Source: Luteimonas sp. JM171
GTDB taxonomy: Bacteria; Pseudomonadota; Gammaproteobacteria; Xanthomonadales; Xanthomonadaceae
DNA: 64,000 nucleotides
Direction of reading: 5' to 3'
NCBI RefSeq assembly: GCF_001717465.1
Contig: NZ_CP017074.1
Coordinates: forward strand, 2,880,873 to 2,944,872
Made by a program: the position numbers and the translations under genes. The notes under the pieces were generated by a model. It saw nothing but the letters and a program-made list of their open reading frames with translations, had not been told where the DNA came from and made no database searches. Positions 1 through 64,000 of this stretch are shown here, one piece after another (positions within the stretch are counted from its first letter, which is position 1; each line of letters opens with the position of its first letter).

Positions 1-619
1 GGCTGCCCCGGCCCCGGTCGGGCCGCTCCTCCCGGTACAGCTCATCCACCCGGAGCGCCCACAGCGAGACCAGCACCGCCGCATAGGTGCCGCCGTTGAT
101 CACGAACAGCCAGCCCTCGCCCACCGCGGCGATCAGCACGCCCGCTGCCGCGGGCCCGATCATGCGCGCGGCGTTGAACGACGCCGAGTTGAGCGCCACC
201 GCATTGGCGAGGTGGGCGTCGTCGACCAGGTCGGACACGAAGGTCTGCCGTGCAGGCGCATCGAAGGCGGTCACGCAGCCCAGCAGCAGGGCGAACACGT
301 ACACGTGCCACAGCTGCACCAGTCCGCTGAGCGTCAGCAGGCCCAAGCCCAGCGCCAGCAGGCCAGCCGCGGCCTGCGTGCACAGCAGCAGCTTGCGGCG
401 GTCGAAGTGGTCCGCCGCATAGCCCGTCAGCGGAAGCAACAGCAGCGCCGGCCCGAACTGCAGCGCCATCACCGTCCCCATCGCAGTGGCGTTGTTGTCC
501 GTGATCACCGTCAGGACCAGCCAGTCCTGGCCGATGCGCTGCATCCAGGTGCCCACGTTGGACACCACCGCGCCCATCGCCCAGGTGCGGTAGTTGTACA
601 GCCTCAGGGACTGGAACAT
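1..619 (-). CDS. MFS transporter, N-terminal part (runs off the window)
   Basis: The first 206 residues of a major facilitator superfamily exporter are read on the minus strand from the ATG at 619; the C-terminal half lies beyond base 1. It opens with LRLYNYRTWAMGAVVSNVG and WMQRIGQDWLVL, which is typical of the MFS_3/enterobactin-exporter-like group. A loop with DHFDRRKLL between TM2 and TM3 corresponds to the MFS signature loop, and five or so hydrophobic segments follow. The substrate cannot be told from sequence. It starts 11 bases downstream of the glutaminase stop and is probably co-transcribed with it. Only the family assignment is firm. Confidence 0.85.
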   Translation of the reverse strand, partial: MFQSLRLYNYRTWAMGAVVSNVGTWMQRIGQDWLVLTVITDNNATAMGTVMALQFGPALLLLPLTGYAADHFDRRKLLLCTQAAAGLLALGLGLLTLSGLVQLWHVYVFALLLGCVTAFDAPARQTFVSDLVDDAHLANAVALNSASFNAARMIGPAAAGVLIAAVGEGWLFVINGGTYAAVLVSLWALRVDELYREERPDRGRGS

Positions 620-630
620 GCTGCTCAAGT

Positions 631-1584
631 TCAGAACACGGCCAGGTCGGTCATCCGGCTGAAGCGGTGCAGGGCGTACTTGCCCAGCTTCGAGTTGCCC
701 TTCTCGTCCAGGCCCGGATACCACACGCACAGGCCCATCACGTTCGGCACCACGGCCACGATCCCGCCGCTGACCCCGCTCTTGGCCGGCAGGCCCACGT
801 AGAACGCGAAATCGCCGGCGGCGTCGTAGGTGCCGGCGGTCATCATCATCGCGTTGATGCGGGTGGCGTTCTCGGCGCTGGTCACCCGCTCCCCGGACGG
901 CCCGCAGCGGCCGTCATCCGCCAGGTACTGCACGCTGCGCGCCAGGTCCACGCAGTGCATGCCCAGCGAACACTGCAGGAAGTACAGGTCCAGCACCTCA
1001 TCGACATCGTTGTTGAGGTTGTCGAAGCTGCGCAGGAAGTTGGCCATCGCCACGTTGCGGTGCCCGCTCTCGCGCTCCGAGCCGGCGAGCTCCGGGTCCA
1101 TCGCGATGTCCGGATCGCCCGCGCGCGCGCGCATGAATTCCAGCAGCGATGCCTCAGCGTCGTCGTAGTGGGAAAGGATCACGTCCGTGCACACCAGCGC
1201 GCCGGCATTCATGAACGGATTGCGCGGGATCCCGTGTTCCAGCTCCAGCTGGATCAGCGAATTGAACGGATCGCCCGACGGTTCCCGGTCCACCCGCTTC
1301 CACAGCTCGTCCCCCACCGCTTCCAGCGCCATGGTGAGGGTATGCACCTTGGACACGCTCTGGATCGAGAACCGCTCGCGCGAATCGCCCACCTCGTGCA
1401 CCGTGCCGTCCAGCAGCACCAGCGCCATGCCAAAGCGGTCCTTGGGCACGTCGGCCAGCGCCGGGATGTAATCCGCCACCTCGCCTTCGCCAAAGCGCGC
1501 GCGCACCTCCTCGTTGATGGTGCCGAGGATGTCGTCAAGGTCGAGGCGACTCAGGTCGTAGGGGTTCGCGGGAGGCTTGGGCAT
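631..1584 (-). CDS. glsA: Glutaminase (GlsA family)
   Basis: This 317-residue protein is a serine-dependent beta-lactamase-fold glutaminase, which hydrolyses L-glutamine to glutamate and ammonia in the cytoplasm. Visible family signatures are SIQSVSK (catalytic S-x-x-K, about residue 73), NPFMNAGAL, and [13 protein letters not shown] near the C-terminus. Length matches the usual 305-330 residues. It is divergent from the yaiI-like gene and probably forms a two-gene unit with the MFS transporter downstream. The start codon has no convincing Shine-Dalgarno sequence, so a slightly different start is possible. Confidence 0.93.
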
Positions 1585-1697
1585 TCATGGCTCGCCAGTC
1601 GAAGGGGCGCACAGTATGCCGCCGGCGCGTGTGTCGACCACGTGGCCACGCCGCCACGCCGCCCCGCCACCCGCGCCAGCCCGGTTATCCTCCTCCG

Positions 1698-2168
1698 ATG
1701 AGCGACTCCCCAACATCCCCGCGCATCTGGGTGGATGCCGACGCCTGTCCCGGCCCCATCAGGGACATCCTGTTCCGCGCGGCGGAGCGCGCCCGCGTTG
1801 ACGTCACCCTGGTTGCGAACCAGTGGCTGAAGACCCCGGGCTCGCGGTTCATCCGGGCCCTGCAGGTGCAGGGCGGCTTTGATGCCGCCGATGACCTGAT
1901 CGCCGAGCGCGCCGCGCCTGGTGACCTCGTGGTCACCCAGGACATTCCGCTCGCCTCGCGCGTCATCGAAAAAGGCGCACAAGCCGTCAATCCCCGCGGC
2001 GAGCGCTTCACCGCCGACAACATTGCCGAGCGCCTCTCTGTGCGCGACTTCATGGAGGAGCTGCGCGGCGCCGGCGTCCAAACCGGCGGACCGGCAGCAT
2101 TCCACGCCCGCGATCGGCAGGCGTTTGCGAAGGAGCTGGACACCTGGCTGGCGCGGCGGCCGGGGTAG
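1698..2168 (+). CDS. yaiI: YaiI/YqxD family protein (UPF0178, DUF188)
   Basis: 156 residues from the ATG at 1698; a longer in-frame extension upstream to 1587 has Arg/Pro-rich content and no homology character, so it was not used. The N-terminus reads [20 protein letters not shown], the hallmark of the UPF0178/DUF188 family, which has a PIN-like fold. [11 protein letters not shown] and [19 protein letters not shown] follow, as in E. coli YaiI. The biochemical role is unknown; the conserved acidic residues suggest a nuclease-like metal site by family inference. It is divergent from glsA. Confidence 0.92.
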
Positions 2169-2186
2169 CCTGCCCGCCCCCGGGTC

Positions 2187-2375
2187 TCACTTGGGCCCTT
2201 TCTTGTCCGGATCGACATCATCGCGCTCCAGCGGCTCCTCCGGCGCAGTCGCGCCGCGCAGGTCATCCGATGACACTCCAAAGGCCCGGGCCCACTGGCT
2301 CATGTCCTGCTGGCGGTCGGCCTCGATCTCTTCCTCATGGGGATCGACGCTCTTGTCGTGCTTCTTCGCAATCAT
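2187..2375 (-). CDS. Small DUF3606-like protein
   Basis: 62 residues from the ATG at 2375, chosen because GGAGG lies six bases upstream; an upstream in-frame ATG at 2402 lacks this. The protein is very acidic and hydrophilic. Its middle, DMSQWARAFGVSSDDLRGA, resembles the core of DUF3606 proteins (W-x3-FGVs-x2-L), which are small stress-associated proteins of unknown function. The C-terminus diverges from the family (ends in DPDKKGPK). The gene stands alone, convergent with yaiI. Confidence 0.7.
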   Translation of the reverse strand: MIAKKHDKSVDPHEEEIEADRQQDMSQWARAFGVSSDDLRGATAPEEPLERDDVDPDKKGPK

Positions 2376-2544
2376 GCCGTCCTCCGGGCAACCAAGTCCC
2401 ATGTCAGTTGACGTTGCACGGCTCCATGATGGCGGTCAGCTGCGTCCAGCCGGCGTGAGCCGCGCCGAACATCAACTTCCGGGGCGCTACTCGCCAAGTC
2501 GAAGACAGGCGACCGGAGCGCCAAGATATGGCCCGCTACAGGAG

Positions 2545-3282
2545 TCACTCATGGCCGCCCACTTCAAACACTCCGAGAATCTTTGAGGGTGGTCCGCCGA
2601 AATATTGATTCGGCGAAACAGAGCCTAGCTGGAGCATCCCATCTGCGGTTACTCCCTCCAACCGGACCACTTCTCCGAGAAGAGGATCAGGCACATCAAG
2701 AACGTAGACCGTTTCAGCGTCGAGGTAAGGTTTGAAAAGCAGGAAGGTTGTGCTTTCGGGCAGAACATCGCCGTCCGGATACATCGGCTGCACAGCTGGC
2801 TGGGAAATTTCCGAGACCCCGACAAGCGTGTCGCCGTCCATCCAGCGCCAAGTTGCGACCGAAGCGTCCTTGAACCTGTCGTGGATCTTCGGCACATCGA
2901 CTATGTGCTTGCCACGAACGTCGTAAATTCCGTAATTCCCAGATCCGAAGTTCACCAAGAGATCCCCGTCTCCGGGCGCCGGCCTGACTGCCACGACGGG
3001 GCGCCTCTTGGTTCCCTGCAACACAACATCGCCACGCGGCGATACAACGGCGCCACCTGAACCCGGGAAGACCTGCCAACCGGAGGGGTGAACTTCTGCA
3101 ACCAAAGCGGCTGGTTCGGCCGAAACACGCCGCATCTCGATGACCGGAATCCCCGGATGGGCCTGGCTCAATGCCGACGGTCGCGCAGGACTCGAGGCCG
3201 GCACATCAATGCTGCAAGCAATACCCATCGCGGCGAGGCAGATCGCTAAAGGGAATGCCTGCAGGACTGCTGGTACGTTCAT
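2545..3282 (-). CDS. Exported protein, probable immunity to the adjacent amidase effector
   Basis: 245 residues with an N-terminal signal sequence (hydrophobic stretch about residues 5-22, then a Cys at about 23 in GIACS, a weak lipobox). The mature part looks beta-rich, with several Gly-Gly turns and no motif I recognise. The start lies one base after the stop of the amidase effector and there is no ribosome site, so it is probably translationally coupled. Periplasmic export plus this position is what a cognate immunity protein for a peptidoglycan-cutting type VI effector looks like; that function is inferred from context only. GC is a little lower than in the flanks. Confidence 0.6.
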   Translation of the reverse strand: MNVPAVLQAFPLAICLAAMGIACSIDVPASSPARPSALSQAHPGIPVIEMRRVSAEPAALVAEVHPSGWQVFPGSGGAVVSPRGDVVLQGTKRRPVVAVRPAPGDGDLLVNFGSGNYGIYDVRGKHIVDVPKIHDRFKDASVATWRWMDGDTLVGVSEISQPAVQPMYPDGDVLPESTTFLLFKPYLDAETVYVLDVPDPLLGEVVRLEGVTADGMLQLGSVSPNQYFGGPPSKILGVFEVGGHE

Positions 3283-3283
3283 A

Positions 3284-4621
3284 TCACGGTTGATTCAACA
3301 TATCGCTGAGCAGGGCTTCGGCAAGCGCTTCAACGACTGCGTCTTGATTCTGCGCCGCCCGAGGCCCAGAGATAAGTTCCAGCTCCACATCGGGATTGGT
3401 AATGAAATCAATCTCGGCAAGACAGGCTCGCGAGTTGGGGAGACCAGCAATGTTTCCAAGATTACGATCCCGATAGACACCCGACGGCGGAGGCGAATAA
3501 ATCTTGACCCCCCGGTAACCGCGCTCACCAACTTGCTGGGCGTTGGGCACCGTCGCTGTCAAAGCAGCTTGGATTCGTTGGGCCAGCGCCATGTCCTGAT
3601 CGAAGTTGACATTGCCGTCATCGCTCGACTCGATCAGTGTTTCTGGACCATGGACGGCGGAGCGATCGTTTCCATTGAAGTGGATACTGATAAATATGTC
3701 AGCTCCGTATTTTGCGGAGAAGGTCGCGCGATCCGCAATTCCTACGTTTATGTCTTCGTCCCGGGTCATTATCACCCTCAACGGATATGACAGATCCTGG
3801 GCTTGGCGCTCCACGCTCTTCTGAAGCTTCCGTCCAAAAATCAAGGCCAGGTCCTTCTCCAGAGTCCGGCGGCCTTCGGAATCACCAAAGCTGGTCGCGT
3901 TATTAAAGCTTGAACCACCCTCCCTGGTGTGACCACCATGCCCAGGGTCAATCACAATAACCCCAGGGACGACGAGATCAATGAGGTTGATCGCCGAGTT
4001 CTCGCTCTCCAAACGGGCGCTGATGCGGGCGGCGTTCAAGCCGATAGGCGGGAGATTGACCCGAATCGCAGTGTGGCCGGACGCGTCCACGGTCGTTGAA
4101 GCACGTTCCTGACCAAGTCGGGTGAAGTTCTCGGAGGCAAACTCAACCGCTGGCTCGAAGCGATTCTGATGACCATCAGCGGCCTGGCTCCAATCTCCAC
4201 GGAACTCGGGAGCACCCGCCGATGTGTCGTTCGAGGAAGGGCGGACGAACAATGGTTCCATGCTCCATATAACCGTTTTCCCCGCGAAGAAATCGTCGGC
4301 ACGCCCATTGCTCCAGACCCGCACCTTTATTTCGCGGTGGGCAATGCGGTTGACAGCGGGGTCCACCTTCACCATCTCGTGCTTGTGCGGAACTGGCTGT
4401 GGTGACGTGGAGCCCGACACCTCCTTCCCATCCTTGCCCCGGATCGCTGGAGCCAGCTCCACGACCTCTAGTTGCCGGTTGGCAAGCGGTGGCCTGATGA
4501 AAACCTCGCGTCGAGCAGTGTTGACGACTGGCGACGTTCTTGATTCAACAATCCGCCGAAACCTTTGCACAAGCTCATGAGGACCCCGTGCATCCTTCGG
4601 CAAAAGTGTGGGCTCACTCAC
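3284..4621 (-). CDS. N-acetylmuramoyl-L-alanine amidase (amidase_3), putative T6SS effector
   Basis: 445 residues if the GTG at 4621 is used; GGAGG lies six bases before it, whereas the upstream ATG at 4639 has no ribosome site. The C-terminal half (about residues 220-440) is an amidase_3 zinc domain: IDPGHGGH (zinc His), EKDLAL (Glu), SIHFN (zinc His) and AEIDFITNP (catalytic Glu). This domain cuts the lactyl-peptide bond of peptidoglycan. The first ~200 residues are unrecognised and carry no signal peptide, consistent with delivery by VgrG rather than Sec. The gene overlaps the end of vgrG by a few bases and is followed at once by a putative immunity gene. The effector role is inferred; the enzyme fold is clear. 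Confidence 0.85.
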   Translation of the reverse strand: MSEPTLLPKDARGPHELVQRFRRIVESRTSPVVNTARREVFIRPPLANRQLEVVELAPAIRGKDGKEVSGSTSPQPVPHKHEMVKVDPAVNRIAHREIKVRVWSNGRADDFFAGKTVIWSMEPLFVRPSSNDTSAGAPEFRGDWSQAADGHQNRFEPAVEFASENFTRLGQERASTTVDASGHTAIRVNLPPIGLNAARISARLESENSAINLIDLVVPGVIVIDPGHGGHTREGGSSFNNATSFGDSEGRRTLEKDLALIFGRKLQKSVERQAQDLSYPLRVIMTRDEDINVGIADRATFSAKYGADIFISIHFNGNDRSAVHGPETLIESSDDGNVNFDQDMALAQRIQAALTATVPNAQQVGERGYRGVKIYSPPPSGVYRDRNLGNIAGLPNSRACLAEIDFITNPDVELELISGPRAAQNQDAVVEALAEALLSDMLNQP

Positions 4622-7349
4622 TGGCGACCTCCAACACAAGCGTTTCCACGTCGCCAGAGGCGATCACATGCGTGCGGCCCTGTGCGTCGGTGACACCGTG
4701 TTCAAAGCTTCCGTCAGCGCGACGAACCCGATAGGGAACGTTGGGCAGTGGCTCGCCAGTTTCTTCGTCCTTGATTACGAAACCCTCATCGAACCGCTTG
4801 ATTCGGGAGTCCGGAAGGGAACGGATCTTCATGCCACCGCCCGCACCACCCCGAAACGGCCCCAGCGCCCCCTTCACCGTGAAATTCCCCGGGCACTCAA
4901 ACGTGACGTCCCCACCCTCCAGCGTCACCTTCGCCTCCCCCGCCTGAAGGACGATCTTTTCCTTCGCCAGCACCTCAATCCGTTCGTCCGTCGCGGTGAC
5001 GGTGACTGACTGATCGGCCAGTACTTCCAGCTCGCCGGTGTGAGCCTGAATGCTCACCGGGCCGTTGGCGGCGATGGCACGGATGGGGCCGGCGTGGGCG
5101 TAGAGGGCGGCGTGCTGGCCGCTGACGCTGGAAATGGTGTGGCCGGCGGTCAGCTGGGCGTCCTGCTGGGCGGTGATGTGCAGCGCGCCGCCGGCGTAGG
5201 CGACGGCGCTCTTCCGGGTGGCGAATGCGATGGATTCGGGGGATTCGGCAATCAGCCTGGGATCGGCGAAGCGCTCCACCGGGTCCTCGCCGGGTTCGCG
5301 GCTGCCCGGGGCCGGTTTCATCGCGCTCTGGCCAGCAACGCTGCCGCTGTAGCGCCCCTGCTCCTCCGGGTCGATTGCCTCGCGCAGCGCCGTCAGGCGC
5401 TCATTGGCCTGGAAGCCGGGCACTTCCTGCTGTTCCAGCGTGTCATCCAGCGCACCGGCGGTCCGCTCCGCGCCCCTGAGCTGGCCGACGGCTTCGCCGA
5501 TGTCCATCTGGGTCGAAATCGCACCGGGCCGTGCCGTGGTGGAGAGCAGCAGGCCCTGCCCGGCGTGGATGTTGCCCCAACCTTCGGTCGCCAGTTCGGC
5601 ACCCTCGCCGCGCAGGCCGCCGCGGCTGTTGCCCTGGCCGTCCACCAGGTAGCCCAGCTCCAGGCGGCTGTCGGCCAGGCTGGTGTGCAGGCGCGTGCGC
5701 AGCTGGCCGGGCGTGTCGTCGATCAGCCACTGCTGGGTGCCGCTGCCGTCGTGCGATTGCGTGTGCAGTCCGCTGAGCGTGCCCGGGTGGCTCTCTGCTG
5801 CGTCGATCCCACCACCAAACGGCGGTGCCACTTCGCCGTTGTAGAGCTGGCCGGTGATGCGCGGCTGGTCGATGTCGCCGTGGGCGAACTCCACCAGCAC
5901 CTCGGCGCCGATGCGCGGCAGGAAGTGGCTGCCCCAGTTGGGGCCGGCGATCCATTCGGCCACCGGCACCCAGGTGCCGCTGGTGTGGTCGCCGGGAGCG
6001 TGGCCGGGATGGCTGCTGGCCGTATCGGTGAAGCCGCCCGGATTGGGCGTCGGGCCCCGCTGCCAGGCGAACTGGATGCGCACCTGGTGATCGCGGTTGG
6101 GCGTCACCGCCGCCTCCGGCAATCCCACCACGCGGGCGGTCTGCGGGCCATGCACGGTCGGCCGCGGGCGCGAAAGCGGCACAATGGGCACGCCCGCCGG
6201 CGCAGCCACGAAACGGTTGCGATAGCTGCCCCGCTCCAGATCCGGCGCCGCCAGCAGCGCGGTGATGCCCGCGCCCAGATTGTTGGCGGCTACATGCTCC
6301 ACGTTGAGCGGAACGAAACCGGCTTCCTCGTGCACGGCGTGCTGCGCCAGCGTGTAGGCAGCGCCCGCGGCAAGATCCCGCACGCTGCCGCTGCCGGCGT
6401 ACAGGTCCTGGGCCAGGCGCAGCGCATCGAGGCGATGGCCGGCTTCATCCTGCGCGTGCGCGCCGTCTTCAAACCGGCCGTCGCCGGGCTGGGTGTATAC
6501 CTCGAGCACCGGCAGCGCGCCGGCGCTCGCCTCGGCAATTCCCGTGGTGCTGGCCAGCCGCTCGCCGTGCCAGCTGCCCACCTGGCTGCGATTGGGCACC
6601 AGCCGCCGCTGGCGGGCAAAGGCGCTGATGGCGTCGTGGCGCTCGGTGGCGTCGATGCGATGGAAGCGCAGCGCGCGCCCTTCCGGCAGTTCGGCCTGCT
6701 GGTCGAAGATCACCAGCGTGTGGCCGGCTTCAGTGCCCTCCCCAGCATCCGCCTGGGCGTGCTCATAGCGCCACGCCAGGCCGGCGTCCGCCAAACGGCG
6801 GGTGACGAACTCCCAGTCCGTCTCGCGATATTGGGTGGTGATCGCACGCACCGGCAGCCGCCGGGTCACGTCAAAGCGCCAGCTGGCCTGCGGGTAGTCG
6901 GCAAACAGCTGCCCGAGCACGCCCTGCAGGTCCAGGTCCTGGAAGATCAGGGCGTTGCGCCGGTGGCTGAGCAGCACCGTCCAGGGCTCCACCAGCAACC
7001 GGTAGCGCGCCAGCCCGCCGTCACCGCCCAGGGGCGCCACCGCCGTGCACAGCCCGTTCCAGCGGCGGGGCTCGCCGCCCGGTCGAAGCAGCTTGAGTGA
7101 CAGCGGTTTCCCCAGCAGTCCCTCGGGGTCAATGAACGCGCTGGTGGCCAGCACATCCACCTCGAAGCGGAACGGCGCGCACACTGCTTCGCTGCCTTCA
7201 AACCGCTCCACCACCAGCCCCTCGACGGGGGCGTCGAGCTGGATCAGTCGCGCATGCTGGGAGGGGGTGGACAGCGCCGCAAGCGCCTCGCGGGCCACGG
7301 CGCCCGCGTCCAGGTACGTTCCTTGTACAGCCATCGGTGCATCCTGCAA
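4614..7349 (-). CDS. vgrG: Type VI secretion spike protein VgrG (TssI) with C-terminal extension
   Basis: 911 residues. It has a gp27-like N-terminal region (about 35-400: LIQLDAPVEGLVVERFEGSE, YRETDWEFVTRRLADAGLAW), a gp5-like OB region (about 415-510: VRIQFAWQRGPTPNPGG, WGSHFLPRIGAEVLVEF), a long helical/linker region, and a DUF2345-type beta-helix (about 720-830). The last ~60 residues, starting near IKRFDEGFVIKDEETGEPLP, look like a small transthyretin-like domain, which in other VgrGs tethers a dedicated effector. The next gene is such an effector candidate (amidase_3). No other T6SS structural genes are in the window, so this is an orphan vgrG island. Some ATG alternatives exist (residue 6). 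Confidence 0.95.
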   Translation of the reverse strand: MQDAPMAVQGTYLDAGAVAREALAALSTPSQHARLIQLDAPVEGLVVERFEGSEAVCAPFRFEVDVLATSAFIDPEGLLGKPLSLKLLRPGGEPRRWNGLCTAVAPLGGDGGLARYRLLVEPWTVLLSHRRNALIFQDLDLQGVLGQLFADYPQASWRFDVTRRLPVRAITTQYRETDWEFVTRRLADAGLAWRYEHAQADAGEGTEAGHTLVIFDQQAELPEGRALRFHRIDATERHDAISAFARQRRLVPNRSQVGSWHGERLASTTGIAEASAGALPVLEVYTQPGDGRFEDGAHAQDEAGHRLDALRLAQDLYAGSGSVRDLAAGAAYTLAQHAVHEEAGFVPLNVEHVAANNLGAGITALLAAPDLERGSYRNRFVAAPAGVPIVPLSRPRPTVHGPQTARVVGLPEAAVTPNRDHQVRIQFAWQRGPTPNPGGFTDTASSHPGHAPGDHTSGTWVPVAEWIAGPNWGSHFLPRIGAEVLVEFAHGDIDQPRITGQLYNGEVAPPFGGGIDAAESHPGTLSGLHTQSHDGSGTQQWLIDDTPGQLRTRLHTSLADSRLELGYLVDGQGNSRGGLRGEGAELATEGWGNIHAGQGLLLSTTARPGAISTQMDIGEAVGQLRGAERTAGALDDTLEQQEVPGFQANERLTALREAIDPEEQGRYSGSVAGQSAMKPAPGSREPGEDPVERFADPRLIAESPESIAFATRKSAVAYAGGALHITAQQDAQLTAGHTISSVSGQHAALYAHAGPIRAIAANGPVSIQAHTGELEVLADQSVTVTATDERIEVLAKEKIVLQAGEAKVTLEGGDVTFECPGNFTVKGALGPFRGGAGGGMKIRSLPDSRIKRFDEGFVIKDEETGEPLPNVPYRVRRADGSFEHGVTDAQGRTHVIASGDVETLVLEVASE

Positions 7350-7374
7350 TCCGGAATGACAGGCGGAAAGCGTA

Positions 7375-7917
7375 CTACTTCGCTTTCGCGAACAACAGCG
7401 CCGCTACGAACCACGGCAGCGCGAAGCAGGCGCTCAACGCCAGTTCGTGCGGGCGGTAGCCGCCCGCGGCCACGGCCACGCCCACCACTGCGAGCTGGGC
7501 CAGGCCGGCCAGCGCCATCGCCCTTGCCATTGCCACGGGCCGGAATCGGGCCACGATCGAACCGACAGCGGCGACGGCCAGCACGCCGGCGAACATCAGG
7601 TTCGCCCGGTTGCCTTCGCTGCCGAGCATGCCCACGGCGAGGTTCACCCAGATGGTCAGAAAGCCGGTCAACGCCGCAAGGCCGAAGGCCGCCCGGAAGG
7701 CGCGGTTGCGGCTCAGGCGCGCGCCCAGTTCATACAGGCCGCATGCCGTCGCCAGCAGCAAACCCATCACGATGAAATCCAGGGGCGTCCAGTGCAGGCC
7801 CGGCCGGTCCAGCCACATCCCGATGGCCGGCAACGCAAGCAGCCCGGCCGCGGCGAACCAGACCCACGGGCTGAGGGGGTTGGAGCGGGATCGGCGTACC
7901 GCGTGCGAGACAGGCAT
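7375..7917 (-). CDS. Hypothetical inner-membrane protein
   Basis: 180 residues with five or six hydrophobic segments (for example WVWFAAAGLLALPAIGMWL, FIVMGLLLATACGLYELGA, LTGFLTIWVNLAVGMLG, NLMFAGVLAVAAVGSIVA). A short basic N-terminus precedes the first segment, suggesting an N-in orientation. GNRANLMFAGVLAVAAVG resembles a conserved integral membrane family of unknown function seen in gammaproteobacteria. No catalytic or transport motif is visible. It sits upstream of vgrG in the same direction with a 25-base gap, but nothing links it to type VI secretion. Confidence 0.75.
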   Translation of the reverse strand: MPVSHAVRRSRSNPLSPWVWFAAAGLLALPAIGMWLDRPGLHWTPLDFIVMGLLLATACGLYELGARLSRNRAFRAAFGLAALTGFLTIWVNLAVGMLGSEGNRANLMFAGVLAVAAVGSIVARFRPVAMARAMALAGLAQLAVVGVAVAAGGYRPHELALSACFALPWFVAALLFAKAK

Positions 7918-7999
7918 GTGAGCCTCCGGAGGGCGTTGAACCCCGGGGTGGTGTCGCTGGACCGAAGCTTACGCCTGCGCCGCGGCGGTTCGCCAGTGC

Positions 8000-8902
8000 T
8001 CAGACACGCCGCGGCCAGTCGACGGAAAATGACCGCCGCTCGCCCGTCAGCGGGTCCTCGAAAGAAAGGCCCGTGGCAAACAGCTGCAGCGGCCGGGCCT
8101 CATCATCCGGCCCTTCCTCCCGGAGCACCGGATAGAAGCGGTCATTGCGGATCGGGGCGCCCAGCGCCGCCATGTGCACCCGCAGCTGGTGCTTGCGGCC
8201 GGTCACCGGCTGCAGCTGGTACAGCCAGTCACCCTGCCGGCGTTCCAGCACCTCAACCAGGCTTTCGGTGTTCGGCTCGCCGGCCACCTCGCGCATGCGG
8301 AAGAACGGGTCGCCGCGCTCCATCCTGCTCCGGTGCCGATGGGGGAACGTCATCTCCGGCAATGGGGGTGCCAGCGCAACGTAAACCTTGCGGATCCGCC
8401 GCTCCCGGAACAGCGCCTGGTAGCGCCCCCTGCTCTCCTTGCTTGCGGAAAACATCACCAGGCCAGCCGTCTCCCGGTCGATCCGGTGCAGCGGCACCAG
8501 GTCCGGATTGTCGAACCGACGCACCAGTCGCGTCAGCAGGGTCTCGCGCACCCAGGCACCGGTGGGCGCAACCGGCAGGAAGTGCGGCTTGTCCACCACC
8601 ACCAGGTGCTGGTCGGCATGCAGCACGGTTTCCACCCCGGCCACCGGCGCCTCGTCCGCCACTTCACGGAAATAGAAGATCTCGTCGCCGGTCCGGCAGG
8701 GCGCGGAAGCCTCCAACGGCCTGCCCTGCGCATCCAGCACCAGCCCGCGCTCGAACCGGGTCCGCCAGGTCTCCGCCCCCACCCGTGGGAAGCGGGCGCA
8801 AAGGGCCTCATGGAGCGTCGCCCACGGCCCGGGCGGCAGCTGCAGCCGGCTGGCGGCCACGCCGTCGCGCATCGGGCGTGCCGGCACACGGGGCCGGCTC
8901 AT
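8000..8902 (-). CDS. RluA-family pseudouridine synthase
   Basis: 300 residues from the ATG at 8902; a longer frame from 8947 adds 15 unlikely residues. The catalytic motif HRIDRETAGLVMF (about residue 145, Asp nucleophile) is the RluA/RluC/TruC-type H-R-x-D signature. VDKPHFLPVAPTG and PVTGRKHQLRVHMAALGAPI are also typical. The N-terminal ~80 residues resemble an S4-like or linker region (WRTRFERGLVLDAQGRPLE). The enzyme isomerises uridine in structural RNA; which rRNA or tRNA position cannot be told. It is divergent from the HPF-like gene. Confidence 0.92.
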   Translation of the reverse strand: MSRPRVPARPMRDGVAASRLQLPPGPWATLHEALCARFPRVGAETWRTRFERGLVLDAQGRPLEASAPCRTGDEIFYFREVADEAPVAGVETVLHADQHLVVVDKPHFLPVAPTGAWVRETLLTRLVRRFDNPDLVPLHRIDRETAGLVMFSASKESRGRYQALFRERRIRKVYVALAPPLPEMTFPHRHRSRMERGDPFFRMREVAGEPNTESLVEVLERRQGDWLYQLQPVTGRKHQLRVHMAALGAPIRNDRFYPVLREEGPDDEARPLQLFATGLSFEDPLTGERRSFSVDWPRRV

Positions 8903-9024
8903 CTGGTCGCACGCATCATGGCTCCGCAGTCTAGGGCCAATGTCCAACCGCCCGCCGCTTCACGGCCAACCCGCTGCCAGCCGGCTACGATGAGGTTCAT
9001 CCAAACCACAGGAAAAACAGCCAC

Positions 9025-9345
9025 ATGGCCTTCAAGATCCAGCTCAACACCGACAACCACATCGACGGCACCGACGCGCTGGAGGAGCGCGTGAACGCGA
9101 TGATGGAGCAGTACCTCGGGCGCTATTTTCCACGCCTGACCCGCCTGGAGGTCTTTCTCTCGGATCTCAATTCCGACAAGGGCGGTGCCGACGACAAGCG
9201 GTGTGCGCTGGAGGCGCGATTGAAAAACGACGACCCGGTGGCCGCCAGCCACGACGATGAGGACATGGCCAAGGCCATCCGCGGCGCCTGCGACAAGCTG
9301 CGGACCCTGCTCGACACCCGCATCGAAAAGCAGCGCGGGTACTGA
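9025..9345 (+). CDS. HPF/RaiA-like ribosome-associated protein
   Basis: 106 residues. The fold pattern (short beta strand MAFKIQLNTDNHIDG, helix with ERVNAMMEQYLGRYFPRLTRLEVFLSDLN, then ARLKNDDPVAASHDDEDMAKAIRGACDKLRTLLDTRIEKQ) matches the HPF/YfiA sigma-54-modulation family, which binds the 30S subunit and silences or dimerises ribosomes in stationary phase. It is a short-form protein without the long C-terminal tail. ACAGGAAAAACAGCCAC precedes the ATG and supplies a weak AGGA ribosome site. It stands alone between divergent and convergent neighbours. Confidence 0.82.
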   Translation: MAFKIQLNTDNHIDGTDALEERVNAMMEQYLGRYFPRLTRLEVFLSDLNSDKGGADDKRCALEARLKNDDPVAASHDDEDMAKAIRGACDKLRTLLDTRIEKQRGY

Positions 9346-9440
9346 GCCCCGCCGCAGGTTTGTGCTGGGGGCTCCCGCCTGATCGGGCAGGAGCCCGCCA
9401 TGCTCAAGGGGCGTGAAACAGACCGACTTTGCAGAACGGG

Positions 9441-9989
9441 CTAGTGCCGCCCTTCCGCGAACTCCTCGACGATCTTGCGGCAGAACGCCGGCAGGTCCTC
9501 CGGCTTGCGGCTGGACACCAGGCCGTTGTCCACCACCACTTCCTCGTCCACCACCTCGGCACCCGCATTGCGCAGGTCGGTGCGCACGCTGGGCCATGAG
9601 GTCATCCGCCGGCCGCGCACCACGTCGGCTTCCACCAGCACCCACGGCCCGTGACAGATCACGCCCACCGGCTTGCCGCTGTTGACGAAGTCACGCACGA
9701 ACTTCACCGCATCCTGGTCCATCCGCAGCGTGTCCGGGTTCTGCACACCGCCAGGCAGGATCAGCGCATCGAAGTCATCCACGCTGGCGTTGGTAACCAG
9801 CCCGTCCACCTTCAGCTTGTCGCCCGGCTTGTCGTGGTGCATGCCCTGGATCTCGCCTTCCTTGATCGAAAGCAGGCGCACCGTGGCGCCGGCTTCCTCC
9901 ACCGCCTTGCGCGGCTCGGTCAGTTCCACCTGCTCGACGCCATCGGTGGCGAGGATGGCAACCGTCTTGTTTTCAAGCTTCTTGTCCAA
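9441..9989 (-). CDS. PfpI/DJ-1 family protein (YhbO-like)
   Basis: 182 residues of the DJ-1/PfpI class I amidotransferase-like fold. Visible are an N-terminal beta strand VAILATDGVEQVELTEP (Glu of the nucleophile pocket), DALILPGGVQNPDTLR, and the nucleophile elbow VGVICHGPWVLVEADVV with Cys at about residue 113 followed by His. This arrangement is shared by YhbO, PfpI and YajL-type deglycases/proteases. The precise activity (deglycase, protease or chaperone) is debated in the family. GGAGG upstream of the ATG at 9989 supports the start. Confidence 0.92.
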   Translation of the reverse strand: MDKKLENKTVAILATDGVEQVELTEPRKAVEEAGATVRLLSIKEGEIQGMHHDKPGDKLKVDGLVTNASVDDFDALILPGGVQNPDTLRMDQDAVKFVRDFVNSGKPVGVICHGPWVLVEADVVRGRRMTSWPSVRTDLRNAGAEVVDEEVVVDNGLVSSRKPEDLPAFCRKIVEEFAEGRH

Positions 9990-10113
9990 TGTGGCCTCCT
10001 GTCAGGTTGGCGGCGGCATCTCGCCGCCGGACCCGGAAGGATGCAAAAGGCCGCATCGCAGGAGCGTGATCGGCAGTCCCGCATGAAGCAGGCGCGGGCG
10101 GCGCTTCCCAAAT

Positions 10114-10668
10114 TCAGCCGGCGCCTGCCTCTTCGTCCCCATCGTCGCTTGCGGGCGGGCGGATCCGGATCACCTGCAGGGGCCGCCCGTCATCAAGGCG
10201 CAGGTCCATGGCGTCCTGCAGATGCTCCACCTGCTCCAGCTTCCCGCACAGCGCCTGCGCGTGGCGCTCCATACTGGCTTCGTAGGCGGGCAGCTTCTCC
10301 TCCAGCTCCACTTCCATGGCCTCCATCCGCCGTTCCATGCGGCCGATGCCGCCGGTCATCACCATCCAGATGGCGCGGCGGGGAGTAAAGCGCGCCGCCA
10401 TGGCCTCCGCCGCGGCCTCGATCTCAGCCTCGAACTCCTCACCAAACACGTCGGTCGACCACTCGCCCCGCCCCACCATCTCGTCCACGCGGGCCAGCGA
10501 GCGCGCCCGCAGGTCGTCGAACTCGCGGGCGTGGCGCTTGTTGCCCGCCAGCGCCACGTTCACGCTGGCGAGCGTGTCGAAGGTGAGGCCGATCGCGGCG
10601 CGGGTGATGGCGGCCACCTCCGGCAGCGAATCGCGCACGCCGGATTCAATCTGGCGAAGGCGCGCTCC
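10114..10668 (-). pseudogene. yggN-like (DUF2884) gene, 3' part of a disrupted gene
   Basis: The open frame encodes the C-terminal two thirds of a YggN/DUF2884-like periplasmic protein (VRDSLPEVAAITRAAIGLTFDTLASVNVAL, then long amphipathic helices). Reading upstream from the nominal GTG at 10638 continues the family-like sequence as ARLRQIESGVRD and then hits an in-frame TAA near 10675. No N-terminal region or signal peptide is attached. A matching signal peptide on the same strand appears about 280 bases further on (10948-10999), beyond an unrelated fragment on the other strand. I read this as one gene broken by replacement of its 5' coding part. An assembly chimera is an alternative. Confidence 0.55.
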
Positions 10669-10687
10669 TTACGCATCCCCTAGCCCC

Positions 10688-10950
10688 ATGGCCGACAGCA
10701 AGTCCGACCCGCCCCCGCCCAACCGCGTCACCCTCGCCCACATCAATCGCGAGGCGTACATCTACTTTGGCGCCGGGGCCACGGTGGCCTGGCAGATGGC
10801 GATGCCCGGCGTCGGCCGCGGGGTCGCCAACCACAGCACCACGCTGGAGCGCCCGCTCGAGCGCCTGCGCGCCACCATGGCCTACGTGTATGCCGTCTCG
10901 CTGGGCTCCGACGCACAGCGCGCAGCCATCGCCCGGCACGTCAATCGCGG
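10688..10950 (+). pseudogene. MpaB-like (DUF2236) oxygenase, N-terminal fragment
   Basis: About 88 codons from the ATG at 10688 match the start of the DUF2236/MpaB (latex-clearing-protein-like, heme) family: INREAYIYFGAGATVAWQMA, MPGVGRGVANHSTTLERPLERLRATMAYVYAV, then IARHVN. The family is normally 250-400 residues and carries its heme-binding His further on. Here homology stops at about 10950, where a signal peptide on the opposite strand begins. The fragment cannot make a functional oxygenase. It lies inside the broken yggN-like gene. Confidence 0.6.
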
Positions 10951-10999
10951 CAAGCGAAGCGATCAGCACGCAGGCAGCGGCCTTCATGGGGTTGTTCAT
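10948..10999 (-). pseudogene. Isolated signal-peptide start, probable 5' end of the broken yggN-like gene
   Basis: On the minus strand, MNNPMKAAACVLIASLAA (ATG at 10999 or 10987) is a standard Sec signal peptide. It is followed at once by sequence antisense to the MpaB-like fragment. The strand and distance fit the missing 5' end of the DUF2884 gene at 10114-10668. Assignment is by inference. Confidence 0.4.
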
Positions 11000-11136
11000 G
11001 GCAGGTTGAATATGGAGAAGCCGCGCAGCGTACAGGGACGGCGGTGTTCGCCGTCGTCATTGCATCACACTTCACGTCGCGCCCCGGTGCCGGCCCCCAT
11101 GCTGGGCTCTCCACGCCCCTGAAGATGGAGGCCGCC

Positions 11137-11370
11137 GTGACGCCCCCGCATCCGCAGGCCGCGCATACCCCGTCGCCCACGCCGCCGGATGAGATCCCCG
11201 GCCAGGTCCCCAACCCCGGCCGGGATCCAACGCCCGACCAGCCCATCGATCCGGTCCCCGACCAGCCGGCCGATCCCACCATTCCGCCCATCAAGGACCC
11301 GGTGCCGGGCGAAGAGCCACCGCCCGTGCGCGATCCCGATCCGCACCCGGACGACCCGCCGCGCCACTGA
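11137..11370 (+). CDS. Short proline-rich repetitive protein
   Basis: 77 residues from the GTG at 11137, chosen because GGAGG lies six bases upstream; an ATG at 11125 has no ribosome site. Almost the whole chain is Pro/Asp-rich with a loose repeat: PGQVPNPGRDPTPDQP, IDPVPDQPADPTIPP, IKDPVPGEEPPPVRDP. No signal peptide, membrane segment or fold is evident, and it is probably disordered. Similar small Pro-rich ORFs occur in Xanthomonadaceae, but I know no function. It is convergent with the DUF411 gene. Confidence 0.5.
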   Translation: MTPPHPQAAHTPSPTPPDEIPGQVPNPGRDPTPDQPIDPVPDQPADPTIPPIKDPVPGEEPPPVRDPDPHPDDPPRH

Positions 11371-11391
11371 ACCCGGCGGGCGCCATCCTGA

Positions 11392-11928
11392 TCAGTGGCT
11401 CGCGAACGCCTCGGTGCTGCCGTCCGGCCTGACCAGCTCCACCGTATAAGGCTGGCTGCGCCCATCCGGCATTTCCATGCCCGGCGAGCCCATCGGCATC
11501 CCCGGAAGCACGAGGCCCCGTGCGTCGGGCCTCTCGGCCAGCAGGCGCTTTATGTCCTGCGCCGGCACGTGGCCCTCGATTGCATAGCCATCCACCTCGG
11601 CGGTATGGCACGAGCCCTTCCCGTAGGGAATGCCCAGCCGCTGCTTCACCGGCCCCAGGTCGTCCATGTCGTGCACCTCCACCGGGAAGCCGGCCTCGCG
11701 CACGTGGTCCACCCACAGGCCACAGCACCCGCAAGTCGGGGTCTTGTGCACCACCACCAGCGGCAAGGCGCTGGAACTCTCCGGCAGCGGCGCTGGCCCG
11801 GCGGCACTGGCGGGCTCCGCGCCTGCCGCGGCCACGCCTGCCGGCGTCGACGCCTCCTGCGCGCAGGCCGCGATTGCAGTGAACACGAGGGCGCAGCCGG
11901 CCGCGCGGGCGATATGTCGATACTTCAT
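11392..11928 (-). CDS. DUF411 metal-binding lipoprotein/periplasmic protein
   Basis: 178 residues from the ATG at 11928 (GGAGA ribosome site); the longer frame to 12030 is not needed. The N-terminus MKYRHIARAAGCALVFTAIAAC is a signal peptide with a possible lipobox (I-A-A-C). The mature domain has VVVHKTPTCGCCGLWVDHVREAGFPVEVHDMDDLGPVKQRLGIP and SCHTAEVDGYAIEGHVPA, the Cys/His pattern of DUF411 (PF04214) proteins, which are often encoded near copper-resistance genes. It is followed by a Met-rich tail (PGMPMGSPGMEMP) typical of copper ligands. A role in periplasmic copper handling is likely but inferred. Confidence 0.88.
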   Translation of the reverse strand: MKYRHIARAAGCALVFTAIAACAQEASTPAGVAAAGAEPASAAGPAPLPESSSALPLVVVHKTPTCGCCGLWVDHVREAGFPVEVHDMDDLGPVKQRLGIPYGKGSCHTAEVDGYAIEGHVPAQDIKRLLAERPDARGLVLPGMPMGSPGMEMPDGRSQPYTVELVRPDGSTEAFASH

Positions 11929-12092
11929 GAGGGTCTCCGGACTCGGATCTGTTCCGCGGATCAGGCCGCAAGTATGCGCCCAGGCGAGCGCGCGCGGATT
12001 GACGCAGATCAAACGCAGCCGGCACTGCACCGCAATCGTCGGCCAAGGTCACGCTGGCAACCCGCCCCCCCAGGACGTTGCTGGCTGAGCGC

Positions 12093-12902
12093 CTACCTCG
12101 GCTCCCGCTCCAGCGCGGAAGGGTCAAGCACCTGCTCCACGCTGCTTTCCCGCTCGCGCGGCGACATCGCCGCGAACTGCGCCAGTTCCGCCAGGCCCGG
12201 TTCCACCAGCGCGAAGGTGACCCGGACACGGTAGGGAGGCTGCACCCCAAGCGCGTCCGCCGCGGCTGCCATGTCGGGCCCGGGGATGCGGACGCGCAGC
12301 TGGTGATCCCTGCCGCGCAGACCGTAGGCATCGCGCCAGAGCACTCGACTCTCTTCGTCATCATCACCGAGCATCAGCACCGTCAGCCCGTAGCGGTGCG
12401 GGTAGGAGCCGGACGTCTGCACGTGCAGATCAAGATCCCTGCCGTTCCCATTGCGGAACCAGCGGGCTTCGGCCAGCCGCTTGACGTCGGAAATCTCCCG
12501 TGCGGGATCGCCCGCCAGCGCCTCGCGCACGCTCTGCTCGCAACTTGCGCGGGTGAATGCCGAGCCATCGAAGAACATCGACTTGCGCTCCCTGACCTCC
12601 GCGCAGAGCGACGCATCCCTGTATTTGCGCGCCAGCCCGAACAGGCAGCTCGAGCGCTTGTAGAAGGTCTTCTTCCCCGCCGGATTGAACAGCAGGCCGG
12701 TGGCATACGCCTCCGGATCAATACTCCGGCAGCGCCCCACCTCGGCTGCCTTGAGCTCGCAGGCCTTGCAGCCGAAGCCATCGGCATCGCCGCCAGACGT
12801 AGCCGCCAATGGGCGCACCGGTCCGGACCCTGCAGCGGCACCGTGCACCAGGAGCAGGAGGAAAAGCAGCGAACGCACCACCATCCTGCGCGGGCCGATC
12901 AT
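12093..12902 (-). CDS. Hypothetical exported Cys-rich protein
   Basis: 269 residues with a Sec signal (MVVRSLLFLLLLVHGAAAG). The N-terminal mature part has six cysteines (GCKACELK, GRCRSID, SSCLFGLARKYRDASLCAEV, ASCEQSVREALAGD), suggesting a disulphide-bonded helical domain. The C-terminal half looks beta-rich (DLDLHVQTSGSYPHRYGLTVLMLGDD). I do not recognise a family. It lies alone, in the same direction as the DUF411 gene, with about 160 bases between them. The start may be at the second Met (VVRS context). Confidence 0.6.
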   Translation of the reverse strand: MIGPRRMVVRSLLFLLLLVHGAAAGSGPVRPLAATSGGDADGFGCKACELKAAEVGRCRSIDPEAYATGLLFNPAGKKTFYKRSSCLFGLARKYRDASLCAEVRERKSMFFDGSAFTRASCEQSVREALAGDPAREISDVKRLAEARWFRNGNGRDLDLHVQTSGSYPHRYGLTVLMLGDDDEESRVLWRDAYGLRGRDHQLRVRIPGPDMAAAADALGVQPPYRVRVTFALVEPGLAELAQFAAMSPRERESSVEQVLDPSALEREPR

Positions 12903-13090
12903 CCACTTCCTCCCTGACTGCCGCCATCCGGGCGACCCCTGGACCAGACTTTACCGCGCAGCGACTTCGCCGTGCGGCACCCGGTACGAAGGCGCTCGAA
13001 TCAGCTGTAGCCGAGCTGGTCCTGGCGCCACACGCCTCACCAGCGGCTGCGCTTCATGCGGGCCGGCATCGCCCCCTCCGGCAGCTCGCA

Positions 13091-13291
13091 TCAACCGTCC
13101 TTCTTGAGCAGCGCCGCCAGACCGGCAAACGGCGTGGACGTTGAGGCCGCGGGCGCATCCTCCGCGTCGCGGGCGGAAACGCCGGTGTGGTCGATCTGGC
13201 GCGAGTGCTCGTTGTCGTGGCAGTACACGCACAGCAGCTCCCAGTTGCTGCCGTCGGCCGGGTTGTCGCCGTGGTTGTGGATGGTCGACGA
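13091..13291 (-). pseudogene. YajD-like HNH nuclease, C-terminal remnant
   Basis: An open frame of 66 codons ending at the TGA at 13091 reads NPADGSNWELLCVYCHDNEHSRQ, the C-terminal half of the YajD-type HNH domain (second His and the CxxC zinc pair), followed by the variable tail ending in LLKKDG. Upstream homology stops within about six codons, just behind the transcription terminator at 13292-13321. There is no start codon and the first HNH half (with C-x-x-C and catalytic HH) is missing. It is a 5'-truncated remnant. Confidence 0.65.
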
Positions 13292-13321
13292 AAATGAAAG
13301 AAGGCGCCCGGAGGCGCCTTC
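13292..13321 (-). terminator. Rho-independent terminator of the BON-domain gene
   Basis: On the minus strand, GAAGGCGCC-TCCG-GGCGCCTTC forms a perfect 9-bp stem followed by TTTCATTTT. It lies 45 bases downstream of the BON gene stop. Confidence 0.85.
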
Positions 13322-13365
13322 AAATAAGGACCGGCAGGGGGAAGTCCCCGCATCCAGCCGTAGCC

Positions 13366-13824
13366 TCAGTCGCCGCGCGGTTCCACGGTCACGGCCGCCG
13401 TGCGGACTTCGGTCACGCCCTCGATATCACGCGCAATCTCGGTTGCGCGATCGATCTGGGCCTGCTCGTCAACCTGCCCGGTCAGGGTAACAACGCCGTT
13501 GACGGTCTCGACCTCAATATCCAGGCCGGACACGTCCGAATCGGCGAGCAACGAAGATTTGACCTTGGTGGTGATCCACGTGTCATCGATCGGCTGATCG
13601 GAGTCAGGGCCGTCGACCCAGTCGTCACCGGCGGTGCGGTCATCCACGGCTTCGCCAATGGTCGTGTCCCGATCGCCGGGGGCCACCGGCTGCGCGGCGC
13701 GCTCGGCCGGCGTGTCCATGACCGTCGGGTCATCCAGGTCGCGGTTGTCGGCGCAGCCCACGGAGAACGCCAGTGCTGACGTCAAGGCAATCGCGAGCGG
13801 CATCCGGGTCATAAGTGGCTTCAT
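13366..13824 (-). CDS. BON-domain lipoprotein (OsmY-like)
   Basis: 152 residues from the ATG at 13824, preceded by GGAGC at a good distance. The signal peptide MTRMPLAIALTSALAFSVGC ends in a lipobox (S-V-G-C), so it is probably a lipoprotein. An acidic linker (DRTAGDDWVDGPDSDQPIDD) leads to one BON domain: TWITTKVKSSLLADSDVSGLDIEVETVNGVVTLTGQVD, then QIDRATEIARDIEGVTEV. BON proteins bind envelope phospholipid and respond to osmotic or envelope stress. E. coli OsmY has two BON domains; this one has one. A strong terminator follows. Confidence 0.88.
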   Translation of the reverse strand: MKPLMTRMPLAIALTSALAFSVGCADNRDLDDPTVMDTPAERAAQPVAPGDRDTTIGEAVDDRTAGDDWVDGPDSDQPIDDTWITTKVKSSLLADSDVSGLDIEVETVNGVVTLTGQVDEQAQIDRATEIARDIEGVTEVRTAAVTVEPRGD

Positions 13825-14020
13825 GGGTGGTGCTCCAACTGTGGGGAGCACCCAGTGTGGAGCGGGCCCTGTTCAGCGGCCGTGACAGGCGAAGCTTGCC
13901 CAGCGGGGCGTTCAGAAAACCCTCAGCTGGAAAAGCCGCCCCCATGCTGGGAATCGAGCGCACTTCAAGACCGCGAATCCCGCACGTATGATCCGCGCCA
14001 ACCCTCAAGGAAGATGCCAG

Positions 14021-14632
14021 ATGTCCAGGAAGACCCTCTTCGCCCGTGCGCTGGCCTCGCTGGCCGTTGCCCTGCTGCTGGCCAGCTGCGGCGGCGATAC
14101 CGACTCCCACGCCAGCGCGGCCTCCGGCAGCGGCATGCCGCCCGCTTCCGCCCTGCCCGACTGCGGCAGCATCGCCGCCGCCACCAACGGCTTCGTTGAT
14201 GGCTGGTCGCTCTCCGAAAGGAGCGGCCCGATGCGCAGCGACGATGAAGACAACTACGGCGTGGAGTGCACCTGGCTCTCGCCGCGGGCACAGTCCGACA
14301 ATCCGGCCGAGATGATCCAGGCCGCAAGCTTCGGCGTCATGATCAGCGTGCAGTCCTACACGCTGACCGAGCCGGAGGTGCGCAGCATCGGCTGGGTCGT
14401 GGATGACCCGGCGGTGGAGGACGCGGGCGCGTTCCTGGTGTTCCCTTCCGGAAGCCTGGACTTCGACAAGACGTTGCGTGTAGTCGGCCCGCAGGTCGTC
14501 AAGGACAAGGTCACCGTCTCCCTTGCCCAGACCGGCGTGATGGTGGTCAACGAGATCGACGAAGGACAACCCATGACCAACCGCAGGGCCGTGGACACGG
14601 CGTTGGCGGTGCACAGACTAATCGGTCGGTAG
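14021..14632 (+). CDS. Hypothetical lipoprotein
   Basis: 203 residues from the ATG at 14021, with AGGAAG eight bases upstream. The N-terminus RALASLAVALLLASC is a clear lipoprotein signal (L-A-S-C). The mature protein has a paired-Cys N-terminal region (LPDCGSIAAATNGFVDGW, YGVECTWLSP) and a beta/alpha pattern I cannot assign. No operon partners. It is the last typical core-genome gene before the lower-GC cassette. Confidence 0.6.
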   Translation: MSRKTLFARALASLAVALLLASCGGDTDSHASAASGSGMPPASALPDCGSIAAATNGFVDGWSLSERSGPMRSDDEDNYGVECTWLSPRAQSDNPAEMIQAASFGVMISVQSYTLTEPEVRSIGWVVDDPAVEDAGAFLVFPSGSLDFDKTLRVVGPQVVKDKVTVSLAQTGVMVVNEIDEGQPMTNRRAVDTALAVHRLIGR

Positions 14633-15125
14633 CGGCTGCGGGAACGTAGATCAAGCGCGGGAGCCCGGTTCGAATGGCCTGAGGTCTCAAAACCACGACG
14701 GAGTAGCGGCTTCAGCCCTCAAACGCAGCGGGCGCGGCGACAAACTCAGCGGCCATCGCCTCCTATCTCGAAACCCTTTCGACAACACCAGCTTCGACCC
14801 CACCTTTCGTGTTTTCCAAGCATCGGACGGCATCAAGGCGTCAAATGCCGCCCGGAGTGTCCGTAGAAACCGGGATCTGCTTCTTCGCGATCAATGAGTG
14901 ACCTGCGTCACTGGTCGAACCGCCCGTTGAAAATGCCAAAACAGCTTAATGAACGCTACGCTGCTACGCTGCCGCGAGACAACTGCACCTCACCCACCCG
15001 GTGTGCGTCACGAGATGTCCTTGACGGGCGAATTGAACGCTCCATAGACTCAAGTAGCACGACATCGTCCATGTGTCGCAACTGATCATGGACCACGGGC
15101 AACGGAACGTCTGGGGAGCGCGCAA
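14633..15125. other. Gene-free left edge of the lower-GC cassette
   Basis: About 490 bases without a convincing gene. A 62-codon frame at 14894-15085 has no ribosome site and no recognisable content. Base composition changes here from GC-rich core to the AT-richer cassette, so the left boundary of the transferred segment probably lies within it. GGGGAG before 15126 is the MATE gene's ribosome site. Confidence 0.5.
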
Positions 15126-16496
15126 GTGAAAGACCTGACCACAGGACCAGTCAGTGCGCACATCCTCAAAATGTCGGGCGCCCAGCTCGTCAGTCTGCTC
15201 GCTGGGTCCATCTCTTCGCTCGTCAATATTTACTGGATCGGGATGCTCGGCACAACGGCGCAAGCCGCGGCAACACTGGCCGCAATACCGGCAATGCTGG
15301 TTATGGCGCTTCTTCCGATCATAACCGTAGGCGCAGCGATATTGATGTCTCACGCGGTGGGCGCCAAGGACCAACGGCGCGCCAACATAATATTCAACGA
15401 AGCGCTGGGCGTCACCTCGGCGATAGTCTGCGTAATGGCCGCCGTGGCGTGGGTCAACCGCGAGGCAATCGGAGTGGTGCTCGCGTCACACGATGAAACC
15501 GCGGCTCTGATCGCCGAGTACTACACGTGGTTTTTCCCCTCCATGGTTGCGCAAGTCCCGGTGTTGATAATTGCAGGAGCGCAGGCCGCAATCGGCAACA
15601 TCAGAGTTTCCACGATAGCCCAGACCGGTGCCATGGGCCTGAACGTACTCTTGAACCCTATCCTGATGTTTGGATGGGTGGGCTTGCCAGCCTTCGGCAT
15701 CAGCGGTTCCGGCATGGCGTCTCTAATCGCTTACACTCTGCCACTTCTCGGACTAATAATTTACTCATGCCACAGAGGTTCCTATCTATCTCTCATGCCC
15801 CAGATGTGGATCGCGAGACCGAATGAGTTATGGAGTGGCCTGAAACTTGGGTTACCCGTCGGCCTGGAGGGTGCCGTCTTCGCAATCTATATGTTTTTCA
15901 TAGCCGTGTTGATACGCCCGTTCGGACCGATTGAAGTGGCAGCATTCGGAGTGGGACAACGCGTCTTGCAAGCGGGCCTGTTACCACTGCTAGCGCTGAG
16001 TAGCGCTACGGCCATCATAGTTGGACAAAACTATGGCGCGGGAGCTAGCGATCGAATCCGCGAGTCCCTGAAGTCGAGCGCCGCGCTGGCGCTTCTCATA
16101 GCACCTACGCTGCTCGCGGTGTTCCAGCTCTTCCCGCACTGGATCCTTCAGCGCTTTTCAGAGGATGCGGGGACCATAGAATCGGGAGTACTTCTTCTTC
16201 GTATCGACTCATTTAGCCTGATCCCCGTGGGCCTGGCCTACATCATCTTCTCCGTCCTTTCAGGAATGGGAAACACGAAACCCGGACTTTACTGCTCCGC
16301 AGCCTACTGCCTTTCGATCATAGCGACATCGTGGTGCCTTTCCTTCCTTAATGGATTCTCCCCTGTCTGGATATGGAAGGTGATGGTGGTCGCAGCTCTA
16401 TTTCAGGCGCTCGTAGCGGCCCTTTTTCTCAGGTACGACTTCAACCGACGAGGATATATCCAACCGTCTTTTCTAGCTGCAGGTGCCAAAGGATAA
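15126..16496 (+). CDS. MATE-family efflux transporter (probable peptide exporter of the P450 cluster)
   Basis: 456 residues from a GTG start with GGGGAG upstream. About twelve hydrophobic segments in two six-helix halves are visible (for example LVSLLAGSISSLVNIYWIGMLG, MLVMALLPIITVGAAILMSHAVGA, TAIIVGQNYGAG), which is the DinF/NorM-type MATE pattern. MATE proteins expel organic compounds using Na+ or H+ gradients. It is the first gene of a three-gene + strand operon with two M16-family proteins and faces two P450 genes and a small peptide gene. Export of the finished product or self-protection is the likely role; this is inferred from context. GC is clearly lower than in the flanks. Confidence 0.92.
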   Translation: MKDLTTGPVSAHILKMSGAQLVSLLAGSISSLVNIYWIGMLGTTAQAAATLAAIPAMLVMALLPIITVGAAILMSHAVGAKDQRRANIIFNEALGVTSAIVCVMAAVAWVNREAIGVVLASHDETAALIAEYYTWFFPSMVAQVPVLIIAGAQAAIGNIRVSTIAQTGAMGLNVLLNPILMFGWVGLPAFGISGSGMASLIAYTLPLLGLIIYSCHRGSYLSLMPQMWIARPNELWSGLKLGLPVGLEGAVFAIYMFFIAVLIRPFGPIEVAAFGVGQRVLQAGLLPLLALSSATAIIVGQNYGAGASDRIRESLKSSAALALLIAPTLLAVFQLFPHWILQRFSEDAGTIESGVLLLRIDSFSLIPVGLAYIIFSVLSGMGNTKPGLYCSAAYCLSIIATSWCLSFLNGFSPVWIWKVMVVAALFQALVAALFLRYDFNRRGYIQPSFLAAGAKG

Positions 16497-16502
16497 AGTC
16501 CA

Positions 16503-17798
16503 GTGACCTCCCTGACCTTCACCGGAGAGCGCGGCGAGCTTGAGGAGTATCGAGTACTCCAGAACGGGCTCACCGTGTTACTAGCACCCACGGCACCAGC
16601 TGCCGCCGTTCTGGTAATGGTGACGTATCACGCCGGCTCAGGTGACGAAGGTGCTGATGCAGAAGGGTGCAGCCACATGTTGGAGCACATGATGTTCAAA
16701 GGATCCGCCCGTTACAACAGATCACTCGGTACTTCCATTCATGATAAGATCGGTGCGGTAGGAGGCAGCACAAACGCCACTACGTGGCGTGACTACACCA
16801 ACTACTGGTGTTTTGTTCCCTCCAGGCACCTAGAGCTTGCTATCGATATAGAAGCGGACCGAATGCAAGCTCCCCTACTCGCCCGAAGCGACCTAGATGT
16901 TGAACGGAAGGTGGTTCTTAACGAGCAGGACATTCGTGCTTCATCTCCTATGGAATTCATCAGCGACGTAGTATGGCGCACCATGTATCCAAACCATGCA
17001 TACGGTCGTCCCGTCATTGGATCTCGCAGCGCAATATCGAATCTGTCGCGAGACCAGCTGCTGCATCACCATAAGAGCTTCTACCAAACAAATAACGCGA
17101 CCATCACCGTCGCCGGCCATTTCGATCGCGAAGAGGCAAAGGACCAGATTGGCCTCCTCTTTGGGGGAATTCCGCCGGCAGATCCTGCCTCCAGGTCGGC
17201 AGCGACTCCAATCGCAAGCATCCGAGCCCACGAAACAACTGTTTATCAGCAGGGCGCACCGGAATGCTTGGCAGTGGTGTTCCCCTCCCCCCCCGGCCTA
17301 CACCGCGATAGCGACGCACTGGCGATCTTGGCGCTCATTCTCGCGAGCGGAAACGCTTCCCGCCTTAACCGGGCACTGGTGGCTACTGGGCGCGCAACCC
17401 ACGTTTGGGCCATGACATCCAGGCTCCGACTCAACGGTCTATTTGAAATTCACGTTGTGCTTGCTAGGCAAGATGACTGCGCCGGAGTATCCCGACACAT
17501 CCAGGAAGCGATACTGGATATTCAAGGCCATGGTGTAAGCAGCGAAGAACTTGAGACGGCGAAAGCCAATGCTCGCGGCCAGCTTATTACCTCAAGGGAC
17601 GGCCCGCTAGCGGTAGCCATGCAGATAAATAACGCAATCGCGATGGGGAACTGGCATTACTATTGCGACGCCGTTGAGCGAATCGAAGCCGTATCCAATG
17701 ATGATATTCGGCGCGCCGCCGAGACTTGGCTTGTTGATCGACACCACCAAAAAGTCCGACTGACGGGACTAAAGGAAGGCTCCGGTGTCGCTAGCTAG
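16503..17798 (+). CDS. M16-family zinc peptidase, catalytic subunit
   Basis: 431 residues from a GTG start six bases after the MATE stop. It has the inverted zinc motif HMLEH in GCSHMLEHMMFKGS (about residue 58) with the distal Glu in VERKVVLNEQDI, so it should be catalytically competent. SRDQLLHHHKSFYQTNNATITVAGHFD and DRHHQKVR are typical M16 features. Bacterial M16 pairs often work as heterodimers and several process RiPP leaders (for example PqqF/PqqG and AlbE/AlbF). It overlaps the next M16 gene by 14 bases. Its likely job is removing the leader of the 33-residue peptide encoded at 20355-20456; that link is an inference. Confidence 0.93.
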   Translation: MTSLTFTGERGELEEYRVLQNGLTVLLAPTAPAAAVLVMVTYHAGSGDEGADAEGCSHMLEHMMFKGSARYNRSLGTSIHDKIGAVGGSTNATTWRDYTNYWCFVPSRHLELAIDIEADRMQAPLLARSDLDVERKVVLNEQDIRASSPMEFISDVVWRTMYPNHAYGRPVIGSRSAISNLSRDQLLHHHKSFYQTNNATITVAGHFDREEAKDQIGLLFGGIPPADPASRSAATPIASIRAHETTVYQQGAPECLAVVFPSPPGLHRDSDALAILALILASGNASRLNRALVATGRATHVWAMTSRLRLNGLFEIHVVLARQDDCAGVSRHIQEAILDIQGHGVSSEELETAKANARGQLITSRDGPLAVAMQINNAIAMGNWHYYCDAVERIEAVSNDDIRRAAETWLVDRHHQKVRLTGLKEGSGVAS

Positions 17799-19080
17799 TA
17801 TAACCAAGCATAGGGCCGTCACAGCCGACGCAAAGATGCCGCTCCCATCCGGCAGTCAGTTTGAGGTACCTAATGGAATTCTTCACGGATTCCACATACC
17901 TAACTCTTCTCTCTTCGCGCTAAACATATCGAACGCTCAACCAATCAACCACGATGAGGCACTTCGCCAGGAGATCGTGGTTGCATGCCTTGTGAATGGA
18001 GAGGTGAGCAAAGAAAAGATATTTCTCTCGCGCGAGCTAGAGAGTCGCGGCGCATCATTCTCTCTCGAATGTCAGGCCGGGCGAGCAGAGCTGCGCGTTA
18101 TCGGTCCGGCGGAGCACTCTACGGAGATTCTAAAACTACTCTTCAAATGTTTCGCCGACCCACGCGCCCCAGGGCAAACGCTGTCATTAGCGAAACGCAA
18201 AATTGCCGCGGAGCTGCGTTATCGCTCTACATCTTCGCGCGCTATGGCTGAAGATGCGATTCGCCGTTTACTTTACTGCGACGCCGACCCGCGTCATGTC
18301 GAGGATACGGAAGCGAGAATTCGCGCGATCGAAATGGTAGACCGCACTGACATTCAGAACTTCCCGCTGTTCAACGAGGCCCATCTCGTTATCGCCGGAA
18401 ATATCGATCCGACGGTTGCGGCTGACATATTGTCTGAGGCCCTTCCGCCCTCTGCACCCCGATCGGATAGGCCAATTCCTACTTGGCCCTACCCAACAAC
18501 CTGCCCCGGATCTACCCGCATCGAAGTCCCCGGAGCGCAACACACCGTCGCACTCGGTCGCCCAGTGCGACTGAACTCTGCTCACCCGGATTACTTGACT
18601 GCCTGCCTGATGAACAATGTACTGGGTGGCGCGTTCAACTCATGGCTCGTGGAAGCCACGAGAGAAGAGCACGGCCTTAATTATAGCATTCAATCCGAAC
18701 TGCACTGCAGAGACCCGAAACACACGGGGCACTGGCTCGTACACTTTTCCCCCAACGCTGGGGACTTGGAGAGGGCAACATCTATCGTGAGATCGGTAAT
18801 CTCACGGTTCTCGGATTCTAAGATTTCAGAAGCCGATCTGGACCTCCAGAAGAATGCGTACGTGGGCAGATTTTTGGTAAGTCTCTCGTCACTCTCTGGG
18901 CTCTGCGCACTGGCGCTCAGTGAGGCTGAGCGGGGCAGCGGCCCCGATTACATGCTAAGCCTGCCTGACAGAATTCGGGCAATCACCATGGAAGATGTCG
19001 AACGCGTCCGCTCGGAGCACTTCCAGGATAGAGACTTCTTCACCGCGGTAGCCGGACCCAATCCTAAACCGGTACGATAG
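17785..19080 (+). CDS. M16-family protein lacking the zinc motif (partner subunit)
   Basis: 431 residues from a GTG start inside the end of the previous gene (AAGGAAGG ribosome site). The fold pattern is M16: an N-terminal domain with VVACLVNGEVSKEKIFLSRELESRGASFSLECQAGRAEL and a C-terminal domain with NVLGGAFNSWLVEATREEHGLNYSIQSEL, which contains the R/Y substrate-binding pair. There is no HxxEH, so it is the non-catalytic half of a heterodimer, as PqqG is to PqqF. Its 3' end overlaps the 3' end of the convergent P450 gene by 17 bases. Confidence 0.88.
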   Translation: MSLASITKHRAVTADAKMPLPSGSQFEVPNGILHGFHIPNSSLFALNISNAQPINHDEALRQEIVVACLVNGEVSKEKIFLSRELESRGASFSLECQAGRAELRVIGPAEHSTEILKLLFKCFADPRAPGQTLSLAKRKIAAELRYRSTSSRAMAEDAIRRLLYCDADPRHVEDTEARIRAIEMVDRTDIQNFPLFNEAHLVIAGNIDPTVAADILSEALPPSAPRSDRPIPTWPYPTTCPGSTRIEVPGAQHTVALGRPVRLNSAHPDYLTACLMNNVLGGAFNSWLVEATREEHGLNYSIQSELHCRDPKHTGHWLVHFSPNAGDLERATSIVRSVISRFSDSKISEADLDLQKNAYVGRFLVSLSSLSGLCALALSEAERGSGPDYMLSLPDRIRAITMEDVERVRSEHFQDRDFFTAVAGPNPKPVR

Positions 19081-20296
19081 ATCCGAAGAAGCCAGTTGGC
19101 CTGACCACCGACGCAATCATCATCGCACCGGGGCTGTCGCGATCGACACTAATCCGGAACTTTGTACATAGGAGATGCGAAAGAAGTATTAACTGCGCAA
19201 GGCCCAAACTTGCGCCTACGCACGACTTGGGTGCCCAACCGAAGGGCATATAAGGTTCGTGCGCACAGTTCGCCGGCCGGGATTTTTCGCTAACCCAGCG
19301 GTCGGGATCAAATTGATCAGGATTCCTCCAGCGCTCAGGATCGTTATGGACGATATAAGGACTCATAACATATCTATGTCCAGGCTTTAGGCGAATCTCA
19401 CCCTCCGCGATTGGCACACGGACGTTCCTTACTAGGACCGACGGCGAGCTCCAGATTCTTAGCGTCTCTTTTACAAAGCGCGTAGTTTCTGGCGCGGATT
19501 GGACAGGTGAGCCATAAAGCTTCTCTGCGGAGATCGATCCGAGCTCAACTTGCAGGCGAGCGTACCACTCAGGCCGCCGGGTCAACTCATAGAGAAGGCA
19601 TGCCGCTACCGCACCCGGAGAACCCGTAATTGCGGTCAAGAGCGCCGTGACGGCATCAACCGCTCGCCCAATCCCAAGGCTTGGGATCATATCAACAACA
19701 GGGTCGGCCAAATCCTTTTGACGCCTCCTGCTACCATTGACCCTACCCGAAAGTTCACGCCTGACCTCAATCCCCGCCAAGACCTGCCTCAGGCTCATGA
19801 TCAGCGCCTGCCAGCGGGGGCTCCGGGGGGGATCGACGTCTGAAAACACGAACGAAATTTTACTTTTGATTTCCCGGACGATTCGATTATTGGCTTTATT
19901 GGGAAGCCCGGCGATAATCGACGGAACCAATGCTCCGGTGATGACATTCTCCACGAGCCACACAAGATCTTGACGAGCGGCTCCTTTTTCCCTCAGCGAG
20001 ACCTCCATTCTTTCGGTAAGCAGTTGGAGATGTTCCGCATTGGTCAGGGTTCGCATTTGCCTCCCCCATGCGGAGCGAAGCTGTCTCCAGTCCACAGCCT
20101 CACTGGAACGACCTAGAAGTGTATCGGTAAAGCTATCCAACATAGTTAGATCGGCGAAGTTAGCTGCGTCCACACGTTGCGCAACAGACGCATCGAATAC
20201 AGCGAGGATATCTTCTGCGAGCCAGAAGATTGGCCCCTCCTCCTTCCGGCGGCGCAATATGTCCTCCATAGACGGAGTTGCCGAGAATTTCGCCAC
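19064..20296 (-). CDS. Cytochrome P450 (first of two, downstream of the peptide gene)
   Basis: 410 residues if translation begins at the GTG at 20296 (GGAG upstream); a longer frame reaches 20419 but would run through the peptide gene's terminator. Visible P450 elements: I-helix region ITGSPGAVAACLLYELTRRP, K-helix ExxR in KETLRIWSS, ERWRNPDQFDPDRW, and heme loop PFGWAPKSCVGASL with the proximal Cys. The usual Gly four residues before Cys is Pro (and the normal F-x-x-G position holds Ala), a departure from the F-x-x-G-x-x-x-C-x-G consensus. The I-helix lacks the usual acid-alcohol pair. Probable role: oxidative cross-linking of the adjacent peptide, inferred. Confidence 0.9.
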   Translation of the reverse strand: MAKFSATPSMEDILRRRKEEGPIFWLAEDILAVFDASVAQRVDAANFADLTMLDSFTDTLLGRSSEAVDWRQLRSAWGRQMRTLTNAEHLQLLTERMEVSLREKGAARQDLVWLVENVITGALVPSIIAGLPNKANNRIVREIKSKISFVFSDVDPPRSPRWQALIMSLRQVLAGIEVRRELSGRVNGSRRRQKDLADPVVDMIPSLGIGRAVDAVTALLTAITGSPGAVAACLLYELTRRPEWYARLQVELGSISAEKLYGSPVQSAPETTRFVKETLRIWSSPSVLVRNVRVPIAEGEIRLKPGHRYVMSPYIVHNDPERWRNPDQFDPDRWVSEKSRPANCAHEPYMPFGWAPKSCVGASLGLAQLILLSHLLCTKFRISVDRDSPGAMMIASVVRPTGFFGSIVPV

Positions 20297-20317
20297 TGTG
20301 CGGTGTGCTCCGAGCTG

Positions 20318-20346
20318 AAAAGGGGGGCAACGAATGTTGCCCCCCC
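20318..20346 (-). terminator. Terminator/attenuator between peptide gene and P450
   Basis: On the minus strand a perfect 10-bp stem (GGGGGGCAAC-ATTC-GTTGCCCCCC) is followed by TTTTC, ten bases after the peptide stop and before the GTG of the downstream P450. Partial readthrough would yield much peptide and little enzyme, the usual RiPP ratio. Confidence 0.85.
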
Positions 20347-20354
20347 TCGAACCG

Positions 20355-20456
20355 TCAGATGTTGTGATACATAACCCAATGCCAGCCAAGGCCGCCCCGA
20401 CACATCCCGCCACGAACACCCATGGCTGCCTTCATTGCGATCATTACCCTTTTCAT
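20355..20456 (-). CDS. Putative RiPP precursor peptide, 33 residues
   Basis: This small gene begins with ATG at 20456 after AAGGAG at six bases spacing, the best ribosome site in the cassette, and ends with TGA at 20355. The peptide starts MKRVMIAMKAAMGVRGGM, a short Met/basic leader-like part with Gly-Gly, and ends CRGGLGWHWVMYHNI. The C-terminal W-H-W-V-M-Y-H pattern concentrates the residues that P450 enzymes cross-link in known peptides (Trp, Tyr, His). It lies between two P450 genes on the same strand, has its own terminator, and faces M16 peptidases and a MATE exporter. Calling it a precursor is inference from these facts; alternative starts are M5 and M8. Confidence 0.75.
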   Translation of the reverse strand: MKRVMIAMKAAMGVRGGMCRGGLGWHWVMYHNI

Positions 20457-20534
20457 AGCTCTCTCCTTAACGAAGTTATACTACGACATACCAAGGCACA
20501 TGGGGCAGACGAAGCTCCATATACCTAGGTTCGG

Positions 20535-20575
20535 TTTCAGCCCAACCCGGCGGCAACAATAGGGTTGAACTGAAA
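20535..20575. other. Hairpin upstream of the peptide gene
   Basis: TTTCAG and CAACCC on the left pair with GGGTTG and CTGAAA on the right, with a 2x2 internal loop and a 13-base loop. It lies between the second P450's stop and the peptide gene. No T-run follows on either strand, so it does not look like a terminator; it may be a leader structure or operator. Confidence 0.4.
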
Positions 20576-20583
20576 AAATTTGT

Positions 20584-21723
20584 TCACGGCCTTGACCGCA
20601 ACTCAAGAGTAAACGGAGGAGGAGCCATCGCAGCCGCCACCGTAGGCTCGCAGCTCGCCGCCTGCACGTGCAATGTGAACCTTTCATCGAGAATTTTCAG
20701 CATGCTGCTGACCAAATCCGATACGAGGTCCGCCGCTACGCAACGATGACGTCCATGGCCGAATGGAATGAAAGCCGGGTTACTCCACTCGGATTCATCG
20801 GCCCAACGCTCGGGTCTGAATTCTGAAGGGCTGCTCCAATAGTGTGGATTGCGCTGCACACTATAGGGGCACACCACCACGTCCTCATGACGCTCTACAG
20901 AGACACCTGCCACGGTATGAGGCTCGGCAGGCTTTCGACTGAGCAGCCAAGCCACAGGCCAGAGACGCAGGGATTCCCGGACAACCCAATCCGCGGGAAC
21001 ATTCCGCGGTGAATTAGTGCCTCTTAAGTAAATTGACCAAGCCAAGAGGAACCCAACTGAGCCTGCAGACGCGAACAGAAATGAGAGGAATATTTCTGAG
21101 AGTTCATCCACCCCATGATCGAGATTCGACGCGTTAGCGATCACGTCTAACACGTCAACTGGCGGGCTTTGGGGCGTCCGCCTTCTATCTTCAAATGCCT
21201 CCGAAAGCAACAGCGTTGTCCGGAATTGAAGCAACATGCGACGCCAGAGCCTTTGCTTGCGCTTCGCATTTGCTAGAACGGCACGCTCAACAATCTCGTC
21301 CATCAGCAGGTAAAGGCCGGCTGGGGTCTCGGTAGCGGCCAAAAATGGCTTTAAGTAGCTATAGGCTAGACGATTGCCCTCATCTGGCCAGAAACTCATC
21401 TTCGGCAGGTGTGTAGCTATATGATCTGCAAGATCACTCTCGCCGCGCGAGTGCAGGTATTCTCGCAATAACCTGCGGGCGTCGCGGCGAATAGTGAACT
21501 GTGCCTCGCGCGGTCGAAACAGGCCATGGCGGGTGTGAAAGAAGTCCGAGTGATCCTCGTACCACCCTTCTTTGTTCTGAAGTACGCCGCGCGCCACCAC
21601 CGGATCCGCGAGGATATATCGTCGCTTCCCAACCGGTGACACAACGCGCTCTTTGGCGAGTTGCTCGTCCAAGAACCCGATCGGATCACGGGTAAATTGT
21701 CTCGATATCCGCCTTCCATGCAC
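20584..21723 (-). CDS. Cytochrome P450 (second of two, upstream of the peptide gene)
   Basis: 379 residues from a GTG start with GGGGA upstream; short for a P450. It has ExxR in VRESLRLWPVAWLLSRKP, PHYWSSPSEFRPERWADE, and the heme loop IPFGHGRHRCVAADL with the conserved Gly and proximal Cys. The I-helix region reads LFASAGSVGFLLAWSIY, without the usual acid-Thr pair, as in P450s that do unusual chemistry. It shares little sequence with the first P450 beyond these motifs, so the two probably act at different bonds or steps. The N-terminus has no membrane anchor, so the enzyme is soluble. Confidence 0.9.
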   Translation of the reverse strand: MHGRRISRQFTRDPIGFLDEQLAKERVVSPVGKRRYILADPVVARGVLQNKEGWYEDHSDFFHTRHGLFRPREAQFTIRRDARRLLREYLHSRGESDLADHIATHLPKMSFWPDEGNRLAYSYLKPFLAATETPAGLYLLMDEIVERAVLANAKRKQRLWRRMLLQFRTTLLLSEAFEDRRRTPQSPPVDVLDVIANASNLDHGVDELSEIFLSFLFASAGSVGFLLAWSIYLRGTNSPRNVPADWVVRESLRLWPVAWLLSRKPAEPHTVAGVSVERHEDVVVCPYSVQRNPHYWSSPSEFRPERWADESEWSNPAFIPFGHGRHRCVAADLVSDLVSSMLKILDERFTLHVQAASCEPTVAAAMAPPPFTLELRSRP

Positions 21724-21923
21724 GTTGCTATCCCCGTCCTGATGGCGACTCCCCTACTAGCAGCAGCCCCGAGATATTGATTCACTACACATGTATTCCT
21801 GCAAGATGTCAACTCCCCACTTGTGCCAGTAGCGTGACCCCCGTCCCAATTGCCCTCTGTGCCGGAAACCTCCGGGTAATCGCGTGTTTCGCCGCGAGGA
21901 CTTCGACGCGGAGGTCTGACCTT

Positions 21924-22515
21924 GGAGGGTCCGAGCTGCGGCGCGTCAAGGAGCTGGAAGGCGAGAGTAGCCGGCTCAAGCGGATATACGCCGAGTTGGC
22001 ACTGAATGCGGCCACGATGAAGGATCTGACGCTAAGAAAACTGTAGGGCCGGTGCGCGAGCGCGAGGCGGGATGGTACCAAGTCGAGGTGCACGCGCGGC
22101 CGGTGCATCGGTCCTGCGCATGGATAGGCGTTGTCCGGAGCGGCCTGACATCGCCCGCCGCTGGATTGGACAGCGATTGAGAGAGAGACCATCGCTGCCC
22201 TGTCGCAGCCGGTGCAGCAGCGCCCTAGCCGCGGCTTCTGGATTGCCGCGCGTTCCTCCGCCGCACGGACGCCAGCCTCCCAGCCGCGAGTGGGCCAAGG
22301 CCAACGCCATGACCATCCGATACATTCAGCCCAACAAGTCCGAACCAGAACGCCTACATCAAGCGCTTCAACCGGACCTTCCGGGAGGAGGCCCTGGACA
22401 GTCTGTTCGCCCGCCTAGACGATATACGCGAAGCGGCGCACTGGTGGATGCTCAAGGACAACGAAGTGCGCCCTATGAATCACTGGGCAACCTGACGCCG
22501 AGAGAATATCGTGAC
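21924..22515 (+). mobile_element. Degraded IS3-family insertion sequence
   Basis: Transposase pieces lie in several frames. At 21924-22046, ELRRVKELEGESSRLKRIYAELAL ... DLTLRKL is the C-terminal end of an IS3-type OrfA (leucine-zipper region). Around 22205-22260, RPSRGFWI is the OrfB N-terminal signature. Around 22345-22500, NAYIKRFNRTFREEALDSLF and HWWMLKDNEVRPMNHW, then SLGNLTPREYRDQ in another frame, are the OrfB C-terminal end with the catalytic Glu. Frameshifts, deletions and lost ends make it inactive. It sits between the P450 cluster and the lasso cluster. Confidence 0.8.
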
Positions 22516-23140
22516 CAGCGCCCCGAAGGTTCTACTATTGAACTCTGTGCTTGACGACGAGCTCGTGGGTACGATGGACGTTCCGCCTGGCTGCGCAGGT
22601 TGCCAGAGGATCATACAATGGCTTGCCTTAGGGGCGCGCGAAGCGGCAAGGCATCTGATCCGAACGGTTCCTGACTGTCCGACTAACTTATCGTGGTCCG
22701 CCATCCAGAGCAAGTGTGCAAAACAAGAGCAGACGATGTTCGGGCGTACCTTCTGGCTCTACTGACCTGGCCCCTTTCTCAGGGCCACTTGCTACTTAGT
22801 AGAGTCCAGGTTCGGAGCATACCGCTCCAGTGGGTCAGGTTTCGATCGGCGGTCAAACCGGCCAAGGAACCTGCTTGGCTCTCTCGATCGGCCCGCTAAC
22901 GATCGCGAGACCTACATCACACTTTCGAGCGCGCGCCAAGTGGCTCCGACTTTTTGGCAAACTACATCGGGCGAGCTCTAGGGAATCAGGCTAATCCATA
23001 GAGTGCAGGCCGTGCGACTCACGTGCGCGTACGTGTCCAACGTACCCGGGTCATCAAGGGCCCACCGCCGGCCATAGCCGTGGGTCCATCCAGCAGCATC
23101 CCGGACCCCGGCAGGCGTTACGCCGAAAGGGAGTTCCGCG
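22516..23140. other. Gene-free stretch between the IS remnant and the lasso cluster
   Basis: About 620 bases with no convincing gene on either strand. A minus-strand frame at 22978-23169 contains DDPGTLDTYAHVSRT, faintly like the C-terminus of a tyrosine recombinase, but no Arg-His-x-x-Arg box is present. Probably decayed mobile DNA. Confidence 0.4.
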
Positions 23141-23770
23141 ATGACAATGAGTCCTTCAAAAAGCGCCATGCTGCATAAGCAAGTGCGACGCGCACTGCAG
23201 TCAGGGCGTTACTTGCCTGGGCAGCGAATCGATCCGACCTCACTCGCGTCCGAGTTCCGGATAAGCCCAACTCCTGTACGTTTCGCGCTGTACCGCTTGG
23301 TGGGCGAGGGCCTCATCGCCGACTGTGGCAGGAGCGGGCTCTACGTTCCGCTGCCCACCGAAGTAGCAATGCGCGACCTCTACGATTGGATGGAGCGCCT
23401 CCTTCTAATGGCGTGCAGCCTCTCTGCAAACTCCAACGGGTCGCGGGCATTGATGCCGGATCTGAATCCGGCCCAGGACGATGTGGTGAAGCTCACATGG
23501 AAGCTGTTTGACAGCATGGCCCAAGCCACCCGGCACCACTCGCTGCACAGGGCGATAAGGCAATGCAACGACAGATTGGCGCCAATACGCCGCGCCAAGC
23601 ACGGTCTCTTGGACGACCCGCTTGATGAGTACCAGAGAATGTTGCTGGTCTGGAAAAAGGGCGATCCAAGCCCGGTCCGACGCACGCTGAAGGCATACTT
23701 CGCTCGACGCAAAGCCCTGGTTCCGCATATCGTTGATCGTCTAAATGAAATCAGCAAACGCGTGCACTGA
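23141..23770 (+). CDS. GntR-family transcriptional regulator
   Basis: 209 residues. The N-terminal ~65 residues form a GntR winged helix: LHKQVRRALQSGRYLPGQRIDPTSLASEFRISPTPVRFALYRLVGEGLI. An all-helical C-terminal part of FCD type follows (MRDLYDWMERLLLMACSLS, TRHHSLHRAIRQCNDRLAPIRR, DEYQRMLLVWKKGDPSPVRRTLKAYF). The effector-binding His pattern of FCD proteins is not obvious. It lies 136 bases upstream of the lasso precursor genes, with two inverted repeats between, so it probably controls the lasso operon. Confidence 0.9.
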   Translation: MTMSPSKSAMLHKQVRRALQSGRYLPGQRIDPTSLASEFRISPTPVRFALYRLVGEGLIADCGRSGLYVPLPTEVAMRDLYDWMERLLLMACSLSANSNGSRALMPDLNPAQDDVVKLTWKLFDSMAQATRHHSLHRAIRQCNDRLAPIRRAKHGLLDDPLDEYQRMLLVWKKGDPSPVRRTLKAYFARRKALVPHIVDRLNEISKRVH

Positions 23771-23786
23771 CTCGCGCGATCAACCT

Positions 23787-23838
23787 GATTAACAGATTTT
23801 TAGTTAATCAAGCAACTGCAATTAAAAAATCAATTGAT
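23787..23838. promoter_or_regulatory. AT-rich control region with two inverted repeats before the lasso operon
   Basis: GATTAAC-N9-GTTAATC (23787-23809) and ATCAATTGAT (23829-23838) lie in a very AT-rich stretch between the GntR gene and the first lasso precursor. Either could be a GntR operator; the first could also act as a hairpin at the GntR gene's end. A promoter is expected here, but no strong -35/-10 pair is clear. Confidence 0.5.
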
Positions 23839-23906
23839 AATTAAAACCTGCAGCGCCTAGCCTGTTGGCGTCATGGATTTTCATGACGCTGAAAAAGGAG
23901 GCGAAA

Positions 23907-24041
23907 GTGAACGTTCCCAATGATCCGGTCGTCCCCGATGCAGGGACAGTGCTCGGTGTCGCCAGCACCGACACGAAAGGCAGCGCCCTGATTGGCGAGG
24001 ACGTGGGTGGTCGGTACACACCCGGAATTTCTGAAGACTGA
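23907..24041 (+). CDS. Lasso peptide precursor 1
   Basis: 44 residues from a GTG start with AAGGAGG five bases upstream. A 24-residue leader ending ASTDTK, with the conserved Thr at the penultimate position, is followed by a 20-residue core GSALIGEDVGGRYTPGISED. Gly1 and Glu7 (or Asp8) give the macrolactam ring. The core aligns with xanthomonins (G-x-x-L-x-G-E-E-x-G-G-...-P-G-I-S-E), which have a seven-residue ring closed at Glu7, so Glu7 is the likely acceptor. The tail plug would be Arg12/Tyr13. An in-frame ATG at 23883 exists but would place the ribosome site inside the gene. Confidence 0.9.
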   Translation: MNVPNDPVVPDAGTVLGVASTDTKGSALIGEDVGGRYTPGISED

Positions 24042-24074
24042 GCGCGGCTTCGCGCCCGAAGGAGGGTTAAAGCG

Positions 24075-24221
24075 ATGGAGAAATCCAGTAGCGAAATTCC
24101 ACTTTCCACTGATGTACCTCAACCCGTTGTATTGGCCATCGCCAGCGTCGACACCAAGGGAACCAACAAGATTGGTGAAGACATGGGTGGCTTCTGGGCT
24201 GGAGGAATATCTCAGGAGTAA
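24075..24221 (+). CDS. Lasso peptide precursor 2
   Basis: 48 residues from an ATG with GAAGGAGGG upstream. The 28-residue leader ends AIASVDTK (Thr at -2), and the core is GTNKIGEDMGGFWAGGISQE. Ring residues Gly1 to Glu7 and the following Asp8 and Gly10-Gly11 match precursor 1, but the plug region differs (Phe12-Trp13 instead of Arg-Tyr). The two leaders share only the last few residues (AS-x-DTK). A small GCGCG/CGCGC hairpin lies between the two genes at 24043-24056. Confidence 0.9.
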   Translation: MEKSSSEIPLSTDVPQPVVLAIASVDTKGTNKIGEDMGGFWAGGISQE

Positions 24222-24231
24222 GGCGAAAAAG

Positions 24232-24253
24232 GGGGCGCACCACGGTGCGCCCC
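24232..24253 (+). promoter_or_regulatory. Hairpin between precursor genes and processing genes
   Basis: GGGGCGCAC-CACG-GTGCGCCCC, a perfect 9-bp stem, lies between the second precursor and the B gene. It is followed by TCCCTGTTT rather than a clean U-run. Such intergenic hairpins in lasso operons lower expression of the enzymes relative to the precursor. Confidence 0.7.
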
Positions 24254-24274
24254 TCCCTGTTTGGAGGAACTGCC

Positions 24275-24934
24275 ATGGGTCGCTACGTTCTTCGAGAAGA
24301 CCTTTCGTTCTGTCATGTGGGTGGGTGCTTGGTATTTTTCGACATAGGAAGCGACCAATATCTGCGCCTGCCATCGACGCTGGGAGCTGCGCTGGTCAAA
24401 TATCTTTCTTCGGAATCTCCATCCCACATCAATGTGGACGAGCTCGTCGCGCGAAACATCCTTGTCGAACAAGGCGACTCTGCTCCTGCGAGTAGACCCA
24501 CTGCAATTCCTCCGACACGCAGCTCCATGGAAGAAGCGCACCCACTACCACGGGTGAGTTTTTTACAGGCGCTTGAAGCGCTTGCGCTGGTGGTTCATAC
24601 GCAGATGACGCTCAAGCTACGCCCGTTCAAGCATGTGCTGAGGATCGCAGGCGCCCCTGCCCAAACCTTCGAAGCGCCACCGCTTGAACAGCAGGTCATT
24701 AAAGAAGCGGCTGCTTTCCGCCGCTCCCGCCTTTACATCCCTGTCGAAATGCGCTGCTTGGTGGATTCCATAGCCTTGGCGAGGTTCCTCCGTCGCCGGA
24801 AGCGCAACGTGCATGTGGTGTTCGGCGTCGCCGTTGATCCGTTCTCGGCTCATTGCTGGGTACAGGCGGGCGATCTCGTACTGAACGACACTCTGGGCAA
24901 CGTCACATCCCACACGCCGATCAGGGTCGCTTGA
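24275..24934 (+). CDS. Lasso peptide maturation protein B (fused RRE and leader peptidase)
   Basis: 219 residues from the ATG at 24275 (GGAGGAA upstream). The N-terminal ~75 residues are the PqqD-like recognition element (YVLREDLSFCHVGGCLVFFDIGSDQYLRLP), which binds the leader. The C-terminal part is the transglutaminase-like cysteine protease: Cys in MRCLVDSIALARFL, His in FSAHCWVQAGDLVLND with the Asp nearby. It removes the leader before ring closure. Its stop overlaps the C gene's start (TGATG), so the two are translationally coupled. Confidence 0.95.
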   Translation: MGRYVLREDLSFCHVGGCLVFFDIGSDQYLRLPSTLGAALVKYLSSESPSHINVDELVARNILVEQGDSAPASRPTAIPPTRSSMEEAHPLPRVSFLQALEALALVVHTQMTLKLRPFKHVLRIAGAPAQTFEAPPLEQQVIKEAAAFRRSRLYIPVEMRCLVDSIALARFLRRRKRNVHVVFGVAVDPFSAHCWVQAGDLVLNDTLGNVTSHTPIRVA

Positions 24935-26655
24935 TGTACCGGTACGCCGCCCTGCTCTACGACGAAGACGGAAGAAACCGCAATCCGTCAATCCACGGAG
25001 CGCTCGTTGAAGCAGGGCTGACCCGCGTAACGGAGCAAGAAGAATTTGGCCTGTACGCTTCTCCCGACACTCCGGTTCTCCACCTCTCTTCCGGGGCTTC
25101 CGTCGTCGGCCACATCTTCCAACGCATCAACAATCGTCCAATAGAAGAACCTGGCCTGCTCCGGCAAGTCCCTGCGGATGCCCTCGCCGCTCACATGATC
25201 CGTGAATGCTGGGGTGAGTACGTGCTTTTTCAACCCGGGAACGGAAGTTCTCTCATGGTGATGCGCGATCCGTCTGGAGGCGCCGACTGCGTATATTCAT
25301 CCGAGAGAGGGTTTGTGGTCTCGGACATCTCGCTTGCGACAGATGCGGGTCTTTATACCAAGCAAATCGACTGGGACTTCATCCGCAACACTCTGGCCTA
25401 TCCGCACCTCAAGACCGGTCACACTGGCCTCGCCGGGATCCATGAGTTGCTACCGGGCCAGGCGCTTCAACTGTCACTTGGAAGCAGCATGACCCGTGAC
25501 GTCTGGACGCCATGGGACTTCGTATCAGCGAGCAAGAGGTACAACGATCGTCGGGACGCGCTGCGAGCAGTACGCGAAGCGGTGAGATCCACCGTAAGAG
25601 CGTGGGCCGACACAGATGGCTCGATTCTGCTGGAATTGTCGGGCGGCTTGGATTCCTCAATCGTTGCGGCCGCTCTGATGGGCTCGCGCGCCGACATTAC
25701 CTGCTGCAACTTGGTCACACCGGTACCCGGCGCCGATGAGCGTCTGTACGCAGAACAGATGGCAGCGTCGCTCAAATCCGAGCTCCATGTCCAGGAACTG
25801 AGCATCGACGGAGCAGAGTTCAGCTTTGAGCCGCCGCCACATGCGGTGACCCCAAGCACCTGGCTGCTCCAGCACGCATCCAATGAGGCCAAGGAGTGGA
25901 TCGGCCAGCAGGTGGGCGCGCGCAGCTACTACTCTGGAGGCGGGGGTGACACTGTCTTCTGTTTCACAAAATCCGCGGCTCCGGTAGTAGACGCTTTCAA
26001 TAGCCGGAGCTTCGTGTGCGCCTTGAGGACGATCCGGAACCTGGCGGAACTGCATCAATGCACGGTCTGGAAGGTTACCCGTTTAGCAGCGAGAAAGTTG
26101 CTCGGTCCGGCCAAGCCACCGAGGACGCCTGACCATGCATTCCTGTCGTTCAAATCCGACCTTGAGATCGCAGCGCTGCATCCATGGTTCTCGGCACCGC
26201 CCGCCGCTTTGCCGGGAGACATGGAGCGCATCTTCGATCTCGCCGGCAACCAGGTTTTCAGAGATGGTATTGGACGTAGCAGCCACCGGGCCTTTCGCAT
26301 GCCGCTGCTGTCTCAACCGGTCATGGAAACCTGTCTTAAGGTTCCGAGTTGGATGTGGTTTGCCAATGGTCGCGACCGCTCCATCGCCCGGGAGGCGTTT
26401 GCGGATCGGCTCCCCGCAGACATCTTCCACCGACGCAGCAAAGGCACCTTCATGAACTACACGGGCGCTGTCTATCGGCGGAACATGCATCGAATGAGGG
26501 ATTACCTCGTGAATGGCCGGCTCGCAAAGCACGGCCTCCTCGACACCGACTCCCTGCGGAAGTTCCTGGGCAGCAACCCGGACACGCACGGTGATTCGTT
26601 CATGCGAATCTTTGATCTGTGCGAGGTGGAAAACTGGATTCGATACCAAGCGTGA
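24934..26655 (+). CDS. Lasso peptide macrolactam synthetase C
   Basis: 573 residues, an asparagine synthetase B homologue. The N-terminal glutaminase-like domain lacks the catalytic Cys2 (starts MYRYAALL), as in lasso cyclases. The ATP-binding domain carries the PP-loop LELSGGLDSSIVAAAL (about residue 240) and the downstream YYSGGGGDTVFCF and RRSKGTFMNY motifs. It adenylates the Glu side chain and joins it to Gly1 of the threaded core. It follows the B gene with overlap and ends 13 bases from the convergent isopeptidase gene. Confidence 0.95.
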   Translation: MYRYAALLYDEDGRNRNPSIHGALVEAGLTRVTEQEEFGLYASPDTPVLHLSSGASVVGHIFQRINNRPIEEPGLLRQVPADALAAHMIRECWGEYVLFQPGNGSSLMVMRDPSGGADCVYSSERGFVVSDISLATDAGLYTKQIDWDFIRNTLAYPHLKTGHTGLAGIHELLPGQALQLSLGSSMTRDVWTPWDFVSASKRYNDRRDALRAVREAVRSTVRAWADTDGSILLELSGGLDSSIVAAALMGSRADITCCNLVTPVPGADERLYAEQMAASLKSELHVQELSIDGAEFSFEPPPHAVTPSTWLLQHASNEAKEWIGQQVGARSYYSGGGGDTVFCFTKSAAPVVDAFNSRSFVCALRTIRNLAELHQCTVWKVTRLAARKLLGPAKPPRTPDHAFLSFKSDLEIAALHPWFSAPPAALPGDMERIFDLAGNQVFRDGIGRSSHRAFRMPLLSQPVMETCLKVPSWMWFANGRDRSIAREAFADRLPADIFHRRSKGTFMNYTGAVYRRNMHRMRDYLVNGRLAKHGLLDTDSLRKFLGSNPDTHGDSFMRIFDLCEVENWIRYQA

Positions 26656-26668
26656 CTTCTTCCCGCAG

Positions 26669-28744
26669 TCAAGGTTCGGCGGTGTCCATGTTCTCCTTCA
26701 TCTCCCGCCATATCGCGTATTGTTCCTGTTTCGATGGCGCCGGATCCTCGTAATCCTGGAGCCAGAATCGAAACCAGTCCAGGTTCCTCTCATACACCGC
26801 AAGCTTGTGACGCGGCTGGAACTTCTGGTGCGGCTCGTGGGGGAACACATACAGATCGGCGCGATGGCTGCGAAGCAGCGGAATCAGGTAATCCAGCGCG
26901 TACAGGTACTCCTGTTCGGAGTGCTGGAACAGCACCGGCGCCTGCACGTTGTCCAGCTTGAATGCCGGTGAGAGCACGCGCCAGCGAGCCGGCGTCTCAT
27001 CTGGAGCGGCCAAGCCCCACAAATCCTTAAGGCCGCGTGAGAAAAGGTCACCCCGCAGGCTCCCGAACAGATGGTAGAGGGGTGAAACAACGGGGTTCGC
27101 CACGGAAGCGGCAGCCAGCACATCGGACTCGGTGAGCGTCCAAAGGGTCACTGCCCCGCCGTAGCTCAACCCGCCCATGCCCACGCGTTCGCGATCCACT
27201 TCACCAGCAGCAGAAAGCAGGTCGACCACGCTCTCCACTGCCGCCGTGCCCTCGGCATGCCGCGCTACTGCGTCCATGGTGTATCCCGGCAAGTGGTTGA
27301 TGCACAGCGCGGCGATACCAGCGGCCGCCAGGGAAGCCAGCGGCCACTCGTCCCCTACCCCACCCCGCACAAAGCCCGGGCAACTGTAATAGGTGACAAA
27401 AAGCGGCACCGGCCCATCGCCCCCGCCTTTTGCGGGATACATCTGGCCGGTGAAGCGCCTCCCCTGCCCGTCGGTCCATTGCAACAGGCGGGCCGGGCCG
27501 ACGCGGGCCACTGCCTCGGTCAATGCCGCGTTGGGATCGAACAATACGCGACGCTCACCGGTCTCCAGGTCAATCCGCTCCAGCCGCGGCGGGCCATCGG
27601 CTTCCGCTGCCACACACACCAAGGCCTCCGCAGCCACACCGCAGGGTGAAGATGCATCGCGCCCGCCGCTGATCAGGCCTCGCGAGCGCAACACCCTGTG
27701 GACCTCGCCGGTGCCCACGTTCCAGCGGTACTTCGATTGGGCCAGACCTGCATCATGATCGGTAACCGTGAACAGCACCTCGTCATGTCCGGGGCGCCAC
27801 TGAATCACATTGATCGCCCTGCCGGTGCACAACTCCGAAGTACAGTGAACCGGACGCCGGCCGTTCCTGGAGCGCACGACCGACATCAACACGTCGGGGC
27901 GGTCCATTGCGCCGGCGCGATCACCGACCCGGGTCAGCAAGGCGACCCTGTCGCCCACTGGTTCGGGCTCCGACTTCCAGAGGTCCCCCTCGATGCCCCG
28001 GAGTACCGGAGTGTCCGGCGACCGGCCGATGTACTCCGATTTCATCTCGCGCCTGACGCCGGTTTCCAGATCCAGCTCATACCACCGGTCCGGCACGTGG
28101 CCCAGAAGTGGCCTCCGGGCGAACCAGATGTCGGTGAAGCGCTGGGTGGCCAGGCGCCCGTCAACATATCCCGACCGAAACAGGCTCTGCCCGACGGGCA
28201 CATCGGCATCAATGCGGATGCCCTGCTCATACTCGGCCTCTTCGGCCATCAGCACCGTCTCACGTGTCGGGCCAACGCTATAGCGGAGCATTCGCCCGTC
28301 GTCGGACAACGAAAAATCGCGTATGTCGGCAGCATCGCGTGTCACTGGCCCCGCGTGGGATCCGTCAGCGGCCGCGCGCCACACGTCGATCCTGCCCTCC
28401 ACGAAGGCCCGGTAGTAGATCCAGCGGCTGTCTGCAGACCAGACAGCCACCGCAGGCAACGGCAGACCTGCCGAGTCCCGCAGCGGAACGCCGCCATCCG
28501 CAACGCGCCGGGGGTGAGCCGCGTCCAGGCCCTGCACGTACCACACCGAGTCCCACGCATTGCGCTCGATCGAAGCCTGCTCCACCCGGAACGCCACCCT
28601 CTTTCCATCGGGAGACACCACCGGCCGGCCGATGTCCGCCACCTCCACCAGCTGACGTGGAGACACGGCAGCAGCCGGCGCAACGCAGGCACAAGCCCCC
28701 ACAAAGGCGCCTGCCAGCAGGCGCCACCATGATTGCCTCAACAT
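26669..28744 (-). CDS. Lasso peptide isopeptidase (S9 prolyl-oligopeptidase type)
   Basis: 691 residues with a Sec signal (LLAGAFVGACACVAPAAA). A beta-propeller (about 30-400) precedes an alpha/beta hydrolase domain with nucleophile Ser in GMGGLSYGGAVTLW, acid Asp/Glu in LFQHSEQEYLYALDYL, and His in YVFPHEPHQKFQP. Isopeptidases of this type (AtxE2, SpI-IsoP) cut the macrolactam of the cognate lasso peptide and are encoded beside the biosynthetic genes in proteobacteria. It is read from the TonB receptor's operon. GGAGG lies five bases before the ATG. Confidence 0.92.
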   Translation of the reverse strand: MLRQSWWRLLAGAFVGACACVAPAAAVSPRQLVEVADIGRPVVSPDGKRVAFRVEQASIERNAWDSVWYVQGLDAAHPRRVADGGVPLRDSAGLPLPAVAVWSADSRWIYYRAFVEGRIDVWRAAADGSHAGPVTRDAADIRDFSLSDDGRMLRYSVGPTRETVLMAEEAEYEQGIRIDADVPVGQSLFRSGYVDGRLATQRFTDIWFARRPLLGHVPDRWYELDLETGVRREMKSEYIGRSPDTPVLRGIEGDLWKSEPEPVGDRVALLTRVGDRAGAMDRPDVLMSVVRSRNGRRPVHCTSELCTGRAINVIQWRPGHDEVLFTVTDHDAGLAQSKYRWNVGTGEVHRVLRSRGLISGGRDASSPCGVAAEALVCVAAEADGPPRLERIDLETGERRVLFDPNAALTEAVARVGPARLLQWTDGQGRRFTGQMYPAKGGGDGPVPLFVTYYSCPGFVRGGVGDEWPLASLAAAGIAALCINHLPGYTMDAVARHAEGTAAVESVVDLLSAAGEVDRERVGMGGLSYGGAVTLWTLTESDVLAAASVANPVVSPLYHLFGSLRGDLFSRGLKDLWGLAAPDETPARWRVLSPAFKLDNVQAPVLFQHSEQEYLYALDYLIPLLRSHRADLYVFPHEPHQKFQPRHKLAVYERNLDWFRFWLQDYEDPAPSKQEQYAIWREMKENMDTAEP

Positions 28745-28785
28745 GACATCCTCCCTCGCTTACGCCCACGTACAGGCGACGCGGA

Positions 28786-31266
28786 TCACCAGCGCTTCGA
28801 CACGGAGACGCTTACAAACCGGCCAATCGGCGAGTAGTTGGTCGAGTCATATGGCGCCACGTACAGCGGCTCAGCCACCAGGTAAAACGGCGGATCGCGA
28901 TCCAGCGCATTGTCGACGGACAAGGCGAACTCCATCCCCGACCACGCATCTGCGCGGTCAGCCGTGGCGTAGCGCAGCGAAACATCGAGACTTGTGAACG
29001 ATGCCGACTTTCTGCCGTCGAGGTGATTGGTCACGCCACCGAGGTGGTTGCCGAACGCTGACGCCGAGAGCCCTCCCCTCCTCCACACTCCGCCCAGCCG
29101 CGCACTGAGGCGGGGCGGGTTGAACAGCGTGCCCGAGAGATCGTGCGGGTCCTGCGTCGGGAGGGTCTGCTGCGTGCTGTCCAGCCAGCTGACGGATCCG
29201 CGCAATGTCATCGTGCCGCCGGGCAGCTCGCCCAGGTATGAGCCGGACAGGTCCAGACCCCGGATTTCCTGTCGGGCCACGTTCGTGTACTGCTGGTAGA
29301 GGATGACCTCCACCTTCTCCGGGTCGTATGGCATGCCCGTCATGTTCTCGAAGTTCCGCGCCCGGGCGATCGCAGCCGCCTGCTCTTCGGGCGTGGGCGA
29401 GAAGTGGACGAACGGCGCGTAGATCGGGTTGCTGAGCGCCTGGGTCGGGTTGACGATGGGCTGGAGGACCCGGTTGCGGTAGTCCACATGGAACCAGGTC
29501 AGTTCCGCCTGTAATCCCTGCACCGCCTTGGGATGCCACGCCAGCGACACGGCCCACGTTTTCGCTTTCTCCGGCTCGAGGTCCGGGTTTCCGCCCCACA
29601 ATGCCAGGAGCGTAGCGTCGGGCGGGTACCCCGTCCCGCCGAAGTCGCTCGGGTGGTAGAGCCAGATATCGGCAGCGTAGTTCTGGTGGAACAGCGTTGG
29701 CGCCTTGAATGACCTGCCCCATGTTCCCTTCAGCGTGAAGTCGGCGCCCGGTGCGTAGATCAGCCCCAGCTTGGGCGTCGTCACCCCTCCAAAACTCTCG
29801 TAATCCTCACGCCGCAGAGCAGCGGTCAGCGAAAGCCGCTCAACGCCGGCGTTACCCTGCCCCGCGCCAACCAGCGGGACATCCACCTCTGCATATCCAA
29901 AGCGCACGCTCTCGGATCCGTTTGTGATGTCAGCTCCAGTGACGCGGTTGACGTGCTGGAACTCGTTGCGCCGGTATCCGGCACCGGCAGCAAGGCGCGC
30001 CTCACCCGCCGGCAACGCGAGCAGCGGCCCTTCCGCGCCCAGCTCCCAGGTGAGGCTTTCGTTGCAATAGCAGACATCACTGCCCTCCTGCCTCCCGGTG
30101 GCGATGACGGTATCCCTGCGGACCTGGTTGTGCCTGTCCCGGCCGAGCGCGCCACCCAGCACAATGGACCAATCGTTGGCCAACCAGACCTCAACGCTTG
30201 GCGAGACCAGGGTGATGGTGGTGTCCGGTGTCACCAGGCTGTGCCAGCCGTGCCAGTTGTACATATGCCGCTGGTCGCGCTCCGTGCGCAGCGCATCCAG
30301 CCTCAGCTCCACGGAATTACCAACCGACTGGTACGCGCTCAGCAGCCCGCTGCGGACGTCGCTGCCAGGATAGATCGTGGATGGATCAACCAGTTGATCG
30401 GAGTACCAGCGCTGGCTGCTGTAGAGCGGATCCATGGACGCGTCCTTGGCGGTAGCGATCAGGCCGCCACTGCGCCATGTGGTACCGGCAGTCAGCGTGT
30501 ACTCGCGGCTCGCGAGCCCGCCCTGGGTCGCCTTCCCGAAGCGCGCGCCCAACCCTACCCCGTCGTAATCGCGCTTAAGCACGACGTTGCCCACGCCGCC
30601 GACGGCATCCGACCCATAAATGGCCGAAGCCCCATCGGCCACGATCTCGATCCGCTCCACCGCCTCGACAGGAATGGCGCTGATGTCCACCGACTGGGAA
30701 AAGCCCCCATAGGCCATGCGGCGCCCGTTGAGCAGGGTGAGACTGGCATCCGGCCCCAGGCCGCGCAGGTTGAGGCCGGATCCGCCGGTGATGTTCTGGT
30801 TGGCGATCCCTGCCCCACCAAGGTTGGCGGCCGTCACGCCCGGGTTCTGCCCTCCCGAGAAGTTCTGGGGAAGACTGCGGGCCAGTTCGCCCAGATCGCT
30901 GAACCCCTCTTCGCGTATCTGGCTGGCGTCGATCGTGATGACCGGCGATGGCACGGAGCCGCCCCTGATGCGCGTTCCGGTGACTTGGACCGTTTCGAGT
31001 TGGGTGGCGGTTGCATTTGCCTCAGCGTCATCGCTCGCCGAGCCTTCCCTTTGGACAGTGCCCACAGGATGCTCAATTTGGGCGTTTGCGCCCCACAACG
31101 GGAGCAACGCCCCTACCACAGCAGCACAGATTCTGCGTGAGAGCTTCGCCCGACGTTCGGGTGTCCCCACCATCTTCGACCGAAAAGCCCGGGTGCTCTT
31201 GGAGCCGAAGTGCTCCGGCATCCCACCATTTCGTCCCGGCACATCCCCTCCCTTCCCTTTCCACAT
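28786..31266 (-). CDS. TonB-dependent outer-membrane receptor of the lasso locus
   Basis: 826 residues from the ATG at 31266, chosen for GGAGA seven bases upstream; the frame is open to 31389. A long basic N-region precedes the signal peptide (RRICAAVVGALLPLWGANAQ). A TonB-box-like ETVQVTGTRIRG is followed by the plug (SLPQNFSGGQNPGVTAANLGG, GLNLRGLGPDASLTLLNGRR, VERIEIVADGASAIYGSDAVGGVGN) and the barrel, ending in an aromatic residue (VSVSKRW). It probably takes up the lasso peptide, or an iron-laden form, before the isopeptidase opens it. Co-directional with the isopeptidase gene (41-base gap). Confidence 0.93.
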   Translation of the reverse strand: MWKGKGGDVPGRNGGMPEHFGSKSTRAFRSKMVGTPERRAKLSRRICAAVVGALLPLWGANAQIEHPVGTVQREGSASDDAEANATATQLETVQVTGTRIRGGSVPSPVITIDASQIREEGFSDLGELARSLPQNFSGGQNPGVTAANLGGAGIANQNITGGSGLNLRGLGPDASLTLLNGRRMAYGGFSQSVDISAIPVEAVERIEIVADGASAIYGSDAVGGVGNVVLKRDYDGVGLGARFGKATQGGLASREYTLTAGTTWRSGGLIATAKDASMDPLYSSQRWYSDQLVDPSTIYPGSDVRSGLLSAYQSVGNSVELRLDALRTERDQRHMYNWHGWHSLVTPDTTITLVSPSVEVWLANDWSIVLGGALGRDRHNQVRRDTVIATGRQEGSDVCYCNESLTWELGAEGPLLALPAGEARLAAGAGYRRNEFQHVNRVTGADITNGSESVRFGYAEVDVPLVGAGQGNAGVERLSLTAALRREDYESFGGVTTPKLGLIYAPGADFTLKGTWGRSFKAPTLFHQNYAADIWLYHPSDFGGTGYPPDATLLALWGGNPDLEPEKAKTWAVSLAWHPKAVQGLQAELTWFHVDYRNRVLQPIVNPTQALSNPIYAPFVHFSPTPEEQAAAIARARNFENMTGMPYDPEKVEVILYQQYTNVARQEIRGLDLSGSYLGELPGGTMTLRGSVSWLDSTQQTLPTQDPHDLSGTLFNPPRLSARLGGVWRRGGLSASAFGNHLGGVTNHLDGRKSASFTSLDVSLRYATADRADAWSGMEFALSVDNALDRDPPFYLVAEPLYVAPYDSTNYSPIGRFVSVSVSKRW

Positions 31267-31396
31267 GCTGCGTCTCCGTTTATTGATCGGTCCCTGTCCT
31301 TGCAGGCCCTTCCTAGGTGTCCCGTCCGTTCTGATCCTCGCTCCACGTCTGTCCGGGCACCGCCCCCACATACGTCTTCCGTAGTACACAAGTGGC

Positions 31397-31439
31397 GCTA
31401 CGTTTAACGTAGCGATGGTGAGACTACGTTTAACGTAGT
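31397..31439. promoter_or_regulatory. Two copies of palindrome CTACGTTTAACGTAG (operators)
   Basis: The 15-base palindrome CTACGTT-T-AACGTAG occurs at 31398-31412 and 31424-31438, 26 bases apart, between the divergent TonB receptor and XRE regulator genes. Each copy extends to 17 bases with different but self-complementary outer bases (G/C and A/T). A third copy precedes the second XRE gene. They are probably binding sites of those XRE proteins. Confidence 0.8.
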
Positions 31440-31497
31440 ATCGAAGTCAAGCTCGGCTCTGGAAGCTGCCCAGAAGGCCCTCCAGATCGATGCGCGC

Positions 31498-31794
31498 TTG
31501 GCTGCTAAACCACTGCTACCCGTTTTCGCCCGTCGCCTTCGCGAGGCCCGTGAGGTTCACGGCATCTCCCAACGCAATTTGGGGATCAAGATTGGTCTCG
31601 ACGAGTTTGTTGCCAGCTCCCGGATCAACCGCTATGAAACCGGAGTGCATCAGCCCGCTTTAGCTATCCAGCGAAAGCTGGCGGCCGTGCTGGGCCTCCC
31701 GCTCGCGTATTTCTATGCAGAAGAGGACGAACTCGCTCGGCTGATTGCGGAATTCAAGCTCAGGGGTCGCCCAAGCCAAAAGGTCAGACCGTAG
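31498..31794 (+). CDS. XRE-family regulator 1
   Basis: 98 residues if the TTG at 31498 is the start; the frame is open further upstream without an ATG, so the start is uncertain. The helix-turn-helix is FARRLREAREVHGISQRNLGIKIGL, followed by SRINRYETGVHQPALAIQRKLAAVLGLPLAYFYAEEDELARLIAEF. It is a single-domain Cro/CI-type protein, tandem paralogue of the next gene. It lies just behind two palindromic sites, so autoregulation and control of the divergent TonB receptor-isopeptidase operon are likely. Confidence 0.82.
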   Translation: MAAKPLLPVFARRLREAREVHGISQRNLGIKIGLDEFVASSRINRYETGVHQPALAIQRKLAAVLGLPLAYFYAEEDELARLIAEFKLRGRPSQKVRP

Positions 31795-31806
31795 CAACGG
31801 GCATGG

Positions 31807-31821
31807 CTACGTTTAACGTAG
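31807..31821. promoter_or_regulatory. Third copy of palindrome CTACGTTTAACGTAG
   Basis: Identical 15-base core to the two copies at 31398 and 31424, placed 38 bases before the second XRE gene. Confidence 0.8.
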
Positions 31822-31858
31822 TATCCCTGCTGGCCACACTTTCCGAAGCTTGCTTCCC

Positions 31859-32167
31859 ATGGAATCAGGGAAGCGAAGGGGACTGGCCGACAGGAAACAG
31901 CTGCCTGTCTACAGCCGCAGGCTCCGTGAGGCACGTGAGGCTTACGGAATTTCTCAGCGCAACTTGGGTATCAAGGCTGGTCTCGATGATTTCGTCGCCA
32001 GCACTCGAATCAACCGTTACGAGACGGGCGTTCATCAACCCGACCTACAGACCCTTCAGCGGCTGGCGGCCGTTCTCGGCGTGCCCGTTGCATATTTCTA
32101 TGCTGAAGACGACGAGTTGGCGCAACTGATCAGGGACTTCAAGAGCAAAGGCACCCGCAAGCACTGA
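31859..32167 (+). CDS. XRE-family regulator 2
   Basis: 102 residues from the ATG at 31859. It is a close paralogue of the preceding gene (YSRRLREAREAYGISQRNLGIKAGL, RINRYETGVHQPDLQTLQRLAAVLGVPVAYFYAEDDELAQLIRDF). The two share nearly the whole HTH and recognition helix, so they should read the same palindrome, one copy of which sits just upstream. They look like a recent tandem duplication including the operator. The C-terminus is short and basic (KSKGTRKH), with no effector domain. Confidence 0.85.
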   Translation: MESGKRRGLADRKQLPVYSRRLREAREAYGISQRNLGIKAGLDDFVASTRINRYETGVHQPDLQTLQRLAAVLGVPVAYFYAEDDELAQLIRDFKSKGTRKH

Positions 32168-32615
32168 GCAAGCTAGGCTTACTCAGTGGAACCGGGTCCG
32201 CTGGCACCCAGCCAAGGGCCGCAGGGGCCAGACGCATAGGTGGCACGCGATCACGGGCGCTGCACGCACGATCTGAACTTCACATCTCCGGCGTAGCCGC
32301 TTCCACAATGCCGCGCGCCTCCTCGCCCCCCCCCCGACCCTCATCACGGCTCCGCATCGACCGCTGCGCTGCCCGGCCCGAGGGGCTTTCTGTCCCGCTC
32401 TAAGTGGGGCATTGTTGCAGGCCGGCGATCGGGGCCTTGATCGCAGTTGGGCGAGATCGTCACATTCCAAGCCGTGGCCGCAGCCTGCATGCGGGCATGA
32501 ATCGCGTCCGGTTGCCCCACACCGGCAGCTTCCGGTCATCCTCAGTCGCCTGCCGCACGCACGCGAACCCGTGGAAGGCATCATCCAGATCCGACGGCCC
32601 CTCGCCCACGGACTC
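32168..32615. other. Gene-free stretch after the XRE pair
   Basis: About 450 bases without a convincing gene, GC-rich again from about 32300. A C-run (CCCCCCCCCGACC) at about 32328 is the only notable feature. The right edge of the lasso region probably lies here. Confidence 0.4.
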
Positions 32616-32847
32616 TCAGTGTCGCCGGCACAGCGGGGGCACCTGCACCTGCTCCGCCACGAGCTGGTCGCCCCACTCCAGGTACAGCCGGATCTTCCCT
32701 TCAGCGTTCTCGTCCCAGCCATCGAGCCGGAGTTGGCCGTGGGTTTTGAAGTTGCCGCCGTCGCGGTACCCGTTGCCAAGCGTCAGCCGGGGCCTTGCGC
32801 GGCCCGGTCCGCTGCATGTGAAACAGGTGCTGGCCGATTGCTTTCAT
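32616..32847 (-). pseudogene. Small frameshifted gene (unidentified)
   Basis: ATG at 32847 with AAAGGA upstream opens MKAIGQHLFHMQRTGPRKAPA, and after about 20 codons the coding character moves to another frame: LTLGNGYRDGGNFKTHGQ, WDENAEGKIRLYLEWGDQLVAEQVQVPPL, ending at TGA at 32616. The two halves join with one shift to a ~75-residue protein. I do not recognise it. A sequencing error is possible. Confidence 0.35.
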
Positions 32848-32878
32848 TCGAGGTCCTTTCGCACGCCAGATACCGACA

Positions 32879-33997
32879 TCAGGCAGGCAGAAGCGCCGCC
32901 AACAACGCTGCGCGCCGCGGCAGCCACTCATCAACCCCCAGGCGGAGCATCCATGCATCGCTTTCGCCTGGCGGCTGCGCCCATCCCAGCGGCTTCAATC
33001 TTTCCACGATCAGGTCGCGCCATGCTTCAGCCTCAGGAGTTTCGTTCAACCAGGACGGCTTGATCTCGATCCTGCCGTCGGAATACACCGTGACCGGGCC
33101 TCGCGCCGAGATCCCCGGGCGGCGCGGCGTAAAAGAACCCGTAGCGGTGCCGGTGCCCCAGGCGAGCTCGAAATGCCCAGCACACGCATCGAGGAACTCA
33201 ATGACATGCCCGGCCTGCGGGCTGTCGAGCCGCTGCCGCAAGTCCTCCACGAAGCTCTCACGGTCCCAGCTGCGGCGGCTGGCCGACCTTCGGCCGGATG
33301 CCTCCTTGTTGCTCACTGCCGCCAGCGTCCTGCCGAGAATCCGCGGGACATGCGTACTGAAGCCGCCGCCGGAGAAGTGGCGAAGCTCCAGCGCCAGCAC
33401 CTCGGTCGGCGACATGTGCTCGTTGAGGAATTCGACAATGCGCAGAAGCTCGGCCGGCACTTCGTCGGCAACAAACAGGAGCCGCATACGGCCCGCGCGG
33501 AGATTGGACTCGACCATCTCCCAGAAAGCCGGGACCCGCTCAGGATCGCCCAGGAAATCAGCCAGACTCTCATCCGGCTCGACACCCGCAGCCAGGCACG
33601 TGGCGGCAAACGCGTCACCCAGGTATGCGGCCGTCCACCGAAGGCTTCCATTGGCGGCGTAATCAAGCATCTGCCCGACCACCTCGCGGCGCAGCCGGGT
33701 GTCGGACTTGCGCTTCACTTCCACCAGAGTGGCAACGCCATCCTGATCCACGAACAGGTGGTCGAGCGCCCAGCGCCCCGCTTCCGCGTCCGGCACCACA
33801 GCCTCCTGCGACACCAGCAACCAGCGCCGCGGATCGTCGGGATCCACCTGCTTGCCGTCAATCAGCGCCGGGTGCGCCGCCAGGATCGACTGGAAGTCCG
33901 CTTCCCGGTCGTATTTGGACGCGGACATTTCGACGATCTGCTGCCCGTCCGGGCCGATCAGCCAGATCCGGCTGGAAAAATCCTCTCTTCCGGTCAT
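32879..33997 (-). CDS. PD-(D/E)XK nuclease-like protein
   Basis: 372 residues. Near residue 78, ALDHLFVDQDGVATLVEVKRKSDTRLRREVVGQMLDYAA has the D-x(n)-E-x-K arrangement of PD-(D/E)XK nucleases, as in the C-terminal domain of NucS and related DUF proteins. The rest includes RMRLLFVADEVPAELLRIVEFLNEHMSPTEVLALEL, which is also found in proteins annotated as endonuclease-like and DUF4268-type. The N-terminus begins MTGREDFSSRIWLIGPDG. Its position at the edge of a defence region suggests an antiphage or repair role, but no function is shown. Confidence 0.7.
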   Translation of the reverse strand: MTGREDFSSRIWLIGPDGQQIVEMSASKYDREADFQSILAAHPALIDGKQVDPDDPRRWLLVSQEAVVPDAEAGRWALDHLFVDQDGVATLVEVKRKSDTRLRREVVGQMLDYAANGSLRWTAAYLGDAFAATCLAAGVEPDESLADFLGDPERVPAFWEMVESNLRAGRMRLLFVADEVPAELLRIVEFLNEHMSPTEVLALELRHFSGGGFSTHVPRILGRTLAAVSNKEASGRRSASRRSWDRESFVEDLRQRLDSPQAGHVIEFLDACAGHFELAWGTGTATGSFTPRRPGISARGPVTVYSDGRIEIKPSWLNETPEAEAWRDLIVERLKPLGWAQPPGESDAWMLRLGVDEWLPRRAALLAALLPA

Positions 33998-34149
33998 CGC
34001 GTGTTTCCCCCTTCTGCCAAAGGGTAGCCGAATAAGCGCGCTCTTCCAGAGAACTCAAGTTTTCTCTCAATAGCGCCGATAACGAGCCAGGTTTTTGTCG
34101 CCAAGTCGCCCCTGCGCAAGCAGGGGCGATCCCGTTTCAAACCAGCGCG

Positions 34150-34686
34150 TCAGCGCGAGTCAATGTCCTTCAACATCTCATCCGCAATCGCTTCGACCTG
34201 TTTGGACGTCATGGCCGAGAACACACCCTGCCAGGCGGTGGATGAGGTGGCGTACTTCCGCGTGCCGGCCTTCTGCATCTCCGGCACCACGTAGAACTCG
34301 GCGTCGGCATCGATATAGGCGTTTCCGGTCATCACTCCGAATCCATAGCGCGCCCCGGTGGAGAGGTAGCGGTAGTCGTTCACGTCCAGGACTACAAAAG
34401 TGCCCGGCTCATCGAACGAGGCAGGCATTGCATCGAGGTGGACGAAGCTCCGGCCCGCCGCTGAGGCGATCTTCGCCATCGCCGTTCGCCACTCAGCGCG
34501 GAACAGTTCCCAGTCGTCGGACTGATCGTGTCCCCGCCCGGACTTCACCAGCAGGTAGACAGTCGATGTGGCGGATGTGGGTATGGACAATGCCTCCGCG
34601 GGAGCGTTGGGCCGCTTGACCGTAGCGGCACAGCCGACCATCAGCGCGCACGTGACCAGCACGAATGTGCTCAGGACCTTTTTCAT
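34150..34686 (-). CDS. Hypothetical lipoprotein
   Basis: 178 residues from the ATG at 34686. The signal MKKVLSTFVLVTCALMVGC ends in a good lipobox (M-V-G-C). The mature part (STVYLLVKSGRGHDQSDDWELFRAEWRTAMAKIASAAG, FVVLDVNDYRYLSTGARYGFGVMTGNAYIDADAEF) resembles DUF4410-type outer-membrane lipoproteins, a tentative match. It stands alone. Confidence 0.65.
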   Translation of the reverse strand: MKKVLSTFVLVTCALMVGCAATVKRPNAPAEALSIPTSATSTVYLLVKSGRGHDQSDDWELFRAEWRTAMAKIASAAGRSFVHLDAMPASFDEPGTFVVLDVNDYRYLSTGARYGFGVMTGNAYIDADAEFYVVPEMQKAGTRKYATSSTAWQGVFSAMTSKQVEAIADEMLKDIDSR

Positions 34687-34910
34687 TCTCAACCCCCTGT
34701 TGAATAGAGCATCACGCTCCATGTCCGGCAGCCGTCTTGGCGCACCGGGCCTTTTGGGCATGAGTCAAATTACAGACCGCAGGTCTCAAACACTAAGACC
34801 GTTCTGGGGAACTTGAACCCGACCAGCTGCGCTATCCTCCGCACAAGAGGGAAGGGGGCAGGAAGGATGGACTCAACCAGCGGTGAAGTGGCAGTGTCTG
34901 GGGCTGTGTC

Positions 34911-35330
34911 GTGAGCCGGGATCGCGGCGAACCCACCCTCGGCTCGATCGACATGAGCGAGGTCCAATTCCGCCGCCCTCGCGCTGCGAGCGTGCGGACG
35001 GATAATGAGCACCCCTATGCGGGCCTGTGGTGGCGAATTGCTTTGGGCGTGTTTACCGCGATGCTGGCGCACAGCATCGTGACCGGCTTGTACGTTCGTT
35101 GGGAGATCTATACGGGGCTCAAGGCGCTGGGCGCGGCCTTCGAAGACTTGGGGAAGGAAGCTAGGAACGAGATGTCCAGTCCACCCCAAGCGCCCCGGCC
35201 AGCCACCACACGGGCTGCGCCTGCGCGTCCTGCCCTTCGGCCGTTGGCAGCTGACGAACGCTGCGTTGGTGGCAAACGGTTCCGACGAGTTGAGAATGGC
35301 TGGGTGCAGGTCATGGAGGCATGCCGCTGA
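34911..35330 (+). CDS. Single-pass membrane protein, hypothetical
   Basis: 139 residues from a GTG at 34911 (an ATG at 34953 is the alternative). One membrane segment (LWWRIALGVFTAMLAHSIVTGLYV) is followed by an amphipathic helix and a Pro/Ala-rich linker (SSPPQAPRPATTRAAPARPALRP). It ends with CVGGKRFRRVENGWVQVMEAC, a short two-Cys module. Function unknown. Confidence 0.55.
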   Translation: MSRDRGEPTLGSIDMSEVQFRRPRAASVRTDNEHPYAGLWWRIALGVFTAMLAHSIVTGLYVRWEIYTGLKALGAAFEDLGKEARNEMSSPPQAPRPATTRAAPARPALRPLAADERCVGGKRFRRVENGWVQVMEACR

Positions 35331-35438
35331 AGACACGGTCCTTGCCAAACACTTGGTCCTGCATCGGGAATCCTGCGTGTCGCTGGATCTGAGACGAATG
35401 CGTCAGATGCTGAAAGCGTCTCAAACGAGGGGATCCAT

Positions 35439-35648
35439 ATGGCTTTGTATTACGTCAACAACCGTGCGCAGGTCGCGAGTGGTGACCATGAAGTCCACCA
35501 ACACGGGTGCTACTGGCTGTCTTTGGCCGAAAGCGTCACGCCGTTAGGCGACCACCTCACATGCTTCAGCGCCGTGGCCGCCGCCAGACAGATCTACCAA
35601 ACCGCCGATGGTTGCGTACATTGCTCACCCGCCTGCCACCGGGGCTGA
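35439..35648 (+). CDS. Small conserved Cys-containing protein
   Basis: 69 residues from the ATG at 35439, with GAGGGG upstream. The sequence MALYYVNNRAQVASGDHEVHQHGCYWL ... FSAVAAARQIYQTADGCVHCSPACH matches the pattern of a widespread small hypothetical family (YYVN-x-GDHEVH-x-GC ... ADGC-x-x-C-x3-CH). The four cysteines and His suggest a zinc knot. Function unknown. A strong terminator follows directly. Confidence 0.75.
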   Translation: MALYYVNNRAQVASGDHEVHQHGCYWLSLAESVTPLGDHLTCFSAVAAARQIYQTADGCVHCSPACHRG

Positions 35649-35665
35649 CGCGGCGGCTCGCGGCT

Positions 35666-35693
35666 GAGGCGCCCCTCCGGGCGCCTCTTTTTT
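35666..35693 (+). terminator. Rho-independent terminator
   Basis: GAGGCGCCC-CTCC-GGGCGCCTC, a perfect 9-bp stem, then TTTTTT. It ends the small Cys-protein gene and isolates the R-M operon downstream. Confidence 0.9.
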
Positions 35694-35718
35694 AACCTCT
35701 TCCCCCACGGGACATTTA

Positions 35719-35733
35719 AGGACAGAATGTCCC
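35719..35733. promoter_or_regulatory. SsoII-like methylase operator
   Basis: AGGACAGAATGTCCC contains GGACA-GAA-TGTCC, the same half-sites and three-base spacing as the 15-bp operator of the C5 methylase M.SsoII (as I recall it, AGGACAAATTGTCCT). A further GGACA half-site at 35710-35714 lets the outer bases form GGGACATT-N9-AATGTCCC. It lies 20 bases before the methylase ATG. Confidence 0.7.
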
Positions 35734-35753
35734 GGTCTTTCCCGGAGTCATCT

Positions 35754-36989
35754 ATGGACGTCTACGAGCTTCTCGATCGGGCCTTGGCCCAGTTCAGCCC
35801 AAGGGAGGTCGGTCTCGCACTGGGCGTGACCCCCAAAACGATCCGCCGCTGGCAGACCCGGGAAACGGAACCCAAGCCCTACATCGCCGACGCCATCCGC
35901 CAGCGGCTCCTGCCGCTCGGAGAGCCGTCTTCAGAGCCCGGGAAGTTCACCTTCATCGACCTGTTTGCCGGCATCGGCGGCATCCGCAGGCCCTTTGAAA
36001 AGCTGGGTGGCCGTTGCGTGTTCACCAGCGAGTGGGACGAGTACGCGCGCAAGACCTACGTGGCCAATTTCCACGACGGCCCGGACCATGTCTTCGCCGG
36101 GGACATTACCCGGATCCATGAAGAGGACGTGCCGGATCATGATGTCCTACTGGGAGGCTTCCCCTGTCAGCCCTTCTCCATTGCCGGTGTATCCAAGAAG
36201 AACGCGCTTGGCCGGCCTCATGGCTTCGCCGACAAGACACAGGGAACCCTGTTTTTTGACGTGGCCCGCATCATCAACGCGAAGCGGCCCAAGGCCTTCC
36301 TGCTTGAGAACGTCAAGAATCTTCTTGGCCATGACAAGGGACGCACGTTCTCCACAATCATCGATGTTCTGACCAATGAATTGGGCTACCAGGTCTTCCA
36401 CCGGGTGATCAACGGCAAGCACTTCGTGCCGCAGCATCGCGAGCGCGTAATCATCGTGGGCTTCCGCGATCCGGTGGATTTTTCCTGGGACAACCTGTCC
36501 CTGCCCTCCTTCGACGAAGGTCCGAAGATGGCAAGCGTCCTCCACCGGGAAGGCGACGACGATCCCGACAATGGTCGCTACACCGATGGCCCGGGTGGAA
36601 ATGCCAGCGACAAGTACACGCTGTCAGACAAGCTCTGGAGCTATCTGCAGGACTACGCTGCCAAGCATCGGGAAAAAGGCAATGGCTTCGGCTTCGGGCT
36701 GGTGACGCCGGAAGATACGGCACGGACACTGTCGGCCCGGTATTACAAAGATGGATCCGAGATCCTTGTGAGCCAGGGGCCGGACAAAAATCCCCGTCGC
36801 CTGACTCCTCGCGAGTGCGCCCGATTGATGGGGTTCGATGATGACTTCCGCATTCCGGTCTCTGACACCCGCGCCTACCAGCAGTTCGGAAACTCGGTGG
36901 TCGTTCCGGTGATCGCAGAAGTGGCTCGCCTGATGGCTCCTTACCTGTTGCAGGAGCAGGCGGATACACGGCGTCGCAAGGCCGCCTGA
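35754..36989 (+). CDS. dcm: DNA cytosine-5 methyltransferase with N-terminal HTH (Dcm/M.SsoII type)
   Basis: 411 residues from the ATG at 35754 (GGAG upstream); an earlier ATG at 35727 lies inside the operator and is less likely. Residues 1-60 form a helix-turn-helix (FSPREVGLALGVTPKTIRRWQ), known in M.SsoII and M.EcoRII to act as an autorepressor. The methylase has motif I FIDLFAGIGGIRRPFE, motif IV GGFPCQPFSIAG with the catalytic Cys, motif VI FLLENVKNL, motif VIII QHRERVIIVGF, and motifs IX/X RRLTPRECARLMGF ... YQQFGNSVVVPV. Given the EcoRII-type partner nuclease, CC(W/N)GG-like specificity is likely but inferred. Its stop overlaps the vsr start by one base. Confidence 0.95.
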   Translation: MDVYELLDRALAQFSPREVGLALGVTPKTIRRWQTRETEPKPYIADAIRQRLLPLGEPSSEPGKFTFIDLFAGIGGIRRPFEKLGGRCVFTSEWDEYARKTYVANFHDGPDHVFAGDITRIHEEDVPDHDVLLGGFPCQPFSIAGVSKKNALGRPHGFADKTQGTLFFDVARIINAKRPKAFLLENVKNLLGHDKGRTFSTIIDVLTNELGYQVFHRVINGKHFVPQHRERVIIVGFRDPVDFSWDNLSLPSFDEGPKMASVLHREGDDDPDNGRYTDGPGGNASDKYTLSDKLWSYLQDYAAKHREKGNGFGFGLVTPEDTARTLSARYYKDGSEILVSQGPDKNPRRLTPRECARLMGFDDDFRIPVSDTRAYQQFGNSVVVPVIAEVARLMAPYLLQEQADTRRRKAA

Positions 36990-37423
36990 TGGCAGATATC
37001 ATCAGCCCGGAGCAACGCTCCGCGTTGATGTCGCGGATCCGGGGTAAGAACACTGGGATTGAGCTCGAAGTCCGGAAAGGACTCCATGCACTTGGCTTCC
37101 GCTACCGTCTGGGCGGGGCCGGCCTTCCCGGGAGGCCGGACATCGTGCTTCCGAGGCATCGCACAGTGGTGTTCGTTCACGGATGCTTCTGGCATCTGCA
37201 TGACTGCCATCTGTTCAGATGGCCCAAGTCGCGACCCGAGTTCTGGAAAAAGAAGATCATTGCCAATCAGGAGCGTGACCGGAGATCGGTGGGAAAGCTG
37301 AAAGACCAGGGATGGAAAGTTGAAACTGTATGGGAGTGTGAACTGAGGGGTCACCCACCTGCTCAAAGAGCTGAGGTCATCCTGGCCTTGGCGGAACGCA
37401 TTCGGAAGAGGGGATTCGGATGA
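36989..37423 (+). CDS. vsr: Very short patch repair endonuclease
   Basis: 144 residues, normal for Vsr. It has SRIRGKNTGIELEVRKGLHALGFRYR, the metal site GRPDIVLP (Asp), and the zinc/active-site motif FVHGCFWHLHDCHLF. Vsr nicks next to T:G mismatches arising from deamination of 5-methylcytosine at the methylase's sites, protecting them from mutation. Translationally coupled to dcm and to the nuclease gene (ATGA overlap). Confidence 0.96.
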   Translation: MADIISPEQRSALMSRIRGKNTGIELEVRKGLHALGFRYRLGGAGLPGRPDIVLPRHRTVVFVHGCFWHLHDCHLFRWPKSRPEFWKKKIIANQERDRRSVGKLKDQGWKVETVWECELRGHPPAQRAEVILALAERIRKRGFG

Positions 37424-38796
37424 CGGAACAAAGGACGCTTGAGTTGACGGAAGGAAGCCGTATCGCCGAAGAGGCCGCAGACGGCACTCCGCTCTGGTGG
37501 AAGATCCAGGCACTCGTGGAAGAAAGCGAGCAGCTGCTGGTAAAAAAGCTTGCCCGCAACGACACCTCGTGGGCAGACGATCTCCGTAAACACCAGGCCG
37601 GCTTCTATATTCCCGCCGCGATCCGGGAATCCGGGTTCTTCCCCCTTCTGGAAGCGACCAATCCCGCGAAGCCACACATCTTCGTCGCGGAACTGCAGGT
37701 TCTTTGGCCGCAGACTGGGGAGTCCACCTCCTCGAACATGCGCCATTACAGCAACAAGGGGCCCGAGACCCATTTCACCCGGCTCCCCAAAGCGCTGTTC
37801 CAAGACCTCACGCCCGCCTCCCTGCTGCTGGCTGGGCGGTTCTCACGGCCAGTCGGGGGATGTGGCTGGTGGATCGTGATCCTCGATTCGGCTGGTGAAG
37901 AAGCCGAGCTCCTGGAAACAATGCTGGACCTTCCCGTCGACTTCCATCACGGCATCTTCTCCGCGCAGGACTTCAGGAGCGCACAGCGGGCTGAACAGGA
38001 TGAACTTGAAGAGCTGATCGAAGAATTCCGCGAAGCAATCCGCACTGGCACCCTCGCGGACGTCGTAGCGCGCTACGCCACCATTCCCGACCCGGCGACA
38101 ATTGCCCAGCAGGCCCGCGAACAATGGCTGCTGGATGAGGGGCTCCCATCGTTTGACCCTTGGCAGATCGCTGCTCCCGGCGATGCGATCATGAAGATAA
38201 GCCGCGAGATCGAATACCGGCTGTACCGCGGTCATGAGCTCAGGCGCCGTGCCGCCGAACTGCTGTCCATCCTGTCGGGTGACTTGGATCTTCCTTCCGC
38301 GGTGGTGCGGCGTTACCCGGACATCGATGCGGTGCTGCTCAGTGCCAGCCAGCAACGGAAGACCCGCGCGGGCCGCTCGTTCGAGCACCATATCGCCGCC
38401 GCGCTGGACGCCGGCAACATCCGGTTCCAGGAACAGGCAGTGACGGGTGGCCGCCGCCCCGACTTCGTGTTGCCGGATCTGCGCACCCTGCGCAGTAGAA
38501 CTCGCGCCCATGAGGATGCCTTGGTGCTCGCCGCCAAGACGACCCTGCGGGAACGGTGGAAGCAGGTGGCGAGCGAACGGCTGAACTGTGACGTTTACCT
38601 GGCCACAGTCGACGACCGTGTGGCCCCGACATCCATCGCGGAAATGGCTAATGCTGGAATCCAGCTGGTGGTGCCGGAATCCCTGAAGGAAAGTGGCGAG
38701 GCCTACTACAAGGACCAGCCCAACGTGCTCTCATTCGGGGAGTTTTTTGACGGGGCAGTCCGCACCCGCCGCCCTGCGCTACTCAGGGAGCCATAG
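37420..38796 (+). CDS. Type II restriction endonuclease, EcoRII C-terminal type
   Basis: 458 residues. The C-terminal ~160 residues carry the EcoRII-C fold: KTRAGRSFEHHIAAALDAGNIRFQEQ, GGRRPDFVLPD, LVLAAKTTLRERWKQVASE (catalytic Lys and Arg) and IQLVVPESLKE. The N-terminal ~280 residues correspond to an effector/DNA-binding region of another kind than EcoRII-N (FIPAAIRESGFFPLLEATNPAKPHIFVAEL); it may bind DNA or allosterically control cleavage. It overlaps vsr by four bases, making the R-M operon dcm-vsr-R. Confidence 0.92.
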   Translation: MTEQRTLELTEGSRIAEEAADGTPLWWKIQALVEESEQLLVKKLARNDTSWADDLRKHQAGFYIPAAIRESGFFPLLEATNPAKPHIFVAELQVLWPQTGESTSSNMRHYSNKGPETHFTRLPKALFQDLTPASLLLAGRFSRPVGGCGWWIVILDSAGEEAELLETMLDLPVDFHHGIFSAQDFRSAQRAEQDELEELIEEFREAIRTGTLADVVARYATIPDPATIAQQAREQWLLDEGLPSFDPWQIAAPGDAIMKISREIEYRLYRGHELRRRAAELLSILSGDLDLPSAVVRRYPDIDAVLLSASQQRKTRAGRSFEHHIAAALDAGNIRFQEQAVTGGRRPDFVLPDLRTLRSRTRAHEDALVLAAKTTLRERWKQVASERLNCDVYLATVDDRVAPTSIAEMANAGIQLVVPESLKESGEAYYKDQPNVLSFGEFFDGAVRTRRPALLREP

Positions 38797-38828
38797 CGCC
38801 GAAACGGATCAAGGAACAGGGGATATCA

Positions 38829-40739
38829 ATGACAAACGACTGGCAATTCCTCCCCAATCTGGCGGACGAGGAAGATGGACTTGGCCATCCTGGGATCGAA
38901 ACCTTCACGAGCGCGCCTTTCAGCGGAATCGCCAGGGAGAGCGCTCAGAACAGCCTTGATGCGGCACTGAGGAATGCGGATGGCAATCCACAGCCGATAC
39001 GTGTGGCGTTCCGGAGAATTTCCGTCGGCCGGGAGGAAATCCCCGGAATCGACTCGCTCACGGCAACGCTGGACGCGTGCCTCGGGCGCTCCCGTCGACG
39101 CGGGCTGAAGAAGGACATCGAGTTTTTCGAGCAGGCCTGCAGGGTGGTTCAACAACCCAAGGTCAATGTTCTTCTGGTCGAGGATTACGGCACGGTCGGG
39201 CTGAGAGGCCCCACCAAACAGGGAAAACCTTTCCACGCGCTGGTCAAAGCCACGGGCATCAGCCAGAAGGAGTTCACGGATGCCGGCGGCTCGTTCGGGA
39301 TCGGCAAATTCGCGGTTTTCGCCGTGTCTCACCTGCGCACGGTCTTCTACGCCACCCTCTATCAAAGCGATTCAGAGCTTGCGTTCCTGTGCCAGGGCAA
39401 GAGCGTGCTGGTGTCACATGAGGCTGGCGATGGAACCTCCTGCCGTGGATTCGGCTACTGGGGTCGGGCCGGCTACCAAGCACTGGAAAACAGTTCCGGA
39501 CTGCCGGACTGGCTCCAGCGTACTGACGTGGGAACCACAGTGGCATCAGTCGGACTCCGAGAAGAAGAAGACTGGGAGTGGCGGATGGTGGTAACCCTGC
39601 TCCGCAACTTTTTTGCGGCCGTGAGGGATGGGAAGGTCTCTTTCACTGTTGACACGGGCAGCCGGGATCCGATTGAGATCAACAGTGCAACGTTGGATGC
39701 TCTTTTCGAACACCCGGCCGTGAAAAAGGCGGCCGAGGCAGCAGGGAACCTGGACGAACTCGAATTTGCCGTGGCCATGGACCGGGCGCGAACATCGCCC
39801 GATGCGGTGCTCCACCGTGAAACCTTCGAGCCAGTCGGAACGTTTGTGCTACGCATCCTCCAGGAGACGGATCTGCCCCGCAGAGTCGGAATCCTGCGGA
39901 ATGGAATGTATCTCACAGACAACCTGAAGCACTTCAAAAGCAAGCTCATGAGATTCCGTCTTTGCGGGGATTTTGTAGCCGTTCTCGAGCCGGAAGATGT
40001 CGCTACAAGCGCAGTCGTCCGGGACCTTGAGAACCCTCGCCATGACGAACTGTCCGCTGAGCGGATCGAAGATCCCGCCAGACGGAGGCGGGTCAAGGCG
40101 GCAATGAACAAGTTGAGCGAATGGGTACGTGACGCTATCCGGGAGCTTGCATTCACCCCCCCTGAAGAAGAAGTCTTGGTGGATGAGCTGAACCCTTTCT
40201 TCAGTGCACCTGACAACCCGGACCGCATCCCCGATCCCGCAAACGAGGAGAAGGACCCCGAGCGCATCCGTATCAAACCCCGGATTGCCGAGCCCCGTCG
40301 CCCGGTTGGAGAGGGGCCGGAAGGTGAGAGCGGATCGGCCGGCGGTCGGAAAAAGAAGGGCAGCGACGCTGGCAGAACCACCGGCGACCGGCCGGGCCGC
40401 GGACGGGGAGCAGCCGGTGGAAGGGGCGGCCGTTCAATACCGATAAGACACCTGCGTACCTGGATACCTGAACACCGCAGTCCCCACTTCCGGACTATCA
40501 ACCTCGAGCCGGAAGGATCGGGCATGGCACGTCTTGAGATCATTGCCGTGGGCGCAACCGGAGACGCGCCAATTGAACTCGTAACCCTCAATGGTCACCG
40601 CTGTGCCCGTACCCCTTCTATTGAACTGCGTGAAGGTGATCGGAAATCGTTGCTCCTGGAGTTCAGCGAGGCATATCCGGGTCCGCTGCGGATCGTCCTT
40701 TCCCGTGTCGAGGAGGCCGCCCATGCTGATCAGGCCTGA
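38829..40739 (+). CDS. GHKL-type (Hsp90/MutL/MORC-like) ATPase
   Basis: 636 residues. The N-terminal third has a GHKL ATPase: motif N in FSGIARESAQNSLDAA (Glu and Asn), the second motif in LLVEDYGTVGLRGP (D-x-G), and a glycine-rich lid GGSFGIGKFAVFAVSHL. The middle is unrecognised. A basic Gly/Arg/Pro linker (about 500-560: GRKKKGSDAGRTTGDRPGRG) leads to a C-terminal beta domain. GHKL ATPases of this sort are linked to R-M and Vsr operons in published surveys (MORC/MutL-like families). It starts 32 bases after the restriction gene and overlaps the next gene. Confidence 0.82.
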   Translation: MTNDWQFLPNLADEEDGLGHPGIETFTSAPFSGIARESAQNSLDAALRNADGNPQPIRVAFRRISVGREEIPGIDSLTATLDACLGRSRRRGLKKDIEFFEQACRVVQQPKVNVLLVEDYGTVGLRGPTKQGKPFHALVKATGISQKEFTDAGGSFGIGKFAVFAVSHLRTVFYATLYQSDSELAFLCQGKSVLVSHEAGDGTSCRGFGYWGRAGYQALENSSGLPDWLQRTDVGTTVASVGLREEEDWEWRMVVTLLRNFFAAVRDGKVSFTVDTGSRDPIEINSATLDALFEHPAVKKAAEAAGNLDELEFAVAMDRARTSPDAVLHRETFEPVGTFVLRILQETDLPRRVGILRNGMYLTDNLKHFKSKLMRFRLCGDFVAVLEPEDVATSAVVRDLENPRHDELSAERIEDPARRRRVKAAMNKLSEWVRDAIRELAFTPPEEEVLVDELNPFFSAPDNPDRIPDPANEEKDPERIRIKPRIAEPRRPVGEGPEGESGSAGGRKKKGSDAGRTTGDRPGRGRGAAGGRGGRSIPIRHLRTWIPEHRSPHFRTINLEPEGSGMARLEIIAVGATGDAPIELVTLNGHRCARTPSIELREGDRKSLLLEFSEAYPGPLRIVLSRVEEAAHADQA

Positions 40740-41550
40740 AACCGCGTTCCCCCACCCTGTCCTCTCCATCTACACCGGGGACTACCGTAATGGACACTTC
40801 GATCTCGAACTCGAGATTGAAGAAGTGCCATCCGCAGGCAAAGTCTCCATCACTGGACGCGCGTTACTGGATGATGCCCATAACAGAGCGCTGGTCGAGT
40901 CGGGGCAGGCCATGTTCGGCGTTGCCTGCGAGTGCCTGGGAACGTTCTTCATGGACTTCCGTCCGGTTCCGCTTGACGGCTTCACGCTCGAATTCCCGGA
41001 CGGTGAGCTGCGCGGCAAGGTCGATCTGCAGGGGCTGATTGCGGCGACGGCCGAAGGCATCACGCTTGGATCGCCGGTCATCGACCCCGCCTTTCCCCCG
41101 CATACGCGCCGCGTCGACGCGGGAACACCGATCGCAGCAACTCCAATTCATTCCTTTGAAGCAGGACTGGACAAGCTGGCCTCCATGGAAGCCATCTTCA
41201 GCCTGTCGTCAAGCGATCAGATCGAACCGGGACAGTTCGCAGTAGACCTCGACAGCGAACGGAAACGGATCGTTGTCTCAGCTGACCTGTATCCGGGTAT
41301 TACGAGTATCCGGGGCTCGGGCAGCACCAAAGACATTCTGCACGCTGCCCTGTACCTCCCGACACTCATTTCCGTACTCGAAGCGATGCGGGCTGGCGAC
41401 CACGAGGACCGTCGCTGGCACAGCATCGTCAGCGCCCGGTGTCGGGCCCAAGGTATCGACATCAACAACAAAGACCTCGTCCAGGCCGCACAGACGTTGC
41501 TTGGAAATCCACTGACTTCACTGGTAAGGGCACTGGAGAAGGAGCCATGA
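40723..41550 (+). CDS. Unknown protein of the ATPase module
   Basis: 275 residues from the ATG at 40723 (GAGGAGG upstream), overlapping the ATPase gene by 17 bases. The first ~115 residues look like a beta domain (FDLELEIEEVPSAGKVSITGRALLDD). The C-terminal half has LYPGITSIRGSGSTKDILHAALYLPTLISVLEAMRAG, like a helical repeat or protease-associated region. I recognise no family. Coupling to the ATPase on one side and the next gene (ATGA overlap) on the other indicates a complex. Confidence 0.7.
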   Translation: MLIRPETAFPHPVLSIYTGDYRNGHFDLELEIEEVPSAGKVSITGRALLDDAHNRALVESGQAMFGVACECLGTFFMDFRPVPLDGFTLEFPDGELRGKVDLQGLIAATAEGITLGSPVIDPAFPPHTRRVDAGTPIAATPIHSFEAGLDKLASMEAIFSLSSSDQIEPGQFAVDLDSERKRIVVSADLYPGITSIRGSGSTKDILHAALYLPTLISVLEAMRAGDHEDRRWHSIVSARCRAQGIDINNKDLVQAAQTLLGNPLTSLVRALEKEP

Positions 41551-42305
41551 AGCAGCTCTATTTCGTTGGCCAGCAGACCGCCGACTTTCTGACTGACCAC
41601 ATCGAAGAGCAGCTTGACCGCTATGTCGGAGGCGACTTTCTCGATCTGGAGGAAAAGGGCGACTGGCGCATTCCGCTATCGATCCGTGCCGACCTGGATG
41701 CTCTTGCGCAGCTCGACCCGTCTGGCACACCCGAAGCCGAAGTCGCCAACTCCCGGACTGTTGGCAACGCCTTTTCGCACCTGACACCATCTCTGGCACG
41801 TGAGAACCGGATCTGGATCCGCCTCAGTCATGTGGAGGCACTCGAGTACAGTCGCCACCGGTGGCTCGCCGTCCGTCCGGAACACCTTGCGCGCAACGTC
41901 CGCCTGCATTTTTTTGCACCAACCTGGAATGCCTGTAGAGACGACCATGCGATTTCCCGCCTCTGGTGGAACTGGCGGATCGCCACGCTGCTGATGCCGG
42001 AAGAACCAGAAGCAGCGTTGGCCGTCATTCTCGAGCGTGCCGACATACGTCTGAACTTCATCGAGCGCACCAGGGCTGCCGCACGCCGCCCCCTTGCGCG
42101 GGCGATGCTCCGGGCACTCATCGACAACCCCAAAGTCCGTCAAAGCGAACGCGCTTTCCGTGAATTCATGAAGGCGATCAACTTCAACGCGGCCGGCCAG
42201 ACATTTGAGGCGTTGCGACCAGATCAGTTCGCGAGACTGATTGACTCCTGTCTAGACAAGGCTGAAAGCACGGCCGCCGAGGCAACGGAAACCGCGCATA
42301 CCTGA
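41547..42305 (+). CDS. DUF6339-like protein of the ATPase module
   Basis: 252 residues from the ATG at 41547 (GGAGAAGGAG upstream; ATGA overlap). It has LYFVGQQTADFLTDHIEEQLDRY at the N-terminus and a central WIRLSHVEALEYSRHRW ... DDHAISRLWWNWRIATLLM, a pattern I associate with DUF6339, seen beside Vsr/methylase/GHKL/Z1 defence genes. This family link is from memory and tentative. It closes the six-gene operon that starts with dcm. Confidence 0.65.
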   Translation: MKQLYFVGQQTADFLTDHIEEQLDRYVGGDFLDLEEKGDWRIPLSIRADLDALAQLDPSGTPEAEVANSRTVGNAFSHLTPSLARENRIWIRLSHVEALEYSRHRWLAVRPEHLARNVRLHFFAPTWNACRDDHAISRLWWNWRIATLLMPEEPEAALAVILERADIRLNFIERTRAAARRPLARAMLRALIDNPKVRQSERAFREFMKAINFNAAGQTFEALRPDQFARLIDSCLDKAESTAAEATETAHT

Positions 42306-42541
42306 ATTTGTAATGAGCGTAATGATCCACTGGGAGCAATGGGTTCCTCGCATCGCTCGAAAGCCCGTAGCCCGCAATGCGCGTGATCAGCGACTGGACC
42401 TGGTTCTATCACTTCCGGCGCACACACCAGGCGCCAAGCATAAATATACCCTACGAGGCTCTATGGCGAGCGGCCTGACCTGAGCAGTGACACTTGGGTA
42501 ATTAAACTCAATCGCTCTTGCTCACGGCCGCGGTGCACACC

Positions 42542-43624
42542 CTATGCAAGCGCCAAAAGGCGAGATTCCAATCGTTTCCCGAACTCGGGCGGCACACGTG
42601 TTGCCCTAGAAAAGTAATCAGCCATTAAAATTCCAAAGCGAACTGCCTGAGGATCGGCCCTAGAAATATCTTGCAAATAATTTGACGAGGGAACAAGGAG
42701 CGAAAATGCGCATTCCTTAAGAATCAACGCGGCCCTCAGCGCCGCATTGGGGTCGTCAAGCAGCTGACGCAACAACTTCGTAAATCTAGTCCACTCTGGA
42801 GGCGCGAGATCATCCTCATACTTCGCTCCATGCCTAGACTGCTTCAGCAGCTTGAACAATTTATTCTGCTGCTCGTACTCTTCCCTGCCGCCATATATCT
42901 TCATTTTAACTGCATCGCCGAACTCGGCAGCCGAATTAGGCAATAGCATGGTCCGAAAAATAGAAGCCACCAGAGACGACACGGTCAAAGCAAAAAGAGA
43001 CGCCAAGTCGCCGAACAGAACTTCGTGTTGCGGATGCGATGGGTCGAACTCGGCACGATGCTCCAACGTATTTGCAACGACCTTCCTGCAACCCGCGTGA
43101 GTTGAGCGCGCCCTCCAAAACTCCCCTGCGCGATAATCCAAAAGCGGCCCGAGGGCCGGAAACTTCCGCCTCAGTCCCGCAACCTCTTCCCACACATCTA
43201 TGGATGATACTGCCGCATCAGTAGTTAATTCTGAACCTGCAGAGACCCTAGCGAACGACTCAAACTCGGATTCCGGAATTAACACAACTCCCAAATCCTG
43301 CGCAACATAACGATGATCCGGCTCAATGCCAGATTTCTTCAGAACACAAAAAGCTTGATCCGCACCAAAATGCGCCATCAGCCCCTTCAGCCACAGAGAA
43401 CGATTCGCACCAGATTCGGCCGCCTTGGTTTTACAATCAAAAAGAACTGAGTGCTCGCCCAGAACCGGATCTGGCACTATTGCGAGCACGTCGATGTCTG
43501 TCACCAGAGAGACGCGACGACCCACGCGGGAGGGAGGGGCAACCTCGACCTCCATGTGAGGATACCAACGCCTGGTCGCCGCGTATCGCAAAACTTGTTC
43601 CTTAATGGCTCGATCTTTGATCAT
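42542..43624 (-). CDS. Nuclease-like protein of an AT-rich two-gene unit
   Basis: 360 residues from the ATG at 43624, one base after the stop of the gene before it. The N-terminus has VTDIDVLAIVPDPVLGEHSVLFDCKTKAAESG, a PD-(D/E)XK-like D ... D-x-K arrangement, and SLWLKGLMAHFGADQAFCVLKK as in restriction-endonuclease-like folds. The helical C-terminal part is unrecognised. Codon use is clearly more AT-rich than the R-M operon, pointing to separate acquisition. Confidence 0.7.
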   Translation of the reverse strand: MIKDRAIKEQVLRYAATRRWYPHMEVEVAPPSRVGRRVSLVTDIDVLAIVPDPVLGEHSVLFDCKTKAAESGANRSLWLKGLMAHFGADQAFCVLKKSGIEPDHRYVAQDLGVVLIPESEFESFARVSAGSELTTDAAVSSIDVWEEVAGLRRKFPALGPLLDYRAGEFWRARSTHAGCRKVVANTLEHRAEFDPSHPQHEVLFGDLASLFALTVSSLVASIFRTMLLPNSAAEFGDAVKMKIYGGREEYEQQNKLFKLLKQSRHGAKYEDDLAPPEWTRFTKLLRQLLDDPNAALRAALILKECAFSLLVPSSNYLQDISRADPQAVRFGILMADYFSRATRVPPEFGKRLESRLLALA

Positions 43625-43625
43625 A

Positions 43626-44900
43626 TTATTTGTTGAACAGTATTTCGAGCTGATAAGCATGCTCCTCGGATAACGGAGCCTTAGTTGCCTCTTTGAGTTT
43701 CGCACTCGATATCAAAGATTCGATATATAACTGCTCTTGCTGCAGGGCGCACCTTGCGTCCTCGTCGACCTCGATTCCAGACGCCACCCCGCTACTCACG
43801 AGCTGGTAGGCGATATCCAAGGCTTCGGAGTTTTCCTGTGACTCAATAACGTGCAGTTCTGCATATCCATTTCCTGCGGGAACGAGCCGCGCTATTCTCA
43901 AGTGCTGCAAATTTTTGTATTGTTCCCGCGCCTCGGTAGTAGCGCGCCCAAGCTTGCCGTGGTGCTTGAGCTTTCCAATTATCGCAGCGGGATCTCGCAC
44001 CGGGTAAGACCTGGGCAGGTATTGGCCTTGACGAACGGCGGCCACAATGGCCATGGCACGCTCGTAGATTTCTCTTTTTGAGCCTGCCATTGCCCCATTT
44101 CCTGGCGTAGGCGTAAACATAAAGTAGTTTTCGCCCGAGTGGGGAGTTATAATCGTTGGCGGCCGGACCATCCCGTCTGCGGCAAGACGTTGAAGTAGCG
44201 CAATCTCATCCATCGACAGGGAGGATTGCCCTCTTTTAGCTGAAGATTCCAACACAGAGAGCGGAATCCCCTGGTTATTTCGCAGCTCGTCCAAGACCTT
44301 TTGAACACTCGCCGCACCAGACTTCGCTACGACATCAGCGAATATTTCAGCGTTTTCCGAAAAATATGCCGGGCTAACAAGAAGATCCTTACCTCGGTGG
44401 CGGTTCTTCTTTAAGTAGCCTCCACTGAGGCCTAAGGTAACGGCGCGATCAAAGCGTTGTGACTCCGCTCCCACCTTACTTCTGAGGGCATCCAACTTGT
44501 CTGGAGCATTGGCAAGCCTCCGAAGCAGCTCCACGGAGAGTTGCTCAGTCTCGTTAAGACCTGCGTCATGAGCGAACTCTCCAATGGTTTCATAGAGGCT
44601 TTCGTAATAAGGGACATCAGGAACAACTTTTTCGATGGTTCTCCCTGTCGTTGCCAGCTTGACGAACTCCACCTCTGCAAGCATCTCTAACACGGGGCGG
44701 AGAGCCAAGGGGCTGATGTTAAGAAAGTGACTCGCTACCAGCTTTAGTTTTTCGTACTCGATTGTCGGCAACCCTTGAATGTGCAACGCCAGCCGCACGG
44801 CGCTGCCGATCAGGGTTAGCTGATCGAAGTCATCAACAACCTTGCTAGCGAGTCCGGTCTGAATTTCATGACATCGGATTGCTAGTTCTTTCTTATCCAT
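43626..44900 (-). CDS. Unknown protein paired with the nuclease-like gene
   Basis: 424 residues from the ATG at 44900 (GGGGGAG upstream; an ATG at 44912 is the alternative). It is helical with winged-helix-like stretches (VLEMLAEVEFVKLATTGRTI, AEQYKNLQHLRIARLVPAGNGYAELHV). It contains no ATPase or nuclease motif I can see. The final residues end one base before the nuclease-like gene, so the two work together, perhaps as sensor/adaptor and effector. AT-rich. Confidence 0.65.
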   Translation of the reverse strand: MDKKELAIRCHEIQTGLASKVVDDFDQLTLIGSAVRLALHIQGLPTIEYEKLKLVASHFLNISPLALRPVLEMLAEVEFVKLATTGRTIEKVVPDVPYYESLYETIGEFAHDAGLNETEQLSVELLRRLANAPDKLDALRSKVGAESQRFDRAVTLGLSGGYLKKNRHRGKDLLVSPAYFSENAEIFADVVAKSGAASVQKVLDELRNNQGIPLSVLESSAKRGQSSLSMDEIALLQRLAADGMVRPPTIITPHSGENYFMFTPTPGNGAMAGSKREIYERAMAIVAAVRQGQYLPRSYPVRDPAAIIGKLKHHGKLGRATTEAREQYKNLQHLRIARLVPAGNGYAELHVIESQENSEALDIAYQLVSSGVASGIEVDEDARCALQQEQLYIESLISSAKLKEATKAPLSEEHAYQLEILFNK

Positions 44901-44937
44901 CCGCTCCCCCATTGCGCTTCGTGCTAATCAGCGAGAG

Positions 44938-45337
44938 TCACATATTCCGCCGATACTCCCCACCCACATCATAAAGCGCATGGCTGATCTGCCCTAACGA
45001 GTGGGTCTTCACCGCCTCCACCAGCGCTTCGAACACGTTGCGCCTCTGCCGCGCAGTTTTCTGAAGGTACCCCAATCCGTGGCCGTTGCCCCGCTCGGTC
45101 GCGGCGGCTTCGTCGTCCGCCACCACGTGGTGGTGGTCGGTCTCGCCTTCAGGCGCCAGCGGATTCCGGTTCTGCTGCCACAGGCCGACGTTCTCGATCT
45201 GCTGGCCCTTCTCGCTTTCGGTCGAGCGGATCAGCTCGATCTCGGTGGCCACTTCGCTTTCGCCGTCCTTGCCCAGGAATGTGTTCACGCCCACCCAGGG
45301 GCAGGCTGCCGTCGTGCCTCTTGTGTTCGCACAGTAG
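44938..45337 (-). pseudogene. Duplicated 3' end of icmF
   Basis: The terminal ~120 codons of icmF recur here almost unchanged ([23 protein letters not shown] ... [15 protein letters not shown]), with about one base in ten changed and a one-base insertion near its 5' edge (CACCCAGGGG versus CACCAGGGG). The homology ends abruptly at about 45337. The copy lies in the same orientation as icmF, 1.4 kb away. It has no start and is not functional alone. Confidence 0.92.
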
Positions 45338-45351
45338 TGTGCAGCCCTCTG

Positions 45352-46620
45352 TCATTCAATCTCGATCATGCGGCCAGAAATCACACGCGTTACGACGGCA
45401 TGGATCGCATCGTCGACGGCCAGGGGATTGGTATCCAGGACAACAAAGCTGGCTACACAGCCTTCGTCAACGCATCCGACGGCTTCGTCCGGCAGCAGCA
45501 GGCGCGGCGTGTCGACGCTCAACATCCGCAGCAACTCGCCCCGGCTGAACAGGCCGGTGCCCAGCAGGTAGTCGTATTCCACGATCGAGGTTGCGGTAAA
45601 CCGGTCGCTGCCCATGGCCATCGGCACGCCGGCTGCCTTCAGTCGGGACAGGTTGTCGAGCTGCATCGCCTGGATCGCGGCCAAGCGCTCTCGGTCCTTG
45701 GCTGAAGCCTCAGCGATACTCGCGGTCGGGATCACCACTACGCCACGTTCCGCCGCCGCGGCGATCGTGGCGTCGTCAATGCGATAGTCGGACGCGTCCT
45801 TCCCTGGCCAGAAGTTGTAGCCCGGAAGATGGGCCACGATGTCCACGCCAGCCGCGACCGCCACCGCGAAGTCTGCGGCGGACTCGGTGTGCGCGGCGAC
45901 TCTGAGGCCATCGGCATGCGCGCGTTGCACCAGTACCGGCAACACGTCGGGCGTCAGCCCGTTGACGCCATACAACTCGGGATCCCCACGTCGGGAACCG
46001 TCCTCCGAATGCACGAGGATCGCCTTCACCAGGTCCGGTCTGGCTGCCTGCACCAGGTGCCACTTGGTCTCCACGTCGGTCGGCGTGTCCATCACCACAT
46101 AGGAGCGATCATGGATGGCATCCGCCCCGATCTCCGGGTCCGTTTCGCGGTATGACCGCAATGCCATACCGAGCGGGTGGCCGTCGGAACTGGAGATGCA
46201 GGCGGTAAAAACCACGTGCGGCGCATCCTGGCCGGCCAGCGTGTCGCGCACCGCCTGGTTGCTGTCGCTGTCCCCGCACATCATGGCTGCGTAGAAGACG
46301 CCATCACGCAGGTACATCTCCCGTGAACGGCGCGCGCCCCACGCGTTCTGCAGGTTGTGGTTGTGGGCTTCGGCGAAGGCGGGGACTACCCATCGCCCTT
46401 CGAGGTCCTCGCGCCGCGTGACCTGCGCGGGCCGGGCCTGCGTGATGACGCCGTCCACCACGTACCGGGTGCCGCTGGAAAACCCCTCGCCATCGAACCA
46501 CTGGCCATTGTGGAACTCGATGCCCTCGTGGGCCAGGGCGACCGTTGCGGGGGCCATGGCAAGCGAGAAGGCCAGCCCCAAGGACAGGAGGCGCCTGCTG
46601 GACAGATTACCGTTGTGCAT
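45352..46620 (-). CDS. Exported amidohydrolase
   Basis: 422 residues with a signal peptide (LLSLGLAFSLAMAPATVALA). It is an amidohydrolase-superfamily TIM barrel: the strand-1 metal ligands are in VPAFAEAHNHNLQNAWG (H-x-H), VKAILVHSED and RVAAHTESAADFAVAVAAGVDIVAHLPGYNFW provide later ligands (His), and GVPMAMGSDRF gives the strand-8 Asp. The substrate is unknown; imidazolonepropionase-like and prolidase-like enzymes of this type act on secreted peptides or lactams. It lies between the icmF copies. Confidence 0.85.
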   Translation of the reverse strand: MHNGNLSSRRLLSLGLAFSLAMAPATVALAHEGIEFHNGQWFDGEGFSSGTRYVVDGVITQARPAQVTRREDLEGRWVVPAFAEAHNHNLQNAWGARRSREMYLRDGVFYAAMMCGDSDSNQAVRDTLAGQDAPHVVFTACISSSDGHPLGMALRSYRETDPEIGADAIHDRSYVVMDTPTDVETKWHLVQAARPDLVKAILVHSEDGSRRGDPELYGVNGLTPDVLPVLVQRAHADGLRVAAHTESAADFAVAVAAGVDIVAHLPGYNFWPGKDASDYRIDDATIAAAAERGVVVIPTASIAEASAKDRERLAAIQAMQLDNLSRLKAAGVPMAMGSDRFTATSIVEYDYLLGTGLFSRGELLRMLSVDTPRLLLPDEAVGCVDEGCVASFVVLDTNPLAVDDAIHAVVTRVISGRMIEIE

Positions 46621-46762
46621 TCAAATCCCCGTTTTTTCAGGAGCCATGGATCATCACGGCCCGGGTACGCAGCCTTCTTCCCTGGAAGGCGTACGTCCTC
46701 AGGCCTGCACATCCCGCGGCCCCGCCAGTTTCACTCGAGACATCGAACCGGTAATGGCTCGA

Positions 46763-49700
46763 TCACATATTCCGTCGATACTCCCCACCCACATCATAAA
46801 GCGCATGACTGATCTGCCCCAATGAGTGGGTCTTGACCGCCTCCACCAGCGCCTCGAACACGTTGCGCCTCTCCCGCGCAGCCTTCTGAAGGTACCCCAA
46901 GCCGTGGCCGTTGCCCCGTTCCGTGGCGGCGGCTGCCTCGTCTTCCACCACGTGGTGGTGGTCGGTCTTGCCTTCCGGGGCCAGCGGGTTGCGGTTCTGC
47001 TGCCACAGGCCGACGTTCTCGATCTGCTGGCCCTTCTCGCTTTCGGTGGAGCGGATCAGTTCGATCTCGGTGGCCACTTCGCTTTCGCCGTCCTTGCCCA
47101 GGAAGGTGTTCACGCCCACCAGGGGCAGGCTGCCGTCGTGCTTCTTGTGCTCGTAGTACAGGCTCTCTTCCTGGATCTTGCCGCGCTGGTACATGGTGTC
47201 CATGGCGCCGAGCACGCCGCCGCGCTCGCTGATGGATTCGAACTCCTTGTAGACGGCCTCTTCCACGATATCGGTGAGGTATTCGACGGCGAAGCTGCCC
47301 TGCCAGGGGTTCTCGATGAAGTTCAGCCCCAGCTCCTTGTTGATGATCATCTGGATCGCCACGGCGCGGCGCACGCTCTCTTCGGTGGGCGTGGTGATGG
47401 CCTCGTCGTAGGCATTGGTGTGCAGGGAGTTGGCGTTGTCGAACAGGGCGTAGAGCGCCTGCAGCGTGGTGCGGATGTCGTTGAACTGGATCTCCTGCGC
47501 GTGCAGTGAGCGTCCGCTGGTCTGGATGTGGTACTTCATCATCTGGCTGCGCTCGTTGGCGCCGTAGCGCTCGCGCATGGCACGCGCCCAGATGCGGCGG
47601 GCGACGCGGCCGATGACGGTGTACTCCGGGTCCATGCCGTTGGAGAAGAAGAAGCTCAGGTTGGGCGCGAAGTCGTTGATGTCCATGCCGCGCGCCAGGT
47701 AGTACTCCACGATGGTGAAGCCGTTGGAGAGGGTGAAGGCGAGCTGGCTGATCGGGTTCGCCCCGGCCTCGGCGATGTGGTAGCCAGAGATGGAGACCGA
47801 GTAGAAGTTGCGGACCCTGTTGTCCACGAAGTACTGCTGGATGTCGCCCATCATGCGCAGGGCGAACTCGGTGCTGAAGATGCAGGTGTTCTGGGCCTGG
47901 TCCTCCTTGAGGATGTCGGCCTGCACGGTGCCGCGCACGGTGGCGAGGGTCTCGGCCTTGATGCGGGCGTAGGTCTCGGCATCGACGAGCTGGTCGCCGG
48001 TCATGCCGAGGAAGGCCAGGCCGAGGCCGTCGTTGCCTTCCGGCAGGTGGCCGTTGTAGCGCGGGCGCTCGCGGCCTTCGAAGAAGGCGTTGATCTTCTT
48101 CTCGGCCTCGGCCCAGCGCGCGCCGTCTTCCTTCAGGTATTTCTCCACCTGCTGGTCGATGGCGGTGTTCATGAACATCGCCAGGATGATCGGCGCCGGG
48201 CCGTTGATGGTCATGGAGACGCTGGTGGTGGGCGCGCACAGGTCGAAGCCGGAATACAGCTTCTTCATGTCGTCCAGCGTGGGCACGTTGACGCCGGAGT
48301 TGCCGATCTTGCCGTAGATGTCCGGGCGCGGTGCCGGGTCTTCGCCGTAGAGGGTGACCGAGTCGAACGCGGTGGAAAGCCGCGCCGCCGGCTGGCCGAG
48401 GCTGAGGTAATGGAAGCGGCGGTTGGTGCGCTCGGGCGTGCCCTCGCCGGCGAACATGCGGATCGGATCCTCGCCGGTGCGCCGGTACGGGTACACGCCG
48501 CCGGTGTAGGGGTAATGGCCGGGCAGGTTTTCCTTGCCGAGGAAGGTCAGCAGCTCGCCCCAGCTCTTGTAGGTGGGGGCGGCGATCTTGGGGATCTTCT
48601 GGTGGCTGAGGGATTCGCGGTAGTTCTCCACCTTGATGGCGCGGTTGCGCACCTGGTATTCGGTGGTCTCGTCGGTGATCGACTTCAGCCGCTGCGGCCA
48701 CTCGCGCAGGTTGCGCAGGTTCTCGGCGGTGAGGGCCTGCACGGCGTCGTTGTAGCGCTGGCGCAGGGTGGAGAGCGAGCGGTCGCCTTCCACGTGCAGG
48801 TCGTCGCCGTCATAGAGGTCGAGCTGCTTGGGGAGCTTGGGGTCCTCCAGCTCGCGCAGGGCTTCCCAGAAGGACTGGGCGCGGTCGGCGGCCTCGGCCT
48901 GCTTCCCGATCTCGGCGTTGATCGCCCTGCCCTGCTCGGCGATCTCGGCGAGATACCGCACCCGGGCGCCGGGGATCAGCACCGTCGCGCGCGGCTCCTT
49001 GAGGCTGGTGTCGATGTCGGGCTGGAAGTCGCAGTGCTCCGAGGCGCCGATCTTCTCCGGCAGCTTCTCGCGCAGCAGGCGGCACAGGTTGGCGAACATC
49101 CAGCTGATGCCGGGGTCGTTGAACTGGCTGGCGATGGTGGGATAGACCGGCACGTCCTCGTCGGCGGTCTTGAACGCCACGCGGTTGCGCTTCCACTGCT
49201 TGCGCACGTCGCGCAGGGCGTCCTCGGCGCCGCGCTTGTCGTACTTGTTGAGCACGATGAGCTCGGCGAAATCCAGCATGTCGATCTTCTCGAGCTGGCT
49301 GGCGGCGCCGTAGTCGCTGGTCATCACGTACATCGGGAAGTCGACCAGGTCGACGATCTCCGAATCGGACTGGCCGATGCCGGCGGTCTCCACGATCACC
49401 AGGTCGTAGCCCAGGCCCTTGAGGAAGCCGATGCAGTCCTTGAGCACGGCGTTGGTGGCCACGTGCTGGCGGCGGGTGGCCATGGAGCGCATGTACACAC
49501 GGTGGCTGCGCAGCGAGTTCATGCGGATGCGGTCGCCCAGCAGCGCGCCGCCGGTGCGGCGGCGGGTGGGGTCGACCGAGATCACGGCGATCCGCATCTG
49601 CGGGAAACTGGCCAGGAAGCGGTTGAGCAGCTCGTCGGTCACGGAGCTCTTGCCGGCGCCGCCGGTGCCGGTGATGCCGATCACCGGGGCGTGTTCGTCG

Positions 49701-50308
49701 GCGGCGGCCCACTGCTTGCGCAGCATGGCCAGCTCGGCTTCGGTGTGCACGCCGTCCTCGAGCGCGCTGAGCACGCGGCCGATGGCGATCTCGTCGTCCA
49801 TGGCGGGCCTGGTGCTGGCGGGCGCGCGGGCTTCATCGGCGCGCTGGTCGCGGGCCTGGGAAACGCGCTCCACCACGTCCTCGATCATCTCCACCAGGCC
49901 CAGCTTCATGCCGTCGTTGGGGTGGTAGATGCGCTCGACGCCGTAGTCCTCGAGCTCGCGGATCTCCTCCGGGGTGATGGTCCCGCCACCGCCGCCGACC
50001 ACGCGGATGTGGCCGGCGCCGCGCTCGCGCAGCATGTCCACCATGTACTTCATGTACTCCACGTGCCCGCCCTGGTAGCTGGAGAGCGCGATGGCGTCGG
50101 CGTCCTCCTGCAGGGCGGCGCGCACCACGTCCTCCACCGAGCGGTTGTGGCCCAGGTGGATCACTTCCGCGCCCTGGGCCTGGATCAGCCGGCGCATGAT
50201 GTTGATGGCGGCGTCGTGGCCGTCGAACAGGCTGGCGGCGGTGACGAAGCGCAGCGGGGTCGCCTCGGTGCGGGCTTCGGAAACAGGCTGGGAGGCGGGA
50301 ACGCTCAT
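46763..50308 (-). CDS. icmF: Fused isobutyryl-CoA mutase IcmF
   Basis: 1181 residues. Three parts are visible: an N-terminal B12-binding domain ([16 protein letters not shown], about 29-44), a MeaB/ArgK-type GTPase chaperone (P-loop [18 protein letters not shown], about 215; NKYDKRG), and the large mutase domain (about 560-1180; [44 protein letters not shown]). It interconverts isobutyryl-CoA and n-butyryl-CoA using adenosylcobalamin, with the GTPase protecting cofactor loading. The 3' 400 bases are duplicated upstream of the amidohydrolase region. Confidence 0.97.
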
Positions 50309-50369
50309 GTCGCGGATCCAGAAAAAACCGGGAATCCGTGATTGTATCGCGCCGCCGGGGGCGGCTCCG

Positions 50370-51176
50370 TCAGCCGGCGTGCTTCCAGTAGCCGGTGGCG
50401 CGGATCCAGTCCTTGGGTACGCCGCGCTCCTCGCTGAGCGCGATGCGCATCCGGCGCGCGCGGGCGGATTCGCAGGCGATCCACCAGAAGGCGTCGCCAG
50501 CGGGCGAAACCCCGGCCAGCGCGTCTTCCAGCAGGGTACCCAGCGCCGGATGCCCGCAGTTGCGCGGCAGCCAGGTGATGTCCGCCTCCGCCCGCGTGGC
50601 CAGGGCTTGCTGGTCGCCCTCCTCCGGCACCTCGATCAGCACGATGGCCTTCTGGCCGGCCGGCATTTCCTCCAGCCAGCGGGCGATGGCGGGCAGCGCG
50701 CTTTCGTCGCCCACCAATACGTAATGGTCGAAATCCGGCGCCACCAGGAATGATCCGCGCGGGCCGCCGAAGGCCAGCCGATCGCCAGGTTTGGCGGCGG
50801 CTGCCCAGTTGCTGGCAGCGCCGTCGCCGTGCAGGACGAAATCGATCGCCAGCGTGTTGGCGTCCGCGTCGTGGAGTCGCGGCGTGTAGTCGCGCGCCGG
50901 CGATGGCGCCTTGCCTTCAGGAAACACCGGCCCGTCCGGCCCCAGCGTGGGCGTTACGAACTCGCCATCCGCGTTGGGGAAGAACACCTTGATGTGGTCA
51001 TCGGGCGACGCGCTGTGGAAGCCCTCCAGCTCCGGCCCGCCCACCACGATCCGGCGCATGTGCGGGGTCAGGTCCGTGACCTCGAGCACTTCAACGCGGC
51101 GGAAGACCAGGGGGTGGCGGACGGTACGGTTTTCGTGCTGGGTCAATGCGGGGCGGCCTGGGATGGGGGGCTTCAT
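50370..51176 (-). CDS. Siderophore-interacting-type FAD-dependent reductase
   Basis: 268 residues from the ATG at 51176; the open frame extends to 51662 but the extra part is unlike the family. It has [43 protein letters not shown] (FAD-binding, R-x-Y-T equivalent PARDYTPRL) and a SIP domain ([41 protein letters not shown]). SIP/ViuB proteins reduce ferric siderophores using NAD(P)H. It ends with [11 protein letters not shown], the family's usual C-terminus. A typical partner transporter is absent. Confidence 0.92.
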
Positions 51177-51214
51177 TGTATCGGCCGCCTGCTGAAGCCC
51201 CCCGTGCCACCCGG

Positions 51215-51388
51215 CTACGTGACCTTCTTGAAGATGGTGAAGCCGAGGATGAACAGCACCACCGCAATGATGATGCCGGCCCAGAACAGGAACTGCGCGA
51301 TGCCCATGGCGGCGCCGGCGACGCCGGACCAGCCGAGCAGCCCGGCCAGCAGCCCGATGACGGCGAAGATGATGGCCCACTTGATCAT
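51215..51388 (-). CDS. DUF1328 small membrane protein
   Basis: 57 residues from the ATG at 51388 with AAGGAGGG upstream. Two membrane segments (IIFAVIGLLAGLLGWSGVAGAAMGIA and FLFWAGIIIAVVLFILGF) match the DUF1328/YtjA family, which is widespread and of unknown function. It stands alone. Confidence 0.92.
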   Translation of the reverse strand: MIKWAIIFAVIGLLAGLLGWSGVAGAAMGIAQFLFWAGIIIAVVLFILGFTIFKKVT

Positions 51389-51486
51389 GCAACCCTCCTT
51401 TGCGGATGCCCGCGCGGGATGCGGGCGGTTGCCTGCAGTCTCCCGGCGGCCGCGTGCCGCGGATGTGAATCGGGCGCGGCGAGGCC

Positions 51487-52200
51487 TCAGGCAGGCCCGG
51501 TGTGGGGATGCCAGAGCACCAGCTCGCGGCTGCTGACCACGATGATGGCGCCGCTGGCGGCGTGCGCTTCCGGGTTGTTGATGATGTCGTCGATCGTCGC
51601 CGCGCTGTCGTCCTGCCCCCACACGCCCACCCAGGCATCGCGGCCGCTTTGCTTGGCGGCATAGAGGGCGCGATCGGCCAGCGCCACTACATCCTGCCAG
51701 TCGCCGCCCGTACTCCGCCCCGCGGGAAAGAACGGGCGGCAGGCGAAGCCGATGGACACCGACATCCGCGGCGGCGCTCCCCTGCCCCCGTTGGCTCCAT
51801 TGCCCGCGGGCACGGCCACACCTGCGGCCGCGGTGCGCAGGCGTTCGGCCATCTGCTGGGCCTGGGCCAGGTCCAGGCCGCTGCGGCCCACCAGGAACTC
51901 CTCGCCGCCCCAGCGCGCAACGATGTCATCAGCACGGCAGCAGGCCCGCAGCTCGTGCGCCACCGCGGCCAGCGCGGCATCGCCTGCGGCGTGGCCGAAG
52001 CCGTCGTTGCGGGCCTTGAAGTGGTCGATGTCGATGAGGAACGCCACGTCGCGCTGCCCGGACCCGGGCGTCGCCGCACTTTCGCGCTGCAGCCGAGCGG
52101 TGGCGGCGCAGCGGTTGAGCAGGCCGGTGAGCGGGTCGATCTCGCTCAGGTGGCTCGGGTTCGTCGGGGCATCGCCAGCGGGCATGGCAGCGGAAGGCAC
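51487..52200 (-). CDS. Diguanylate cyclase (GGDEF)
   Basis: 237 residues with a single GGDEF domain: SEIDPLTGLLNR, FLIDIDHFKARNDGFGHAAGD, and ADDIVARWGGEEFLV. The active GGEEF and the upstream inhibitory site (R-A-D-D) are intact, so it should synthesise c-di-GMP and be product-inhibited. There is no sensor domain in the protein. About 45 residues at the C-terminus (IINNPEAHAASGAIIVVSSRELVLW) are unassigned. It lies 63 bases after the kinase-less phytochrome gene, which may supply the input. Confidence 0.93.
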   Translation of the reverse strand: MPSAAMPAGDAPTNPSHLSEIDPLTGLLNRCAATARLQRESAATPGSGQRDVAFLIDIDHFKARNDGFGHAAGDAALAAVAHELRACCRADDIVARWGGEEFLVGRSGLDLAQAQQMAERLRTAAAGVAVPAGNGANGGRGAPPRMSVSIGFACRPFFPAGRSTGGDWQDVVALADRALYAAKQSGRDAWVGVWGQDDSAATIDDIINNPEAHAASGAIIVVSSRELVLWHPHTGPA

Positions 52201-52263
52201 ATACGTAGCGGCGGCGGGGTGTGTACGGGGCGCGTGCGGCCGGGGCGGGATGAGCCCGACGGC

Positions 52264-53946
52264 TCAGGGTTCTGTTTCGGCTTCGGCCAGCGCGCCGAGC
52301 TCACGTTCCAGCTGCGACAGGAGGCCGTGCACGCGCTTGAGGCGGGCCTGGCCGGGCGCGGCGCCGCCCATCAGCTCCGCCAGCCGGCGCAGCCGCGCGG
52401 CCTGCTCGCGGATTTCCAGCACCGCGGCCGGGTCCCTCGCCAGCCGGGCACGGGCCCCGGCACCGGCGTCCGCTCCCGCGCGCTCGAACACCAGGCGCAG
52501 GCGCTGCGCCAGCTCGATGTCGCGCCGGGTCCACGGGCGGGCCCCGCCTTGCACCTGCTCCTGCCACTCGGCGAAGCTGGTGCGCGGCCCCACGCGATCG
52601 CCGGAAGGGTTGATCTGGAACGGCTGGTCGGGCCGGCCGGCCCAGCGCACGGTCAGGCGCTCTTCGCGCCGGAACAGCAGCATCCAGCCGCCCACCCCGC
52701 GGCCGAGCGGAACGGCAAGCAGGCCGCAAGCCTCGGCGTGGGGCGTGGGCGACCAGTCGTCGCTGCGGTGGGTGTGAGAGACGCCGGAGCGGCCCCGGGT
52801 GCGGACCCAGCGCAGGGCGGCGTCGATGCCGCCGCTGTCGGGGACGCTGCCGTGGGCATGGGTGGAACCTTCCACATGCACCACGATGCCAGCGGCGGGC
52901 ACCGCGGCCAGCGCCTGGGGCAGCGCGCGGCCAAGCGCGCGGATGGGATCGGAAGCGCGGTGCAGCCTTGATTCCAGCGTGTCGCGCTGGGCGCGCATGG
53001 CCTCCTCGCGCTCCACGGCCTCGCGCAGGGCGGAGGCGTCCAGGATCATCGAGGCGTGGCGCCCCAGCAGGTCGAGCGTTTGCCGGGTGCGGGCCGACAC
53101 CGGACGCGGCTCATGGTGGTGGCAGGCCACCAGGCCCCACAGCCGGCCATCCACCACCAGCGAGATCGACATGGAGGCGGCGACGCCCATGTTGAGCAGG
53201 TATTCCAGGTGCACCGGCGACACCGTGCGCAGCACGTCGAAGCTCATGTCGAGCGGCTCGGCCAGGTCCGGATGCTGGTGCACGGGGACCGGCACGTGGC
53301 TGGCGTCGGCAATCGCACGCACGCGGTTGCGCAGGTACAGCGCGCGCGCCTGCGGCGGGATGTCGGAGGCCGGATAGCGCAGGCCGAAGTACGAAGGCAG
53401 ATCGCCGTCGAGCGCTTCGGCCACCACTTCACCGGTGTCGTCGTGCAGGAAGCGGTAGACCATGACCCGCGAATAGCCGGAGACGGCCTGCACCTGGGCG
53501 GCCAGCGACTGGAGCAGGCTCTCGCGCGGACTGCTGTCGAGCGCCAGCGCGGCCTGGCTTTCATCCGGATCCTGTCCGTCTCCGCACGGCTCCAGCTCCA
53601 CGTGCACCAGCTCGCAGGCGGAGTGGGCGCTCACGTGGTGCAGCGCGCCGAGCGCGCCGATGTTGACCATGCCGGCCAGGCGCGACGGGCCCGGCTCGGC
53701 GTTGGCCAGTGATTCGGAGATCAGGCGCAGGACCACGGGATCGAGGAACTTCTGGATCGGCTGGCCCAGCACTTCGTCGATGCCCGCGGTCTCGAACAGG
53801 CTGGCTGCGTTGGCCGAGGCGGCCATGATCATCTTGCTGCCCCGCTGGTAGACCAGCAGCACGCCCGGGGGCTGGATGCCGCCGATGATGTGGATCGGCT
53901 CGGTGGCGCAGGTTTCCAGCGCGCGACGGTAGGCGTCTTTGTTCAT
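52264..53946 (-). CDS. bphP: Bacteriophytochrome photosensory core without kinase domain
   Basis: 560 residues: PAS (Cys at residue 13 in LETCATEPIHIIGGIQPPG, the biliverdin ligand), GAF (YPASDIPPQARALYLRN, VSPVHLEYLLNMGVAASMSIS) and PHY (GPRTSFAEWQEQV, the P-R-x-S-F tongue). After PHY there is only a ~60-residue coiled coil (EIREQAARLRRLAELMGGA ... RLKRVHGLLSQLERELGA) and no histidine kinase. It overlaps the heme oxygenase gene by four bases. A red/far-red sensor that signals through contact, possibly to the downstream diguanylate cyclase, is the likely reading; a truncated kinase is the alternative. Confidence 0.93.
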   Translation of the reverse strand: MNKDAYRRALETCATEPIHIIGGIQPPGVLLVYQRGSKMIMAASANAASLFETAGIDEVLGQPIQKFLDPVVLRLISESLANAEPGPSRLAGMVNIGALGALHHVSAHSACELVHVELEPCGDGQDPDESQAALALDSSPRESLLQSLAAQVQAVSGYSRVMVYRFLHDDTGEVVAEALDGDLPSYFGLRYPASDIPPQARALYLRNRVRAIADASHVPVPVHQHPDLAEPLDMSFDVLRTVSPVHLEYLLNMGVAASMSISLVVDGRLWGLVACHHHEPRPVSARTRQTLDLLGRHASMILDASALREAVEREEAMRAQRDTLESRLHRASDPIRALGRALPQALAAVPAAGIVVHVEGSTHAHGSVPDSGGIDAALRWVRTRGRSGVSHTHRSDDWSPTPHAEACGLLAVPLGRGVGGWMLLFRREERLTVRWAGRPDQPFQINPSGDRVGPRTSFAEWQEQVQGGARPWTRRDIELAQRLRLVFERAGADAGAGARARLARDPAAVLEIREQAARLRRLAELMGGAAPGQARLKRVHGLLSQLERELGALAEAETEP

Positions 53947-54521
53947 GCAGGGGCCTCCATGGCATCGAGTTGGTGTTCCACGAGCCCGAAGCCGCGGCGG
54001 GCGCCGCGCAGGGCGTCACTGGCGTCGGCTTCGGGAAGTGCGTCGAGCACCTGCCGGAAGCGCCCCCAGCGGCGGGGGTCGGCAAGCTGGGAATCGATGA
54101 AGCTGCGGGCGTCCGCAACGTGCGGATGCGCCGCCTGGAGGCGATCGAGATCGCGCGCCAGCAGCCGGGCGCCCATGGCGGAGCCTTCCATCACATAGCT
54201 GGCGCCCAGCCATTCGGCTGCGCTGATGGCGTCCGCGGGCAGCTCGAATGCGGTGGGCGTGGTGTCCAGGCGCCTGAGGTCTTCGCGCAGCTGCTGCGGA
54301 CGCTCGGGCGCGTGCCAGCAGGCCAGCGCCTGCCAGTCCGGCTGCCAGGCGCGATGCAACCACTGGGCAAGCGGCAGGATGGCCTGCAGGTAGCGGACGT
54401 AGACGGCGGGCGAATCAAGCCCCGCCGGGAAAGCGGCATCCACGTGATCGTGGGTGCCGCGGGTGGCGGCGCGCAGTTGCGATGTGAGTCCGGTCGCCGG
54501 GCGTGGGGCGGACGGTTCCAT
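53943..54521 (-). CDS. bphO: Heme oxygenase (biliverdin-forming, BphO type)
   Basis: 192 residues from the ATG at 54521 (GGGGAGG upstream); the frame extends to 54767 without family content. The heme-binding region SQLRAATRGTHDHVDAAFPAG has the proximal His, and AEWLGASYVMEGSAMGARLLARDL has the distal-helix Gly motif of heme oxygenases. It cleaves heme to biliverdin for the phytochrome encoded directly downstream (four-base overlap). Confidence 0.93.
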   Translation of the reverse strand: MEPSAPRPATGLTSQLRAATRGTHDHVDAAFPAGLDSPAVYVRYLQAILPLAQWLHRAWQPDWQALACWHAPERPQQLREDLRRLDTTPTAFELPADAISAAEWLGASYVMEGSAMGARLLARDLDRLQAAHPHVADARSFIDSQLADPRRWGRFRQVLDALPEADASDALRGARRGFGLVEHQLDAMEAPA

Positions 54522-54669
54522 TCCGTGCCTCCCCTTGGCGTGAATGCGAATCTCGAGCCGCCATATAATCACCCGGGCAGCTGCCGGTAAACCCCGAAAT
54601 CCGGTCCAGCCTGAACGGGACAGGCGCGGCAGCGGTGCGCGGCACGGACCCCAACGGCGGGCGCCGGGC

Positions 54670-55416
54670 TCAGCCCTGGCGCTGGCGGACTGCCTCGAAC
54701 AGCGCGATGCCGGTGGCAACGGAGACGTTGAGGCTCTCGAAATCGCCGGGCATCGGAATGCGCGCAAGGTGGTCGCAGTACTCGCGGGTGAGGCGGCGCA
54801 GGCCGTCGGCTTCGCCCCCCATCACCAGGGCGATGTTGCCGGTGAGGTCCAGGCTGTAGAGCGTGGCGTCGGCGTCGCCGGCCAGGCCGTGGATCCACAC
54901 GCCCTGCTTCTGCAGCTCGCGCAGGGTGCGGGCCAGGTTGGTGGCGCGCACCACGGGGATGATGTCGGCGGCGCCGGCGGAGGTCTTGCGCACGGTGGCG
55001 GTGACCTGCACCGCCTTGTCCTTGGGAATCACCACCGCGGTGGCGTTGGCGGCCGCGGCGCTGCGCAGGCATGCGCCGAGGTTGTGCGGATCCTGCACGC
55101 CATCGAGCACCAGCACCAGCGCCTGGCCGTTGGCAGCCTCCACCAGGTCGGCCAGGTCCTTTTCGTCCCAGGTCCTGGCCGCCACGTAGCGCGCGGCCAC
55201 GCCCTGGTGGCGCAGGCCGCCGGCCACGCCGTCCAGCGCCTGCTGGGTGACGCGGCGCACGTCGATGTCCTTGCGCCGCGCCTCGGTCTCGATCTCGGCC
55301 ACGCGCGGGTTCTTGGCGCCGGCTTCCACCAGCACCTCGCGCACGTTGTCGGCGTCGTGCTCCAGCGCGGCCGCCACGGCATTGATGCCGGCGATCCAGG
55401 GGGATTGCTTGCTCAT
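54670..55416 (-). CDS. rlmB: 23S rRNA (guanosine-2'-O-)-methyltransferase RlmB
   Basis: 248 residues of the SpoU/TrmH family. It has the substrate-binding N-domain (WIAGINAVAAALEH) and the knotted catalytic domain: LVLDGVQDPHNLGACLRSAAA (motif 1), VVIPKDKA, and LVMGGEADGLRRL ... ESLNVSVATGIALFEAVRQR (motifs 2 and 3). It methylates G2251 of 23S rRNA in E. coli. Its start overlaps the RNase R stop (TGATG), the standard rnr-rlmB operon. Confidence 0.96.
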   Translation of the reverse strand: MSKQSPWIAGINAVAAALEHDADNVREVLVEAGAKNPRVAEIETEARRKDIDVRRVTQQALDGVAGGLRHQGVAARYVAARTWDEKDLADLVEAANGQALVLVLDGVQDPHNLGACLRSAAAANATAVVIPKDKAVQVTATVRKTSAGAADIIPVVRATNLARTLRELQKQGVWIHGLAGDADATLYSLDLTGNIALVMGGEADGLRRLTREYCDHLARIPMPGDFESLNVSVATGIALFEAVRQRQG

Positions 55417-57872
55417 CAGTACGGCTTCTTCTGGCGCTTTGCGGGCTTGCCGCGTTCGGTCAGGTCCTTCGGGGGCCTGGGAGCCTTCTGGCCCTGCGGC
55501 TGGCCCTCTTCCACGATGGCGAAATCGATCTTGCGTTCCTCGAGGCTGGCCTTGAGCACCCGCACGCGGGCGCGGTCGCCCAGGCGGTACTCGCGGCCGC
55601 GCCGGTCGCCGGTGAGGGTGCGCCGGACGGGATCGAAGCGATAGAAATCGTGCGGCAGCTGGGTCACGTGCACCAGGCCGTTGACCTTCGACTCATCCAG
55701 CTCCACGAACAGGCCGAAGCTGGTGACGCCGCTGATCACGCCGTCGAACTCGCGGCCCACGTGCTCCTCCATCCACGCCGCGCGGTAGCGGTCGTCCACC
55801 TCGCGCGAGGCCTCGTCGGCGCGCCGGGCCTTCTCTGAACTCTGCAGGGCCAGGCCCATCATCTCGCGGTTGGTGTACTTGAAGCTGTGCGCCTTCTTGC
55901 CCGCCAGCGCGTGCTTGATGGCGCGGTGCACCAGCAGGTCCGGGTAGCGGCGGATGGGCGAGGTGAAGTGCGCGTACGCCTCCAGCGCCAGGCCGAAGTG
56001 GCCGATGTTGTCCACCGAATACACCGCCAGGCTCTGGCTGCGCAGGAGCACCGATTCGATCAGCGGCCCTTCCGGGCGCTCGCGCACGCGGTTGAGCAGG
56101 TTGGCGAAGTCCTTGGGACGCACCCGCCCCCAGGCCGGCATCCGCAGCTGGAACTCCTTGAGGAACTCCAGCAGGTCCAGGTACTTGGATTCGGGCGGCT
56201 TGTCGTGGATGCGGTACGGCGCCGGGATGTCGGTCTCCAGCAGGAACCTCGCCGCCTCCACGTTGGCCGCGATCATGCATTCCTCGATCAGCTTGTGGGC
56301 GTCGTTGCGCTGGAGCATGCCGGCGCGCACCACCTCGCCGCGGTTGTCGAGTTCGAAGCGCACTTCGGAGGTCTCGAACTCAATCGCCCCGCGCCGCGCC
56401 CGCGCGCGCGCCAGCGCCTTGTACAGGCGGTGCAGGTCGCGGATCTGCGGCATCAGCTTGCCGATCTCCTTCTGCGCCTGCGGGTCGTCTTCGCCGATCG
56501 CGTCCCACACCTGGGTGTAGGTAAGGCGCGCATGCGAGTGCATCACCGCTTCGTAGAACTCCGACTCGTGCACGGTGCCGTCGCGGCCCACGCGCATGTC
56601 GCACACGAAGCACAGCCGGTCGACCCTGGGCTTGAGCGAGCAGATGCCGTTGGAGAGCGTCTCGGGCAGCATCGGGATCACGAAGCCGGGGAAATACACG
56701 CTGGTGGCGCGCAGCTGGGCCTCGTCGTCCAGCGGCTGCTCCGGGCGCACGTAATGCGAGACGTCGGCGATGGCGACCACCAGGCGGAAGCCGTCGCGGT
56801 CGGCCTCGCAGTACACCGCGTCGTCGAAGTCCTTGGCATCTTCGCCGTCGATGGTGACCAGCGGGAGCTTGCGCAGGTCGCGGCGGCCGCGGATCTCCGC
56901 GTCGCCGACATCAACCGGGATGGCGGCAGCCTCGTCCAGCACCTGCTGCGGGAATTCGTACGGCAGGCCGTGGCCGTGGATGGCGGCCTCGACCACCAGC
57001 GACGGCTTGAGCACGTCGCCCAGCACCGAGAGCACGCGTCCGATCGGCGGGCGGTGGGTATCGGGCGGGTGCACGATCTCGCACACCACCAGCTGGCCGT
57101 GCTTCGCGTCCTCGGTGGCGTCGTGCGGGATCTGGACGTTGCGCAGGATCCGCTTGTCGTCGGGCACCACGAAGCTGATGCCCGCTTCCACGTTGAAGCG
57201 GCCCAGCAGCCGGGTGGCCCGGCGCTCGAGCACCTCGACGATCACGCCCTCGCGGCGCCCGCGCGAATCGACCCCGGAGACGCTGGCCATGACCCGGTCG
57301 CCGTGCATGGCCTTGCGCATTTCATACGGCGGCAGGAACAGGTCGTCGCCGGCGCCGCTGTCCGGGCGCAGGAAGCCGAAGCCGTCGGGGTTGGCGATGA
57401 CGGTGCCCGAGATCAGCTCCACCTCGCCCGCCGGCACGTGGCCGCCACGCCGGTTGCGCAGCAGCTGGCCGTCGCGGACCATGGCCGCCAGGCGCTTTTC
57501 CAGCGCATCGAAGCGGTCGGGCTCGGTCAGCCCGAGCATCGCGGCGATCTCTTCCGACTTCTGCGGCCCTTCGGCCTCGGTCAGGGTGGCCAGGATCGCT
57601 TCGCGGCTGGGGATCGGGTTTTCGTAGCGGCCGGCCTCGCGTTCCGCGTAGGGGTCCTGGATCCGCCCCTTGGCATCGCGCCGCGGTTTGCCAACGTCTT
57701 TCATCGGCTTGCCGTCTCGCGGCGGTGCACTGGCCACGTCGGGCATCCAGGGCGGAAGCTTCCGGCCGCCGGCGCCCTTGTTGCGCTGTCCCTTGCCGCG
57801 GGTGGGTTCACCGCCGTTGCCGTGATCTTTTGAAGTGCGCGATCGGCCGCGCTTGCCGGGTGGTTTTGCCAT
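55416..57872 (-). CDS. rnr: Ribonuclease R
   Basis: 818 residues from the ATG at 57872 (MAKPPGKRGRS); the open frame runs to 58013 but overlaps tRNA-Leu there. It has a basic N-terminus, cold-shock domains (GTVIANPDGFGFLRPD), the RNB catalytic domain (VTIDGEDAKDFDDAVYC with the metal Asp residues, VADVSHYVRPEQPLDDEA) and a C-terminal S1 domain (FDGVISGVTSFGLFVEL). RNase R degrades structured RNA 3' to 5'. Together with rlmB it forms an operon. Confidence 0.97.
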   Translation of the reverse strand: MAKPPGKRGRSRTSKDHGNGGEPTRGKGQRNKGAGGRKLPPWMPDVASAPPRDGKPMKDVGKPRRDAKGRIQDPYAEREAGRYENPIPSREAILATLTEAEGPQKSEEIAAMLGLTEPDRFDALEKRLAAMVRDGQLLRNRRGGHVPAGEVELISGTVIANPDGFGFLRPDSGAGDDLFLPPYEMRKAMHGDRVMASVSGVDSRGRREGVIVEVLERRATRLLGRFNVEAGISFVVPDDKRILRNVQIPHDATEDAKHGQLVVCEIVHPPDTHRPPIGRVLSVLGDVLKPSLVVEAAIHGHGLPYEFPQQVLDEAAAIPVDVGDAEIRGRRDLRKLPLVTIDGEDAKDFDDAVYCEADRDGFRLVVAIADVSHYVRPEQPLDDEAQLRATSVYFPGFVIPMLPETLSNGICSLKPRVDRLCFVCDMRVGRDGTVHESEFYEAVMHSHARLTYTQVWDAIGEDDPQAQKEIGKLMPQIRDLHRLYKALARARARRGAIEFETSEVRFELDNRGEVVRAGMLQRNDAHKLIEECMIAANVEAARFLLETDIPAPYRIHDKPPESKYLDLLEFLKEFQLRMPAWGRVRPKDFANLLNRVRERPEGPLIESVLLRSQSLAVYSVDNIGHFGLALEAYAHFTSPIRRYPDLLVHRAIKHALAGKKAHSFKYTNREMMGLALQSSEKARRADEASREVDDRYRAAWMEEHVGREFDGVISGVTSFGLFVELDESKVNGLVHVTQLPHDFYRFDPVRRTLTGDRRGREYRLGDRARVRVLKASLEERKIDFAIVEEGQPQGQKAPRPPKDLTERGKPAKRQKKPY

Positions 57873-57985
57873 CGGGCGGATGTTACACGGCGCACCGTGC
57901 AGCCGGGCGTGAGCGGAACGGACGGCGGCAGTCCCCCAGCCGTTGACTTCGCCGGCCGAGGTCAGCAAAATACACGGCTTGACCC

Positions 57986-58072
57986 GCCCAGGTGGCGGAA
58001 TTGGTAGACGCACTAGCTTCAGGTGCTAGCGGGGGCAACCCTGTGGAGGTTCGAGTCCTCTCCTGGGCACCA
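57986..58072 (+). tRNA. tRNA-Leu (CAG)
   Basis: 87 bases from GCCCAGG to CCTGGGCACCA, including an encoded CCA. The D-arm is GGCGGAATTGGTAGACGC, the anticodon arm CTAGC-TTCAGGT-GCTAG (anticodon CAG, reads CUG), the class II variable arm GGGGGCAACCCT, and the T-arm GGAGGTTCGAGTCCTC. All stems pair. Confidence 0.97.
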
Positions 58073-58091
58073 ATCGGGTCAACAGACATCA

Positions 58092-58115
58092 AACCCCGCG
58101 CAAGCGGGGTTTTTT
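58092..58115 (+). terminator. Terminator of tRNA-Leu
   Basis: AACCCCGC-GCAA-GCGGGGTT followed by a T-run, 20 bases after the tRNA. Confidence 0.9.
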
Positions 58116-58120
58116 GTTGC

Positions 58121-59047
58121 CTACTGCAGCAGCTCCATCAACTGGGAGATCCGGTACGGCTTGGGGAGGAAGACCGCGTCCTCCGGCAACGGCGGGAGCT
58201 GCGCGCGCGACAGACCGGAGACCAGGATCACCCGGGTGGACGGCCCCGACGCCAGCGCGCGCTCGGCGATGTCAATGCCCGACACGCCTTCGGGCATGCT
58301 GATGTCGCTGACCAGCACGTCGGGCGCCCCGCCATCCTGCAGCGCCTTGGCGCCGCTGGCCATCCGGGTCACCTCGTAGCCCATGTCCTCGAGCGCATCG
58401 CCCACCAGCATCAGCAGCGGCGCCTCGTCCTCCACCAGCATTCGGCCACGTCCACCTTCACGTAGTCGCGCGCCTGGCTGCCGGGCACGAACGGATTGGC
58501 GGCGTGTTCCATCCCGGTGCGGATGACGATGTGCCCGCCCTGCGGCATTGCATCGCAGCTGTTGGCCACCAGGTTGAGCACCGCGGCTTCCAGCTGCGCC
58601 ACGTCCACGGACACCTGGGACAGGCCGGGTGAGCAGCGAAGCCCGCTCGGCGGCGGCCATGGCGGTATCGACCAGGTCGCCGGTGCGCTGGTCGCCCGCG
58701 TGGCGGGCACCGATCAGCTCCAGGCTGTTGACCATGATGGTGTTGAGATTGTTGAAATCGTGGGCCAGGCCGAGGGTGAGCTTGCCGATGGACTCCATCT
58801 TCTGCGCTTCCAGCAGCGCCTTGCGCGCCTGCTCAAGCTCCTGCTCGGCCTCGTAGCGCTCGCTGATGTCGCGCGTGACCTTGGCGTAGCCCACCAGCTC
58901 GCCATCCTCCAGCACCGGATCGATCACCACGCTGGCGCGGAAGCGGCTGCCGTCCTTGCGCACCCGCCAGCCCACGGCCTCGAAGCGGCCTTCGGCCCTG
59001 GCCACCCGCCCGACGGTACCCCGGGCGGGCGCGAGGGTCGCGTGCAT
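58121..59047 (-). pseudogene. Decayed hybrid sensor histidine kinase
   Basis: Three parts of one protein are visible: PAS C-terminal part (GWRVRKDGSRFRASVVIDPVLEDGELVGYAKVTRDISER), HisKA (GKLTLGLAHDFNNL, phosphoacceptor His), and a receiver (VLVSDISMPEGVSGIDIAERALASGP). Between them the HATPase is mostly gone: only VDVAQLEAAVLNLVANSCDAMPQGG survives, in a different frame, and its G boxes are missing. At least two frameshifts and internal deletions have occurred, and the N-terminal sensor is also cut. It lies next to tRNA-Leu. Confidence 0.88.
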
Positions 59048-59219
59048 GGCCCCCGGTTTGCAACCCCCGGCGAGCCGCCGTGAACGGTTCAGGAGCCCGT
59101 GGTTGCGCGGTCAAGCAGTCCAAGTCGGCTGACAGGAAGCAGGGATCCGAGCACCAGCGCGACGAGCGCAAGGGTCGCGACGGCAACCGCTGACCGCAGG
59201 ACGCGGAGGGCACGATCCG

Positions 59220-59990
59220 CTAGAGCCCGGCCAGCTCGCGCAGGCGTGGCGGATCGCGCAGTTCTATATGGTGGGGGTGCTCGAAATAGAGCACCCCTTC
59301 CTGTTTCAGGCGGCTGAAGGTGCGGCTGACGGTCTCGATGGTCAGCCCCAGGTGGTCGCCGATGTCGGCCCGGGTCATGGGCAGGTCCGCGTGGTTCTCG
59401 CGGCCGCCGAGCGCATGCTGGCGCTCGCTCAGGTACAGCAGGAACGCCGACAGCCGCTCCACCGGCGTCATCCGCGCCAGCGCGGTGAGGTAGGACCCGG
59501 CCTTGTCCAGCTCCCCGCAGGCCTGCTTGAACAGATTGGCGTCGAAATCGGGATAACGCTCGCGCAGGCGCCGCACGCTGGGCAGGCTGAAGGAACACAG
59601 CACCGATTCGGTCACCGCCTCCACGCTGTGGCGGTGGTGGGAGGCGGCGCTGAAGCCGATGAAGTCGCCGGGCAGCAGGAAACCCGCCACGTGGCGCCGG
59701 CCATCGGGCAACAGCCGGACCTGGCGCGCCATGCCGCTCACCAGCGTGTGCACCTCGGTGCGCGCATCGCCCTCGCGCATCAGGGCGGTGCCGGGCGAAA
59801 GCCGGATCTTGCCGCCCAGCTGTTCCAGCTCGTGGAGCTCCCGGGAGGGGATGGCCGAACACGCCGCGATGTCGCGGACCTCGCAGCCCGCGCAGCTCCC
59901 GTACACCCGCTGGCGCTGGGCGCAGTCGGCCGGCCGGCTGAAGGCGATCCCTCCGCTGGTGGCTCCTCCGGTTGGCCGGGCTGATGACAT
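59220..59990 (-). CDS. Crp/Fnr-family regulator
   Basis: 256 residues from the ATG at 59990 (GGAGG nine bases upstream). It has a cyclic-nucleotide-binding-like beta barrel (LSPGTALMREGDARTEVHTLVSGMARQVRLLPDGRRHVAGFLLPGDFIG), the long dimer helix, and HTH MTRADIGDHLGLTIETVSRTFSRLKQEG with the FNR-like E-T-V-S-R. The N-terminus is Cys-rich (DCAQRQRVYGSCAGCEVRDIAAC), as in FNR-type iron-sulphur sensors, but the spacing C-x2-C-x7-C differs from FNR (C-x2-C-x5-C). It is probably an oxygen- or NO-responsive regulator. Divergent from parC. Confidence 0.9.
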   Translation of the reverse strand: MSSARPTGGATSGGIAFSRPADCAQRQRVYGSCAGCEVRDIAACSAIPSRELHELEQLGGKIRLSPGTALMREGDARTEVHTLVSGMARQVRLLPDGRRHVAGFLLPGDFIGFSAASHHRHSVEAVTESVLCSFSLPSVRRLRERYPDFDANLFKQACGELDKAGSYLTALARMTPVERLSAFLLYLSERQHALGGRENHADLPMTRADIGDHLGLTIETVSRTFSRLKQEGVLYFEHPHHIELRDPPRLRELAGL

Positions 59991-60108
59991 GGGCAAGTGC
60001 CTCCAATGGCAACGGCCCATGATACAGGGCGCCGGGGCCCCGGCCCGCGATTTCGCGCGTTTCGCCCCCTCCTACTAGAATTCACATCCCTTTCCCCCCG
60101 CAGTCCCG

Positions 60109-62351
<2,243 letters not shown>

Positions 62352-62352
<1 letters not shown>

Positions 62353-63011
62353 TGGAACCCGGGTTCTGGCACGAGCGCTGGCAGCAGGGACGGATCGGAT
62401 TCCACCAGGACCGGCCGCTCCCGCTGCTGTGCAAGCACTGGCCGGCGCTGGGCCTCCCGGCCAACGCGCGCGTGTTCGTCCCCCTGTGCGGGAAGTCGCT
62501 GGACATGGCCTGGCTGGCCGATCGCGGCCACCGCATCCTGGGCGTCGAACTTTCCGAGCTGGCCGTACAGCAGTTCTTCGACGAACGCGGGCTTGCGCCC
62601 GAGGTCCGGGACACCCAGTACGGGCGCCACTACACCGCCGGCCCGTACGAACTGATCGCCGGCGACGCGTTCGAACTTGACGCCGACGTCCTGGCCGGCT
62701 GCAGCGCCGTCTACGACCGCGCCGCCCTCATCGCCCTGCCCCCGGACCTGCGCCAGCGCTACGCCCGGACCGCCTGGCGCCGCCTGCCGGCCGGATGCAC
62801 CGGCCTGCTCGTGACCCTGGAATATCCGCAGGAGCAAAAGGACGGCCCGCCCTTCTCAGTGCAGAAGCCCGAGGTCCGCAGTCTGCTTGAGCCGGAGTGG
62901 AGCGTCTCGGTCCTTGAACGCCGCGACATCCTGGCCGACGAAGACAGGTTCCGCGAAGCCGGCGTCACCGCCCTCCATACGACCGTTTACCAAGTGTCAC
63001 TCGCCAACTGA
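62352..63011 (+). CDS. tpm: Thiopurine S-methyltransferase
   Basis: 219 residues, the normal length. FWHERWQQGRIGFHQDRP, ARVFVPLCGKSLDMAWLADRGHRILGVELSELAVQQFF and VYDRAALIALPPDLRQRYA are TPMT signatures (SAM-binding and substrate pocket). In bacteria it methylates selenite/tellurite as well as thiopurines. The TAATG overlap with parC shows coupling. Confidence 0.95.
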
Positions 63012-63042
63012 GGCGCTCGCCGCGCACGCTCGCAGGCCCGCC

Positions 63043-63098
63043 CCCGCAATCCCGCAATCCCGTAATCCCGTAATCCCGTAATCCCGTAATCCCGTAAT
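63043..63098. repeat. 8-bp tandem repeat, seven units
   Basis: Seven head-to-tail copies of CCCGYAAT: two with C, then five with T at the fifth base. It lies in the tpm-bfr intergenic region, just before the large hairpin. The unit count is likely to vary between strains. Confidence 0.92.
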
Positions 63099-63115
63099 CG
63101 CCGCGAAACCAAGGG

Positions 63116-63224
63116 CCCGGCGGTTCCGGACCCCTTTGCGGGACTGTCCGCGCCATGGACGGCGCGGACAAGCTACATGGACGTATTCACGGCGTGTCCC
63201 GCAAAGGGGTCCGGGACCGCCGGG
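63116..63224. repeat. Large structured repeat element
   Basis: 29-base outer arms (63116-63144 and 63196-63224) pair with one mismatch; directly inside the left arm lies a second hairpin (63145-63170, TGTCCGCGCC-ATGGAC-GGCGCGGACA). The element has no coding content. It has the look of a dispersed REP-type or MITE-type repeat and may also act as a terminator for both convergent genes. Confidence 0.8.
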
Positions 63225-63274
63225 CCGCCCGCGAACCCAATCGCACGAAGCAGCCCGGGCCCCACGTGCCGGGA

Positions 63275-63760
63275 TCAGCCGTGCTCCGGATCCTTCCCCA
63301 TCCGCGACTGCGTGTAGTTCTCCTCGCCAATCATCTCGATCAGCCGCAGCTGCTTCTCCAGCCAATACATGTGGTCTTCTTCCGTATCCGCCTGCTGCTT
63401 CACCAGGATCTCGCGGGTGATGTAATCGCTGTGCTTCTCCGCCAGCGCAATGCCCTTGGCCAGGTTGTCACGCACCTTGTACTCAAGGTCCAGATCCTTG
63501 CGCAGCATCTCCTTGAGCGTCTTGCCCGGCTCGATCGGATCCGGGCGCATGTCCGGATCGCCCTCCAGGAATAGGATCCGGCGCAGGATCGCATCCGCGT
63601 GCTCCGTCTCCTCCTCCATCTCGTGGTTGATCCGCTCGTACAGCTCGTACAGGCCCAGGTCCTCATAGCGGCGCGAATGGATGAAGTACTGGTCGCGCGC
63701 GGCCAGCTCACCGCGGAGCAGGAAATTGAGGTAATCAATGACTTCTGCGTTTCCCTTCAT
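63275..63760 (-). CDS. bfr: Bacterioferritin
   Basis: 161 residues of the four-helix bacterioferritin fold. Di-iron ligands are in [22 protein letters not shown] (Glu), [21 protein letters not shown] (Glu and His) and [15 protein letters not shown] (Glu, His). Met at about residue 52, near the heme site, is in NHEMEEE. It stores iron as ferric mineral and detoxifies peroxide. It is convergent with tpm. Confidence 0.95.
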
Positions 63761-63858
63761 CTCGGGGCTCCTTGGACGTGGCGGGGCCTCCAGTATGCCG
63801 CCACCGGAAAATCCATGGCGGGATGGGAATCAGTTGCTTTTCGGTTCCTGTTTGCCGC

Positions 63859-64000
63859 TCACCCGGCCATCACGCCCACGATCACCGCGTTCGCCAGGTC
63901 GATGAAAAAGCCGCACACCAGCGGCACGATCACGAACGCCCGCGGCGCCGCCCCGTACTCGCGGGCCACCGCCGTCATGTTGGCCATGGCCGTGGCCGTG
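63859..64000 (-). CDS. gltS: Sodium/glutamate symporter GltS, C-terminal part (runs off the window)
   Basis: The last 46 codons are present: ATAMANMTAVAREYGAAPRAFVIVPLVCGFFIDLANAVIVGVMAG, which matches the C-terminus of GltS-type Na+/glutamate symporters (ANMTAV, FFIDLANA). It lies 98 bases upstream of bfr on the same strand. The rest of the gene is outside the window. Confidence 0.85.
   Translation of the reverse strand, partial: TATAMANMTAVAREYGAAPRAFVIVPLVCGFFIDLANAVIVGVMAG

Follow-up and report, generated by a model that had tools for sequence, protein, structure and literature searches.

The locus described here lies within a stretch of 64,000 nucleotides from a close relative of Luteimonas, referred to below as the window, and runs from position 15126 to 21723. 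It carries genes for a MATE exporter, an M16 peptidase pair and two cytochromes P450, and an ORF of 33 residues (MKRVMIAMKAAMGVRGGMCRGGLGWHWVMYHNI); a first-pass annotation had named all of these parts and placed them correctly (Table 1). The MATE/M16 and P450 operons of the window converge. The other Xanthomonadales genomes that carry the cassette (9/9) have all the genes on a single strand in the order P450B–peptide(s)–P450A–MATE–M16a–M16b, as read off the stop codons, because some ORF starts are over-extended. The same applies to P450A in the window, whose true start is probably GTG 20296 or ATG 20269 rather than the mechanical start at 20419.

Table 1. Features of the cassette and the evidence for each
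Feature	Position	Strand	Evidence
MATE-family exporter, 456 aa	15126..16496	+	Pfam MatE 1.3e-39
M16a, predicted catalytic M16 peptidase subunit	16503..17798	+	Pfam PF00675+PF05193
M16b, predicted non-catalytic M16 partner	17785..19080	+	Pfam PF05193
P450A, mechanical ORF 451 aa	19064..20419	-	Pfam p450 1.1e-25
Terminator-like hairpin GGGGGGCAACATTCGTTGCCCCCC, then TTTT	20322..20345	-	-21.0 kcal/mol
Precursor peptide, 33 aa	20355..20456	-	ORF conservation; HMM match
P450B, 379 aa	20584..21723	-	Pfam p450 1.5e-23

The hairpin sits between the peptide stop and the P450A start. A loose hairpin criterion was satisfied 3′ of 10 of 33 peptides, in 7 of the 17 loci tried, and the hairpin is therefore not a family-wide feature. 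The cassette had also been described as a region of lower GC content. Its GC content is indeed low, at 54–57% as compared with 64–71% in ten 1-kb steps leftward (5–15 kb), but low GC (57–60%) continues to 27 kb, across a neighbouring lasso-peptide cluster, and so does not mark or delimit the cassette itself.

The precursor peptide and its association with the P450 pair

The leader of the 33-residue ORF begins MKRVMIAMKAAMGVRG, and its predicted core region ends W25-H-W27-V-M-Y30-H31-N-I, so that the C-terminus (WHWVMYHNI) has the concentration of Trp, His and Tyr first remarked on in the annotation. The strong ribosome site claimed for the small gene is likewise present (TTAAGGAGAGAG, with TTAAGGAGAGAGCT ahead of the ATG). 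Searched against NCBIfam, the peptide gave no match at E≤0.001; such peptides are thus probably missed by routine annotation. An HMM built from the precursors of other loci, with that of the window omitted, scored the ORF at 41.3 bits (E 1.1e-11), as compared with 7.9 bits for the runner-up among the window's 1628 stop-to-stop segments and a best score of 13.9 bits over 20 shuffled windows (bases shuffled inside 300-base blocks). At the DNA level, the genome (2.99 Mb) has a single occurrence of the pattern W-x-W-x-x-Y-H followed by two codons that are loosely fixed.

Conservation was assessed in 68 loci carrying a P450B relative, a sample that is not random since two P450B peptide patterns were used in the scan that supplied the 63 named loci. 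A small ORF (search range 24–55 residues) ending W-x-x-Y-(H)-x-(I) was present in 51/51 loci that also encode P450A and in 0/17 that do not. This co-occurrence, which the first-pass annotation had proposed as a check, supports its reading of the locus as a RiPP pathway. The 51 P450-pair loci contain 68 precursors, 61 of them distinct, from Pseudomonadota, Actinomycetota, Myxococcota and Acidobacteriota, and the family of peptide plus P450 pair therefore spans four phyla, not one. All 61 distinct peptides have W(-7) and Y(-4), and no other core residue is invariant, although the invariance of these two is partly conditional, because the search pattern demanded W/F/Y/H at -7 and Y/N at -4. H(-3) is found in 54/61, I(-1) in 52/61 and W or Y at -9 in 52/61. 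The ending W-x-W-x2-Y-H originally proposed is exactly the Xanthomonadales form; across the family, it reduces to W-x-x-Y.

Three groups of precursors show purifying selection (pN/pS 0.40, 0.56 and 0.49). There can be as many as four precursors per cluster, as in one locus (L034) whose tandem cores read WRWVAYHNI, WRWVHYHNI, WRWLTYHNI and WRWVQYHNI. The unit of P450 pair and precursor is rare (9/395 genomes of the taxonomic family, that of the window counted), and it can be broken, since one locus (L074) has a P450B that falls within the pair clade and lacks both P450A and precursor. The locus fits the description of a RiPP cluster in that it encodes a short putative precursor with a conserved leader and core, adjoined by predicted modifying enzymes.

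The P450s and the M16 pair

P450A and P450B share 29% identity over 128 residues and are distinct enzymes, as had been claimed. Both keep the ExxR motif and the heme-ligand Cys in 50/50 sequences (the partial L047 omitted). Among 7999 scored candidates, 334 relatives of P450B were found at E≤1e-10. The AlphaFold2 model of P450B has a P450 fold (mean pLDDT 87.1), and the protein matches PDB 9ULW with a profile E of 1.1e-111 and ∼38% identity. That entry, named ‘Cytochrome P450’ by its depositors, is 99.7% identical over 370 residues to the P450B of another gammaproteobacterial pair locus (L102). P450A and P450B distances correlate over 50 loci (r=0.96; 0/1000 permutations as high), as is expected for any co-inherited genes. 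Single-P450 sisters of P450B have a small ORF ending AW.IW downstream in 11/11 cases.

A heterodimeric M16 peptidase is recognized by an R/Y pair in one subunit and HxxEH solely in the other. M16a has HMLEH at residues 58–62, with Glu141 (in VVLNEQ) at the expected position of the third metal ligand, and its best PDB match is 3AMJ_C, ‘zinc peptidase active subunit’ (6.1e-34). M16b is without HxxEH, carries the R/Y pair in REEHGLNY starting at residue 293, and best matches 3AMJ_B, ‘zinc peptidase inactive subunit’ (2.3e-17). In the Xanthomonadales, HxxEH is present in M16a in 10/10 genomes and in no M16b; the R/Y pair of M16b was detected by regular expression in 9/10, and the tenth (L057) retains R...Y as RERQALTY by alignment. 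Judged by these motifs, M16a and M16b are the catalytic and non-catalytic halves of a heterodimer.

MATE and the M16 pair accompany the cassette in 10/10 Xanthomonadales genomes and were found in that branch only. Within the locus DNA examined, which is under 5 kb for L045, L047 and L102 and ends early on one side for several other loci, 41 of the 51 loci with P450 pair and peptide gave no M16 or MATE match (E<1e-2). The idea that M16 and P450 genes form one unit therefore holds for the Xanthomonadales and not for the family: the core is the peptide with the P450 pair, to which one lineage has added protease and exporter, and other peptidases and exporters may act elsewhere.

Proposed pathway and alternative readings

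We are confident that the locus belongs to a tandem-P450 family and forms a self-contained RiPP cluster. The 33-residue precursor would be made by the ribosome and its basic leader (K/R..A.+.A-hydrophobic-G-[IV]-R) recognized by the P450 pair; the conserved Trp–Tyr end of the peptide is probably cross-linked by the two P450s, with oxidative coupling of W27 (-7) to Y30 (-4) a likely outcome. For the division of labour we see an even chance that P450B forms the W-x-x-Y link, a role suggested by the single-P450 sister lineage, which adjoins peptides ending W-x-x-W, and that P450A completes a fused or second ring, its partner being W25 (-9), H31, or the W27/Y30 pair again as in benzofuranoindoline. 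Removal of the leader can be assigned to the M16a/M16b heterodimer with fair assurance, because of its catalytic anatomy and its constant co-occurrence in the Xanthomonadales, and export of the product to the MATE protein with slightly less. The product is most likely a secreted specialised metabolite. Since a candidate leader peptidase and exporter lie beside the P450 pair, the route from precursor to secreted product is testable from one cluster.

It is very improbable that the P450s have a different substrate and that the small ORF encodes a leaderless or regulatory peptide instead. The ORF is short and lacks an NCBIfam match, and the range of small molecules open to P450s is wide; nevertheless, its presence follows P450A (51/51 versus 0/17), its strongest conservation falls on the C-terminal aromatic residues, and RiPP substrates typically show the tandem duplication with core variation that is seen in L034. 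We also consider it improbable, if less so, that the locus is an atropopeptide (tryptorubin-type) or bitryptide cluster that resembles lau in carrying an accessory P450. The W-x-x-W/Y spacing is that of atropopeptides, and the AW.IW endings beside the P450B sisters point the same way, but the KSLK leader motif, in any of the variants listed in PMC11450843, and the C-terminal xWxxWx core are both missing from 61/61 precursors. Moreover, pair loci have both P450s and a precursor every time, whereas PMC11450843 describes lau as, two exceptions aside, the only atropopeptide cluster to have been characterised with an additional modifying P450.

Within the tandem-P450 RiPP reading, we lean slightly towards the cluster being the xanthomonad branch of the hyalucidin A family, with the same benzofuranoindoline (Trp–Tyr) motif and with differences limited to core residues and a dedicated protease and exporter. 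The P450 gene pair and the precursor W/Y are present in the window. A benzofuranoindoline can be constructed from one Trp and one Tyr, and the core residues kept invariant in the family are one of each, W(-7) and Y(-4). Both the motif and ‘tandem P450 catalysis’ appear in the title of the hyalucidin A report (Yin et al., Angew. Chem. 2026, e22698, as cited in PMC13417212). The compound's name suggests Streptomyces hyaluromycini as producer, and in this species one near-full-length P450B match, of 11 P450 matches, adjoins P450A and a precursor ending FWYLYHHI; the report may thus describe the Streptomyces branch. On the other side, it is the name that links producer, precursor and P450s to hyalucidin, ‘hyaluromycini’ has no occurrence in the literature searched, and the branch cores are unlike (WRWVxYHNI versus FWYLYHHI), so that the second P450 might have a different role.

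A distinct RiPP class, defined by the P450 pair and a W-x-x-Y-H-x-I precursor in four phyla, with a Xanthomonadales cluster that encodes everything and a multicyclic product of neither hyalucidin nor atropopeptide type, is a more tentative proposal, to which we give rather less than an even chance. If correct, the Xanthomonadales cluster would comprise a pair of cross-linking P450s, between one and four precursors, a dedicated M16 heterodimer as leader peptidase and the MATE exporter, and the product would link W25, W27, Y30 and possibly H31. With two residues fixed and the rest variable, the 61 distinct precursors found in nature constitute a ready substrate-scope library for P450 macrocyclases.

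Comparison with known systems

Cittilins have a core of the type Y-x-Y-x-Y, which occurs in 0/61 precursors. Biarylitides and myxarylin, for which P450 cross-links among Tyr, His and Trp are described (PMC12951456; PMC13417212), have a 5-residue precursor, with aromatics at positions 3 and 5 in biarylitides, as compared with 33 residues here; 0/61 precursors, within the search range of 24–55, have six residues or fewer. The first-pass annotation had called the cluster probably new, which applies to the xanthomonad variant, whose self-contained form with up to four precursors was not found in the literature searched, and not to two-P450 RiPP clusters as such, which have been published before (lau, PMC11450843; hyalucidin A).

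Atropopeptides such as tryptorubin and laurentirubin (PMC11450843) likewise have W-x-x-W/Y cores and are ribosomal peptides modified by P450s; they occur in both Actinomycetota and Pseudomonadota, and at least one of their clusters has two P450s. The leader and core motifs set them apart. The hyalucidin A pathway, judged from the title of the report, shares a bacterial RiPP origin, tandem P450s and a Trp–Tyr-type motif. Its probable producer by name, S. hyaluromycini (L076), shares the P450 pair and the type of precursor, but has a single precursor of 28 residues and shows no M16 or MATE within the 21 kb covered. The M16 pair resembles 3AMJ, with an active HxxEH subunit (chain C) and an inactive partner (chain B), and PttP1/PttP2, described as heteromeric M16 peptidases that remove the leader of class III lanthipeptides (PMC10885120). 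Unlike either, the M16 pair here is encoded within a P450-RiPP cluster.

Layout of the cassette and its surroundings

The cassette comprises six genes in two convergent operons (MATE/M16 versus P450), with a 17-base overlap between the 3' ends of the M16b and P450A ORFs. The first-pass annotation had listed a MATE exporter, two M16 peptidases (M16a, M16b), two P450s (P450A, P450B) and a 33-residue peptide, and all six are present; the peptide reads MKRVMIAMKAAMGVRGGMCRGGLGWHWVMYHNI, and the ribosome site attributed to its gene was confirmed as TTAAGGAGAGAGCT, upstream of the ATG. P450A starts too far upstream in the mechanical ORF list; alignment with two orthologues, together with the sequence, suggests that its true start is GTG 20296 or ATG 20269.

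A lasso-peptide cluster adjoins the cassette. Its two precursor-like ORFs resemble xanthomonins, and the second matches the NCBIfam benenodin model below cut-off only. Beside P450B, at about 21880–22500, we recognized by eye fragments resembling an IS3-family transposase (NQNAYIKRFNRTFREEALDSLFARLDDIREAAHWWMLKDNEVRPMNHWAT); two stretches of this region, neither in the frame of NQNAYIKRFNRTFREEALDSLFARLDDIREAAHWWMLKDNEVRPMNHWAT, gave no Pfam match. ORFs 38829–40739, 42542–43705 and 43626–44912 also gave no Pfam match, and GC is low at 42–45 kb.

Features of the window and their positions
Feature	Position	Strand	Remark
VgrG-like type VI secretion spike protein	4614–7349		with DUF2345
MATE exporter, M16a, M16b	part of 15126–21723	+	
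P450A, 33-codon ORF, P450B	part of 15126–21723	-	
Terminator-like hairpin	20322–20345		upstream of suggested P450A start
Two lasso precursor-like ORFs	within 23800–31389		...DTKGSALIGEDVGGRYTPGISED and ...DTKGTNKIGEDMGGFWAGGISQE
Lasso B protein	within 23800–31389		NF033537
Lasso cyclase	within 23800–31389		asparagine-synthase-type
Isopeptidase, Atxe2 family	within 23800–31389		NF033523, 650.6 bits
TonB-dependent receptor	within 23800–31389		lasso cluster
EcoRII-type restriction-modification island	35727–38796		C5 DNA methylase, Vsr, EcoRII-C endonuclease

Co-occurrence of the peptide and the P450 pair

Among 101 genomes (own included), close P450A orthologues were found in two others (51% and 55%), while 15 further genomes gave matches at the general P450 level only. 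In 395 genomes of the host's family, own included, P450B has orthologues in eight others (54–57%), all eight with the same gene set. A named scan using an 18-row P450B alignment and two peptide patterns gave 63 loci, an uneven sample because of those patterns, and a 398-genome sample of the phylum gave one more, L102. With second copies of the same genome taken out, the comparison set was 68 loci.

P450A, detected with HMMs from three Xanthomonadaceae cassettes, adjoins P450B in 51 of the 68. Short ORFs whose C-terminus is aromatic were sought in all six frames up to 2.5 kb from P450B, blind to P450A, and a precursor was found in the identical 51 loci; the remaining 17 have neither. The expected conservation of the small ORF at the P450 pair is thus borne out in 51/51 pair loci, as against 0/17 loci lacking P450A. 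In the P450B tree (65 of the 68 rows, midpoint root), ten Xanthomonadales sequences, including that of the window, form one clade (100/100), and the rest of the pair clade consists of gammaproteobacterial, myxobacterial/acidobacterial (88/93) and actinobacterial groups. Also placed inside it is L074 (Actinophytocola oryzae, P450B 9983–11089), which has no P450A and no precursor nearby, probably through natural loss of both. The P450A and P450B distance matrices correlate closely over 50 loci (r=0.96; 0/1000 permutations as high), indicating joint inheritance rather than joint action.

All 61 distinct precursors carry W(-7) and Y(-4), counted from the C-terminus (W27 and Y30 in the window peptide), an invariance that is partly conditional because the search pattern demanded W/F/Y/H at -7 and Y/N at -4; the permitted alternatives never occurred. 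The core ending has W/Y at -9 (52/61), then x-W-x-x-Y, H(-3) (54/61), x and I(-1) (52/61). The leaders, which are short and basic, contain a stretch A/S-hydrophobic-x-[IVL]-[R/Y] in 59/61. Example precursors are MKKVICAMRAAFGVRGASGCGITMWRWVAYHNI (Lysobacter-type), MRALYLKAKSVLNIRGQYEYFWYLYHHI (Streptomyces), MAKIFRSVMAALSIRRKDPLYRWYLYHHI (Myxococcus) and MKKIKSAFLRAIGLRQKKAAGRYFWLLYHNV (Thalassomonas). Against a precursor HMM made with the window left out, the window ORF scores 41.3 bits, the next-best segment of the window 7.9 and 20 block-shuffled windows at most 13.9. Xanthomonadales clusters hold one to four precursors (22 over ten genomes), and one Pseudoalteromonas cluster holds four. 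Over same-length pairs, pN/pS was 0.40 for Xanthomonadales precursors (46 pairs), 0.56 for the 28-residue Streptomyces type (90 pairs) and 0.49 for the 29-residue actinobacterial type (54 pairs); the precursors are therefore under purifying selection, which is not strong.

Enzymes, protease and exporter

At 29% identity over 128 residues the two P450s are distinct, and each keeps ExxR and the heme cysteine in 50/50 sequences. With the I-helix register set by eye, the alcohol position is Gly in 50/50 P450A and Gly or Ala in 50/50 P450B, and the acid position is Pro in 50/50 P450A and V/I/T in at least 46/50 P450B. Absence of this alcohol/acid pair in cross-linking P450s fits oxidative coupling, not oxygen insertion, and its apparent loss from both enzymes here is consistent with the same chemistry. 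Gene content, peptide conservation, co-occurrence and catalytic motifs are direct observations; in the pathway proposed alongside them, P450B would couple W27 to Y30, P450A would carry out a second oxidation, M16a and M16b would take off the leader and the MATE protein would export the product.

M16a carries the HxxEH motif, and its best match is the active chain of the zinc peptidase 3AMJ; M16b, which lacks HxxEH and has the R/Y pair, best matches the inactive chain. Heteromeric M16 leader peptidases have a precedent in PttP1/PttP2 (PMC10885120). MATE, M16a and M16b occur in all ten Xanthomonadales genomes with the cassette (Luteimonas aquatica, Lysobacter spp., Dokdonella fugitiva and the window included) and, at E<1e-2, in 0/41 other pair loci, of which L045, L047 and L102 cover less than 5 kb and several more are truncated on one side. 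In nine other loci, eight of them pair loci and the ninth L086, ten neighbour genes fall into unrelated families, and in a Pseudoalteromonas cluster (L063) an ABC transporter directly follows P450B. The core unit is therefore the peptide with its P450 pair, to which the M16 protease and MATE exporter are a lineage addition. The first-pass annotation had taken M16 and P450 genes to belong together, which holds in 10/10 Xanthomonadales genomes, whereas the 41 other pair loci gave no M16 match at E<1e-2.

One-P450 relatives and known P450-modified peptides

Eleven Nonomuraea/Streptosporangium loci (L083–L092, L094) with a single P450B-like enzyme, outside the pair clade of the midpoint-rooted tree, all carry shortly 3' of the P450 a small ORF of the form MRKL..NRQAW.IW, in full MRKL(L/M)RRVTGRR(I/V)NRQAW(F/Y/H/R)IW (one starts VRKL). 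Judged by sequence, they form a sister, one-P450 RiPP type. This lineage and its ORFs suggest a W-x-x-[W/Y] link as the work of the P450B lineage, and an association of P450A with the Y-H-x-I ending. In L086 a methyltransferase gene comes next after the small ORF. In Amycolatopsis and Actinocatenispora, three loci with more distant P450B-like enzymes (L097, L099, L100) carry, close to where the P450 begins, a small ORF whose last residues are WRMYYEIY, WVIYYEIY or WQIYYVVY; the same search found none comparable in L096 and L098.

Atropopeptides, as described in PMC11450843, carry the leader motif KSLK and, for the most part, cores of the form xWxxWx, and the lau cluster with two P450s is an unusual case among them; leader motif and core are both missing in the W-x-x-Y-H-x-I precursors, and an atropopeptide reading is unlikely on these grounds. 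Other P450-RiPP types are named in PMC12352619, PMC12299652, PMC11002830 and PMC12951456, whose accessible parts, mostly giving no cores, describe none with W-x-x-Y-H-x-I. The name of hyalucidin A, whose benzofuranoindoline motif is attributed to tandem P450 catalysis in a 2026 Angew. Chem. title (cited in PMC13417212), suggests S. hyaluromycini as producer. That genome has ten weaker partial P450 matches and one near-full-length P450B match (E 9.1e-120), L076, which has P450A and the precursor MRALYLKTKSVLNVRRSYGQFWYLYHHI. We infer that hyalucidin A is a published member of the peptide/P450-pair family. Furthermore, PDB entry 9ULW, deposited as 'Cytochrome P450', shares 99.7% identity with the L102 P450B across 370 residues, and another group has therefore already worked on the enzyme. 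The cluster had been put forward as probably new; given 9ULW and the probable membership of hyalucidin A, it is better regarded as belonging to a family that has probably been published than as a new class.
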